Below, one piece after another: positions 1 through 64,000 of a stretch of DNA of 64,000 bases. This DNA is from Bolinopsis microptera (Eukaryota; Ctenophora; Tentaculata; Lobata; Bolinopsidae): contig NC_087078.1 in NCBI RefSeq assembly GCF_026151205.1, forward strand, positions 11,108,175 through 11,172,174. The letters are read 5' to 3'. The position numbers were made by a program, and so were the translations under genes. The notes below the pieces were generated by a model. It saw only the letters and a program-made list of their open reading frames with translations. It was not told where the DNA came from and ran no database searches. The stretch's first letter is position 1. Each line of letters opens with the position of its first letter.

Positions 1-1190
1 GCATTGTCATATGTACTTCCTAGAAGCAACACACGGCCCATTTTCGGACTTGCACGAGTTATAATTATTATTAAGAGCTGAATCTAGCCATTTACTCTCC
101 GAATAAAAATATTTTTACTGACCTGACTAATGAGATCTTTACTTAAGACAACATTTAAATCTCGAAAGTTTATATACCTACTTGCAAAAGCCAAAAATAA
201 AGGGCCCACATAAATGGGGTTAATTAGGGAGGTTGATGGCATTCAAAAGGGCTCTGAATTCCGTTCAACACGAAGTGCAAACCCCATAATCCACATACCA
301 TTCAAAATATTATCAAATAATATCATCATCATCGTTGGATTGATAATTGGGAATATATATTGGCTTGTGACCGTTTAAAGATTTAACGTTTACCAGCTTG
401 AACATCAAAGTTTACTTTCTTCTAATAACCGAAATTCTCAACGTTTATCCCCCAAATAATGCACATATTATATAAATAATGCAAATATCATATGTGTCTT
501 ATAGCTGCATAATAAGATCTTTAACGGCTTGACGTGCCTCCCGAAGAAATTCATAAAGTTTCTACCATGGTAATCAAATGCGCTTTTGTCAGAGGGGGAT
601 ATCGGTCAAGCAAATTCCCGAGTTGTCTGCGATATTTCGTGATGGGGAACAGTGTACTTGATTTGATTGTGCTGCTGTGAGATAAGGATTAAGGAATTGC
701 TTAACTATATCAAATCCCGTTTTCCTCGTCACGAAATCACGCGGGGTATGATTGAGAGCTTCTCACTCCTATAAAAGTTGTGCAATAATACGCATTCGAA
801 TCGCAATTCGCGATTTGGCAACTTACGATTCGCTTTGAAGGCGGCCAATTCAGTTTTAAAAGTACCTATAAGTGATAAGTTTTTGTTGTGAGCACACAAA
901 TTTGATGGGCTTATCAGTTTGAGTTTTTATGGCCAGATTTTCTAATAGTTTTGGAAAGCCCGAATTTCTCAAACACCTCTCACTGAAGAGATCTTGCATA
1001 GATGCAAGTTACTTATATAATTTTATTATCATCTTAGCATCTTGAAGTTTGAAGGCTAGGAATGTTATTCAGAGGTTGATATTAGACCAGGTTACGTAGT
1101 CTTTGCTAGATGGGGAGCACTTCAGAAAGTGACAAGTTCTTAAATTAACATAATTAAAAGATGGGCTCATTTCCGGACTTTTGTCCTTTA
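1..1190. other. No gene recognised
   Basis: AT-rich sequence with only short open frames and no splice-bounded exon that I can support. I see nothing further in it. Confidence 0.5.
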
Positions 1191-1191
1191 T

Positions 1192-2432
1192 ACCTCTTAG
1201 ATTAATAGGGACAAGGTCTGTTTTTTTCTGAGGGACATGAACTTCAGTCAAAACTTTTCCTGGCAAGGTAGTCTGGGAAAATGATGAAAAAACCAATCAG
1301 TCTAGCTTGTCAACTCCCAACCGACAACGGCCCGGATCGTCGCTAGAGCTCATTTCTTCGTTCTTTACTTTTAGCATCTACATACAGTAGCAGTGACATA
1401 ATCCCAATCCTGAATATAGAATCATCTGGGAACTAATTTGCAAACATTGTGTAGGAATGTGTTTTTGTTGTTTACAAAGTGCAACAACGCCGACAGGGCC
1501 AGTCGTGAAACCTGTTGTTATAATTGGCGGAATCTTTCATTGTATTGTTAAGTGTTATACATATAGCTATTAGTATTTAGATCAAATAATTCTTAGATAT
1601 TATGTTGTCTTTAGTATCTGGGAGCAGTCTGGCGACCAGATAATTTTCAGCTATCATATTTTCTTCATAAAATCAGTAAATAACGCATCACAAATATCCT
1701 GCGTACATTTTAGTGAAAAAGCTTTATAAGGAAAGCCAAATACTAATCGTTCCTATATATTATAGCAACATGGACAAAGTTGCTCAAAGAGAATTATACG
1801 GTCCATGTGAAGTTCTTCTCGCTGATTCCAACCAGGCAAGAGTCTTTTAAGTTTTATCAGCGGTTTTTCTCAATATCGCCAAAGCATCCTTTAATCCCTC
1901 CATGAACTGTACAGTATATGCGTTGTGTTCCTCCTTAAGTCAATATAATATTACAATGTTCCCATTTCCCACACACATCTTTTTTCACCACTATCAGTGC
2001 CACTTCATAGCTGGTGCGGTAGAGCGACTTTGAGTCAGCGCTGCTGAATTTAGTGCCTCCCCAACTAGAGTTAAACATTCGAAAAGTGTGTTCTAACTTC
2101 TAATATAAGGCGCCTGAAAAAAGAAACACAATCTAGCTAGTTGTGCCCATTAAATTTACTTTTACAACTCTTTGGAGTGGTTTATTAATTTTTGGACTAT
2201 GGACAACACATTCCTGCACAGGAATGCTTTTGACAAATTAGTTCCCAGAAAATTTCCATAAATAACCACTATACTTCTTAGATTAATTGGGACAAGGTCT
2301 GTTTTTGACTGACGGACTTTTTCCTGGCAAGGTAGTCTGGGAAAATTATGGAAAAAACAATCAGTCTAGCTTGTCAACTCCCAAACGAAAACGGCCCGGA
2401 TCATCGCTGGAGCTCATTTCTTCGTTCTTTAA
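1192..2432. repeat. Pair of direct repeats about 170 bp long
   Basis: The segment at about 1192-1372 recurs at about 2272-2432. Both hold the same ordered blocks: a TTAGATTAAT(A/T)GGGACAAGG start, CCTGGCAAGGTAGTCTGGG, CAGTCTAGCTTGTCAACTCC, and an end at GAGCTCATTTCTTCG. The copies differ by substitutions and by a deletion in the second. The short minus-strand open frame over the first copy is most likely chance. The family is not recognised. Confidence 0.7.
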
Positions 2433-3155
2433 ATCTGGCATCTGATCCATAAGGTAGCATTCACAGAATCCCAATTCTTTCTACTGTGTCAGGTAGGAGT
2501 CGAGTTCTTGCTTCTGTTAAATTTGTGTTTGCCGGCTCTAATTGGGTGGAGTTATCAGTTACCTCTATTGGTTAGTGACCTTCTCATATTATAACATATA
2601 TTCTTAAGGGGTACTTAGTAGAGGAAATTGACCAGCAACCGGATCAGTATTTGTGTCCATGATGCCATGTGATAGGAATTTGACGATTACCAGCTTTCAG
2701 GCCCATTAAACTGTAGTTGTTCGTGATTCGTCACAACTTTTTAACTCAATCAATTAAACCCTGTCTGGCAATCCCCGCTGTAACCTCATAACCCTGCCCT
2801 AGAGTTGGGGATCCCAATCATCTCTACTTCTAAGTGTAATCACCTGATCATATGTACTGAGCCGGGTAAACACCGGCCTGTAACATACCCCAGCCACATG
2901 TTGAACGGGCGATCTCGTGTACTTGCACTGCAAAGTGTCGCACCATCTCTCTCTTTAATCTGAGAGATTGATTGAAGTGGAGGTGGTGTTCTGATTGACT
3001 TCTGGTAGATTGTAACAGTAGATTGTAACAGTAGTGGTAGATTGTAATGTGTTCTAATGTCCGGGCGGTGATAGTGTTTAACCGTTATGTACTGATCTGG
3101 TTGTGAGGGTGCAGGGTTGTGCAGTCTGCAGTCTGCACTGTACAGAGCCTGTTCT

Positions 3156-3956
3156 TATGTTACCTCTGTAGTTACCTCTGTAGTTACCTCTGTCGTTACC
3201 TTTGTTGTTACCTCTGTTGTTACCTCTGTTGTTACCTCTGTTGTTACCTCTGTTGTTACCTCTGTTGTTACCTCTGTTGTTACCTCTGATGTTACCTCTG
3301 ATGTAACCTCTGATGTTACCTCTGTTGTTACCTCTGTTGTTACCTCTGTTGTTACCTCTGTAGTTACCTCTTATGTTACCTCTGTTGTTAGCTCTGTTGT
3401 TACCTCTGTAGTTACCTCTGTAGTTACCTCTGTAGTTACCTCTGTTGTTACCTCTGATGTTACCTCTGTTGTTAGCTCTGTTGTTAGCTCTGTTGTTAGC
3501 TCTGTAGTTACCTCTGTAGTTACCTCTGTTGTTACCTCTGTTGTTACCTCTGATGTTACCTCTGTTGTTAGCTCTGTTGTTAGCTCTGTTGTTACCTCTG
3601 TAGTTACCTCTGTAGTTACCGCTGTAGTTACCTCTGATGTTAGCTCTGTTGTTAGCTCTGTTGTTAGCTCTGTTGTTAGCTCTGTAGTTACCTCTGTAGT
3701 TACCTCTGTTGTTACCTCTGTAGTTACCTCTGTAGTTACCTCTGTTGTTACCTCTGTAGTTACCTCTGTAGTTACCTCTGTAGTTACCGCTGTAGTTACC
3801 TCTGTAGTTACCTCTGTAGTTACCTTTGTAGTTACCTCTGTAGTTACCTCTGTTGTTACCTCTGTAGTTACCTCTGTAGTTACCTCTGTTGTTACCTCTG
3901 TAGTTACCTCTGTTGTTACCTTTGTAGTTACCTCTGTAGTTACCTCGGTCGTTCCC
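3156..3956 (+). repeat. 12-bp minisatellite (GTTACCTCTGTT/A)n
   Basis: More than 60 near-identical copies of a 12-bp unit, GTTACCTCTGTN, run in tandem. Variants TCTGAT and GCTCTG occur in patches, so units have spread in blocks. Because 12 is a multiple of three, the plus frame stays open for 282 codons and reads as a Thr-Ser-Val-Val repeat. There is no signal peptide, no recognisable flanking exon and no conserved domain, so I read it as a satellite and not a gene. A few decayed units recur at about 4187-4260. Confidence 0.85.
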
Positions 3957-3961
3957 CAGTT

Positions 3962-4455
3962 TTAGTTTATTTCATTTGCAAATCCATGGAGATGTTACGA
4001 ATTCATCCTTCCACTTTAATTCGAGATTGATTGTTATGACTTCTTCAAAACGTAAGACAAACTTGGAAGATTATAATGATAATTTTAATTGATAGTAATT
4101 ATAATGCTAATAATTACAGACTGCCAAGGTTTGATGTTGAGATCTCTTATAAGCTAATAATAGAGAGTAGAGACCCTGTATAATAATCTGTAGTTAACTC
4201 TGTTGTTGTTCTTATCATGTTAGCTCTGTAGCTAGCTCTGTAGTTACTTCTGTCGTTCACCAGTTTATTTTATTTAAAAATTCATGGAGGTGTTACGAAT
4301 TCATCCTTCCACTTTAATTCGAGATTGATTGTTATGACTTCTTCAAAACGTTAGACAAACTTGGAAGATCATAATGATAATTTTAATTGATAGTGATTAT
4401 AATAATAATAATTACTGACTGCCAAGGAGTTGCCAAGGTTTGATATCGAGATCTC
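3962..4455. repeat. Direct repeat of about 190 bp flanking degenerate minisatellite units
   Basis: The sequence just after the minisatellite (about 3962-4175) is repeated at about 4255-4455. Both carry GTTACGAATTCATCCTTCC, then CACTTTAATTCGAGATTGA, and end near GAGATCTC. Decayed 12-bp units lie between them. The end of the array and its flank were evidently duplicated together. Confidence 0.7.
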
Positions 4456-4459
4456 CTAT

Positions 4460-6200
4460 AATAGAGACCCTGTATAATAATTAAAGCATGCAACTCAGGC
4501 TCTGGTGATGAGGCCTGAAGAGCTAAGATCTTGTGTAACATTCTGTTTCTGAAATTGTCTATTTGTGCTCGACGTCAGGCTAAACCAAAACACTCAACTT
4601 AGTGCAACATTTCGAATAATGTTGTTTTGCTATGGTCTTGAATGACACTGTCTAAAAGTAATTTCAAGTCTAATCAAACAAAATGAGGAATATTCGTTTA
4701 AACATCTTGCGGCAAGCTGTGATAGCACTTCCGGCCTGGCTAGCCATATTAGTTCATTAGTCGAGATAAGAGGCTTTGTGATCTTTTAGTTTTATCTCCT
4801 TTGTCTTTGAGTGGGTTTAAGAAACCTACATATTTGATATTTGCCAATACTCCGATACGACAGGTTCCTGTCTCAGAAGCTAATATAAAAGCTTACTGAT
4901 AACATGCACTACTCGTCCTCAATATGTCTCCCTCGCATGTTTTATGCCTCAATTAAACCCGAGTCACTGTGTCCTTTACTAATCCTCTCTGTGCTATGAG
5001 AATAATACAGATGAAAACATAATATCCATGTCTTTACCGTACCTACTTACAACTTTACCTGACAAACCCCCTAATTCAATGTTAAAACTTAAAGGTTGCA
5101 GCTGTGCCTTTAACTTAAAAATGCCCCTTTGGTAGCCAAGGAAAAGAGCCATAAATCCCCATATTAATTGGCTCGTTTTAAGAATTTAAACAAGGAATCC
5201 AACTAACACTAAAACCTCCAGCCACTATAATATCTGCACCCAGGCCTACAGCACACTACCGGCCGTGCGATTATTTGATCGTCCTCACTATTCACAAGAT
5301 ACTCTCTCTCTGCTCTCATATCATTGCTCTCCGTGATCTGTCGAGGTTTGTGGCCAGTAAAAGTGGTAATGGTAATGGTAGGTACTAGGTATTATAATGA
5401 TATGTAATAATGCTGATTACCTCACTATAATGTGCACTTATAGTATCTACAATACAATATAGTAACTAACCAGCCTGCTTTTATGCGTGATCCCTGTTCC
5501 AGTGGCAGTACCGTTGCGGTTGTGAGCATTATAAGTCTTAATACTACCTCTACTCATCAGATATGCATTATGTTCATCAGATATGCATTATGCAATGACG
5601 ATTTAACGATTAAGGCCTTTACCCCAGCCCCCAAGACAAAATACTAAACCCATCACGTTCAAAATATGAAAAACCATTCTTTCTGAACGACACTACTGTT
5701 TGTCATGCTAATAATCCCTTGTGAGCACACACTGATATGTAGCCGTGGCCGTATTATTCCGATTAGGTTCGGGAGTTGAGTGATATTTATTATTTAGGCT
5801 TGATAATGAGAGTTCTTGTCTCATCGCATCAGAGGAACCGTCTTTAGTATGAGCATCAGAGCTATGTAATGTAACTTACTGTTGTCTTAATTCTAGCTTA
5901 CTGAATCCCGGCCGTCACCTGGTGTCCGATATAGTCCCTGTTCTTGAGCACATCGTATACTGTGGCGTGGAGCAGGCGTCAGAAATGCGTTTTACAGGCA
6001 TGTTTTAATGATGTAACCTAAACACTAATATTGCAGTCTAATATGTCTAGAAATGATATTGCCGCTTTAATCTGCTCGCTGGTTGCAGATTAGACAATGC
6101 AATCATGAGTTTCGGCATACTTTGAGTTTTATGACATGCGTTTAGAATATGTTCATTTTATGATGCCTTTAGAACATCTTCATTTGATGATGCGTTTACT
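4460..6200. other. No gene recognised
   Basis: No open frame of note. A 21-bp direct duplication with the core TTCATCAGATATGCATTATG lies near 5555-5592. Nothing else was seen. Confidence 0.45.
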
Positions 6201-6212
6201 TTTAGAACAGCT

Positions 6213-6790
6213 TCATGTGGCGATTATATGCAGGTCTGACTTATAATAGAACTTCATCTCTAATTGTGATTTAATAACGTCCAGCTTGTCCTTGTTCACG
6301 TCACGCTGTGTTGCCATCTGTTCATCAGTCATGCATGCACAACGATCGTAAAATTGTGGCGGTTCGTACGTGAGGGTAGTGGGGGAGTGCCGACTGGCGG
6401 ATACCGGGCCGACAATCAACATTTTGTTTGTGATTTCAGGGTCATATTGTTTGTGTGATTAAATATTTCATTGAAGCAAATTAATTGTTTATGTGATCTG
6501 GATGTTCATTTGTATTTTTCTGTAAGTGTAACTTTGCTCATGCTATTTTTGAACGAGCCATGATATCGTAATCACTAAAATTTGTGGGTTATACGGGTTC
6601 GAGGAATTGTTTGCGGCTCAGATAATTTCTGAATTTAAGGGGCAAAATGGAACCAAATTTCTTAGAAAGTCACTTAGTCACATACGATCGTAAAATTGTG
6701 GCGGTTCGTACGTGGAAAGTGGGGGAGTGCCGATCGCTGTCGAATACCCGGAGTACAATCAACATTCTGTTTGTAATTTCAAGGTAGTAT
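6213..6790 (-). repeat. Duplicated exon-like segment, two diverged copies
   Basis: Two copies, about 6290-6425 and 6655-6780, share a block holding GGCACTCCCCCACT and then TACGAACCGCCACAATTTTA on the minus strand. In the upper copy an AG-bounded segment reads IGTPPLSTYEPPQFYDRM and then a stop. In the lower copy an indel splits the GTPPL and YEPPQFYDR parts into different frames, but the second frame continues open for about 45 codons (CACMTDEQMATQRD...). This looks like a duplicated terminal exon of which at least one copy is broken. It could belong to the minus-strand exons upstream at 7238-9350; that link is inference. Confidence 0.35.
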
Positions 6791-7048
6791 TCTTTTTGTG
6801 CTGTAATTAAAATTTAAATAGTTGACTGAAGCAAATTAATTGCTAATGTGAATTCAAATTGTGATATAGATGTACAATGTTCATTTGTATTTCTCTGTAA
6901 CTCATGCTATTTTTGTACGAAACCAATGTAATTTGTGGGTTGTACGAGTCCGAAGAATTGTGTGAAGCTGAGATGATTTCTGAATTTATAGGAGTAAAAT
7001 GGAACCACATTTTTGTAAATGCTTAAATGGCCATTTAAATATCAAAAT

Positions 7049-7103
7049 GATACTATTTTGTTTATAGTAGTGTTAATAACACTACTATAAACAAAATAGT
7101 ATC
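7049..7103. repeat. Perfect 27-bp inverted repeat with 1-nt centre
   Basis: The arms 7049-7075 and 7077-7103 are exact reverse complements around a single base. A transcript would fold into a stem with essentially no loop. No TIR-type terminal motif or target duplication was seen, so it does not look like a transposon. Confidence 0.9.
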
Positions 7104-7237
7104 GAATTATCGAATTATCAAAACAATTTTCCTTGAAATTGATTGAACCGTGAATTCAATGTATTTACGTTTCGAACATTATCGAAATTCTAAAATAATC
7201 ACAGAAAATAATAAGCGATTGCCCGTACTCTTCTCAC

Positions 7238-9350
7238 CTACAAAGATAGCACCCCAGCTAGTCCCCGAGTCCGGTCTGTCCACTCTGAGCTCAGTAGTAC
7301 AGATAGAGTAGCGAGTGTGCTCCTGGGGCATGGTGTTGGTAGGTCTGATCTCTGCTTTGTGTTTTGTTAGGGTTATGTAGGGTACTTCCACAAACACGTC
7401 ATCCTTATCCTCTGTATCTGCAGGTGTACACTTTATTGGTGGTAAGGTACAATCGAAATAGTAGCAACTGGCAAAGGATATACAGGATTCAATGTTTTTA
7501 AACAGTCACCGCGCTATACTGTTTGGGTTTTGGGTGCTCTGTCATCGGTTGAAACTATGGTTCTGTTGTGACTAATAACATGTTTAAACTAAATACTAAA
7601 TAGGTAAAGTGATATCCAGAACTTTTCATCAAAGTTGAGTTGAGATTACAAGTTTGTTCATGTTTCATGCTACCCTGATCATTATGAGCTAAAAATATTT
7701 TTCGGTCTTCTGAAGTCCGTACCTACATTCGGAAGGCTGTGGTTATGATTGGGTTCAGATACTTATAACTTTATAAAGAACGTGATATTTGGCCTTCGGA
7801 TTTGAAGGAGAATGCTCAAATTTGGTCCTCAGATTTAAAGAAAACTGCACAATTTGTCGCGGAGAATTTAAAAATTCGCGATTTGTCGCGGCAAACTTCA
7901 AAAATCGTGATTTGTTACGGAGCTGGAGAGTGGGAAAAATCGCGATTCCGCACGTGCCGCGATTTCCTTTTGACCTCGGCGGTGAGTGAGCGGCTAATTT
8001 GGCGTATAATGTGCCAAATATTTGCTAGTCTATATAACGAGCACCAAGATTTGGCATAGAATTAGTTCTCTCCGTTTTTTGATGAATTTACACCGAGGGC
8101 TGAATTTGATGACATACCTACCTAATTGTTAAATCTTCCATCTCAAACGTTTGAAGCTAGTGTAGACTGTCCCTCATCAGATCGAGAGCAATGGAATGAA
8201 TATAATTAGTTGGTGCATAATAATAGTAATTTATAAAAGTGGTGGTATGACGACTTTAATGAATGCTTAATGAACACACTTGCAGGTACCACCCGTATTC
8301 ACACTCAGAATTGAGTTTAGTCTATAAACAAACAAACAAACATATCGACTTGCAGTGATAAATTTAGAAAGAGAGCTATAAACTATAAAGTATATATGCA
8401 ATATGAAACATTAACAATTGCACTGCCACACGTGAAATTTGTCTCTGATGAGGACAGCATGTAAGTAAACTAACCGCAGTTAATAAACCATTTACAATTT
8501 AGTACTCAACTTATTTTTGTTCTTTCATATTCTGAGTAAGTGAGTATGCGTTGAGAGCTTAATACTTACGATTAGTAAGTTTTTTGTTCTACTCTTATTG
8601 ATAGTAGCTCTGGAGTTTCCACAGTTGCCTGCATTCGAAAGTGTTTAAAAGTAGCTAACTTTTCCTTGCCAAATATGAGTGCAGTCTCAGACCAATCAAG
8701 AAATGTATCAAAGGAGCAACCTATTCCTTTGAACACCGATATCTTATTCCAACTATTCAACTCAACTATAAGCTTCCAAAAGCAGTTGAATAATCAATAG
8801 GCAGATCCAATTGCGGTGAATTAAAATATGGTATTGCGTCGTACGCCGGGGGTGGTACCGGCGGCGTGGTCAAATTGACCGGCGGCGGACAAGCCTGACA
8901 CCGTCGCGTAGCCGTGCTGGCGACTGCAACTAATGCTAGATAAAATAGAAACCTTTTACCGTTGGGTACGATCATATCCAATCGAGTTCACTAATGGTAT
9001 ATACCCTAGGTTATAACTAGCGTATATCATAGCTAAGCAGTATAAATACTGTAAACGTCGCTGGAACTTACGATTAGTACGGTTTTTAATGAGTTAATAA
9101 AAACTTACCTGGGGACCCCAGGCTATTATTTTCATAAACATAAAGATTCGGCGAAATGACAGGCTGAGCGCCTCCGGCCCACTGGCCCAGTAAATAAAAA
9201 CTAATAGAGTTGAATTCCCTCCAAGTCCAGTTCAGATTACTAAATTGTAGTACGAAGAACGCTCCCATTAAATAGCTCGCAAAACCGTACACGTCGAGGT
9301 TGTGGTTAGGATTAGGGTTGTGGTCAGGTTTTATGCAAGATCGTTTTGTT
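7238..9350 (-). CDS. Candidate partial gene, two linked exons, function unknown
   Basis: Two minus-strand exon candidates have good splice sites and compatible phases. Exon A (9350-9109) starts after GAAGCAG and ends at CCAG|GTAAGT. It encodes about 80 residues including DVYGFASYLMGAFFVLQF and VYENNSLGSP. Exon B (7417-7238) starts after CACCTGCAG and ends at TGTAG|GTGAGA. It encodes about 60 residues including EVPYITLTKHKAEIRP and DRPDSGTSWGAIFV. Joined, the frame stays open across the junction (phase 1). Exon A could contain a hydrophobic segment. I do not recognise the family, and neither the true start nor the end is fixed. The duplicated segment at 6.3-6.8 kb could be the next exon. Confidence 0.4.
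7780..7978. mobile_element. MITE fragment related to the element at 24258
   Basis: The right end (about 7935-7972), GAAAAATCGCGATTCCGC then TGCCGCGATTTCCTTTTG, nearly matches the right end of the hAT-type MITE at 24258-24410. The left part is built of diverged TTTGTCGCGG/AAATTCGCG motifs. No clear paired TIR or target duplication survives. The open frames here are by-products. Confidence 0.5.
8766..8975 (-). CDS. Small secreted proline-rich ORF, hypothetical
   Basis: An ATG at 8975 opens 69 codons to a TAG. The N-terminus looks like a signal peptide (basic NGKR, then FLFYLALVAVASTA). It is followed by a CxxC (CQAC) and a proline-rich stretch (PPPVNLTTPPVPPPAY). It is short and lies inside what may be an intron of another minus-strand gene. 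It could be a nested small gene, an alternative first exon or a chance frame. No homologue comes to mind. Confidence 0.3.
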   Translation of the reverse strand: MIVPNGKRFLFYLALVAVASTATRRCQACPPPVNLTTPPVPPPAYDAIPYFNSPQLDLPIDYSTAFGSL

Positions 9351-9365
9351 CTGCTTCAAATCTGC

Positions 9366-9414
9366 GTAAACACCCAACTCCCAAGTCACCATGACTTGGG
9401 AGTTGGGTGTTTAC
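9366..9414. repeat. Perfect 23-bp inverted repeat with 3-nt loop
   Basis: The arms 9366-9388 and 9392-9414 are exact reverse complements separated by CCA. It lies just upstream (in minus-strand terms) of the putative exon at 9350. No transposon termini are visible. Confidence 0.9.
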
Positions 9415-9419
9415 TTGAA

Positions 9420-11640
9420 GTCTCGTGATAATACATATTTGGGCGAGCGAAATAATATGAGCCTACCGATCGAGACCAGGCTTAACTGTTTTATTGAGTT
9501 GTGGCATATTATTTTTATAATTTTGTATATTGTGTAGGGTAGGGTCTGTTATTTTTGTAAAATTTTGCCATTATTTATGCTATATTTATTTATATTATTA
9601 TTAGCTTAAAGTCCTGATCATATTACCATGTGTATAATAGTAGTATATGTTGAATTTTAAGTTAGGTACGGAAAACCTTTGGTACTAAATTTAGCAGGAG
9701 TGGAAACGTGTATTTGTTTGCCATCTTTTGGTATGATGCCATGGTGATTGGTGCAGTACAAAGACTGAAAATTGGAAATGCACAGCAGACTTTATAGTTT
9801 AAGCCTAAGATGAGAAGTACGAATGAGTCGGACTTTTCAATTTACTCGTATCGTACGTACTTTTCAATTCTACTGAAAAGTTCTCCTTCTAGAAATCGAT
9901 GGAAGAGTTCTATATCGCATGTTACGGACTAATATTGAGCGTTTTCAAAAACTTGTGTTTCTATATTCCAATCGTCGATTAACTTAAAGTTTAACTTTAA
10001 GAGAAACAAGCTGTTTAAATAAGTAAATTGTCTAGTAATTTTGTAGAATTTTTGTTTTACTTTTAAATGCTTGCCTGGCCTAAGAATTCTGTATTTAATT
10101 TGTTCGCAAACGGTATATTTTCTCTAACATCGGCAATTAACAATTACATTTTACAACGGCCCGATGATAATAATTCAAAAAAAAATTCTATCTGAATCGT
10201 AGGTCGTATGAGTCGGACTTTTCAAAGTTGCGTACAAGTACGTACTTTTCCCCCTAAACGAGTCCGTACTTCTCATCTTAGGTTTAAGCTGAGAAGTTTT
10301 AAAAGATTTTGTATTTTTGTTGTAGATATTGCCGTGGCAACCCCGCATGCACCGACAGTGTTATTGCGACATCCTCAATTAAAACATAGCCATAGGTAAT
10401 GGTCACTATAGTTACAAATAGGTTACCAAGCAGAATGACGTATATTAAATATATAATATACGAGAGTGTCTCTGTTATAGTGACCCAAATTTTCAATTTC
10501 AATCAGCGTACGTGATCGATACTGCAGCAAATCGCGTACCTTCCAATGTTATGATGACAAGATGATTACGCCTACGGCCGCGTAATAATAATTTCAGAAA
10601 TTGTCTTCAGAGAGACATAATCAGCTAGCGTCGATCGACATAAAATCTATTTCGGTTCGAATTACGTTTTCTATAAAGTTCTAGAATTATTTGGCAAAGT
10701 TTCTAGAATTTGTCTTACTCCCATATATTTGTATTTTAAGGGTTGTCAGTGAACACATGGACGACGTTAGACTTAGGGAGCATTGAGCATTTAAATTCAA
10801 GAAGGGCTAATAAATATGTTAATCAGTGTTATGTTAATGTCATGGATCCTCTCAGTTTATAAATTTTAGTTATGCCTTCGCTGGCTTAATCGATTTGTAA
10901 GCAAATATTGATCAATACGCAGTCAATACCTAAGAGTTACGTAAGCAATGCCTGACTGAATTATCTTCCATGACCATCGCTCATTATTTTTCTTCTCCTC
11001 GTTCTTTGCAGCAAGTGAATGATCCCTAACGACAAAATGGATATAAAAGTTTTAAGTTAACATACTAGTATATTTTACAGAACGATCTTTAACAGCTCGC
11101 CTGATTGATTTGTGGTATTTTAATTTAATTTTGAAGGCTTTACTACAAATTTCTTTTCCTTGCTGGTTTTAAATGGTGATGGAGTTCAATTAAAAGCTAA
11201 TTTCTTTCCGAGTTATACTTATATCAGACGAGATGCGAGTAATTAACTGTAGTTAAAAGCCTTGCCATCCGTTAACGAAATTTACTTTCTTTTGTTCGCT
11301 GCTTTTATAACGTCAACCTAGATGACTCATTTAAATGTGAATGGGACGGCTCTTTAGTAAGGTACGTACTTGAGTGAAGCCGGAATAATGGACGGTTGTT
11401 CAAATGTCTAATTACAAATTCGGCCGGCAAATCTGCAACTGTTGACCTCTTAAATTTTAGAAAACATGCTGGCAACGTGAACAAAAAACGGCTAAAAATT
11501 GTCAACCAGAAAATGTTCATTCATGGCCTTCAAATTGGGAGACAACCACTCAGATGCAACAATAAAATGAATAAACTTTTAAAGCACATTATTATCAGCT
11601 GACTTTAATATTATAATAAAGTCCTATAATATTGTTGCAA
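9420..11640. other. Mostly non-coding; one weak membrane-segment exon candidate
   Basis: No strong gene. On the minus strand, 10471-10427 could be a 45-nt exon (after ATAACAG, before GTAACC). It encodes ETLSYIIYLIYVILLG, a hydrophobic stretch, in the phase that follows the candidate first exon at 11796-11643. Two related plus-strand stretches with GAGTCGGACTTTTCAA lie near 9825 and 10209. The rest is unremarkable. Confidence 0.3.
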
Positions 11641-11642
11641 AC

Positions 11643-11796
11643 CTGATTCAGACATGCTGGTTGGATAATCTATTAGTTTCCACGAGTCCTCCGTGGTCTC
11701 CCCTTTAATCTGGTCCGGGGTAACTTCCTCATAGTGCTCCTTTTTATTCTTTGGTCTAGGGCTCCTGCTTAGACTTCTAATCTTAAAACGACCCAT
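11643..11796 (-). CDS. Candidate first coding exon, unknown protein
   Basis: The ATG at 11796 opens 51 codons ending at a possible donor, GAATCAG|GTTTGC. The composition is coding-like and hydrophilic: MGRFKIRSLSRSPRPKNKK, then acidic residues and KLIDYPTSMSES. It could be the cytoplasmic start of the membrane protein hinted at by the 10.4 kb exon candidate. Chance cannot be excluded. Confidence 0.3.
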
Positions 11797-11799
11797 ATT

Positions 11800-13185
11800 A
11801 AAATAAGCTAAGGGTGTGTACTTTAATACCAATCAGATGAGAGGTTACGGAACAAATGAGAGAGAGAGAAAACCGCTATAACAAATACTATGAAACTGAA
11901 AATGACATGTTTTTTGAAGGTTTGAATAATATTAGTTGGAAATTTGAAGCCGGCTCTTGGCTGTCATGTGCTTGGAGATAACCCGGTACAGCTTGAGTTA
12001 CTGATAGGTGCTACGTTTCGATATTAGCTCATCACAGCCACTATTTTTAGAATGATGTATATTATGAAGGAGTGAGGTTTTTTACAATATTTCGAGCTCA
12101 CTATGTGGTACGTGGTATATATTATGTAGTCTGCATCTACAGACAGTACCTGCAGTTGTCAACAATCAAACCACTGACGGCATCGTAACCCTGAAATACC
12201 CTGGTTCCCCCAGCTAATCCGTCGTCGAGTCCATTATCATTACCCGATATTCGTCAAACTTCACCCTTGTGTGAAGACCGCCAAAACCCCCCGAACCACC
12301 CTCGAAAGGCAGTATAGAAGCTAGCTCTTGTCTTTTATATGACAATCACCGACATTATAATCCTATAACCCTTGGTTAACGCAGGCTCGATCTCATTAAC
12401 CAAATACTCCCTTCTCAAGCTGGGAACCCATATTGTTAGAGGTATGGTTTGTGTAAGAGCTGCTTAGTACCTCCTGCATATTCACATGTAGGAATTATCT
12501 CTCAGTTTACACGTGCTCCAGTGAGGTGATTAAGGTTTGTATTGATATTGGGAAATTAATCCTTGTTTTCTTTACATTTGTACAATTTAACATGCTAGAA
12601 ATTAGAATATAGATAGTTTAGGTATTTGTTAAAAATTATTTTTATTTAAGGCCATGAACTTGCAGGGTGAGATCATTCGTCGTCGCTTACAGTTTTTGGG
12701 AATATCGTGTGGAGCTGTCGTGCATGTACTTTTCTCAGACGTTTCCATTAATTTGTTGTGAGCAACTTAACAAGATATATGGTCGCGGTATGGATCTGGA
12801 TACTGGTGTGGAGGTGAACCATAATTCAGCTGATTGGTTAGTCGCTGTCACGTGTCAAACAAAACGTGGTCCATCCCCCCATCAGTAATTCCAGATCCAT
12901 CAAGCGTACGTTATAAGTAAGAGATAACTCGGTGACAATTGGCAAGCCTTCTAAATATAAAATATGATGTTTTTGCAAAATATATAAATGGGAGTCCTCT
13001 CCTTTTTAGTTTAATAAATACTTTTTCACAAAATTTCCAATATAATATGACGTAAAATTATTTTTTTCGAAATGTTTCGTACATCAGTCGAATATAATCT
13101 GCAGACAACAGGAACAAGTCATTAGCCAAACTACTCCTGTTCCGGTGTGTTCATCTTGAGACATTACAACGGTTGTGCATGAAGT
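11800..13185. other. No gene recognised
   Basis: Only short open frames. The motif GCTGATTGGTTAGTCGCTGTCACGTG near 12828 resembles motifs near 18130 and 23720, which suggests fragments of one MITE family. Confidence 0.4.
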
Positions 13186-13187
13186 TG

Positions 13188-13513
13188 CGATTTGTTCACA
13201 ATTTTCTGTAGTCTGTTTGCTTATGATCTGAGTCAGAATTTACAAAATGTTTCTGTCTGGGATTGTTTGCAAAGGTAGGAACTTATTCAAGCTTTTCATT
13301 AAGAATTAGAACAAGTCCTCCATATTATGTAGCTGCAGGGTGTGGACTGGCGATTTGTTCACAATTTTCTGTAGTCCGTTTGTTTATGATCTGAGTCAGA
13401 ATTTACAAAATATTTCTGTCTGGGATTGTTTGCAAAGGTAGGAACTTATTCAAGCTTTTCATTAAGAATTAGAACAAGTCCTCCATATTATGTAGCTGCA
13501 GGGTGTGGACTGG
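13188..13513. repeat. Recent tandem duplication, 2 x 163 bp
   Basis: The units 13188-13350 and 13351-13513 are almost identical, with a few substitutions (for example TAGTCTGTTTGC against TAGTCCGTTTGT). They abut exactly, ending GGGTGTGGACTGG. No coding content. Confidence 0.9.
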
Positions 13514-13519
13514 TTAAAA

Positions 13520-16500
13520 CATCCCACGATTACCACATTACAAAATAATACTCAAATTATTTGTTAAATAGCAGTGTTGAAAGTATTAAAATGAAATAAT
13601 TTCAACCAAGCTGCAGACTTGTACAGTATCTTTTTATCTTACCCTGATCTCTAGACCCCCTAAAAATTCTCGCCATGTTCACTACTCCTTTATAATATTG
13701 CACTATACTATAGTTAGTTACTATAGTTACTATACTATAGTTACTATACTATAGTTACTATACGTAACTACGTAAAGAGCTTTATAATAGTGCACTATAC
13801 GTAACTAAGTAAAGCACCTTGCCATGTGGTCCTCCTCCACCGAGCAGCATCTGTTTCAATGAAGCAATGATATCTCTGTAACACTGCACCTAATTGCTGC
13901 TGTCTAGGTTTTAAATTGCTGTTACCATTAGTATCCTCATCTACATTTACGAAACAGTTAGGTTAAAGCTGGCGCGTCACTGCTGTTACAATATTACAGG
14001 ATCACAGTGAGTGAGTAAGCTTTAATCATTAGTCGATGTCATTTCTCTTGAAGCCACGAAGTTGACATGGCACTAATGTTTTCATGTTTAGTACAATAGG
14101 GTATACTAAATACTAATAATATACAAATCAAGCTCAGTCTGAAGACTAAAGATATATTATGGTTCGAGCTTCAGACTAAGCTTTGCCGCTGTTTCTTTGG
14201 GAAAATAGTCTTTATTGGAAGACTCTCCATCTTCTAGTATTCTCTGTGTTATAAAAAAAAAGACTCAAATGACGAGACTTTATGATTTTACCCAGCCATG
14301 CTTACTAGGCAGTAATAATTTGACAAACAAAACTTCAAATGTAAGCATTGTATCGTTATCAAAGGATTTGCCCCCCAAGGATGGCGCCTTCTTCGGTTTG
14401 TTACTCGTGTAAATGTGTAGTTGCCCTGCAGGCCCCTCTGTTAGAATGATATGTCTGTAAATCTCTGACTCTGCTTCTAATTGCCCTTGTTGACGTCACA
14501 CTCCCCGTTACAATTAGCTGATATCTTCTCCTCTGATACAGTTGAGTGGCTTAATGTGTCGCCTCGACCTTAATTTTGGCCCTGTTTCTTAAGCCACTTA
14601 ACAGCGGAATTGTGGCTCTGCCGAGAGGCTGCTCCACATGCACTTCATACGTGCAGTTCGTACTTCATGCAGTCCCCCCTCGTCTAGGTTACAATATACT
14701 GCACTCTCAGAGCCGTGATCTGTGAGTAATAGTTCAATTTCACCTGAGTCGGCAGCTTGTCAGACTGAAATGAACCTATGTTTTAATTAAACTGCAGATT
14801 AAGTGGTTTTACGGTACAGATCAAGCTGGTTGTCCTCCCCAAATCCCATTTGAGACTCCTCGCGAAATCATGTTCATATGTTCGGTATTTATTAAAAATT
14901 TTGGCAGGTTGCATGACACTACATTACATTTTGGGATCCAAACTTCTTGACACTTTGACAGCCACCTCTGATCCCTCCATCCTGGGGACATGCTACTGCT
15001 AGACACATGTAGGAGAGCCTTATACGCCCACTCGTAGTCGTACTGATCACTTTTATTTAAATTTCATGTTCACTCCCAGAATAACAGGCAGATATGATCT
15101 TGCACGCTTGAGACGTTATCAAGACGAGGATGGCCCCCACGTGCGTGCCCACGTGCTATTTGACCTGTCACTACACGTGTCATATGGTCGGCCTGGTAGT
15201 TGGTTTCAAGTACTCTGCACTAGTAGTGGCGGGTTGAATTCGCAATGTGCGACCTTGATTTCAGTTAAAATTCTGGGACTATATTATAGCTGACCGTCGA
15301 TTGACCATCTTTCTTGCTCAATCATTTAATTTTAAAGGTTCTCGACAATTTAGTTTAAAGGCCGCCCGTGTCATATATTAGTATATTTGGTGGCTGCATG
15401 ACGCGGTGCTCAACATATTTAACGTACAAACCGTTTGACTATACCTCTTTAAGTTTAACGATATTTTGAAGATCTCGTTGGATTATCATTAAAATTTAAT
15501 TTAAACCAAATAACCACGTATTACCTGTCTAATTTTAAACGGTATTTCGAGTTCTTTGAACATTAATCAGATATTCCTATAATAAGAGCGACAACTATAA
15601 TACCGTTTACGTGGTTAATCTAGCAATTTTACGAGTTATTTTGAAGAGGCCGCGACAGTATTTAAATGCCAGGCCTAGCTCACAAGCCAAGTTTGAAGTA
15701 GTTATATAAGGAAGAAGTCATAATCTCTTTAACGCCGAACGCGGAATATAGTCCTGAATCCTGATATCGTTCGGGTCATGCATTATATAACGGGCGTCCC
15801 ATGTGCAGTTTAAATGATCCCACTGCCGGTCAGATTGCCGCAATAAAATCTAAAATATCCGTACGGTTCCCGTCAAGTCTGAACTAGCCCTGAATACCTA
15901 CTTTATACCCTTCATATAAATTAATAAAGAACAAAGCACGTGGACTGCATCTGTAACTATTAGAGCAGCTTTAAAACATGGCACAGAGCACACGATGGTA
16001 ATTCTTACTGCAGTTTCCCATGCCGATATCTCGCTATATAATAATTACAGTCGCTAGAACCTGCAGGTACAGATCTAGATACGGTACCTGATATCTCCGT
16101 TACTACACTACAGGTCTAGACGGTAGACCGCTCTGGATCTGATAAAGGGACCTTGCTAAATGTTCCAGCTAGATATGGTTTTTATTGATCAGCTGATATG
16201 GTCGTCACCACATTGGGTTTTGTATCAGAGAGCAAAGTTCTGCTGTGATTTAAAAACTTATATTAGAGCTTTTCTTCCTGTTCATCATGCGGTTTTGCAG
16301 CTGGTAAGACTTTGAAGATTTCTAGTCCTACCTTCATAAGTTGAAGAAACAAATATTTGAACATGCATTTCATTTGAATATCATAATTTGCTACTTAGGG
16401 CTTGTTTGTCAACATTTTATTATTATTAATGACAATTTTAACCTGCAATGCAACTCTTTGGAATCGGATAACCAAAAAATTTGGACAAATTTACTGCCAA

Positions 16501-17920
16501 TTTTCCGCACAGAATAACTTCCAAAATATCCTGTCAAATATGTAATTATATTCGCTCTGTCATATTATAGCCATTCAACTTGTGTGTTAATATAATATCA
16601 TTATAAATATAAAACATTTTACCATTTCGTCCCGAATTTCCCAACGATCAATTTCGAACCAATTAACTGTTAGACAAATTGACTTCCCTGTCACATGTAG
16701 TAATTAGCCTTCAAATGAGCAGGCTTCTATCAAAAATATTCGATTTTCTTACTTAATTTTGTATAAATTTTAAAGGTTTTTGAGGCCCAGGTCCATTTGA
16801 TCAAGGAAAATCTTCGTTTTTTAATACTAAAGCTGTTCAGGAATTTTTCGTGATATTGTAACGCGGTTAAATTTTAAGATTTTATTTTCATACTTTTATT
16901 CGGCTTTTGTTTTATATCTGAACTTATTTATGAATTGATGTATAGCCAAAACGAGTTTGTTAGTGTTCTCCTTGGTAATTTCAAGTTTAATTCCAGTTTA
17001 ATTCCAGTTTAATTCCAGTAAATGTTTTACGTTTCAATGATCAGCTGATATTAAAAGTATTGATCGATCTTGCTTTTTTATATAAATTGCAATGAAATTT
17101 CAATCTTTGTTCTAAACCGAGAACCATCATTCGATATGGACATCATGTCTGAAGAAATGGGCATGTTGTAAATCGAGAATTACATCTTAGGGGTAGAACG
17201 AATTTTATTAATTTATGAACTTTGGTCCATTAGCTGATGGCATAAAATGAGAGCACTTTAAGAATTAGGACAAATAGTAGAAATATAGCATTAATTAATG
17301 CACAAATTGTATCCATATATCCTTTATGAATGGAGACCGTATGCTGTCGATTATACTGCACTTACCAGATCTAGAGAAGTAGTTAGTAGTGAGATGTTAC
17401 CAAATGTAGATGTATTTTGATCTATAGCACTACACAAGGTTACTTGAGCTCTCCCCATTTTTTAGATTTTATTTGAATTCTACAGTGCTCACTGCTCAGG
17501 GAGCAGGAAAATTATGATCTTAGTAATAATGAGCACATTCCAGCTCCAATTATGAAAATCTACAACCCATTAATCCCAAATACATAACAAGATGATACAA
17601 TCCCAACCGTTTGACCCAGTAAAAATCTCTATTTGGAAAGTCAAATGTCAGCCCTCTTACAACTATAGGAGTAGGAGGGTAATTTGCTCCCTCAAATTAG
17701 AAGGTGTTGTAACTCAGAACTTAAGAACCTTAAAGGTGCTCTGTAGCGATATTTTAAGACTTTAGTCCCCTTATTGTTATCAATTAACAAAATTAGATAT
17801 GGACATTATGGAGGCACAATCAGGGGGACGGTTAAAGTGCCAGAAAGTCCCTGGTTCTCATTAATTAAATGAGACTCAGGAGAGCGACTGCTAGTAAAGA
17901 TATAACATATTTGTCTCCGC
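13520..17920. other. No gene recognised; simple repeats only
   Basis: A short palindromic tandem (ACTATAGTT units) lies at about 13710-13765, and a triplicated GTTTAATTCCA lies near 16984-17020. Open frames at 14215, 14821 and 15066 have no splice-site support or recognisable motif. I see nothing else. Confidence 0.4.
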
Positions 17921-17921
17921 T

Positions 17922-18007
17922 CGAAGAGAGAGAGAGAGAGCGAGGAGGAGAGAGAGAGGAGGAGAGGGAGAGAAGGAGAGAGGGAGAGAGAGAGAGGAGG
18001 GGGGAGG
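17922..18007. repeat. GA/GGA-rich microsatellite
   Basis: An uninterrupted purine tract of GAGA and GGAGAG units on the plus strand. Confidence 0.95.
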
Positions 18008-18825
18008 TCCGAGGTAGTAGTAAAGGTGTCCTGATCACGTTTTAATATTTGCGAATTTCTTATGGGAGGTGAAACTTACCATTTGTTTTGCCACGTGACA
18101 GTGATTTTGGGATTTAATTGGTCAGTGCTGGAAGCTGATTGGTTAATCGTTGACACGTGCATCAGGGATTGTACCAGGTAGTCGAGGTGTCCTGCACCCC
18201 GGCCTACTAGTAACAACACCATCTAATTGTACCGTAACTTCTCTACTATTGTTACACCTGACTATATGGTTATTACATAGCTCCGTATATAATAACCCGA
18301 TATTTTATATCTTACCAATATCAGACACGATCTATCTTATATTAACTACGTGGTAGATATTGGAGAATGGAGAGTGGTAGTATAGTCTGTGTTATAATGA
18401 TCAGCGCCACCCGTTTATGCTTGTAACCTTCAGAAGATTTATGAGTATGACACATGATAATATTAATAATATGTCGTATTGCATGTCTCGTTGTGACATA
18501 ATGCCTGATTGTGTCTGGTATAATCGGGTAATATGTCTGATATCTCTTCTGAATTTGTAATTGTGCTTGTTCAGTAAATCACCTGCCACAAACTCCCTAC
18601 GTAAGGGTCCTCATCTGCTGGATTATAAGAGCCAGTACCTTTATTGTACTGTAAATAAATCGGAATAACCAAGTTCTGGAGTCGCATGTTGAACTTTTTT
18701 GTCGAGTTTGTTTTCTGGAGTTGACTCTATAAAATCTATACTGTGAATAGAGTTATCATAAGAATCCCTAGACATATTTCTCCTGTTACCGATGGCCCAC
18801 TGAACCTTGTTGGTGGTAAATCTAC

Positions 18826-19095
18826 AGGGTTGCCAAGAACTAACTGCCCACACGCAACCCTTTATTAATCGAAATTCTCATAATTCGTGTCAGAATTGCA
18901 GAAAATGTTCAAAGTTTGGGTCAAACTTTAATTTCTTGAAAGTTTTGTACAATTTTATTGATTACAGTAGGCGTGGCAGGCTACTCCCTATTTTCACTAT
19001 TCTTGTCATAAAATGATAATTCTTTGAAGTTTGAGTTAAGAACTTAATATTTTCTAAACACATTTGATTTGATAATTGAAAAACTTTCCCATAAT
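18826..19095. repeat. Dispersed repeat, copy 1 (second copy at 43802)
   Basis: This segment shares ordered blocks with 43802-44075: CTGCCCACACGCAACC, GGGTCAAACTT, TTCTTGAAAGTTT, GGGCGTGGC-like sequence, CACTATT, TTCATAAAATGA and ACACATTTG. The copies are clearly diverged. The second copy begins with a TACAGGATGTCCCAAAAGTG end typical of short DNA transposons. Confidence 0.6.
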
Positions 19096-19099
19096 TACG

Positions 19100-20890
19100 T
19101 AAGTTATTAAAGGATTGTGCTTGCCAGTCTGCAAAAGTCGTAACCTCAAAAAAAAACATTTAATGTAAAAATGTTAAGCTTATTGCCCACAAATATTAAA
19201 ACAATTTGCCGTCTTATAAGCGATCTCTTACCGCTCAAAGCTTGTATTGCTCTGCTAGTAAAAACTTAAATCTGCCAGTTTTATTATTATAACTCATACA
19301 GATTGTCGGTTTACTGGTTTACTCGCAGCGATTATACGGCGACTCAAAGCTTTTATACCACGCTAAGGTGTTCTTATGATGATGCTCATCATTAATATCG
19401 GCAATATGGCAAAATCGTTAGATGATCATGAATCATAGATTTTAGTGGAAAATATTTCATTTGGTCCCAATCTGTGAAGAAGGTATTTTTGCTGGGAACA
19501 TTGAATCTATGCACTTTTCCATTTTGTTGTGTCCCATTAGAACCACCACTTTCTGTAAAGCTAACATAGTTTATCTCTGCCAAAATACGAGCCTTGGTTT
19601 ATCTTCATCTCAGTTTCAATTATCATCGCCTTCTTTAATAGTTTAATGGTTATGCTTGATAGGCGCTGTTGCCCAAGATAGATGCCAAAATAACCGCTTG
19701 TTAAACTACTGCTAGACTACCACGTACACAAATTCGTTAGATTGTAAACAAATACTAGCACTGCTAGTATTTGTTTACAATCTAACGAATTTGTCGACCA
19801 AAACATATATGATGGCATATGGGTATTCGATAGAACTATTTAGTCATAGATGCAATTAATACATTTACGTTCATCTAAGCAAGTAAGAATGCTAAGAATT
19901 TGTCGAAATCAATTGTTTGTCTATAAACCTTTTTGTTTGGCATGACAACACGTAATTGATCTGTGCAATGCCAAGCTTTAAAAATTCCACGCCAACTTAT
20001 TAAAGTAATTTGATGATCATTATTTAAAATATTTTATTTTACCTCGCAGCTCTTTCTTTACATTTATATTATATTGGCTTATTTATTGACGCTTAAATTT
20101 ATTGACGCTTAAATTTATTGATGCGACGACCCTTATTTGGGTATTTTCCCTCTTTTGTTTATAGTTTGAGTTGTTCATAACGTTGGCCGCTAATTTATAC
20201 CGATACTAATTTTAAACATTCATTTTATTGTCGATGGTATGCAATTGTTTAACTTTTGTATACTAGCCGCACGTGGAGTGTGGACGCAAACAAATAAATT
20301 GAAACAATTATTGTTCTTAAAGCTCTGAATGCATTGATGTAATAATATGAAGATAAATGTTGAAAGAGCTTATTTTTAATCAGAGCATATTGCAATATTG
20401 TATTGCGAACTGATCTTAAGAAGGTTCTGCAATGGTGTTTGTCGTTTATTATAGTGAGGTTTGTTTAATTTGTCTTGTTTTACATCGTCATAGTTAAGCT
20501 GAAATGCGAGCAACGCACATTTTAAATGCAGCTATAAACTGCTCATAAAAACTTAAACTTTAAGGGTTTGCAAAAACCCTTTAACATATCGGTTTCACTT
20601 TCACATATCGGTTTTGTGCGCTTATTTTTATTAACATCAGTTTCAATATCTTGTTATTAGAACGCAACAATTATAAAGCAACTTCTTATTTCTGCTTTAA
20701 ACTATAAACTTAAATTATCGACTATGCTTTTTTTGACATCGCTAATGATCACCTGTGGGTTTAATTCTTGAAAGTGGTCTTGTGAATCGAGAACTGTTAT
20801 TAAATCACTACTTTTACTTTTAAGATTTCAATCTGATCCGAATAAAACTGTTGAAAATTAACGATATCTTTAGTGCAGGATACTCTGTCT
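19100..20890. other. Upstream region of the GPCR gene; no gene recognised
   Basis: AT-rich. It holds the hairpin at 19729-19793 and a tandem triplet of a 16-bp unit (ATTTATTGACGCTTAA) near 20080-20125. An intron may end at about 20877 (TTTAGTGCAG) just before the GPCR start, so a 5' UTR exon could lie here unseen. Confidence 0.4.
19729..19793. repeat. Perfect 32-bp inverted repeat with 1-nt centre
   Basis: The arms 19729-19760 and 19762-19793 are exact reverse complements around a single C. This is the longest of three perfect, nearly loop-less palindromes in the window. Confidence 0.95.
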
Positions 20891-20893
20891 GCA

Positions 20894-23800
20894 ATGAACG
20901 AAACCGTGTTAATTCTTGTAGAAGAAAAAACGATGGCGAACGTGACCATGATTCCCCAGGGGCAGGACCCTCTTGCCGCAGACTGGCTGTCACAATCTGA
21001 CAAGATTGGTTTCCTCTTTTTACTGTCTATCATCTGCTCTGTCGCATTCTTTGGTAAGATTCAAAATATCCGAAATATTTCTGGAAACGTTTTTACTTCT
21101 TAGTAAGCTAATCATGAATTTCAATTTCATTCTTCTGATTTTCGGGAAAGCACCACCCATGGGGTTCCTCATCTACACATATGTGTGACAGATTTTTAAT
21201 TTTTGCTAAATTGAATAACTATTGAATAAACCCCAATTACTTAATTACAGTAACAAATAATACCCCCCTCCCCAGGAAACGCCCTCGTTTTGACGATAGC
21301 AGTCAAATCCTCCAAGATGAGAACTACAAATAACTGTTTCATCTTTAACTTGGCTTTCTGTGACTTTGTTGTGGGCTGCTTCAGTATCCCTGTCATGATC
21401 ACTACTCTGCTAGCGGAGAGGTATGTGCCATGTGTTGTTATCATTTCGGCTATTAGGTACAATTGACAATGCCGACTGGCTATTAACCGGCTATTAACCG
21501 GCTATTAACCGGCTATTAACCGGCTAATAACCGGCTAATAACCGGCTATTAACCGGCTATTAACCAGCTATTAACCGGCTATTAACCAGCTATTAGCCGG
21601 TTTATAGCCGGTCAGCATTGTACCTATTTGCCATCATTTTATCATATCTTAACCGAGAACAGACAATCTGTGTTCACCATGTTATTTTAAAACATATTGG
21701 GCCTCATGGTTTGGGTTTGGGTGACAAAATAAATACTACTAATTTTGTAATGTTTGGTATTCGTTCAACATTCAAGCTTGATTATTTAATTAAAGCAATG
21801 TCTTGACAGGTGGGTATTCGGAGCGACGATGTGTAACATAACAGCGTTTGTTGATAACATGGTAATGATGGAGAGCATCTGGACCCTGGCCACTCTCTCT
21901 GCTTTCAGAGCTATGAGCGTACTTGATCCTTTCAGGGTCAAACAGGTATTGTAACACTATACTATTTAATCTCTATTCTTGTTTGCAAATGTTTGTTCCT
22001 GTTTTTTATTAGATGAAGTCGAATAAAAACTACTATGGGACTTTAAATTGTTGGTAAGTCATTGTATAAAATAGCACGATGAAACCAACACCGAGAACTG
22101 AACAATTTCAGCGTTCCATAAGAAAGAAAGTACTGATAGGACTCTTCATACTATCACTGCTTGTTGGAGGTTTTGTTGCTGCACCTCTTTTTGGATGGAG
22201 CCAGTAAGTTGGAAATGTTTAATTACTCCGGATATACACCATTTTCCTCATGAAAAAAAAATGTGAAAATTGTTTCGCTTTCGAAAATGGAAATAGACCG
22301 ATCTCGCCGATTTCGCCATATCATCATATCGCCAGATCTTAAGATCTTTTCTTCGTCCATGAGGATTGAGGAATTAACGAAACCCTTTCCTTTCAGCTAT
22401 TCCTTCTCCTCCTTAACATTCAACTGTGGATCAGAATTCGGGTCCTACTTCATGACTTTCATAGTCCTGGTCCTGTTCCTCCCTATATTTGTAGTTGTGA
22501 TATCCTATATTATCATACTCAGTGTGGCGCTGTCTAACTTTGCAGAGAATCCTTCACAGGATAGACGCAGGTTTGTTGGGTTTTACATTTATTACATAAT
22601 TAATTAAATTTAATCATACGTCAGCTTAATTAACAACTTTTATTAATATTTTCAAGTTAGAACGCTCCGGTACTGGGAAGAAGAGCTAAATTTTGATTTT
22701 TTTTGTTAATTACAGTGCCCCATCCTTTTTCTGTTTATAAACTTATAAACTATGAAAGGTTGGCGATTTCTTGATTTTCGTTGGGCAAACATGTACTTTG
22801 AACAGTGGTCTACAAGTACAAAGTAAAAAATTTTCTCTCAGCTACATGGCAATGATTGCATGATATGCAAAATTTGCATTATTCCTTGATCTTTATTAGG
22901 GGAAACAATAACAATGTCAGAATGAAATTCATACGAGTAGCAGTTGCAGCCTCTCTGATGTATGTTGCATTCTTACATCTTGCATTTTGTGTGACTTCAG
23001 GCTCAAGTTGAAGTACTAGGCCCGCTCTGAATTGTACTAATCCTAAATTTGTGATTTCTTCTGATCTATTATAAATACTAGCGGTGTGCCCGTCCTATGT
23101 GGACTATTGGTCTTGCTTTGAAAATAAAAGTCCGTTTTGAGGTAGTAAAATTTATTCAAACCAACCAGCCTAAACCATCGGTCATAAATTTGTGATTTTA
23201 CTTGATCGGGCTTGTATACTACATAATGCATTCCCTGAATATGACTGATTCTTAGTTTATGATTTCACATGATTTACTGTATGCTGATTCTTTATCTATA
23301 AATATTTTATTTATCAAACTATAAATAATTTATAAATGAAATACCCCACCCCGATGCCCCCTAATTGATGCTCTCATTATTTAATTGCATGATACAGAAA
23401 ATTAGCATGAATGTTAGAACTTTACTAGGAGACGTACCACCACTATTACAAGACTGGAGCTACTGCCAGTCCAGTACGAAATGTATGTTCGCTAAAACTG
23501 CTAATCTTCAATACCACTCATTCTTTCTAATTAATTGCAATTTAGTATGATTTGTTATCTTGAAAACAGGATTAATGCAATAATGACCAGCTCGAAATAT
23601 TTTTAACCTCCCTATTCTCATAATTAATTTCTCGATGATCAAACTCTGAGGGGAGGTGAGGCATATTTTTTGACACGTGCGGCAGACGTGATTTTAGAAT
23701 TTGGTTGGTCATCAGTGGAAGCTGATGAGTTCATCGCTGTCACATTTAAAAAATATGCTTCACCTTTCCACCAGAATCCACAGCTATAACATTGTTGACT

Positions 23801-26800
23801 GTATGATTTTCAGTGTTCTTGATTTCAATCCAACAAGCATAAACACACGTAACGACAGAAGGGAGAGCGTGTGTAGTTCTTCCAGTTCACACCAGTCAAT
23901 AAAGTTCGTTTTCCCGTATCATTTATAATGGCTGTTATCATAACTCGTGTCTCATATAGTCATATAATTGTTTGCTATCTGTGAACTGTTAAAATATTGA
24001 GGCTGCCACTATCAATTACCTAACAAAACATGATAAAAGTATATTGCATTTGGTCACGAAGGGAAACACACAACGTTTATAAGCCTATAAATAGGCTTGA
24101 ACCCTTCGTAAATAAACTTTTGTAAATAAGCTACATCTTAAAATTAATTTGTTAGGGACTAGGGAAAAATATAACTTCTGCTGACCTGAAAGTCCAAAGT
24201 CACTTGGTGATCTTTAAAAAAGGATCTTACAATCATCGTTAAGTGGTATAACTGATGCAGGGACAAAAGGATTTCGCGGCGATTTTGGCCAAAAATCGCG
24301 ATACCGCGAATTAGGTACATTTCGCGGTATATTAAACTATACATAAAATTTGTCGCAAATAATAGGAAAAATCGCGATTCCGTACATGCCGCGATTTCCT
24401 TTTGTCCCTGAACTGATGTAATATTTCTGGTGGCCCAGGTCTTAAGGTCTTTATGGTAAATCTTTGTTTACCGGGAAACTTCTTGAGAATCACTAATTAT
24501 CGTTACCTTATAGTTAAACTTCCCAATTATTGTCGGTTTCTTAGTACAGATAGGGTCCAGTAATGTAATCAACCTTAATAAAACCAAGAAATCCGTGTGT
24601 GTGTGTGTGTGTGTGTATGTTTGAAATTTCCGAACGGTTATACAAAAAAGACGGTAAAAGTTACGGGACTGGTTTTTTCGGTATAGTGTCGACAAAACTC
24701 TGACGAAGCCCATAAGCAAATTGTTTAAAAAATCGGCCGGTGGTAAGTGGTTTAATTGATGATTTTGTTCCAGAAATGTGACATAAATGGATGGGAGAGA
24801 GAACGAGGAGGATAACATGTACCGTAATTAGTTTAGCCCCACGTAATATCAGAGCTCTCTCTTGCGGCCGCTTTGTTTCAACTGTAGGGAGATTTCATAC
24901 TTTCATAAGACAGCGTTATGCGTGTTTTCAAATATAATATGCGGGTGTGGTGCGGAGTTAACAAGGGTTAATTTCTATAACGATTTAAATAAAAATAGAA
25001 AGCGGTTCAAGACGGGAGTGATAAGGTGTAATACTCGGTGTTCAGACCTTATAATGATCATGGAGTGTGGTGCCTCATGGCTAATAATGACTTAATTATC
25101 CACAAGAAATAACTGATTATGAGATTATTGTTTAAGAAACTATTGGGTCACCTAATGCGGGTTTTGACTCAGCGGGTAATTACTCCTACCCTTTTTAACT
25201 GCGGCAGTGAAATCCCGGCCGTAGGCCGGGTTACACTAGTCATCACAGTGCTGGCAAGCACGACCGTTGCATTTATTGTGGGTATACTATGTACCCCATT
25301 TACTATTATACCCCCTTTACTATTATACCCCCTTTACTATTATACCCCCTTTGGTACACATTACAAGCCTCTTTCGTGCACGCGAAGCGTGCACTCCGGC
25401 CGGAGGCGGCGGCCGAAGGCCGCCGCCTCCGGCAGGAGTTTTTTCAGGCATTAAGACTCATCGGAAGTCGTTCAGCAGATTTATTTTTAGTTCAAAACAT
25501 TCTAATTTGATGTCAAAGATGACAGGAATAAAAAATAGTTATGTTGAGATTTTTAAGAAATTTGCATAAAATACTCGCCAGCACTGTTATACGAAATTCG
25601 GTAAAAAACCCAAAATCGCCATATTCAGGTGCCTTAAAAACCATGTTAAAATTGAGTTAGAGATCTGAAATTTTTCAGGGCGTCTAGACGTTGACCAAAG
25701 CGAGTGCAAAAAAAGTTTCAGGTTTCAGGAGCATCGGGAAATGGGTTTTCTAGAACCCCTGTTTTACGATAGATTGTCGTGATACATATATACATACATA
25801 TATATTTTACCAAAACCCATATTCATGGGTAGAGTGGACCGCTGCCAGTGTCTCTCTTTCCCAAACAAAAGGAAATGATATTAATTTGATTGACCGTTCT
25901 CAAATGCAAATTGATACCGAGAATGAAATCGGTCGCTCGCTTTTCCCATTCATTCACGGCTTACGAATTGTAATAAATTTCGATTGATTACATCAGTCAG
26001 ATGCTGTAAAAATCTCTTTGGGTTGCGTTCGGATCGATACCTAGTATTTCGGGGTAAGGGTAGTAGTTATTGCTTATTGAATTAGCTGAAGTTTATTGAA
26101 TCTTTATTGCCGAGTACAGCTGCCTTTGGGTAGATCTTCTTAATCTATTACAATTGTAAATGAATGGGAAAAGCGAGCGACCGATTTCATTCTCGGTATC
26201 ATTTTGCATTTGAGAACGGTCAATCAAATTAATATCATTTCCTTTTGTTTGGGAAAGAGAGACACTGGCAGCGGTCCACTCTACCCATGAATATGGGTTT
26301 TGGTAAAATATCATCTCTTTTTGATTATAATGTCAGGGTACTTTATAAAGTCGAAATATAAACTGATATCTTCATTAATTAATAAGGAGGAAGTTTCAAC
26401 GATTTCGAAATTTTCCTTTAAAAACATTTCCTTGTGTTTAGGTAAGCATATCGGTCGATCACTGACTGAATATGCCACCTAATACTCATTCAAGTTGGCA
26501 TTAAATTCATATATAATGACATTAAACTGTCGTGGCAAAGCAGAATTTGTTGGAAATCACGAATGAGCAAAATTCTCACCTTTCGCACGTGCAAACTTTG
26601 AGCGGACGTTGCGTGCGCATCCAATATTGAATCGCCGTAAATTTTTGCATGTAATTGTTTTATATATAGCTTGATAAGCATGCAAAGTTTCAAAGTATTT
26701 CAAGAAGAACTGTAATCACAACGGCACTCTAAAGTTGACAGAAAATGACGAAAACAGCAATTTTCAGTGATTTTAGCAATTTTCTATCAATTTGGGCGTG

Positions 26801-29800
26801 TCCCCACGTGTGCAACTTTTCGATTTTCAACTTCAAAACTAGCCTAATGCACAATTTATACCTATAGGAAGCAGAACTGAGCTCCTCAACTCAAGGCATG
26901 GCCCAACACCAGAGAATACTAAATCGCAAAATTGACGTTTTTATAAAATAATTCTTCAAAAAAGCACAAACTTCAATGACGAATATCTTTATGAAGGAGC
27001 AAGCTAGAAAAACTTTCCGGTAGATTTTCAGAATGCTTGAACAATTATCTAAGATGAAAATCTCCTCAGATTTTGAATAAAATTACTCCTTAATGGTTTA
27101 AAATTAATTTTAAAAGTTATTACTTTGTCAAAAATCAAGTTTTAAAAACGGTTAACTTGATGACGTCATCAAGGGGTGTTTATGACGTCAAATAATTTTT
27201 TTATACAATGTAAACTAAAGTGTAAACAATTATTTGCAAGACCTGTGGTCGGAAATGGCTTTATCTTTTATACTTTTGAATCTATGGACAATTAAATACA
27301 GGCTACAATTGACTGGCAAAGCGTCTATCCCTGAATATGTATATATATATATATATATCACGACAATCTGTCGTAAAACAGGGGTTCTAGAAAACCCATT
27401 TCCCGATACTCCTGAAACCTGAAACTTTTTTTGCAGTCGATTTGATCAACGTCTAGACGCCCTGAAAAATTTCAGATCTCTAACTCAATTTTAACATGGT
27501 TTTTAAGGCACCTGAATATGGCGATTTTGGGTTTTTTACCGAATTTCGTATAACAGTGCTGGCGAGTATTTTATGCAAATTTCTTAAAAATCTCAACATA
27601 ACTATTTTTTATTCCTGTCATCTTTGACATCAAATTAGAATGTTTTGAACTAAAAATAATTCTGCTTAACGACTTCCGATGAGTCTTAATGCCTGGAAAA
27701 CTCCTGCCGGAGGCGGCGGCCTTCGGCCGCCGCCTCCGGCCGGAGTGCACGCTTTGCGTGCACAAAAGAGGCTTGTAACGTGTACCAAAGGGGGTATAAT
27801 AGTAAAGGGGGTATAATAGTAAATGGGGAACATAGTATACCCACAATAAATGCAACGGTCGTGCTTGCCAGCACTGTGATATATATTCAGGGATAGACGC
27901 TTTGCCAGTCAATTGTAACCTGTATTTAAGTGTCCATAGATTCAAAAGTATAAAAGATACAGCCATTTCCGACCACAGGTCTTGAAAATAATTGTTTACA
28001 CTTTAGTTTACATTGTATAAACAAATTATTTGACGTCATGAACACCCCTTGATGACGTCATCAAGTTAACCGTTTTTAAAACTTGATTTTTGACAAAGTA
28101 ATCACTTTTAAAAATGATTTTACACCATTAAAAAGTAATTAAATTCAAAATCTGAGGAAATTTTCATCTTAGATAATTGTTCAAGCATTCTGAAAATCTA
28201 CCGGAAAGTTTTTCTAGCTTGCTCCTTCATAAAGATATTCGTCATTGAAGTTTGTGCTTTTTTGAAGAATTATTTTATAAAAACGTCAATTTTGCGATTT
28301 AGTATTCTCTGGTGTTGGGCCATGCCTTGAGTTGAGGAGCTCAGTTCTGCTTCCTATAGGTATAAATTGTGCATTAGGCTAGTTTTGAAGTTGAAAATCG
28401 AAAAGTTGCACACGTGGGGACACGCCCAAATTGATAGAAAATTGCTAAAATCACTGAAAATTGCTGTTTTCGTCATTTTCTGTCAACTTTAGAGTGCCGT
28501 TGTGATTACAGTTCTTCTTGAAATACTTTGAAACTTTGCATGCTTATTAAACTATATATAAAACAATTACATGCAAAAATTTAGGGCGATTCAATATTGG
28601 ATGCGCACGCAACGTCCGCTCAAAGTTTGCACGTGCGAAAGGTGAGAATTTTGCTCATTCGTAATTTCCAACAAATTCTGCTTTGCCACGACAGTTTAAT
28701 GTCATTATATATGAATTTAATGCCAACTTGAATGAGTATTAGGTGGCATATTCAGTCAGTGATCGACCGATATGCTTACCTAAACACAAGGAAATGTTTT
28801 TAAAGGACAAATTTCGAAATCGTTGAAACTTCCTCCTTATTAATGAAGATATCAGTTTATATTTCGACTTTATAAAGTACCCTGACATTATAATCAAAAA
28901 GAGATGATATTTTACCAAAACCCATAATCATGGGTAGAGTGGACCGCTGCCAGTGTCTCTCTTTCCCAAACAAAAGGAAATGATATTAATTTGATTGACC
29001 GTTCTCAAATGCAAAATGATACCGAGAATGAAATCGGTCGCTCGCTTTTCCCATTCATTTACAATTGTAACAGATTTTAAGAAGAACTACCCAAAGGCAG
29101 CTGTACTCGGCAATAAAGATTCAATAAACTTCAGCTAATTCAATAAGTAATAACTACCACCCTTACCCCGAAATACTAGGTATCGACCCGAACGCAACCC
29201 AAAGAGATTTTTACAGCATCTGATTGATGTAATCAATCGAAACTTATTACAATTCGTAAGCCGTGAATGGATGGGAAAAGCGAGCGACCGATTCATTCTC
29301 GGTATCATTTTGCATTTGAGAACGGTCAATCAAATTAATATCATTTCCTTTTGTTTGGGAAAGAGAGACACTGGCAGCGGTCCACTCTACCCATGATTAT
29401 GGGTTTTGGTAAAATTTATATAAAGATAAAAACAGCAACAAAATGTGTACTGAAATTTCCTATGATATTTGTTGCCAACGTCATTTCAAAACATCATGAG
29501 TTGACTTCCTTTATACTGCTGATTTTATCTTTGCTGTACGCTGAATCTTTTGCAGGTTTTTCAAGCTGAAATGGAGGCGAAAGAAGGCTCTTCGCTTGAA
29601 AGCAGAAAGGTCAATTCTCGTTTAGTGGCGTAAATCGCTCTGAAATCATTGTTTTAAGCATAATGCATAGGAAGCATATTTGTTTTAATCAACGTGTCGT
29701 TCTCTTAAAACGAAGGGAATCAACGTACTGCAGTGTAGTACTGTTAGATTATATGCATGAGGCATATGGGGCCAGTAGGACAGTGGGAGTGGCATATGGC

Positions 29801-32800
29801 GCCAGTAGGACAGTGGGAGTGGCATATGTGGCCATAAAAGATCTAGGCTTGTCACCAGGGCCTAAAATAGTCAAAATCGGTTTTATACAAACGATTTTCA
29901 AAATTAGTCTCTCTTCTGAAAAATTATGACGAAGTTGGTGGTGACTTGCGAAAGTGGTATTTTTGCCATAGTAAATTACGTGTTAATTTGTGTACGTGTA
30001 TTGCTGAATTGCCAATGTTAAAACACTTTTTAAATGTTGACTATATCAATAAATTGTAATTAATCAAATCGGTTTTATACTGTAAATTCCGTGAAGCCTT
30101 TTTTAATCTCTCTCTTCAAAGCCTGAACAGTGAACACCTTTATATCATATTTAATATTTATATGATATATAGGTGTTAATCAACACTTATAAGTGTTGAT
30201 TAATACCGATTATCTGTTTATAAAGGATCTAATAAAGTGTCCCCCAGCAGACCACAAAGACCAGGCACCCCAACTAAACTTGTCACCCCACCCACCACAC
30301 CTATACCCGGGGTACGGGCCCTCGCTAGAAACAGTGGTCTCATGGTTTACCCCGCAATGGCTGCTAATGGTGACGGTAATATAGGTCAGTAAATCTGTAT
30401 GAAATAATTACTTTAATTTATCAAAATTCATATTCATATTCGTTAGAATAATCAATGTGTTATCATATCGACTTTCGTACTACATATTTAATTAGTGTGC
30501 TCATTTTTATTTTGTTTGGCATAATTGTTCTTCTATCAGGAAAACTAGAAAAGACTAAGTCAAAGTTGTCGCTAAAACTTTTCAAGTCAAGATCAGCTAA
30601 ATCTTCAATACGGGTTTCAACGAAGATTTTGTCATAAAGATTTATTTTTATTACCTTCCAATTTATGAATCAAATACACATATCCATGGACGTGTAATAA
30701 TCAATGGTGATTCGGTTTCTTCTCGATGAATAATCCTCTGCAAGCGTTCCATCATCGCTTGTAACAGTTTCTGATAACATTTGAAAGATTCTAACAATGG
30801 TTTTTGTCAGGTTCTGATAATAGTCGGGGTATTCCTGGTGTGTGTTGGACCCATCCTAATCGTTTGTCTTATCGCCTACATCAGCAACAAGTTTATCTCG
30901 ATGAGGGCAGCTTTTTTAGTTTACACTCTATCCCTCTCTCATTCTGCAATAAACCCTGTGGTCTACGGGTTGTTTGATATTCGGTTCAGGTGAGATTTAC
31001 TGTTGAAATGAGTTTTTGACGGTAACACGAGTCTTGTCCGACAGCACTATTTTCTTGTGCTTTAAGTGGTATCTCAAATTTGGCACATAAAAAGTCGCGC
31101 ACACTTGCACAAATTTTCCGTCTTAAAGACATTTTACTATCTGGAACCTTTGAAGGAAATACAGGGTGGGCCAAAAGTCAGTACCCATACGTTGGCCTTT
31201 ATACTTATAGCTCAGTCACTGAGTGCCCAATTTAAATACTTCCTTCTGATATGACTTAGTACCACCACTGGTTCGAGGAATTTGTCAACTCGAAAAATAT
31301 TCGCGTTCATTTTTTTCAAATGGAGGTTCATTTTCACATTTATTTGATAGTTTGGATAGTTGGATCAAGCTTAATGTTATTAAATTGTGTTTGGCCATTC
31401 GAATTACGTTCGTCCTGAAAGAATTAAAACTGTAGCTTCTCAGATGACCGAGATATGAAGCATAACGAGTTTATTCATTACGTGTGATCAGGTGATTGGA
31501 TTACCTAATCACGTGATAAGGTGACCCCGTTAACTACCCCGTTAAACATTATGGGAATTGTTAAGAGTGCCCAATTAAGGTGTCGTGTCACGGTGTCACA
31601 TAATCACCCAGTCAATTTTGTTAACGAGATACAGAAAATGCTTGATAACTTCGTCATTTCTAATCCGTTTTGCCTCATGTTTTCAGATCATATGTAACAT
31701 TTGATAGTCTACCGTCTCTGAAAAAATTAGGCGTTCAGCATGTTCAGAGAAAACAATATAGGTGTTTTAATATTGAATGGGCGTGGTCTAAAATATTCGA
31801 ATTTTCAAATTTTGACGACGGAATCCTCGAACCAGTAAGTACAGTATGCAATCTGCAAAGCAACAGCTCTCAAATATAAAACACGGCGGAGCTATTAAGG
31901 CCAACGTATGGGTACTGACTTTTGGCCCACCCTGTATTATGTTTGGATTTCGAGATATATCATATATGCCTTGGTACCACTGCAAACCACCGATTTGGAG
32001 ATATTTTCTTGGGTTTGAAGTGATACCTCATATTTGGCACATAGAAACTCGCCCAAACTTCCACAGATTATCCGTCTTATAACCATTTTACTATCTGGAA
32101 AGTTTCAAGAAAATCGTACAGTAAAACCCGGCAGCAACTTTTGTCCGAAAAACCTAGTTTCGCAGAGTCCGAAAATAGTCACTGTCGGACAAGAGTCGAC
32201 CAATCAGTTTTGTCCAGTACAACTCAGTGTTGGCTAATCCATGTATTTTTTGTCAATCATAATAAATATTTATCTACAAATTATATAAATCAGATAATTA
32301 AATGAGGTTGGCATAGGTAATCCTGAAAAAATCTGTAAATTGAAGAGCTTTGATTAATTATTGAGCCTAATATCACGACGACATGGCTCACTGACCGCTC
32401 GTTTGACATTGTTTAACATTGTAGCTATGAATATAAGTGTTGAATGTTAATGGAATCATAAAATCATCATTGGCTCCATTTCAATATTAAATTATAAGTA
32501 GTTAAATCATAAGTTAACTTATAAGTTAAATTATAAGTTGTCTAGTCAAATGAACCAGAGTTTATTTTTAGATCTTACGGTACAGAAATTGTCAGGTATG
32601 TGGAAATCGTCTTCTGCATCTGGGTTTTTATCAACAATCCTTTTCTTATCTTCTGACTTCAGTCATGTCTGAAATCTGTAGCTTATGACAAACTATAGTA
32701 ACCCAGTTATATTCCCTGGATGAATTCAACCTAACCGAACCATGATATTATGTCTTTTATACCGTAAAAAAGGAGCATCAGCTTGACTGATACTCCGTGT

Positions 32801-33732
32801 TTTTACTAATCGCTTTAAGCTCCGTAATCTGCTGAAATTCCTGCTAATTTTGCTGACTTCATTTCATCTGCTTTCTTTTAAAACTTGTTTGGTACTGTGT
32901 CCAACATTTTGCGAAATTTGTGACAAAGTATCGGAAAAAACTTAGCTCACAAGTATTTAACTTAAAAATCAGTTATTTGCAAAATTTGACGAATTTGCAT
33001 ACCTTAGTCTGTAATATTATGGGGGGTATAATTTGGTCCTTTTCGGGCCAAAGAACCATATTTATAACAGTCCATATTTTTACCCCCCATAATTTAACCC
33101 CCCGAGTCAAATTTTGGTGAAAAAAATTGGATCAATATTTTCGATTTTCGATTTTTTCACGAAAGGAAAGTCGCAGTTAAAATTGTGGGGGGTCAAATTT
33201 GGTTCTTTTCGGGCCAAAGAACCATATTTATAACAGTCCATATTTGTAACACCCATAATCCCCCCCCCCCCCCCCCCCCCCATAAGGCCATAATATTACC
33301 GACTAAGGTAATGCTTTACATCACAGGTTCCAGACTCAAATTATTTTGTTGTTTATATCCTCTTAGTTCAAAAACTGCATAACCGCATATATGTATTTGC
33401 ATTTACGATAACAAATATTTCGTGAGCATGTAGTGGAATATTCTGATTTCATTCGATGTAGTATTTAAGAGAAACGAAAGTAGAATTTCAACTTACTAAA
33501 ACAATTTCCGCCCCACAGGGAGGCGTACAAAGCCATGTTTATGCGGGCTCGACCAAAAACCTTCTACTCACAATCCCAACAAAGATCCTGTGTAGCTCGT
33601 GGGGCTGGGTCAGGGATCCATGAGGTCGTGCAGCGGCAACTTTCATCAAGACCTAATCACCAGTCAAGTGGCAGTCACATGGCAGACAATATGGACGGAG
33701 ATCTCGTGACAAACTGTGATATGATCTCGTGA
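20894..33732 (+). CDS. Class A (rhodopsin-family) GPCR, 11 exons, 473 aa
   Basis: Exons: 20894-21053, 21276-21420, 21810-21945, 22112-22203, 22397-22570, 22900-22959, 29556-29609, 30251-30384, 30540-30613, 30811-30989, 33519-33732. All phases match. The N-terminus has two N-glycosylation sites (N2, N16). TM1 carries GN, TM2 LAFCD, TM3 begins at C110 with D117 at the position of the amine-binding Asp, TM5 FLPIFVVVISY, TM6 CVGP, TM7 NPVVY (391-395), then helix 8 and a short polar tail. The DRY motif reads FRA (R135 kept) and the toggle Trp of CWxP is Val. The third intracellular loop is about 110 aa, basic and Pro/Ser-rich, and spread over exons 5-9. The donor of exon 9 (CGG|GTTTCA) is weak; exons 6-9 are less certain than the rest. 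D3.32 hints at an aminergic-like receptor, but the ligand is unknown. Plasma membrane. Confidence 0.85.
21456..21624. mobile_element. MITE with TA target site and internal 11-bp minisatellite
   Basis: In GPCR intron 2. The termini GGTACAAT...GCCGACTGGCTA and its inverse (TAGCCGGTCAGCATTGTACC) form imperfect TIRs of about 20 bp flanked by TA, as in Tc1/mariner-type elements. The interior is about ten copies of CGGCTATTAAC, a unit apparently amplified from the inner edge of the TIR. Confidence 0.7.
23651..23773. mobile_element. Short MITE in GPCR intron 6
   Basis: GGGAGGTGAGGCATATTTTTT at the left pairs with AAAAAATATGCTTCACCTTTCC at the right as an inverted repeat of about 22 bp. The interior holds TTGGTTGGTCA..GTGGAAGCTGATGAG, which matches fragments near 12828 and 18130. 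Confidence 0.6.
24258..24410. mobile_element. hAT-type MITE, 153 bp, with 8-bp target duplication
   Basis: The termini CAGGGACAAAAGGATTTCGC and the inverse of GCGATTTCCTTTTGTCCCTG pair as TIRs. The element is flanked on both sides by AACTGATG, an 8-bp target-site duplication (24250-24257 and 24411-24418). The CAGGG end and the 8-bp duplication are hallmarks of hAT elements. It has no coding capacity. A related fragment lies at 7780-7978. Confidence 0.9.
24597..24617. repeat. (GT)n microsatellite
   Basis: About ten GT dinucleotides within GPCR intron 6. Confidence 0.9.
25376..25433. repeat. Two adjacent GC-rich perfect hairpins with 3-nt loops
   Basis: GTGCACGC-GAA-GCGTGCAC (25376-25394) is followed by a second stem of 16 bp, also closed by GAA (25399-25433). 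Both lie in part A of the 2-kb repeat. The inverted copy keeps them (about 27699-27765), but the copy at 56563 lacks them. This suggests a separate insertion of a double-hairpin module. Confidence 0.85.
25805..26308. repeat. Foldback module M, copy 1
   Basis: The ends (ACCAAAACCCAT.TTCATGGG and inverse) continue as inverted repeats of about 150 bp through GGACCGCTGCCAGTGTCTCT and GAAATCGGTCGCTCGC. Further copies lie at 28910-29414 and 58055-58558. Confidence 0.85.
28910..29414. repeat. Foldback module M, copy 2
   Basis: Same structure as the module at 25805, forming the right end of the outer copy of the 2-kb repeat. The interior is in reverse orientation relative to copy 1. Confidence 0.85.
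30133..30203. repeat. Two adjoining inverted repeats
   Basis: AACACCTTTATATCATAT pairs with ATATGATATATAGGTGTT with one mismatch. It is followed at once by a perfect 28-nt palindrome (30176-30203, TTAATCAACACTTA and its inverse). Non-coding, just before GPCR exon 8. Confidence 0.8.
31064..32114. repeat. Direct repeat of about 95 bp flanking a MITE
   Basis: 31064-31159 and 32019-32114 share TTTGGCACATA, CTTGCACAAATTTTCCGTCTTA-like and CATTTTACTATCTGGAA blocks in the same order. The first copy ends exactly where the TA-flanked MITE begins. Confidence 0.6.
31160..31936. mobile_element. Tc1/mariner-like non-autonomous element (0.78 kb)
   Basis: The ends CAGGGTGGGCCAAAAGTCAG... and their inverse pair over about 40 bp, through GTACCCATACGTTGGCC, flanked by TA on each side. 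No transposase frame remains. It lies in the last GPCR intron. Confidence 0.8.
33019..33290. repeat. Direct repeat of about 80 bp plus poly-C tract
   Basis: 33019-33100 and 33185-33262 share TCGGGCCAAAGAACCATATT and TATAACAGTCCATATTT. A run of about 20 C follows at about 33260. It lies in the last GPCR intron. Confidence 0.8.
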
Positions 33733-33917
33733 CGAAACTGTGATCCTATCCCACTATTTCGTGACAAGCTGTGACCTAAATTTGTCCAGCTTCAAACTGA
33801 TTCCCATTGCGATATGTTAACTTTGTGAGGATGGCATATTAACTCAGCAAAATTACAGTTGACGAACGAGTTGGTCATATCAATGACGAAATCGAACGAA
33901 CTTTCAAGCCTAAGCTA

Positions 33918-34196
33918 AGGGTGTTCAGCCTGATATCTTTGTGAAACTTGATTTCGAGAAAGCAGTTATTTAACAAATCAGGGCGCGTTGTGAAATTTTA
34001 GGAGATCGTGTCTCTCAGCTCCCAAGTTCCCAACCACCCATCAATAACGGTCGCGGCGGCGAAACACTTTCTTTCTTGGTTGCCCACGAGGGTTCCTAAA
34101 ACAAAAAGTGTGGGGATATTCTTTTTATAGCTGCTGTTTGTTGGATAAGACTGCTTCCTCGAAATCAAGCTTTAAAAGCATCAGGCTGAACCCCCA
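33918..34196. mobile_element. Probable MITE with terminal inverted repeats of about 45 bp
   Basis: GGTGTTCAGCCTGAT...ACTTGATTTCGAGAAAGCAG at the left pairs with the inverse at the right (CTGCTTCCTCGAAATCAAGC...CAGGCTGAACCCCC). No target duplication was confirmed. Confidence 0.55.
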
Positions 34197-34690
34197 CAAT
34201 CATAAACTGATGCAGGTCATATTGTAGGTCCTCCTGACTTTGTGATAACGAGCTTTTTGATAAATAACCCTTAGGTTCAACTCAATGAGTAACTGAATAA
34301 CCATTAATTTTTACAAGAAGGTTAAAACGAACTCAATAATCCCACTATTAAATTATTGTGAAAATTAACTTACTATTCGGGAGATTTCTTTCTAATCGGA
34401 AATGATTAATGAACAAATTTTAAACACGAATTAATCCAATTCCTAGTACTGAAGTGATATTTCCTTGCCGAACTTCCTCTATTCGTTTATCAATATAATT
34501 TTAAACGATTATATTAAACAATTCTAATGCAATCTGTACTTTTTATACCATGTCTATTTCAGGCTTATTATTTTGGTGAAAAGTAATTATATCTAATTGA
34601 TACATTTCAATTGCAATTTCACCGTTCAGTTTATCCGGTCAGACATTATAATTGATACATCAATTAGTTTGCCAATTCTAATTTAGATCA

Positions 34691-34825
34691 AAAGGTCGTA
34701 CAGCAACAACTTTAATCAAAACCTTATTACCAGTCAAGCCACAACATAGCAGAAAATTTGGACGGAGATCTCGTGATGAAAAGCTGTGGTTTGTGATATT
34801 ATCTCGTGACGAAACTGTTGTAAAA
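34691..34825 (+). pseudogene. Decayed copy of the last GPCR coding exon
   Basis: This stretch aligns in order with 33620-33750 of the terminal exon: GGTCGT(G/A)CAGC(A/G)(G/A)CAACTTT, then AC(C/T)AGTCAAG, GGACGGAGATCTCGTGA and ATCTCGTGACGAAACTGT. It has substitutions and small indels and no usable frame. Direct repeats holding CACCGTTNANTNTATCCGGTCAGA flank it (about 34590-34690 and 34825-34940). Confidence 0.75.
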
Positions 34826-35349
34826 TTAATTATATCAAATTGATAAATTTCACCGTTAATTCTATCCGGTCAGAAATTATACTAGATACATCAATTAGAT
34901 TAATCTGCTTCAATTAGCTACCAATTTCAATTTAAGAATAAAATGAAAAAATCGTATCACTATTTTGAATCATTGAATCTTTTATTCAAAGAAAATAATA
35001 AACTCCTAAAATATCGCAACATATTTTACAAAATAATGAATATATGTATCCGTCAACAGAGCGTATTACTGACTTTTCATAAGATAATACCAATTTCAAT
35101 TAAACATCTGACCAGTAATTTATTATTAATAGAAACGCAATTATAATTTAAAACAGCGATAAAATTGTTTTTTGCCCGGTGATCCCACCCAAAAAAAGTG
35201 AATAAATTCACAATAAGTGCCTCAATTCACAATAAGTAAAATGAATTGTGCGATAGTTTCTTTTTAGTCTGAATGCATTTTTATCGTGCCGCCGTCACCC
35301 TTGGTACCATCGAATGGATTGCGATTTGAAAAAATAAAAATTGACCATC

Positions 35350-38300
35350 ATGGACTCAGACCAGTCAGAGGTTCTGAGTCGATCTGAAGTCCCTTTGACT
35401 ACCCCTCCTTTTACCTCCGAACCAACCGATGGAGTACAACATCGTGATGTCAGCGTTGATACCATGAGCCCTGCATACCAACTACGATTTTCTCCTGCAG
35501 CGCTGCGAGATCTACCTGAGAATCTGAGCCCATTTTATCGAGATCAGTTGCAAGTTCCAGACAAATATCAAAGCAGCCCTCGTCACAGTAAATCATCTTT
35601 CATCGATACAAACGAATTTGATAGTTCTGATGAAATTGCGAGTATTGGCCCTAGGAAAAACAGTAAAACACCAGAAAACCCAGATTTTCCTGATATTAGC
35701 TCGAATATGTCTGGAAGGTCTGGAAGGTCTGGAAGGTCTGAAAGGTCCGAAAGATCTGAAAGGTCCCACAAGTCCCAAAGATCAGGATATGGCATGTGGA
35801 CGCTTGATACGAATACGATGAATATCATGAATAATCACTTTTTGCGGCACCCCCGGACCCCGACACCTGTCACTACTCAGCAACGGATAACCAAAGCAGT
35901 TGGTAAGTACCGAGATCTCTTATTTATTTTAATATTTTCCAAAGGTTTGAAAAACTAAATTTGCCTATTGAGAGCTCCAGGAATCTATTGTTTGTGATTT
36001 GTGAACATATAACCGTGGGCAATCACGGTAATTTTTGTTCACTTGCAATCTCATTGTCTTGAAAATGTCTTGAGATATTTGCGGGATCATAAACACAAAC
36101 ATAGTAAGTGTAACATGTTTTTACATCATCTATCAAATCGCAGAAAGTCTTACCAGATTAAGCTGATATTCGTTTTACCTTAATTGTTGCACGATTCAGT
36201 AAGAACTAAGTAACTCGGGACTTTTACCGATACTTGAAATTCGATATTTAGCGTCATCTAGCATCATCTACTCAACTAGCATCATCTAGCGTCATTTCAC
36301 GCTAGATGACGCTAGATGACGCTAGATGACGCTAAATGACGCTAGATGACGCTAGATGACGCTAGATGACGCTAGATGACGCTAGATGACGCTAAATGAC
36401 GCTAGATGACGCTAAATGACGCTAGATGTCGAATTTCAACTATCAGTAAAACTAAAGGTCCGTAACTCGATGAATGGATGAATTAAAGTATGCCAAAATA
36501 GCAATCACAAATCAATCATCATTCCTCCCGACACATTATTTGCGAGTTGCGACAAATGAGTGATTCATAGGTATAGCCTACATAAGCACATACGATGGGC
36601 AAGTATAAGGACATGTGAAAAGGCCACATAAAGGCCTTATGGTGGCCGATTAGAGGCTGTATGGCGTCTGAATAGTGGCCGTATAGTGGCCGTATGGTGG
36701 CCGCTTAGAGGCCGTATCGTGGCCGTATTACATTTTTTACTATAGGCTAAATTCTGTCGATATCCCTTCAATGATCTTACGCTATTTTTGGCCGCATGTT
36801 GGCCGCTTAGAGGCTATATGGTGGCCGTATCGGGCGTATGGTGGCTGCATGGTGGCCGCTTAGAGGCTGTGCGAAGGCTGTGTTTATTGTTCATTACACC
36901 CCGAAAGCACATACATATTATCGCTTGCGCCATTAATAACCTGTAAAATAGATACTTTTCATGTTTCTAATAACTTCATAGCGTATAGTAAGATCCGGAA
37001 AGGCATTGTTCTTGACCGTACCACTGTCCATAACAAAACAACTACACTCTCTCTATTCAGGGACCCTTTTCCAATAAAGGCGAGCTAACAATTAACATAT
37101 TCCATCTCAGACATGATATAACTCTTCTTACCTTCTTACCAATTGTCTTTCTTTTCTTAAATTGCATTATAATTTATGAACATGAATTTTATGTCTTGCT
37201 AGTAGTTTTGCTTTTTGTGAGTTAATTAACTTAATTATTGGAAACTATTATTATTGAAAACGGGATCAATACCAATTAGCACTAAATATAGTTGTGAAGG
37301 TGTACAGTTGCCATGGTGACAGATGGTGAGTTTCCAACCAATTTCAGGTCACATGACCAACAAGTTTGATGAGGAGCTAAAAGAGTTCGCCCTGATCACT
37401 TCTGCTCATGGAGTTAGGTATGTCATGTTAGGTATGTCATGTTAGGTATGTCATGTTAGGTATGTCATGTTGGGTATGTCATGTTGGGTATGTCATGTTA
37501 GGTATGTCATGTTAGGTATGTCATGTTAGGTATGTCATGTTAGGTATGTCATGTTAGGTATGTCATGTTCGGTATGTCATGTTAGGTATGTCATGTTAGG
37601 TATGTGATTTAGACCCCACTGCTCATAGAGTCTGGTATGTGATTTAGACCCCATTGCTCATAGAGTTAGGTATGTCATTTAGACCCCACTGCTCAGTGCT
37701 CATGTCACGTTAAGTATGTAATTTAGACCCCGGGCCCGGTGGCCACTGAAATGCAAAAAGCTTGGAGTTTTGTTGGCCACTAGGAATTACCCACATCTAT
37801 TCAAACTCATACATACATGTTACATGGCGAGATCTCCATCCAAAAGGATTAGTCTGCGTCGACTGCGTCATTACTTTGTATTATACAACTTCGGCGGGTA
37901 ACATTTCTCCATCCCTTTCGGTCTGCAGCTAATCTTCTCATACAATCAATCGTGAGTCCATTCTGATCCAATCTCTGCTCAGCATCCTCAATAAATACAT
38001 CATTTAGGCTCTTCCTAGGCTTGCCTCTTGACCTCTTCCCATGCTTGGGTTTCCATTCAAGTAAATAGTTGGGTAACCGATCTTCAGGCATTCTACTGAC
38101 ATGTCCAAACCAACGCAGCCGTTTTGTTGTTATTATGTCAGCAAGAGCAGTTATTGATGCCCTTCTTAAAACATCCTCATTACTTACTCGATGGAACCAC
38201 CTCACTCTCAGGATTCTTCTTAAGCAGTACTGATGGAAAGACTCCAATCTTCTTGTCTGCACTTGAGTCGTGTTCCATATCTCACATCCATAGGTCAGAA

Positions 38301-41300
38301 TGGTAAGAACAGCTGCGATGTAGATTCGCACTTTGTTGTTAATGCTTATGTTCTTATTCTTCCAAATGTTGTTGAGTTGGTTAAAAGCTCCAGTTGCTTT
38401 TCCAATCCTGACACTTATTTCTTTATCAATCTTGCCATCTGATGTAATTTTGGCACCCAAATAAGTGAATTGAGTGACCTGCTTTGCAGAGTTTCCATCG
38501 ACAGTTATATCTATGGTCCTATTCTCTGGGAGTGGGTGCTGCGATGTATCTTTCCCAATGACCATGATCTCTGTTTTCTTTGCGTTCATCTTTAAACCCC
38601 CGAGCCCACAGTATTTCGCAATATTGTCCGTAGTTTCTTGCAGTCCTTCAACAGTGTCATCCATTCCTGCGATGTCATCAGCATAGTCCAGATCAATGAC
38701 ACATTTTTCCGGTTGTCTGGAACTTTGTCTGTACTGAAGAGTAAAACCACGGGATATATTTTTAAACTTCTCTGCAAGTTCTAATCCCCAGTTAAGTACA
38801 AGATTAAAAATGGGGGGCCCTTGCACATCACCTTGTCCAGTCCCCGAATCGACATCAAACCATCTTGTCAATTCTCCATTGACACGAACTGCACTTTCAG
38901 TTGCTCTAAAGAACGCTTTGAAAACATTGATATATTTTGTCGGAAGACCATAATGTTCAAAAGCTTTCCAAATAAAGTCACGATTGATTGAATCAAAAGC
39001 AGCTTTAAAATCAATAAAGTTTATGTACAAAGGGACGTTGAATTCTATACAATTGTGTATTATACAATGAAGTGAGTACAGCTGATCTATACAAGAACGG
39101 TTTCTCCTGAAACCACACTGATTCTCTCTGAGTAATTTTTCAAGCCCATTACTCAGTCTTTTTAACAACACAATTTGGAATAACTTTGATACAGTTGAGC
39201 GTAACGTTATACCTCTGTTATTGTTGCAATATGTGAGGTCCCCTTTCTTTGGGATGATGGTGATTATTCCTTTTCTCCAATCATTAGGAATATCCTCACT
39301 TTTCCACACAGTTTCAAAAAGATCCTTTAACCAAGGCAGAAGTCCAGAAGAACCGTACTTTAACTGCTCATTTGAAATTTCATCAATTCCAGCACTCTTG
39401 TAGTTCTTCAACTTCTTGATAGCTTCCTCAATTTCAAACAAGGACGGTGGCTCATCATCATTACTAAGGTATTCAAAAGAAAGTAACTTTTCATCCTGAT
39501 CCAATATAGAGAAATCCACCGCATTTGCTGCTGGCGTCAAGAGTTCTTCAAAATATTCGGCCCAGCGATGTGACTGAGCTTCGGGATCTGATATAAGTGT
39601 CCCATTCTTATCCCGCACTGCCGCAGATCTGTTTACTCTCTTGTTTGTTAAGGATTTTATTTTCTGCCAAACATCTCTTTGTTGACCCTGCTTGGCAGCA
39701 TCTTCTAATTCCTCAGCTACTCTAACAGCCCAAGCATTATCATCTCTTTTACAGTTCTGCCTAACAAGGCCGTTAATCCGCGAGTACTTAGCACGGTTCT
39801 CAGCAGTACTGGGTTTCTTTTTAATCTCCCCTCGTTCTTTTAGGAGATTTTTAGTATCCCTTGAGAGATGTTCTGTTCTCTTTTTCCGGCCCCTTTCACC
39901 CAGCACTTCAAATGAAACATCAGTTATTATATCTCTCAATTTCTTCCACTGTTCTTCTAAAGGAGAGTTTCCATGCTCCTGATCGTTGTTATAGTACTCT
40001 TCAGCTATTCTGTTACTATATTCCTGGCTCTTAGATCTATCACGCAGGTGCTCTAAAGCAGGCTGTCTTACACGCTTCTTTCTTTTCTGAGGACACTTAA
40101 GTTTAATAGATACATATCCTCTTACCAGATAGTGAGTAGTATTTATATCTGCTCCTCTCATGCTCCTGACATCAAGCAAAGAATGGCTCCATCTCGTCGA
40201 AATACACATATGGTCAATTTGAGTGACGGTGTTACCATTTGGGGATCTCCATGTTGTCTTGTGGATATCTTTGTGTTCAAAGAGTGTGCCTCCGATCGTC
40301 AGCTGGTGCATAGTACAAAAATCTAGCATCCGTTTTCCGTTATCATTTGATTCTGTGTGATATGAGTGTTTTCCTATAACACCAGGGTGAGCATCAGTAT
40401 CCCTTCCAACACGAGCATTAAAATCTCCTAAAACTATTTTTATATCATGAGCAGGTAGTCCCGATTGAACATCATTCAATTCCTTGTAGAATGAGTCTTT
40501 TAAACTGATCTCTGCATCCTCAGTTGGAGCATACACAACTGTAACACTAATGTTGATGTGTTTGCTATGTAAACGGGCAGTCATAACCCGTCCTGATACT
40601 GGGGTGTATGATATGAGAGTATTCTTCATCTTTTTGGAAAGAACAACACCAACTCCTTCTCTCCGTACTCCATCGCTCCTGCCAGAATAAACCAAAACAG
40701 CCCCATTGTCCAAAGTCTGAGTTCCTGATCCAGCCATATGTGTTTCAGTTACCCCAAGGAGCTCTAGTCCATAATCATCAAAACCTTTTCCTAATTGATA
40801 CATCTTACTGGAATTACTGACAAGAGAAGTAACATTCCATGTACTGATACAGAGAGGATTCTTTACAATATTTACAGGATTAGACATACTTGATTGTCTG
40901 TTTACAAATGACAAATCTGATGAAGGAATTCTGTATTTACAGTGTTTACGTCGGCTCTTACGGGAGTTGCAAACAGACATCAAGCTACTAGGGTCCTTTC
41001 GGCTTTGCCTAGTCGCCGTCATCACTCCACCTGCGCCTCCACGTATAATACTATTGAATGACACTGTAGACGTTTCTGTAGCGGTTTGATTTAAGGTGGA
41101 TGGTTTGCCGGACCTTCGCACCCGATCCAGAGGCAGCACCGACATCAAGAAGTAAGCGCTCCGTCCAGACACCAGCAAGCTGGTGGTTAGGTTCGATATA
41201 GGGTTTGCAATCGATAATATCGGCGATAAAATTATAGGCGATAATTCGTAGTAAAATCGTTATCGGTTATCAGCGATAATTTCTGACCGCTAAACCGATA

Positions 41301-44300
41301 ATTTCAGAAATTTCTTTTCAAAAATAATTTCGGAATTTTCGAGACTTTACAGCTAACTCGCAGATTCTTACCTCCCATTTTCACTAGATTGATCATAAGA
41401 TATGTGTGAAACTGATCAAAACATCTGAATTTGCTACTTAAGTACTTAAATCAGCAAGATTTGCAATGTTATCTTATCACTGTTGATTGGTGAAACAAGG
41501 TATGTACTATGTAAAAGTATTCATATTTCATGGGATAGTTGCATATTTGAATTCAACGGAATTAAAGTTTAAACGGTAAATCTGTAATAAGTATCCCGTA
41601 GTTTCGCCCCACCCTATTACAGATAAGCTGTTCACTTCAAACTATCAATTCAGTTACAACCGTATAAGGTAATAATTTGAACCCGACACGGTACTGCACA
41701 GTACACACCATATAACAGCACAATACACTCCTGCACAGTCCACACTCCACGCCCCTCCCCTGAGAAATGCCGATGATTAACTTGCCGAATGCCGATGATT
41801 AACTTGCCTGGGTCACTCATTTGCTTAAATCGTTGATTGATTACGTTACACGTATATATCAGTTGTTATCTGTTTTCTGTTGTGTCTCGGAAAACTAGTT
41901 AATCTTGATATGTCAACCAACGAGATCTGGAAACATTTCACAAAAGAGGGGGACAACGTGGCCTGCATGCAATGTGACAAGTCTTTTCTCAGCACAACAG
42001 CCAAAAGGTCTTACACTAATCTTTGGTACCAATTGAGAGTTAAACACGGTATAGAAAATGCAGCTGCTAATAATGATAAATCTTCGGCATCCCCCAAAGT
42101 CAAGCGACCAAAAAATCAGTCCCTAATAGTATCTTACATCGAAAAGAAAACTCAAGCCGAAATGTATAGCCGTTTAGCGGCTGTGGAGTTCCACTTTGTG
42201 TAAGATTGTTATTGTCACTGACTGTTCACTGTAAAGTATATCGGATCTTCACTTTCAATTAATTGACTATTTTGAAATTACGCGTTTACAATTTGTGTAC
42301 GATATCTCGGGAATTCATGACCCTCAATCACGGAAGTTATAAATCATGAACGTATGATTAATTAAGCCACTGAATCGATGGAAAATAAGCTAATTGTTCT
42401 GACCAAATTTAATCGCCGATAATTATCGTTATCGCCGATAATTGAAAAATTATTATCGGTTATCGGCGATAAAAAATTGTGGACCGATAATGCAAACCCT
42501 AGTTCGATACGTAAAGTTAAAGCATGTAGAGCTTCTGAAGCCCAAAGGGAATCAAAATTAAACCGTAAGTGATCATGTCAGAGACAAGATCACCAAGCAA
42601 ATGCTCGATTACACAGGGCAACCAAGACTTGGACAAAATGGTGAACCGTGAGTGACACACAGATGACCCTGCCACAAGACAGCATCACCAAGCATCACCC
42701 AGCAATCGCATCCTCTCGCCGCCACAGCAACCGACCCCCCAGTGATATAGCACTGACAGGCAATTAACGGTTTTGTGGTGTTACCACTCCCAGGTGATCT
42801 GTGCTAACAGACTCGGACCAGATGCAATGGGGAGCAACTCATGGATTGTAAATCGGGTGCAGGCTGCAGGACGTCATAATAAAGATTTTTGTCAAGCTCA
42901 CAATTATTTTATTTCTACTTCAGGTACATATTCCATGGGCATCGGAGTGTAATAAAAGTTATATTCTTTCTCTTCTGGATAACTGCAGTTTTATTTTGTA
43001 TTGCACGAGCGTCAGTTAGCGTTCAAAAGTACTTGAAAGAGGTTAGGAATCTTAGCTGTTAAAACTAAATATAAATCCCGCCAATTTCATCATTTTTATA
43101 TTATTTTGTAGTACATCTGATTAATGAGCATTTCTGTGTTTATTTTCTTGATTATTATCGCTATAACTCCAAGTTTCCCATTGAATACTGATTAATAAAT
43201 AGGTTATTGGATATCAGTAATTGTTAATACTTCCCAGGAAACAACTACAAGATACGAAATGTACCCAGCTTCTGCCACAGCCATAATGGATTTCCCAACA
43301 ATTACTGCTTGCAACTATAACAAGGTGAAGATTTGGAGATGATTGTGTTTTTTGTTGTGTCGACCCCAATCTCGTGTCATGTAATTATATCCCAATTAAG
43401 TCCACGTGCAAACTTGTTACCAATCATAGGTTATCAAACAGTTTAAAACCTAATATATTCATAGCTTTTCCATCATAATATACACTTCGATGCGACTTTT
43501 GAATGCAGAAGTTAATATTTTTAAAGCCCCTCATAATTGGGAGTGTCTAATGGACTAATTCATCACAATTATAATAGGTTTTAAAATAAAAACCAGGAAA
43601 ACCCAAATGGGCACTCCTGTTAAACGTAACCTCTAGAAAAATGTATCAATAATAAAAATGAAGTCTAATGAAGTCTAATGAAGTTAAACAAAAATTAAAA
43701 AATTAACATAGCATCGATTTGGTTAGGTAATAAAATGACAGGAAGGGAATAAAAACTTAAAATTTTAGACATTATCGCCAATTTTAACTAGAGGCAAAAT
43801 ACAGGATGTCCCAAAAGTGACTACCCACACGCAACCTCTTAATAACTCACGTAATTCGTCTCCAAATTGCACCAAAATTTCAGAGATTATAGATATGGGT
43901 CAAACTTAGATTTCCTGAAAGTTTCGTATTAAGCCACGCCCAATTACAGTGGGCGTGGCGTGACACTTCCTCTTTTTCACTATTGTCTTCATAAAATGAA
44001 AACGCTTTAAGATAAGAACTCAAAATTTTTTGTACACATTTGGCTTGCTAATTTAAAACCTTTCCCAAAGTTTCAAGTTCATTGCTCAAAATTTGGCTGA
44101 GTTATGACCATTTCATATTTATACAAATTTATATTTGACCTCCAAATGCCGCCATGATCCTGTAAATTAAAAATGTACTCGAGGCCCAATCATGATCTGG
44201 ATCATCCCCCTTCTGCAGTTTCAGTATTTTTATCTTACATTGTGATTTGAACGCCTTCAAAGATTGGCATGACACTAAATTAAAAACTTCTTCTATGGAT

Positions 44301-47300
44301 AGCCTAACGGACCTATAAACCAAAGTGTGCCGTTATTAAATTTTGCCGCTATTAAAGAATATTGAATTTTTATGCGTGGCAGTGTTGCAACTGTTAAACC
44401 ATTCATACTCAGTCATAGTTTGCTTCTGTCATTACTCACGAGGTTTACGAAAGCACTTTTTTTTTGCGACGGGCACTGGCCACTGGGCAGGGGCCAGGGG
44501 TAGCTGGAAGTTTTTCATCTTTATAAAAATAATCCTCAAATCCTGCCACAACGGCTTTGATCATTCTTTTCTTTTGTTGACGGAATAAGCACTCAATTTT
44601 GCTCCTAGATCTGAACTAACATAACTGTTTTCATGAAAAGTGTATAACACAGAATTTTTCCGCGACCTGCTATCGTGTGTAGAGGTGTGCTCTCTATTTT
44701 CGGTTAATTGGTTAATGAAATGTGTGGCTTGATTATCTATTCGTTACAAAATACAATTAATGTGATTCTGTTATTCGTTATTGTGCTACATTCATATAAA
44801 TTTCTATAAGAAATGTCGGTTCAAAAACATAAATGTCTGAGGTGGTTGACAATGATATCAAAAAGGAGATGGCAAACGTCCAACAAGTTAATACTACTCC
44901 AACTAGTTCCTTATCAGAATGCATTTGTAAATTTAAATATTTTAGAACGAGGCTAAATATGACACTCCGAAAGCTGAATTTGGTTTAGAGCATTTTCAAA
45001 ACCGAATCAGAAACGGTCAAGTTGTGAAGACAGAGGATGTTAGGAATTTTTGTGGTGTCTTGACTAAAGCTGAACATTTGGACTATAGAGAATTTCAGTG
45101 TTGCAATCTTCCGTTCACACCATTCATGAAAAATGCCTGGTAAAGGAAATTCCCCTCCTGCTAATATACCTACCGAGCCGTATTGTTGCAGTGCAGGTGA
45201 TTCTTTATCTGCTGAAGATACCACTTCGTCCGGGACTGGACAGAAGTGGTATCCGCTAAGTTTGCCAACAAACGACACAAATGTTCACTGTGTGACTACA
45301 GTGAACATTTGTGTTCACTGTAACACAAATGTTAGTATAAAGGTATAACAAACAATCCTTGCAGATAAGGAAATCATACTTAGCCAAGAAGCCGGAGCTT
45401 AACGAATGGTTTGAGGGGATCTCTAATTTCAACTTTGGACAGCTCAAGGACCTGGACTGGGAGAGTTCCGAGTTGAAGACATTTGAAAACATTACCTACG
45501 CCGTGAGTCAAGATCAACTGTTTACTCCAGTTAATAAATTGACATAAGTTAAAATATTCAGGCTAAATTCTTGACACAAATTGAAATATTTAAGCTAAAT
45601 TCTTAACATAAATTGAAACTTTTAAGCCAAATTTTTAATATAAATTGAAATATTTAAGACCACCATGATAGTAGAAAGTCGAAACAAGAAATCACGCTCA
45701 GGATTTATTACGCGAGGGGGAGATGTATAACGATACGTTCATCACGTGTACTCAAGGTCATCTGAGGTACTGTCACGATACTGACATGGGAGACGGCTAC
45801 TTTTCCAGGGTGGGATGTTTACATTTTTGAGGGGACATTTTTGGTGTATGTCCCCTAATGCCGCGGTTGCACCGCTATTTTTGATCTATTATACATGAGT
45901 TATTTTGACATCTTTCTAAAATTTTTCTATTTTAATATTTTGCTTTCTCTGGCACCACTAACATGACAATGTGATTTATGTTTAATTTCATGTTAAATTA
46001 TTATGTTAAATTATTATATTAAATTATTATGTTAAATTATTATGTTAAATTGTAACCCTTTAACTCTTATCAATCTTATCAATCTTTATTAATATCACTT
46101 TCGCTATAATGAAATAGGGAGAATAGTCTTTATGGTTATATTTTAATGACATGGAATAACAGGCTTTATTTCAGGATGTAGAGTTTGTGAGTGGAAGCTG
46201 TTTCAGAATAAACCCCGAGGGTAACTTAAAAGGGAAAAGTGGTGATTACGGAGTCCTCTCCTTGATACTTCTAGCCGATAAAGACGAGTATGGCTTTATA
46301 TCATTATTATCATGAATTATGTATTATAATTTTAATTGGTATCGTTTTGCAACTGTCAGGCAGCCTGCAAAACGTTACCAATTTAAGACAGGTTGCCGGA
46401 CAGTTGCGGCCTTTCTCACCCAATGTAGATCAAGTTACCATGGGAAAATAACGAATGAAAACCAATAAAAACTGCTTAATCAAATACAACCGTTAATCAA
46501 CCACTCATCATAATACCCTCAGATACACTGACTCAAGCAAGAGTAATATTGGCTGGGTCGTGGCTACACACGAGGCAGAGAGGTACGGGGCCTCTATAGA
46601 TAACGGGATCAAGATATCACCTGGACACGCTTACTACATTAACATCGATACCATGATCGTAAGTTTATTGAATATTGAACCAGTACAAATATGTTTTACT
46701 GGTTCATTTTTTAACCGAATACTTCAAATAGCTTAAATGATCTGGTCCTAAAATTGTGTCACAACTGAGATGCTGAAAGTTGGATTCCGGTCAAGTCTAT
46801 GTGATTTCAAAACAAATGCTAATAAATCCGTCATCAACAGATACGCAACCATAAAAAGCACTGTGCAGCAACAAAAGGGAAGATATCAGGATATGGCAGA
46901 TATGATCAATCTACCTGTCTTCTGGACTGTAGAGATAGGATGCTTAACAACACGTGCGGGTAAATAGGCAGTCTTATGTTAGAGATTTTAAGTTTTTAAG
47001 GCTGAAGTGCAAAAATTGTTAAAAAGATAATCAGCTGATTTAATTGGGGAGTTTTCTATTATATTACTAAAATTCTCGACTTAAATAAAATAACTTCGTA
47101 TTGCTAATTAACATCATGGGAATATATCTTCTTGTATTTGCGCCTCTGTCAATGGTCTCATCTCCGCAGATGCTTAATTTCAACCCCTCCGTTGAATGAT
47201 GTGTTCCAGTACAAAGAATGTACGATAAGGCAGGTTGCTTCTTGTAGTTTGGAAGCTTACTACAGATTTGGTAAGCCAAAGTTTCAATTTGAATAACTAA

Positions 47301-49701
47301 TTTACAGCTCTTTTCGGCCAGCCGAATTTTTCTCAGCTCTGTAAAGATATATTTTATAATTTAAACTGAAATGAGTCAGTAATGGTGTACAAAAAAAAGT
47401 TGTCCAAGAAATAGTGTCCCACAAGTTTCTTTGGATAACCGCCATCAAAACCCTGATCCCAGTATAACTTTAGTGCTCGACTTTGCGGACGTGAATAGTG
47501 ACTACGACGAGTGCGGATGTAAAGTGGTAGCATGTGAGTACACCCTCTTCAGGACAACTGTCACAGCCACTCCCATACCTGACACGGAGATTCAGTACAA
47601 GCTTAATGCGTGGAAGCATCCCAGAAACTTTCACAAGTGAGTAAAATAGTCCCAGAAACATTCACAAGTGAGTAAAATAATTCCAGAAACATGTACAGGG
47701 GTCAGGTGAGTATAGTGAAAGTCAAACACAAGAAAACATTTTGTTTCGTTATGCAAATTTTAATGATAAGTAACGTTATTCATAAAGAAAATAAAAAAAC
47801 TCCAAATAAAGAACAAATTTACGAGAAAAGTCCTTATAGATTTTACAGAGATTTGAAGATTGATCAATATTAATTGCAAGTATCATAGGAGAGGTCACAT
47901 TAGTCTTCATCATTTGGCTTTATCATCTGTCTCTATCATCTTATCGCAGTCTTGTAAGCTTGTATACTCTATTTCCCGGATTTCCCATATCTGCAGAGAG
48001 ATGGTTGTTTCTTGCATAACAGATCTCCGAGCGCAGTCCCACCATTACCACTGTCATATGTAAAAACATCCACTTCTACCTTTTTATCCTGACTTCCTCC
48101 TCCCTTATTTTGTCTTTTTCTGCAGGCCGGTAATTTGGGGAATCTTTTGCATTTCCAACTTTTAGCCGTTACCGAAATGGTGAGTAGGAGTAAAATACCC
48201 ATTAACAGTAGCAACAGTGACAATCGCTTAACCATAATTTGCTGGAAAATTTGCAAGGATTACAAACGCAAAGATTTTCAGAATAATCAGGATTTTAGCT
48301 TTAAGGACTAAAAGGATTCTCCTGATAGAAGCAATGGTGAACGCCGTCTTCGACACCTAATCTTATACGATTTCTTTTCTTCAGATCACGGCAGATATAA
48401 ACCAAAACTAAACACTAAACAGAACTGTAGAATAATGTTTAGTTGCACTCAAATTATGGTTATGTTATCATCCTCCCTCTTCTTCTACAATTGTGATGTG
48501 TCAGTTGTGGTTTCAATGTGGCCATTATATTCTATTCTAATTTTGTGCACATATTAAAATGGAATATGTAGAATGTACATATTATAGTGAAACAAAGGGA
48601 AACCACTATGTGTGAACGTCATACTAGGAGGTGTGATCAATTAAACTAAAACACTGTGACCAAATCTGGTGATTTTCTGGTAAGTACATAATTTATAGTT
48701 GCATATCAGAGCTACTTCAGCTAGTGAGTTATGCCTAATTGAAGGTTAAGACTGAATCTGGAGGAGTCATTTTGGGGTCTGCGAAATAATTTCCACCGAT
48801 ATTTTGTCGAGCTGAACATTTTGCACCCTTTGAACATCCTCGATTTGCTTGAATCTCAAAAATGTGGAGCTGGAGGTCAGATTCACAAGTTTTAATCCGA
48901 CAATTCAGTGGTAGTGGTACTTCAGCTAGTGAGTTATGTCAAATTTAAGGATAAGACTGGATCTGGACGAGTCATTTTAGGGGCTACCAAATAATTTCCA
49001 CCGCTATTTTGACGAGCTGAACATCTTGCACCCTTTAAACATCCTTGATTGGATGAGTTCAATATCCTTTATTTTGTTTCTTTTTTAATATCCCGACAAT
49101 CTCCGTAGTACATAATTGGGTGCTGTTTTCAGGTTTAAACGGTTTTCTAACTACACAGCTGACGATCTCGCGTAAGTTAAACTTAACTCGTTTCGCCTCA
49201 TGACACCAAGTTAGAAGTCTTGATAAAAAATGAAAATGTGATATATATTTATTTTGATTTTTTTACAAAACATGAGGTGCAACAAAATATTCTTGTTGCA
49301 GAGAGAACATGGCGAGGGTGGAATTCTTTTTCGGGTCAAGCTCTATAACAAAAGTTGAGGAAATTATCGCTTACGACTTTGACAATTTATTGGGTACGTC
49401 TTACTTACAAATCACTTTTGTCTCTTCTCACATGTACACAGGCTTTAACCCTTACTCGCTTCTTTATAGCAAAAGCTACATTTTGATCCTTTCATCAAGG
49501 ATATAATGTATAATTTCACACTGTTCATCAGGTGACATAGGCGGTGTAATGGGACTATTCCTGGGAGCCAGTGTCTTCACCACCATGGAGTTCTTCACTC
49601 TGCTTATCAACTTATTATCACGTCTGTGGCAGTTGAAGATAGGACCCTGGCTGCACCCGGAGAGGAGGGACAGGGGTGTTATCTCAGGGACAGACCTTTA
49701 G
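35350..49701 (+). CDS. DEG/ENaC-family sodium channel, 16 exons, 799 aa
   Basis: Exons: 35350-35902, 37348-37417, 42924-43041, 43238-43324, 44946-45139, 45192-45342, 45365-45502, 45702-45809, 46175-46287, 46523-46658, 46841-46959, 47170-47270, 47426-47636, 49133-49171, 49302-49393, 49532-49701. All phases agree. The 184-aa N-terminus is long for the family and ends in Arg-Ser repeats. Then come the HG gating motif (ITSAHG, 201-206), TM1 (about 217-240), the post-TM1 motif FPTITACNYNK (266-276), a cysteine-rich extracellular domain (LLDCR, CGC...C blocks), the pre-TM2 segment MARVEFFF, and TM2 with GLFLGAS (GAS selectivity filter, 755-757). Known family members form trimeric, amiloride-sensitive Na+ channels gated by protons, peptides or force. 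The gating stimulus here cannot be read from sequence. Plasma membrane. Introns host a MITE, a LINE, a hAT element and an antisense peptide gene. Confidence 0.93.
35707..35781 (+). repeat. 9-bp coding repeat: Arg-Ser tract in the channel N-terminus
   Basis: Tandem TCTGGAAGG-type units encode SGRSGRSGRSERSERSERS, followed by HKSQRS. It lies in the cytoplasmic N-terminus. The plausible role is phosphorylation-dependent regulation, which is inference. Minus-strand open frames over it are shadows. Confidence 0.85.
36218..36461. mobile_element. hAT-like MITE with internal 10-bp minisatellite
   Basis: In DEG/ENaC intron 1. The ends GGAC..TTTTACCGATACTTGAAATTCGA and the inverse pair as TIRs. Both flanks read GTAACTCG (36210-36217 and 36462-36469), an 8-bp target duplication. 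The interior is a tandem array of GACGCTAGAT on one side and its inverse on the other. Confidence 0.85.
36617..36885. repeat. Degenerate GGCCGTATGGT minisatellite
   Basis: Irregular copies of GGCCGTATGGTGGCCGCTTAGA-like units in two blocks (about 36617-36730 and 36790-36870) of intron 1. Confidence 0.75.
37410..37606 (+). repeat. 14-bp minisatellite made of copied 5' splice sites
   Basis: Exon 2 of the channel ends GTTAG|GTATGT. The unit GTATGTCATGTTAG is then repeated about 13 times with rare variants (TTGG, TTCG), so each unit recreates TTAG|GTATGT. Slippage has evidently multiplied the donor site. Longer degenerate units (GTATGTGATTTAGACCCCA) follow to about 37700. Confidence 0.9.
37849..41178 (-). 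CDS. LINE polyprotein: AP endonuclease, reverse transcriptase, DUF6451-like C-terminus
   Basis: Open for 1109 codons. The likely ATG is near 41145 or further in. Domains in order: endonuclease about 105-370 (STWNVTSL, TETHM, LGDFNARVG, IDHMCIS); reverse transcriptase about 590-880 (NNNRGITL, FIDFKAAFDSI, GTGQGDVQGPPIFN, LDYADDIAG with the catalytic Asp pair); then a C-terminal region with FTYLGAKI and CLRRILRVRW. It copies its own RNA at a nicked target. The GTGQGDVQGPP block in place of the common RQGCLLSP is a subtype found in invertebrate elements. The usual SDH at the end of the endonuclease reads TTH (GADINTTHYLV), so nicking may be impaired. No stop or frameshift was seen, so the insertion is recent. 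The exact clade is unsure (RTE/Nimb-like?). Confidence 0.9.
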   Translation of the reverse strand: MLVSGRSAYFLMSVLPLDRVRRSGKPSTLNQTATETSTVSFNSIIRGGAGGVMTATRQSRKDPSSLMSVCNSRKSRRKHCKYRIPSSDLSFVNRQSSMSNPVNIVKNPLCISTWNVTSLVSNSSKMYQLGKGFDDYGLELLGVTETHMAGSGTQTLDNGAVLVYSGRSDGVRREGVGVVLSKKMKNTLISYTPVSGRVMTARLHSKHINISVTVVYAPTEDAEISLKDSFYKELNDVQSGLPAHDIKIVLGDFNARVGRDTDAHPGVIGKHSYHTESNDNGKRMLDFCTMHQLTIGGTLFEHKDIHKTTWRSPNGNTVTQIDHMCISTRWSHSLLDVRSMRGADINTTHYLVRGYVSIKLKCPQKRKKRVRQPALEHLRDRSKSQEYSNRIAEEYYNNDQEHGNSPLEEQWKKLRDIITDVSFEVLGERGRKKRTEHLSRDTKNLLKERGEIKKKPSTAENRAKYSRINGLVRQNCKRDDNAWAVRVAEELEDAAKQGQQRDVWQKIKSLTNKRVNRSAAVRDKNGTLISDPEAQSHRWAEYFEELLTPAANAVDFSILDQDEKLLSFEYLSNDDEPPSLFEIEEAIKKLKNYKSAGIDEISNEQLKYGSSGLLPWLKDLFETVWKSEDIPNDWRKGIITIIPKKGDLTYCNNNRGITLRSTVSKLFQIVLLKRLSNGLEKLLRENQCGFRRNRSCIDQLYSLHCIIHNCIEFNVPLYINFIDFKAAFDSINRDFIWKAFEHYGLPTKYINVFKAFFRATESAVRVNGELTRWFDVDSGTGQGDVQGPPIFNLVLNWGLELAEKFKNISRGFTLQYRQSSRQPEKCVIDLDYADDIAGMDDTVEGLQETTDNIAKYCGLGGLKMNAKKTEIMVIGKDTSQHPLPENRTIDITVDGNSAKQVTQFTYLGAKITSDGKIDKEISVRIGKATGAFNQLNNIWKNKNISINNKVRIYIAAVLTILTYGCEIWNTTQVQTRRLESFHQYCLRRILRVRWFHRVSNEDVLRRASITALADIITTKRLRWFGHVSRMPEDRLPNYLLEWKPKHGKRSRGKPRKSLNDVFIEDAEQRLDQNGLTIDCMRRLAADRKGWRNVTRRSCIIQSNDAVDAD
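41199..42501 (+). mobile_element. hAT-type element, 1.3 kb, inserted in the LINE
   Basis: The ends TAGGGTTTGCA... and the inverse (TGCAAACCCTA) are TIRs. Both flanks read GTTCGATA (41191-41198 and 42502-42509), an exact 8-bp target duplication. Subterminal repeats of ATCGCCGATAA and its inverse occur at both ends, likely transposase binding sites. It keeps a BED-finger ORF but no catalytic domain, so it is a deletion derivative mobilised in trans, if at all. Confidence 0.93.
41910..42203 (+). CDS. BED-type zinc finger remnant of a hAT transposase, 97 aa
   Basis: The protein starts MSTNEIWKHFTKEGDNVACM and has the BED pattern: aromatic W and F near the start, CxxC (CMQC), then NLWYQLRVKHG supplying the His. 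BED fingers bind DNA at the N-terminus of hAT transposases (ZBED-like). The frame closes after a basic SPKVKRPKNQSL linker, where the RNase-H-like catalytic domain should follow. The product could at most bind element ends. The ATG at 41910 is chosen because the upstream frame begins outside the finger. An unseen intron to a lost 3' part is possible, but the element leaves little room. Confidence 0.8.
   Translation: MSTNEIWKHFTKEGDNVACMQCDKSFLSTTAKRSYTNLWYQLRVKHGIENAAANNDKSSASPKVKRPKNQSLIVSYIEKKTQAEMYSRLAAVEFHFV
43802..44075. repeat. Dispersed repeat, copy 2 (first copy at 18826)
   Basis: It begins TACAGGATGTCCCAAAAGTG and matches 18826-19095 in block order (see that entry). It lies in DEG/ENaC intron 4. 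Confidence 0.6.
45275..45314. repeat. 17-bp perfect inverted repeat inside a channel exon
   Basis: ACACAAATGTTCACTGT (45275-45291) and its exact inverse (45298-45314) are separated by 6 nt. A third, partial copy in rearranged order follows (TTCACTGTAACACAAATGTT). All lie in exon 6 of the DEG/ENaC gene and encode TNVHC..VNICVHCNTNV. Confidence 0.9.
47612..47692 (+). repeat. Duplicated exon end and 5' splice site
   Basis: CCCAGAAACTTTCACAA|GTGAGTAAAATA, the end of exon 13 with its donor, is repeated directly as CCCAGAAACATTCACAA|GTGAGTAAAATA. A third partial CCAGAAACATG follows. Use of the second donor would add about 31 nt and shift the frame. Confidence 0.85.
47969..48235 (-). CDS. Candidate neuropeptide / secreted Cys-peptide precursor, 88 aa, nested antisense
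   Basis: A single intact exon, ATG at 48235, TAG at 47969. Residues 1-24 are a strong signal peptide (basic VKR, then an 18-residue Leu-rich core, SVTA cleavage end). The remainder is short, basic and has four cysteines in two pairs: C29-KRFPKLPA-C38 followed by RKR, and C74-KKQPSL-C81 followed by RYGKSGK. The C-terminus has the amidation signal Gly-Lys (RYG-K), giving an Arg-Tyr-amide end. KK before QPSL could instead be a dibasic cut exposing a pyroglutamate-capable Gln. These are hallmarks of peptide prohormones; processing is inference. It lies antisense in intron 13 of the DEG/ENaC gene, a family that includes peptide-gated channels. It could also be another small secreted Cys peptide. 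I recognise no named homologue. Confidence 0.6.
   Translation of the reverse strand: MVKRLSLLLLLMGILLLLTISVTAKSWKCKRFPKLPACRKRQNKGGGSQDKKVEVDVFTYDSGNGGTALGDLLCKKQPSLCRYGKSGK
48712..49053. repeat. Direct repeat of about 140 bp in DEG/ENaC intron 13
   Basis: 48712-48853 and 48914-49053 share TACTTCAGCTAGTGAGTTATG, AAATAATTTCCACCG and GAGCTGAACAT.TTGCACCCT in order. Confidence 0.8.
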
Positions 49702-49704
49702 TTT

Positions 49705-50860
49705 TGCAAAACAACTCACTATTCTGTGGATAAGGAGATCTTGCAGTTATTTATTGGAGACTATTCAGAGGACTACTCGATAAAGGATAATGTATTATTT
49801 CATCGTGTTATCCATTACTCCTTGCCCATGTAAAAGCGAACTAAACCTTTAGACTTTAGAGTTTAGATGTAGGTAAGAACTAAAAAGCTTAGAGTGTCAA
49901 CAAGAACTTAAAATTGTGAGTTGAACGAAACCTTTCTAATTTAGTAATTGATTTATGATAACCAACGGTTTCGCCTTCGGTTGCATTTAGTACGAAAGAA
50001 TTCCAAACAGTAACAATAGTAATAAACATTAAATCACTTGCGAGAGATTAATTATGGATTTCATTATAAAATCCATCCGAGTTCCGATTTCCAACAAACG
50101 GCTAGTGACCCAGTTTGTTTCGTTGTTAATCGAGCTCTGCGAACTATAATTTAGATATCATTTATTAAGTACCGCCATACTGTTATGCAACGTTTACAAG
50201 CGCTAAAAACTGGACTTTTTTAATCTTTTTAAGCATAATAAAAATATTGAACTTTATTGATTAATGAAAGTTTTGTAATGTATGAACCATTCGACGATCT
50301 TTATGATTATTATCAATCATTTTATCTACTATTAGTATTATATCATTCATCATCAAATATTAATTCTAACTCATCGTCGTTTTCCTCACAAATTGAAAAT
50401 AAAAAACAAGTGTCCTAAAATTGTAATCTTGGAAATTGGAGTCAAATTATATTTTAGGAATTAATTAAATTGAACATGATGAAACTGGAAGAAAAAAATT
50501 AAAGCAATATACAATTTAATTTTGACAACCTGTTGACACATCGGTAATTTTACTGGGCGGCGTTCAGCCTGTCATTCTGCCAAATCTTTATTAATGTTTA
50601 TGAACATTATACTTTATAGCCTGCGGTCCCAGGTTAAGTCGATAAAATAACGAGAGACCACAGGAAATGCGAAGCTAGTTAAAGACTGGGAGTGAAATTT
50701 AAGTCAAAATAACAATGCAGTTAACTTAGACGAGGTTATATCATAAATCAATAACAATAAATTAATCAACACATACAAAAAACGATCCAAAACAAATTAA
50801 GCAATATTAAACAAATTTACCGCCCAATAACCGTCCAATTAACTGCCCATTAACTGGCCG
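49705..50860. other. Intergenic region between convergent genes
   Basis: 3' flank of the channel (plus) and of the sulfotransferase (minus). An AATAAA near 50237 could serve the channel transcript. No gene seen. Confidence 0.5.
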
Positions 50861-50862
50861 TG

Positions 50863-53800
50863 TCAGTCCAGATTATAAATAAACTTCTTAGTAGTTTTAT
50901 CAAAGAAACTGTTGGTAACTCTGTCTACACTGGAACACTCCTCAGCCGAAAGGTGGTTCTCCCAGTCACCAACTTTTCCTTGACGCAAGAAATCAGCACT
51001 GAAATTAAATGTGAAATTAAGTAATACGCTTACATTAGATTGAGTTTAATATTGTAAAATATAATGCCCGAACTGTATAAACACCTGAACTATAAGCTTA
51101 TGAGAGACGGAGCAAGGACATAAAAGATAACGATTAGATGTGTCGCCCGAAATTTTGATGGTTATAAGTTTGTATTTCTTAAGATTTCTGTAAATTTTCA
51201 TACCTGTTAGGCTTACGGCGATGTTCGAAGCGGCTCATGTTGGCATTACTGTCCACCTTCATTCTGTTGAAAGCACAACGCTCTTTAATAGACTCTAGAT
51301 CTTCGTTCGACAAATTTCTCAGTCCCAAAAATCTGTAAATTCAGTAACGATATATCAAATTGGAATCAACGATTCAATTTTATAAGGCATTTCCAAAATT
51401 AAAGTCACACTTGACCAAGATCAATTAAAGAATCCAATCTTCATTCTCAAAATTAGTGCAACCTTACCTGTTCAATTTCATGACAATCTTCTCAAAGTTG
51501 AGGTGCAGAGATTCATAGTCTATGTGAAAGATATCCATGTTGTTCAGGTTTTCAAAGTAGTCTAAAGTATGGCCAAACCATGAACCGTATGGGAGTTTTC
51601 CTTTTGTGAAGAGTTCTACAAACTGAGACAAAGGTTCATTGTACTCGTATGCTCTGATAGAGGAAAGTAATTCAAACAACATATACAAATAAATTTAGCA
51701 ATGTTATTATCTAACCATACAGTTAGATAATAGATACCCTCATAAAATTAACCTAATAATTTAAAATGGTAATAAAGACTAAAAATGTGGGTAAAAACCC
51801 ATTGACAATTCAATAAACAGGCTCTATTCTCTAAGTTTGTTATTTTGTATTGCACCCCTGCGGAGTGCGGCATTACGAAATATAACGGTTATTTCAAGCT
51901 GTACCTATTATTAGTATTACAGTACTAGCAATTTGTTTGACTTCATGGGCCCGCGAGGCGCGACCGTGACCAATGAACTCAGACCACTAAATAGTCTCAA
52001 ATTCCCTTCCTGCAGACCTCATGTCCTCAATCCTCGTAGTCATACTGTTTAGGTAATATAAGGAATGTGCTTTTCACCCTAGTGTTCACCTCCTAATTGT
52101 TGCGGTCTCATGTTGACGGATGTTACTCGTCTAAATTTCTTCGAAGTAGCGCGCGCCGCTTTTTTCTCGAAATGTAGCGCGCCGGGCCAGCTGATCATTA
52201 ACAATGGTCAAGGTCTCATGTAAACAACGAGCAACTCGCCGTTCGCACGTCTTATAATTAGCTGACCTAGCAGATAAGTCCACTACTAAAATAGTCAGCA
52301 GGGAGACTAAAGCTTAAGCAGTGGTGAGGGAAGATTCGAGTTGAGTCTACGATATACAGTATCATACAGTAAAGTTTGATATCCTCAGTATCAGATTAAG
52401 TGATTCCATACCTCTTCTCCACATTAACTCATACTCTCATACTAAAAAACGTTATTTTCCATTCTCTCGCACTAGCCATAATACAGTGCTGTCTTTTGGT
52501 GTGTAGATTCGTGTTGATTATGTGCTCTCTACTACTGCCTTACTTGTGCAATAGGCAGTATCATGCTTGCAGTATCAGTCATGATACAGTAAAACGTAAT
52601 TTTGTCAAAGCTAAAGACCGCGATCCCCCGGCTTCCGCAAGCCAGCGAATAAAGAGATGCCCCAAATAGCTAGTTTATGGAACTGTAAAGTTCCGTAAGA
52701 CCGTTGGACGATTAACCCAGCGACAAACCTATAGTTTCTATTCCATTATTCATCTATTCAACAATAGACCTTGGCCCTTGCTTAGTACAGCTCAATGCTA
52801 TATATAATATCTCAAGACTGTTCATCACGTTTTGAAACAGTTTAACGGTGTGGCTTAACACGTGGCACACGTAGCATAGGTTACACTTGGTAAGGGGAGG
52901 GTGTGATCTAGTTGTAGGCGGGCACAATACAACCTATCTACGTTTTATTTTGCATGCTTCTGAACATCCTTGATTTTCAATCGAATTATATTCGACCTAT
53001 GGGGACAAGTCGGAACATACTCCTTCATCTTCTGATTATCTTGATGGTGGAAAATGATGTTACTATCGCAGGTAAACGTTTGAGAGAACCTTATATTATT
53101 TCAGTCACTATTGATACGTTTCACTGAAGGATTTGTTATAGAAGTGGTAATATAATCCTGAATTTAACAACTGCTCCCTAAGAGTAAGGTCCTTTATAGC
53201 GCTAAACACTCTAAAATGTTTCAGGGAAAGTTGAACCTGCATCAGTGTCCCAAAGCAGCACTCTCGCTTGGAGTGGTAATGCAGAGAAGGCGGAATCTGC
53301 TACTGACGGTGATCTGAAAACAAAATCGCACACTCAGTGTGGATGGAACACTGACTTGTGGTTCAAAATGAAGTTTGATGAAGTCTTCTGCTTCTTTGAA
53401 GTGGTCATCCTCCAGTCCCATCTCAATGATAACGCTTTTCGTATGCAGGACACGAAAGTATTTGTAGTTAACATAGATACAGGAATTGAGAATCTCTGAG
53501 GAGTTCTCAAAATCAGCCCTGTTTTGACTATAGAAGGCCAAACGTATAGAATTCCTTGTCATCTGAACTGTGGCAATGAAGTGAAGCTGACGGTGAGACA
53601 TGACCCTGGCAGCTATGCCGTCAAAGCATGCATTCACATGAAAGAAATAATGGCATTTGGTGCAGGTATGTCAAAAATGCCAAATAATATTTCGGTTTAA
53701 AATCATCAATGATCGGATGTGTACAATATGTTGATCCATCTACAATTAATTTTGTTGAAGAAGAATATGGATTAGCATGGGTACGGTGGTAAAAATGGGA

Positions 53801-55447
53801 GGGATAGTTCAGTACGACTAATTCATTATAACTACTACTGTTTTGGTTTCATTTACAGATTATGTTTCAGATTTAACACAGATATCTTATAAGAAGTCCA
53901 TATCTTCTAGAATGATCGGTGCATACTGCATCATATTATTTTATATCTACTATATAAGTATATAAAGGGAGATGTATATTATTCCACCGCATCTACTCAT
54001 TCAAAGTTAAGGTAACAATTAGTTGGAAATCCGAAATTAAACTAACTTTTACTTACATCAATTAATTAAATCAATTAATCAAATCGATTGATTAAATCAA
54101 TTAATCAAATCAATTAATTAAATCAGTTAATCAAATCAATTAATTAAATCAATTAATTAAATCAATTAATCAAATCAATTAATTAAATCAACTAATTAAA
54201 TCAATCAATCAATCAATTAATTAAATCAATTAATCAAATCAATTAATTAAATCAATTAATCAAATCAAACAATTACTTTAATGAGTACCTATAGCCGGAC
54301 ATATGATGAAAGTAAGAGACCAGAACATCTTTAGGGTTTCTGGTCAGGTAGATGTACTTAGTCTTAGTTCCGGGTCTCCAGGCTAAGTTATTGTATGTTT
54401 CGTGTGTTGTCATAACTCGGGGCGATGTCATAGCGTTAAACTCCTGTGTAAACAAGGGATCAATAGATTTCATCACAAATGACAAAGCAGGTGCATTATG
54501 ATAGCGCTTGCATTAAATTTCAAACATTTCAAATATGCGGAAGGAAAAACCTACGACAAACTAGTGACTAGACGTATTGTGCCTCAATCATATCGAGGTT
54601 AAAAACTGTGCCTTCATTATATGGAGATTGGAGGTTAAGTAACTGTTTACTGTACCTCAATATCTAACAGCTCAATCCAGGGCACTGCCTGGGAAAGGTT
54701 GTTTCTGAGTGAAATCCTGCTGTCCTTGTTCACACCGTTCTTCTCGTAAAGACATTTCAGTATTTGCTGTACCCATAGAGTCCCTGTTTATAAGTTAATT
54801 TATAACTAATTATTGATTTGTTACAAATTATTAATATTGTCCGGTTGATGGTGTTCGACTGAAAATGATTTTTTTGAGGTAATTTAAGGAAGGCAATTGA
54901 AAATTAAAATAATAAATAAAAATTACCAAACAGGTTGCTAACCTGATTTAGGATAGGTAACCAAAATAACATCGTCATCCCTCAGCTCGTAGTTTGATGT
55001 TCTGTGTATCTCGTTGCCGTCTATCAACTGTTAATATGAAGCGTCATATCACTAGTAGCGTCATATCACTATAGTTTACTAAAGACTTGAAACCTCGACT
55101 AAAGTTAACCTTTTTCCACTATTTATATTAGAGTAAAACATATTCAGAGCTCCTAACATGTGATCATGGTTCCCGGTCGAGTTGGAACTTAAACTTTTGT
55201 CAATATTGAGCCTGATGAACGACAGACAAGCATTGACTCACAATTATTTTGGATTTATTTTGGATTTATGAGAACCAGTCCAGCACAGATTTAGTATTAT
55301 TACTATTAGGTATACACTTAATCTAGTGCACGGTTAATAAGCTGACATTTAACATACCGGTGGGTATATCTGTCCACACAGAAAGTTGTGTCTGAACGGC
55401 AGGTTGAGAGGAGGGAACAACCTTTTTATGGGCATATTCCAATCCAT
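50863..55447 (-). CDS. Cytosolic-type sulfotransferase (SULT), 7 exons, 302 aa
   Basis: Minus-strand exons, 5' to 3': 55447-55358, 55027-54943, 54783-54656, 54443-54289, 51653-51468, 51332-51204, 50998-50863. All phases agree and the length is normal for the family. Enzymes of this type move sulfate from PAPS to a hydroxyl or amine of a small molecule in the cytosol. Seen: the 5'-phosphosulfate loop TYPKSGTLW (54-62), a His at 115 in the position of the catalytic base (MTTHE; the usual neighbouring Lys is Thr), the 3'-phosphate motif RNPKDVLVSYFHH (136-148), YGSWFGH, and the C-terminal FLRQGKVGDWENH. No signal peptide or membrane anchor. Intron 4 (2.6 kb) contains a lectin-like gene on the other strand. 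The substrate cannot be inferred. Confidence 0.9.
52236..52435. repeat. Array unit leader, copy 1
   Basis: GCACGTCTTATAATTAGCTGACC...GTGAGGGAAGATTC...ACGATATACAGTATCATACAG recurs at 55995 and 60893. It marks the left edge of each unit of the lectin/sulfotransferase array, about 0.6 kb upstream of each lectin start. It may carry promoter or 5' UTR function; that is inference. Confidence 0.75.
52999..53965 (+). pseudogene. Fucolectin/discoidin-like secreted protein, copy 1, with premature stop
   Basis: Exons 52999-53071 (signal peptide, MGTSRNILLHLLIILMVEND), 53225-53665 (galactose-binding-like domain) and 53859-53965. The domain has ATDGD-type, HTQCGWNTDLWFKMKFDEVF and VKLTVRHDPGSYAVKACIHM stretches that fit the F5/8 type C/fucolectin fold. 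Compared with the intact copy at 61662, the Cys codon of ENLCG is TGA here (53497-53499), which removes the second half of the domain. The splice sites remain good. The last exon would add a hydrophobic tail (IILFYIYYISI). It is nested in the sulfotransferase intron 4 on the opposite strand. It may be a pseudogene, a recoded or truncated protein, or a sequence error. Confidence 0.7.
54057..54272. repeat. AT-rich 12-bp minisatellite, copy 1
   Basis: Tandem AATCAATTAATTA/AATCAATTAATC units in sulfotransferase intron 4, ending just before the donor of exon 4. The paralogous array is at 58893. Confidence 0.9.
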
Positions 55448-55851
55448 GTCGAGTTAAAATGCAGGTGGTTACTGATAACAAAGAAAAATAGACATTAAAT
55501 AAGCTAGTGTTAAAAGTGTAGTGGGCCAAGGTTTTACTTTCAGTTTTAACCCACGCATTATATTGCATATATTGTGTAAACTTTCAGATGCCACTTTGAG
55601 ATCAGACTTTTGGAAGCTTAACTTTTTACAAGTTTTTCGCACAATTAAGTTTACTACCACGAGTTTCTAAAATTTCGTAAGTCAAAATAAATGAACACAT
55701 ATTGCTGAACTTATCAAAAATTCACCTATTTAATCCACCACTCCGACAAACGATAAATCAATGCTGAGCTGGAGGAGGACGCACTCGATGCAGTTGTCCT
55801 GAGCACGCCCTGCCAAACTCACCAAAACGTACCAAAACGTTTTAAATACAA

Positions 55852-55955
55852 TAGGGGGGGGGGGGGTGGTTTCCAAATGATTACGCTAGTGTATTTTTGA
55901 CACAATAGCTATGTGTAAAACTGATAACAGAGGGGTCGGGGGGGGGGGGGGGGTA
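55852..55955. repeat. Two poly-G tracts
   Basis: G runs at about 55853-55866 and 55938-55953. One matching tract occurs in the second unit at about 60787. They lie upstream of the sulfotransferase exon 1. Confidence 0.9.
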
Positions 55956-55994
55956 AAAATTGTTCAAAAAGTGATAACGTAATAATATGTGAAC

Positions 55995-56275
55995 GACCCC
56001 TAAACAGCGAGCTACTCGCACGTCTTGTTATTAGCTGACCTAGCAGATCAGACCACTGCAGCTAAAACAGTCAGCACTAGGGAGACGAAAGCAGTGGTGA
56101 GGGAAGATTCTAGTTGAATCTACGATATACAGTATCATACAGTAAAGTTTGATATCCTCAGTATCAGATCAAGTGATTCCATTCCTCTTCTCCACATTAA
56201 GAAGTCCATATCTTCTAGAATGATCGGTGCATACTGCATCATCTTACTATATATAAAGCGAGACGATATACATAA
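55995..56275. pseudogene. Array unit 2 leader fused to the tail of a deleted lectin gene
   Basis: The leader repeat (as at 52236) runs to CTTCTCCACATTA at about 56200. It then jumps directly to AGAAGTCCATATCTTCTAGAATGATCGG, the last-exon sequence of the lectin gene. The rest of the lectin copy has been deleted. Confidence 0.75.
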
Positions 56276-56562
56276 TGGGCATTTTGCTCCTTTATAAAAA
56301 ATTTTATTGTTTGTTAAAATCAGGACATTATTTTTGAAACACCCTGTATATGGTTCCGTGCCATTTTACTGACGCCATGGCATCAACTTTAACGCGACTT
56401 TCCACAAAAACCGTAAAAGATATACAACTGAAACTTTTTTGACTGGGTCAAATGCTTTAATGGCCTTCAAATCAGCATGAAAAAATAAAAAATTTGCCAA
56501 GGAATAAGAATTTTAGTGCCCAAAATTTGTACTCCCAAGTGGTGTCAAAAACGCGAATTAAA

Positions 56563-58558
56563 TCACAATGCTGGCAAGCATGACCGTGCCTCTTATATTC
56601 ACAATACTATTTACCCCCTTTACTATTTACCCCCTTTACTATTTACCCCCTTTACTTTTATAACCCTTTATTATTTTTCGGGCATTAAGACTCATCGAAA
56701 GTAGTTCAGCAGGTATATTTAAGTTCAAATCATTCTAATTCAATGTTAAAGATGACAGGAACAAGAAATAGTTATGTGGAGGTTTTTAAGAAATTTGCGC
56801 AAAATACGCGCCAGCATGTTATACGAAATTCGGTAAAAAACCCAAAATTGCCATATTCAGGTGCCTTAAAAACCATGTTAAAATTGAGTTAGAGATCTGA
56901 AACTTTGCAGGGCGTCTAGACGTTGACCAAATCGACTGTAAAAAAAATTTCGTGTTTCAGGAGTATCGGGAAATGGGTTTTCTGGAACCCCTGTTTTACG
57001 ATAGATTGTCGTGATACATATATTCAGGGATAGACGCTTTGCCAGTCAAATGTAGTCAATTGTAGCCTGAATTTAAGTGTCCGGAGATTCAAAAGTATAA
57101 AAGATACAGCAATTTCCGACCACAGGTCTTAAAGATAATTGTTTACACTTCAGTTTCAATTATATCAAAAAATAATTTAACGTCATCATCACCACTTGAT
57201 GACGTCATCAAATTAAGTGTTTTTAAAACTTGATTTTTGACAAAATAACAACTTTTCAAACTGATTTTACACCATTAAGGAGTAATTTTATTCAAAATCT
57301 GAGGAAAAATTCATCTTAGATAATTGTTCAAGCATTCTGAAAATCTACCGGAAAGTTTTCTTATCTTACTCCTTCATAAAGATATTTGCATTTGAAGTTA
57401 GTGCTTTTTTGAAGAATTATTTTATAAAAACGTCAATTTTGCGATTTAGTATTCTCTGGTGTTGGGCTATCCCTTGGGTTGTGGAGCTCAGTTCTGCTTC
57501 CTATAGGTATAAATTGTGTATTAGGCTAGTTTTAAAGTTAAAAATATAAAAGTTGCACACGTGGGGACACGCCCAAATTGATTAAAAATTGCTAAAATCA
57601 CTGAAAATTGCTGTTTTTACCATTTTCAGTAAACGTTGGTGTGCCGTTGTGATTACAGTTCTTCTTGAAATACTTTGAAACTTTGCATGCTTATCAAACT
57701 ATATATAAAACACCAACACGCAAAAATTTACGGCGATTCAATATTGGATGCGCACGCAACGTCCGCTCATAGTTTGCACGTGTGAAAGGTGATAATTTTG
57801 CTCATTCGTGATTTCGATTAAATTCTGCTTTACCACGACAGTTCAATGTCATTATATATAAATTTAATGCCAACTTGAATGAGTATAAAGTGGCAAATTC
57901 AGTCAGTGATCGACCGATATGCTTACCCAAACACAAGGAAATGTTTTCAAAGGAAAAATTTCGAAATCGTTGAAACTTCCTCCTTATTAATGAAGATATC
58001 AGTTTATATTTCGACTTTATAAAGTACCCTGACATTAATCAAAAAGCGATGATATTTGACCAAAACCCATAATCATGGGTAGAGTGGACCGCTGCCAGTG
58101 TCTCTCTTTCCCAAACAAAAGGAAATGATATTAATTTGATTGACCGTTCTCAAATGCAAAATGATACCGAGAATGAAATCGGTCGCTCGCTTTTCCCATT
58201 CATTCACGGCTTACGAATTGTAATAAGTTTCGATTGATTACATCAATCAGATGCTGTAAAAATCTCTTTGGGTTGCGTTCGGGTCGATACCTAGTATTTC
58301 GGGGTAAGGGTGGTAGTTATTACTTATTGAATTAGCTGAAGTTTATTGAATCTTTTTTGCCGAGTACAGCTGCCTTTGGGTAGTTCTTCTTAATCTATTG
58401 CAATTGTAAATGAATGGGAAAAGCGAGCGACCGATTTCATTCTCGGTATCATTTTGCATTTGAGAACGGTCAATCAAATTAATATCATTTCCTTTTGTTT
58501 GGGAAAGAGAGACACTGGCAGCGGTCCACTCTACCCATGATTATGGGTTTTGGTCAAA
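56563..58558. mobile_element. Uninterrupted copy of the 2-kb repeat (A-B-M)
   Basis: It starts TCACAATGCTGGCAAGCA and ends GGGTTTTGGTCAAA. Its order A-B-M without interruption shows the ancestral structure of the nested pair at 25243-29414. It lacks the GC-rich double hairpin. Terminal module M is at 58055-58558. It is inserted in array unit 2, between the lectin remnant and sequence homologous to 53945-54055. No coding capacity seen. Confidence 0.85.
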
Positions 58559-58892
58559 TAGGTAATAATTATTTTAGTCTCTCGAGTCTTGACACCACTT
58601 TAGGGTAGACTTGTTCCTGCTAATATTATGTAATGTCTACTATATAAGTATAGTATACATTACTATATTAGTATATTATTCCACCGCATCCACTCATTCA
58701 AAGTTGAGGTAACAATTAGTTGGAAATCCAAAATTAAACTAACTTTTACTTACATTTTAAACTTTAAATCATGATCAGAAGAAAACTAGTTAGTTCATTA
58801 AAAATTTGCAAAATCGCTGGGTTATGAGGTGGTTAACATTAAAATTCCTCAGCCAATATGATAACACATATTGAAATGAGCTACGAGAGTAA

Positions 58893-59192
58893 TTAATCAA
58901 TTAATTTAATTAATTAATCAAATCAATTAATTAAATCAATTAATTAAATCAATTAATTAAATCAATTAATTAAATCAATTAATTAAATCGATTAATTAAA
59001 TCAATTAATTAAATCGATTAATTAAATCAATTAATTAAATCAATTAATTAAATCAATTAATTAAATTAATTAATTGAATCAATTAATTAAATCAATTGAT
59101 TAAATCAATTAATTAAATCGATTAATTAAATCAATTAATTAAATCAATTAATTAAATCAAATAATCAAATCAATTAATTAAATCAAACAATT
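58893..59192. repeat. AT-rich 12-bp minisatellite, copy 2
   Basis: Tandem TCAATTAATTAAA units with occasional CGATTAATTAAA, paralogous to 54057-54272 and longer. Confidence 0.9.
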
Positions 59193-59206
59193 AGTCGAAT
59201 GAGTAC

Positions 59207-60374
59207 CTGTAGCCGGACATGTGATGAAAGTAAGAGACCAGAACATCTTTAGGGTTTCTGGTCAGGTAGATGTACTTAGTCTTAGTACCGGGTCTCCAGG
59301 CTAAGTTATTGTATGTTTCGTGTGTGGTCATAACTCGGGGCGATGTCATAGCGTTAAATTCCTGTGTAAACAAGATTTCATCACAAAGCAAGTGCATATT
59401 ATGATAACGCTTGCATTAAATTTCAAACATTTCAAGTATGCGGAAGGAAAAACCTACGATAAAGTGACATGGACATGTGTTAATTATAATAGGAGGGTGA
59501 TAGTAACTATTACACAAGTATTTGTGCCTCAATCATATCAAGGTTAAAAACTGTGTCTTCATTATAATTATATGGAGGTTAAGTAACTGTTTACAGTACC
59601 TCAATATCTAACAGCTCAATCCAGGGCACTGCCTGGGAAAGGTTGTTTCTGAGTGAAATCCTGCTGTCCTTGTTCACACCGTTCCTCTCGTATAAACATT
59701 TCAGTATTTGCTGTACCCATAGAGTCCCTGTTTATAAGTTAATTAATAACTAATTATTAGTTAGTAACTAATTATTAATATTATCCGGTTGATGGTGCTC
59801 GACTGAAAATGATTTTTTGAGGTAATTTAAGGAAGGCAATTGAAGTTTTAAATAATAAATAATAAATACTCAAACAGGCTGCTAACCTGATTTAGGATAG
59901 GTAACCAAAATAACATCGTCATCCCTCAGCTCGTAGTTTGATGTTCTGTGTATCTCGTTGCCGTCTATCAACTGTTAATATGAAGCGTCATATCACTATA
60001 AGCTTACTAGACTTAGAGTCTTGGATCCTCGACCAAAGTTAACCTTTTTCCAGTATTTATATTAGAGTAAAACATATTCAGAGCTCCTAACATGTGATCA
60101 TGGTTCCCGGACGAGCTTAAACTTTTGTCATTATTGAGCCTTATGAACGACAGACAAGCATTGACTCACAATTATTTGGATTTATTTTGGATTTATGAGA
60201 ACCAGTCCAGCAAAGATTTAGTATTATTACTATTAGGTATACACTTAATCTAGTGCACGGTTAGTAAGCTGACATTTAACGTACCGGTGGGTATATCTGT
60301 CCACACAGAAAGTTGTGTCTGAACGGCAGGTTTAGAGGAGGGAACAACCTTTTTATGGGCATATTCCAATCCAT
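59207..60374 (-). CDS. Sulfotransferase copy 2, exons 1-4 only
   Basis: Exons 60374-60285, 59971-59887, 59727-59600 and 59361-59207 match exons 1-4 of the gene at 50863-55447 with intact frame, the same phases and functional-looking splice sites. They include the ATG, TYPKSGTLW and RNPKDVLVSYFHH. No exons 5-7 lie between here and unit 1. Either this is a truncated duplicate, or its first four exons splice over about 7.5 kb to the shared exons 5-7 at 51653-50863, acting as an alternative 5' end. The second option would put both sets of exons 1-4 under separate promoters. Substitutions are few, so the copy is young. Confidence 0.75.
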
Positions 60375-60786
60375 GTCGAGTTAAAATGCAGGTGGTTACT
60401 GGAAACAAAGAGAAATAGACAATAAATAAGCTAGTGTTAAAAGTGTAGTGGGCCAAGGTTTTACTTTCAGATTTAACCCACGCATTACATTGCATATATT
60501 GTGTAAACTTTTAGGTACTGCCACTTTGAGATCAAACTTTTGGAAGCTTTACATTTTACAAGTTTTTCGCACAATTAAGTTTACTACCACGAGTTTCTAA
60601 AATTTCATTAGACAAAATAAATGAACACATATTGCTAAACTTATCAAAAATTCACCTATTTAATCCACCACTCCGACAAACGATAAATCAATGCTGAGCT
60701 GGAGGAGGACGCACTCGATGCAGTTGTCCTGAGCACGCCCTGCCAAACTCACCAAAACGTACCAAAACGTACGTACGTAAATACAA

Positions 60787-61085
60787 TGGGGGGGGGGGGG
60801 GTTCCAAATGATAACGCTAGTGTAATTTTGACACAATAGCTATGTGTAAAACTGATTACAGAGGGGTAATCAGTTAATATGTGAACGACCCCTAAACAAC
60901 GAGCTACTCGCACGTCTTGTAATTAGCTGACCTAGAAGATCAGACCGCTGCAGTTAAAACAGTCAGCACTAAGGAGACGAAAGCAGTGGTGAGGGAAGAT
61001 TCTAGTTGAGTCTACGATATACAGTATCATACAGTAAAGTTTGATATCCTCAGTATCAGATCAAGTGATTCCATACCTCTTCTCC
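60787..61085. repeat. Array unit 3 leader with poly-G tract
   Basis: A poly-G run at about 60787-60801 is followed at about 60893 by the leader repeat described at 52236. Confidence 0.75.
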
Positions 61086-61323
61086 ACATTAACTCGTGCA
61101 AAAAAAAGAGTTATTTTCCATTCTCTCGCACTAGCTATAATACAGTAGTATACAGTACTGTCTTTTGGTGACGGCTGCCTTACTTATGCGGTAGGCAGTA
61201 TCATGCTTGCAGTATAAGTCATGATGCAGTAAAAAGTCATTTTGTCAAGGCTAAAGACCGCGATCCCCCGGCTTCCGCAAGCTATCTAATGAATAAAGAG
61301 ATGCCCCAAATTGAAATAGGTAG

Positions 61324-61382
61324 TTTATCGTCCAACGGTCTTACGGAACTTTACAGTTCCATAAGACTGTCGGACGATTAAC
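61324..61382. repeat. Inverted duplication unique to unit 3
   Basis: CGTCCAACGGTCTTACGGAAC (61329-61349) pairs with GTTCCATAAGACTGTCGGACG (61357-61377) with few mismatches. Unit 1 (52675-52714) has only the right arm. The left arm in unit 3 is the exact inverse of the unit 1 sequence. This is a footprint of a template switch. Confidence 0.85.
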
Positions 61383-61661
61383 CCAGCGATTAACCTAGTT
61401 TCTATTGCATTATTCATCTATTCGACAATAGACCTTATTAAGGATAGCTCAATACTCAAGACTGTTTTTAAAGAGTTAAATTGGGTTTTACACGTGACCC
61501 ACGTAGCATAGGTCACACTTGGTCACGTGACCCACGTAGCATAGGTTACACTTGGTCAGGGAAGAGGGTGCTCTAGTTGTAGGCGGGCATAATACAACCT
61601 ATCTACGTTTTATTTTGCATGCTTCTGAACAGCCTTGATTTTCAATCGAATTATTCGACCT

Positions 61662-63196
61662 ATGGGGAAAAGTCGGAACATCCTCTTTCATCTTCTGATT
61701 ATTTTGATGGTGGAAAATGATGTTACTTTCGCAGGTTAACGTTTGAGAGAACCTTATATTATTTCAGTCACTGTTGATACGTTTCACTGAAGAATTCGTT
61801 ATAGAAGTGGTAAAATAATCATGAATTTAACAACTGCTCCCTAAGATCCTTTATAGCGCTTAACACTCTAAAATGTTTCAGGGAAAGTTGAACCTGCATC
61901 AGTTTCCCAAAGCAGCACTTTCGTTTTGAGTGTTAATGCAGAGATCAATGCGGAATATGCTACTGACGGTGATCTGGAAACGAAATCGCACACTCAGTGT
62001 GGATGGAACACTGACTTGTGGTTCAAAATGAAGTTTGATGAAGTCTTCTGTTTCTTTGAAGTGGTGATCATCCAGGGTCATCTCACCTTGAGTGCTACTC
62101 GAATGCAGGATACAAAAGTATTTGTAGTCAACACAGATACAGGAATTGAGAATCTCTGCGGAGTTCTCGAAATCAGTTCTGTTTTGACTATAGAGGGCCA
62201 AAAGTATAGAATTCCTTGTCATCTGAAGTGTGGCAATGAAGTGAAGCTGACGGTGAGACATGACCCTGGCAGCTACGCCGTCAAAGCATGCATTCACATG
62301 AAAGAAATAATGGCATTTGGTGCAGGTATGTCAAAAATTTATATTTTCAGTTTATATTACATTTTAAGATCATCAATGATTGGATGTGTACAATATTTTT
62401 ATCCATCAAAAATTAATTTTTGATGGTGCGCGGCTTTTGTAGCAAAAGTAAATGTAAAAGTTGCTAGTTGCGTAATTTGACGAAATTCGTTGATTTTTGT
62501 CGTATTATCCTGTCATACTCATATCTTCGGTTCCTTGAATGAGATCATTCTGAAAATTGATGAAGACCTTCCAATAGGGCTTTACAACTGCAACTGTCCG
62601 AAAAATTTGGTGGATATCGGAGTTTTAATTAATATAGTGATCAAAATGGGGGATAATATGAAAAATACGCTGCTTTTAGCTATAAGTTGTAACATAATGT
62701 CATGTGTGTTGTAAAATACCGTATGCTTTAAATTTTTCGGACACTTTCCTAGTGTTAATAAGAATATTAGTAAGCTAACCAATTTTTGTTAAAATTGGAT
62801 CAAGGGAACTTAACTGGAAGGTTACTCTATTTGCATTTGTTTCAAGAATTTTGTGCTGGCCGAAATTAGCGCTAAAAAACCATTTTACATACAGTCGGCA
62901 TGCGCGGCCTACTGTCGATGGGGCACTACCTAATTATAACTATTTTAGCGCAATGCTTTACTCTGCCGCGCCGCGCACTCAATTATGCTTCTCGCTAGAT
63001 CGGCGAAATGCGTTTTATTACTGTGCCGCGCCGAGCTGCGACGAATTGACATCGTCAAATAATTATAATTACTACTGTTTTGGTTTCATTTACAGATTAT
63101 ATTTCAGATTTAACACAGATATCTTATAAGAAGTCCATATCTTCTAAAATGATCGGTGCATACCGCATCAATCATCAACGGCATCATATTATGTAA
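61662..63196 (+). CDS. Fucolectin/discoidin-like secreted protein, copy 2, intact, about 205 aa
   Basis: Exons 61662-61734, 61882-62325 and 63096-63196, phases 1 and 1. The first exon encodes a signal peptide (MGKSRNILFHLLIILMVEND, then VTFAG). The second encodes a galactose-binding-like domain of about 147 aa: ATDGDLETKSHTQCGWNTDL, WFKMKFDEVFCFFEVVII, ENLCGVLEI, RIPCHLKCGNEVKL, RHDPGSYAVKACIHM. In known fucolectins this fold binds sugars through a His/Arg cluster; I cannot show binding here. The first donor is GTTAAC where copy 1 has GTAAAC, a weaker site. The last exon differs from copy 1 after GAY and lacks its hydrophobic tail, so the true 3' end is uncertain. Likely an extracellular recognition protein. 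Confidence 0.65.
62403..62424. repeat. Perfect 22-bp palindrome
   Basis: CATCAAAAATT followed at once by its inverse, in the second intron of lectin copy 2. Confidence 0.85.
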
Positions 63197-63199
63197 TGT

Positions 63200-63640
63200 C
63201 TACCATATAAGTATATAAAGGGAGATGTATATTATAAATTATTCCACCGCATCCACCGCATAGCGTTAAATTCCTGTGTAAACAAGATTGTATCACAAAG
63301 CAGGTGCATTATGATAGCACTTGCATTAAATTTCAAATCTTACTATATATAAAGCGAGACGATATATAAACAGGAATTAAACAGGAATTAAACAGGAATT
63401 AAACAAAATTGGGTCAAACGGCATATGCCGTGTCTGACCAATATAGGAATAGAAGGTTTAATATTCAAAACTACCCCAATGTAACAAATAACCAAACAAG
63501 GTGGTAAAAGTAGATAGCCATGTAAAAGAAATAGCACAGATAGCACAGTCGTATGCAGAAATACTCAGCCAAGAGCACTCAACAATGACAAAGAAAGTAT
63601 CATACAATGTCCACACACTTATCAAAATATACAAAACACG
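63200..63640. other. End of the array: scrambled unit fragments
   Basis: It holds short pieces of unit sequence out of order: ATAGCGTTAAATTCCTGTGT (from sulfotransferase exon 4), GTGCATTATGATAGC, CTTACTATATATAAAGCGAGACG (as at 56245), and a triple AAACAGGAATT. No gene seen. Confidence 0.6.
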
Positions 63641-63644
63641 ACAT

Positions 63645-64000
63645 TCATTCAGTATTTTTCTTCGGGAACCTCCGTTCATCGACCTTATTTAAAAACCGTC
63701 CAATGTCTCTAATAGTTGTTGAGTCGTCGAAGATTTCTCCCGGTTCTTCTCTCATTACTAACAGGTCCCTCGTTCGTTGATGCAGGTTTTTGCGTAGGTC
63801 TTCGTATAGGGGGCATTCGTAGAGGATGTGATGCTCATCTTCTATCACTGGATAGGCCCCTGGTAGCTCATAGAGAAGATCTAACAAGTCATCGTCACTT
63901 GAGCAGCAATGTCTGCAGGCCCGATGTTTTATGTTAAACCGCTTTTTCGCCGTAGCGACCAGTTTCAACGTTAAAGCGGTGGGAGCTGCTTCTGAATTGC
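63645..64000 (-). CDS. 3' part of a retrotransposon ORF (zinc-binding C-terminus), runs off the window
   Basis: The minus frame is open from the window edge to a stop at 63645 (about 118 codons). It contains RACRHCC, then DEHHILYECPLYEDLR, a C-C-H-C pattern like the zinc-finger end that follows the reverse transcriptase in many LINE proteins. It is a different subtype from the LINE at 37849. The 5' part lies outside the window. Confidence 0.65.
   Translation of the reverse strand, partial: NSEAAPTALTLKLVATAKKRFNIKHRACRHCCSSDDDLLDLLYELPGAYPVIEDEHHILYECPLYEDLRKNLHQRTRDLLVMREEPGEIFDDSTTIRDIGRFLNKVDERRFPKKNTE

Follow-up and report, generated by a model that had tools for sequence, protein, structure and literature searches.

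Vasopressin-like peptides are of the Cys-loop type. They were predicted in Pleurobrachia pileus and went undetected in Bolinopsis mikado, according to the main text of the study that describes amidated neuropeptides of the latter (NPWa, VWYa, FGLa, WTGa, and RWFa; PMC9525235); the words "cysteine" and "disulfide" are absent from that text, and the Bolinopsis peptide spectra are deposited as PXD030145. For another ctenophore, Hormiphora californensis, an Iso-Seq-based annotation is reported to contain 2357 genes nested in introns (PMC8527503), whereas the candidate described here is known from its sequence alone. In the examples given in PMC9822975, the ligands of peptide-gated members of the DEG/ENaC channel family (FaNaC, MGIC, and HyNaC) are RFamides or Wamides rather than Cys-loop peptides. 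The place of the ctenophore channels in the DEG/ENaC tree is ambiguous in the same paper, and some of them are left unplaced in PMC10507113; in the sections considered here, neither paper names a tested peptide-gated ctenophore channel.

Within the window (the whole 64,000-nucleotide stretch of Bolinopsis microptera DNA that was analyzed), an 88-codon open frame resembles the Hormiphora nested genes in that it lies wholly within one intron of another gene. It is about an even call whether this frame is a real gene for a secreted peptide, placed antisense in a DEG/ENaC gene to which it is unrelated, which is the reading preferred here. The host gene and the intron comprise the following features:

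42924 to 49701, plus strand: gene for a DEG/ENaC (ASC) channel, modelled in 13 exons from TM1 to the stop codon (joined exons, Pfam ASC)
47637 to 49132, plus strand: host intron, GTGAGT...TTCAG, 1496 nt (exon model)
48704 to 49050 (limits approximate), plus strand: satellite-type repeat in the same intron, about two copies of ∼200 bp (spacing 205)

The 13 host exons join into a single open frame, the product of which matches Pfam ASC over residues 2–491 of 524 (E 9.7e-51); by its ASC domain and its TM1–extracellular domain–TM2 order, the predicted protein is a member of the DEG/ENaC family. The gene has at least 13 exons, with one or more further 5′ exons upstream of 42924 lying outside the model. 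The original prediction had placed the frame antisense in such a gene, in its largest 3′ intron, and both points agree with the exon model: the intron is the largest in the 3′ half of the gene, and only one of the 12 modelled introns exceeds it (43325–44990, 1666 nt). The satellite-type repeat, which has 91 matches in the source genome, itself included, does not overlap with the frame. The candidate unit itself has these parts:

47969 to 48235, minus strand: candidate precursor of a secreted peptide, an open frame of 88 aa running from ATG to TAG (translation)
48164 to 48235, minus strand: putative signal peptide MVKRLSLLLLLMGILLLLTISVTA, 24 codons (leader hydropathy 3.26)
48122 to 48151, minus strand: first Cys loop CKRFPKLPAC (C29–C38), then RKR (translation)
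47993 to 48016, minus strand: second Cys loop CKKQPSLC (C74–C81), then RYGKSGK (translation)
48242 to 48261, minus strand: splice-acceptor-like AATCCTTGCAAATTTTCCAG, six bases (CAAATT) 5′ of the ATG (not discriminating)
47759 to 47764, minus strand: ATTAAA, perhaps a polyadenylation signal, followed by T/G-rich sequence, within the host intron (by inspection only)

The translation comprises exactly 88 amino acids followed by TAG, in a single exon and an intact frame, with a hydrophobic leader, cysteines in the layout C29-x8-C38 and C74-x6-C81, basic sites KR, RKR, KK, and KK, and the C terminus SLCRYGKSGK before the stop, in agreement with the original prediction. A crude hydropathy/−3,−1 scorer, which takes the earliest permitted site (residue 19), recognizes the leader as a putative signal peptide; the −3,−1 rule, applied by eye, would put cleavage after VTA. 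Around the ATG, position −3 is A and position +4 is G, and the frame contains 42% G+C, compared with 35% in the remainder of the intron; both points favor a gene. So does the loose resemblance of the two loops (C-K-[KR]-x-P-x-L..C), a weak similarity, as 14 of 400 shuffles were as good.

Open frames of at least 80 codons are expected by chance about 10 times per 64 kb, so the length alone is ordinary. Together with a leader hydropathy of at least 3.0, the expectation falls to 0.019 per 64 kb (seven events), and with at least three dibasic sites in addition to 0.0027 (one event), both rates being derived from 24 Mb of order-2 Markov sequence with criteria picked after the frame had been seen. 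Genome-wide, about 77 such leader-bearing frames would still be expected by chance, and about 11 with three dibasic sites. The leader scored highest (3.26) among 140 open frames of at least 60 aa in 187.5 kb, close to that of the NPWa precursor recovered from the source genome (3.15). However, another short frame at the NPWa locus (3 kb) also reached 3.16, and the leader score alone is therefore not specific. It is quite possible that the frame is an accident of intron DNA, in which hydrophobic codons happen to follow an ATG and to precede a lysine-rich stretch. This explanation gains from the abundance of frames of this length and from the feature having been chosen after the fact out of the whole window; it sits poorly with the rarity of the leader at this length, all the more with three dibasic sites, and with the elevated G+C content.

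Codon use argues against coding. The log-odds score of the frame (−0.102) was lower than that of all 69 held-out coding windows (AUC 0.92) and lies within the range of random frames, as 58% of 147 other open frames scored at least as high. When only synonymous choices were considered (AUC 0.86), the score was −0.068; again none of the 69 coding windows was as low, albeit by a hair (lowest −0.067), and 61% of the 147 other frames scored at least as high. For both scores, training was on six paralogue frames and the host gene, each gene being held out in turn and locus L010 excluded. The background loci were concatenated for the codon tests, and a few frames span the joins. An alternative frame of the same stretch, interrupted by six stops, scored higher than the candidate (0.056 versus −0.098); in that comparison, which had 148 background frames as against 140 for leader scoring, no coding window was held out, and the training set included a wrong 126-codon frame (locus L010). 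The NPWa precursor (0.067) and the sulfotransferase gene that neighbors the host (0.079) had coding-like codon scores. Yet, the synonymous score of NPWa was low as well (lowest 19%), and the codon test is therefore not decisive for short peptide genes. A search for Kunitz domains as further coding controls yielded none in the source genome and none in the control genomes either.

Relatives of the candidate were not found either, which again fits a chance frame. The 88-aa peptide matched only itself in the source genome (E ≤ 10), and a DNA search of that genome found a single copy. Pfam gave nothing above the cut-off (best E 0.5, 10.4 bits versus a cut-off of 27), PDB sequences gave no match up to E 10, and two collections of the prokaryote/virus type gave none (NCBIfam) or 84 pattern stretches of which none was confirmed (IMG/VR). 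For an RNA explanation, Rfam had no match at gathering score over the whole window. In the literature, SLCRYG and CKKQPSLC were unmatched, which does not imply their absence from published peptide lists; SLCRY, matched anywhere, led mostly to plant light responses, and also to a fungus and to fish hepcidin or a hepcidin-bearing fish genome. The nested secreted-peptide precursor that had been proposed is thus a possible reading of the locus, favored by the significance of the leader and unproven, with codon use and the missing homologue against it.

If the candidate is a real gene, its mRNA would start by cis-splicing or by leader trans-splicing at an acceptor just 5′ of the ATG and would end inside the host intron. 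Trans-splicing, like nesting in introns, is reported to be common in Hormiphora (PMC8527503), which by analogy would suit such a unit, and the acceptor-like site could accept a 5′-UTR exon or a trans-spliced leader. It scores 1.89 with a matrix built from only 13 acceptors, all from the host gene, a value reached by 19% of 15,091 background AG sites. As an acceptor of no lesser quality lies within 40 nt of 1448 of the 3924 background ATGs (37%), the site was dropped as strong support for the gene. The precursor would then be routed into the secretory pathway. After removal of the leader, cleavage at basic sites would release one short cationic peptide or two, each presumably closed by one disulfide. 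These would act outside the cell, as a peptide messenger or, with slightly lower probability, as a cationic defence peptide.

The candidate shares with the ctenophore amidated precursors described in PMC9525235 that it is short and of the secreted type, with a leader hydropathy like that of NPWa, basic sites, and a glycine near the C terminus. The NPWa precursor, however, is encoded in three exons, contains an acidic spacer, and finishes in G-R-K-stop, whereas the candidate is a single exon with basic Cys loops and the terminus Y-G-K-S-G-K-stop. Of these differences, the single exon and the lack of a glycine plus dibasic site before the stop count against it. The amidation-type terminus of the original prediction contains G-K, but not the usual glycine followed by a dibasic site. 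Likewise, dibasic sites are present (RKR after the first loop, KK in the spacer), but as cuts flanking a peptide they are weaker than had been proposed, one KR and one KK lying inside the Cys loops. Because of the latter, the suggested product pQPSLCRY-amide would retain an unpaired cysteine.

The same features bear on the nature of the product. Single-disulfide cationic antimicrobial peptides form a general class, which the candidate resembles in having a short basic loop with one Cys pair and from which it differs in that no sequence similarity was found in Pfam or among PDB sequences. A real gene encoding an antimicrobial or other defence peptide with two single-disulfide basic loops, instead of a neuropeptide, is a rather unlikely version of the preferred reading. 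Both loops are set in strongly basic stretches of the mature part (KSWKCKRFPKLPACRKR; CKKQPSLCRYGKSGK), the KR and the KK within the loops are easier to reconcile with loops left uncut than with prohormone processing at these points, and the canonical G-dibasic amidation end is lacking; against this stand the missing family match (Pfam, PDB sequences) and every weakness of the coding case, which applies here too. The exon structure of NPWa, in which a leader exon is followed by introns of 222 and 315 nt, raises another, improbable explanation: only the leader is real, and the ATG exon ends at an internal GT (for example, between ATTTCG and GTAACG) to be spliced to minus-strand exons elsewhere. 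The "mature" part would then not be translated as read. Candidate donors are indeed visible inside the frame, but the frame stays open for 64 codons beyond the leader, with basic and Cys motifs.

The channel gene would, in the preferred reading of a gene for a secreted peptide, be an incidental host. It had instead been proposed that this could be a ligand gene nested in a receptor-family gene. In its strongest form, a disulfide-closed peptide messenger would open or modulate the very DEG/ENaC channel whose gene hosts it, and both would be regulated as one locus. To our knowledge, the ligand genes of known peptide-gated DEG/ENaC pairs are not nested in the channel genes. The proposal, which we consider very improbable, draws on the existence of peptide-gated family members, to which the host is related as a DEG/ENaC, and on some trees in which ctenophore channels cluster together with, or next to, the HyNaC-holding subclade of clade A (PMC9822975 and PMC10507113, as far as their trees were considered). 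By sequence score, however, the host is closer to ASIC1 (59 bits by phmmer against solved relatives) than to FMRFamide-gated channels (48 and 36 bits), and the ligands of the described pairs are of another kind than Cys loops. What speaks for a link between the two genes is their position, and position is weak evidence because nesting is common in Hormiphora, because the sulfotransferase gene next to the host harbors a similar antisense secreted-type frame, and because the source genome holds at least 47 other DEG/ENaC exon or gene matches (a search in which the host exons gave no individual hits).

As it stands, the locus presents one candidate frame, in a group for which the nesting of genes is reported as common. 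If the precursor is real, the ctenophore repertoire, described in the main text of PMC9525235 as short amidated peptides, would gain a Cys-loop peptide, and this would bear on how peptidergic signaling began. Should the peptide also prove to act on the host channel, ligand and receptor would reside in one locus, with a bearing on the question of whether peptide gating was already a property of the ancestral DEG/ENaC.

The 88-codon frame on the minus strand at 47969-48235, put forward in the original prediction as a possible neuropeptide gene, was confirmed by translation; it is intact and ends in TAG. The translation reads, in order:

Parts of the candidate frame
minus strand: leader of ~24 residues, MVKRLSLLLLLMGILLLLTISVTA
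minus strand: first loop, basic, KSWKCKRFPKLPACRKR, followed by a spacer
minus strand, after the spacer: second loop, LLCKKQPSLCRYGKSGK

We rate it about an even bet that this frame is a secreted-peptide gene. A neuropeptide function is plausible, and a defence peptide, which is a sub-case of the same reading, is unlikely; these gradings are judgements, not calculations. The similarity between the two loops was equalled in 14 of 400 shuffles, with gap costs of our own choice. Six bases 5′ of the ATG lies an acceptor-like TTTTCCAG (score 1.89 on a matrix built from 13 host-gene acceptors); sites as good occur at 19% of 15,091 background AGs and within 40 nt of 37% of 3924 ATGs. Searching for relatives of the frame gave none in the whole-genome assembly (264.65 Mb, 232 contigs), Pfam, NCBIfam, PDB sequences, or IMG/VR, and a DNA search of the assembly returned no second copy or allele.

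The host gene, a DEG/ENaC channel gene, comprises 13 exons on the plus strand (42924-49701) with GT-AG boundaries, which join as a single open frame; of its 524 residues, 2-491 match Pfam ASC (E 9.7e-51), a stretch running from TM1 to TM2. The modelling script kept 16 equivalent chains differing in small alternative boundaries, and the model starts at 42924, with the 5′ exon(s) upstream of this position lying outside it. The best solved relative of the channel is ASIC1 (59 bits), followed by FMRFamide-gated channels (48 and 36 bits). The intron holding the candidate frame (47637-49132, 1496 nt) is the second largest of 12. At its donor (47637-47697), a direct duplication, GTGAGTAAAATA...CCAGAAACAT (30 nt, 87%), produces an additional site resembling a donor 31 nt further downstream; at 48704-49050, outside the candidate frame, it carries ~2 copies of a roughly 200-bp satellite with at least 91 matches in the assembly including itself, often in tandem and on many contigs. 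The ASC family search of the assembly gave at least 47 matches elsewhere; within the window, whose host exons are short, it gave none. At least six DEG/ENaC paralogues (L004-L009) are long uninterrupted frames of 480-566 aa, and the gene in the window has at least 12 introns; judging from the frames themselves, these paralogues possibly represent retrocopies or intron loss.

On the minus strand at ~37900-41150, upstream of the channel exons in the model, the DNA looks by inspection like a LINE-type retroelement, with coding resembling endonuclease and reverse transcriptase. Also within the window are an extended array of a ~12-base repeat at ~3160-3950 (GTTACCTCTGTA and variants, by reading) and a 69-aa ORF at 8766-8975 (minus strand) whose start resembles a signal peptide and whose remainder is proline-rich (MIVPNGKRFLFYLALVAVASTATRRCQACPPPV...); Pfam gave no match for this ORF.

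The gene for NPWa, an amidated neuropeptide of Bolinopsis mikado, served as positive control. The peptide matched the assembly once, on contig C13 (88% identity), reading GSDIKLAPGGGNPWGRK-stop; the E-value (0.013) is weak because the query is so short. Three exons at this locus (near 11682743, minus strand) give a precursor of 68 aa with a leader, reading MKQSMALLLTILGVIVLAQSK...IGSDIKLAPGGGNPWGRK-stop. On the same contig, the 3′ end of the ctenophore spliced leader, with GTA after it, occurs in three exact copies, all in one orientation, over 67 kb at 12827404-12894454; the reversed control gave 0 matches. These copies are probably an SL gene cluster.

That the candidate is a chance open frame is a serious possibility, short of even odds. 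Its leader score, a crude measure, was the highest among 140 ORFs of at least 60 aa in 187.5 kb, made up of the window and 13 arbitrarily chosen stretches of 9.5 kb each; a score of 2.0 was passed by four ORFs, of which the window holds three. Chance rates were taken from 24 Mb of order-2 Markov sequence, where ORFs of at least 80 aa were common, at 157 per Mb or 10 per 64 kb. Those with a leader of at least 2.5 numbered 33 (1.4 per Mb, or 0.088 per 64 kb), and those with a leader of at least 3.0 numbered 7 (0.29 per Mb, or 0.019 per 64 kb). Adding three dibasics left a single event (0.04 per Mb, or 0.0027 per 64 kb), under leader and dibasic criteria set after the frame was seen. Genome-wide, chance would yield ~77 frames with a leader of at least 3.0 and ~11 that have three dibasics too. 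The leader score is not specific alone: in the 3-kb NPWa locus, the NPWa leader scored 3.15 and another short frame 3.16.

Codon use is evidence against the candidate frame being coding. A log-odds score, with six single-exon DEG/ENaC frames plus the host gene as training set, separated held-out coding windows from random ORFs with an AUC of 0.92. The candidate, at -0.102, fell under all 69 coding windows, of which the lowest scored -0.048; it lay close to the median (-0.084) of 147 other ORFs, 58% of which scored equal or higher. Restricted to synonymous choice (AUC 0.86), it scored -0.068; no coding window was as low (lowest -0.067, n = 69), and 61% of the 147 ORFs were equal or higher. In a separate codon run, another minus-strand frame over this stretch, with six stops, scored 0.056 versus -0.098 for the candidate. 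The mature part scored -0.030 versus -0.292 for the leader. Of the controls outside the training family, a sulfotransferase gene reached 0.079 (synonymous-only 0.058) and NPWa 0.067 (synonymous-only -0.013). The latter value is low, lying within the bottom 19% of coding windows and reached by 28% of random ORFs; short peptide genes can thus score low, which softens the test.

The proposal that the frame encodes a ligand of the channel in whose gene it lies found no support beyond position; such a pairing is a guess and highly improbable. The two phylogenies consulted differ in where they place ctenophore DEG/ENaCs, as a monophyletic group beside or within clade A groups including HyNaCs; placement is ambiguous in one study, and some channels are unplaced in the other (PMC9822975, PMC10507113). 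The portions of these two studies available to us mention no tested peptide-gated ctenophore channel (PMC9822975, PMC10507113).

A second nested frame lies in the sulfotransferase gene (~50850-55460, minus strand), of which exon 51464-51682 matches PF00685 (E 7.2e-8), the remaining exons being placed by eye. Its intron of roughly 2.6 kb holds a secreted-type frame (52999-53670, plus strand) that has a separate leader exon, MGTSRNILLHLLIILMVENDVTIAG, continues as KVEPASVSQSSTLAWSGN..., and contains an in-frame TGA stop. By eye, it is lectin-like and possibly a pseudogene; its first open piece had no Pfam match, and its two open pieces have codon scores of 0.039 and -0.047. In Hormiphora, the parts of the study drawn on here report 2357 genes nested in introns of 1654 hosts, with 12.24% of exonic bases, and a spliced leader on 56% of Iso-Seq reads (PMC8527503). 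Given these figures, a gene for a secreted product lying antisense within an intron would be ordinary for ctenophores, if Bolinopsis resembles Hormiphora.
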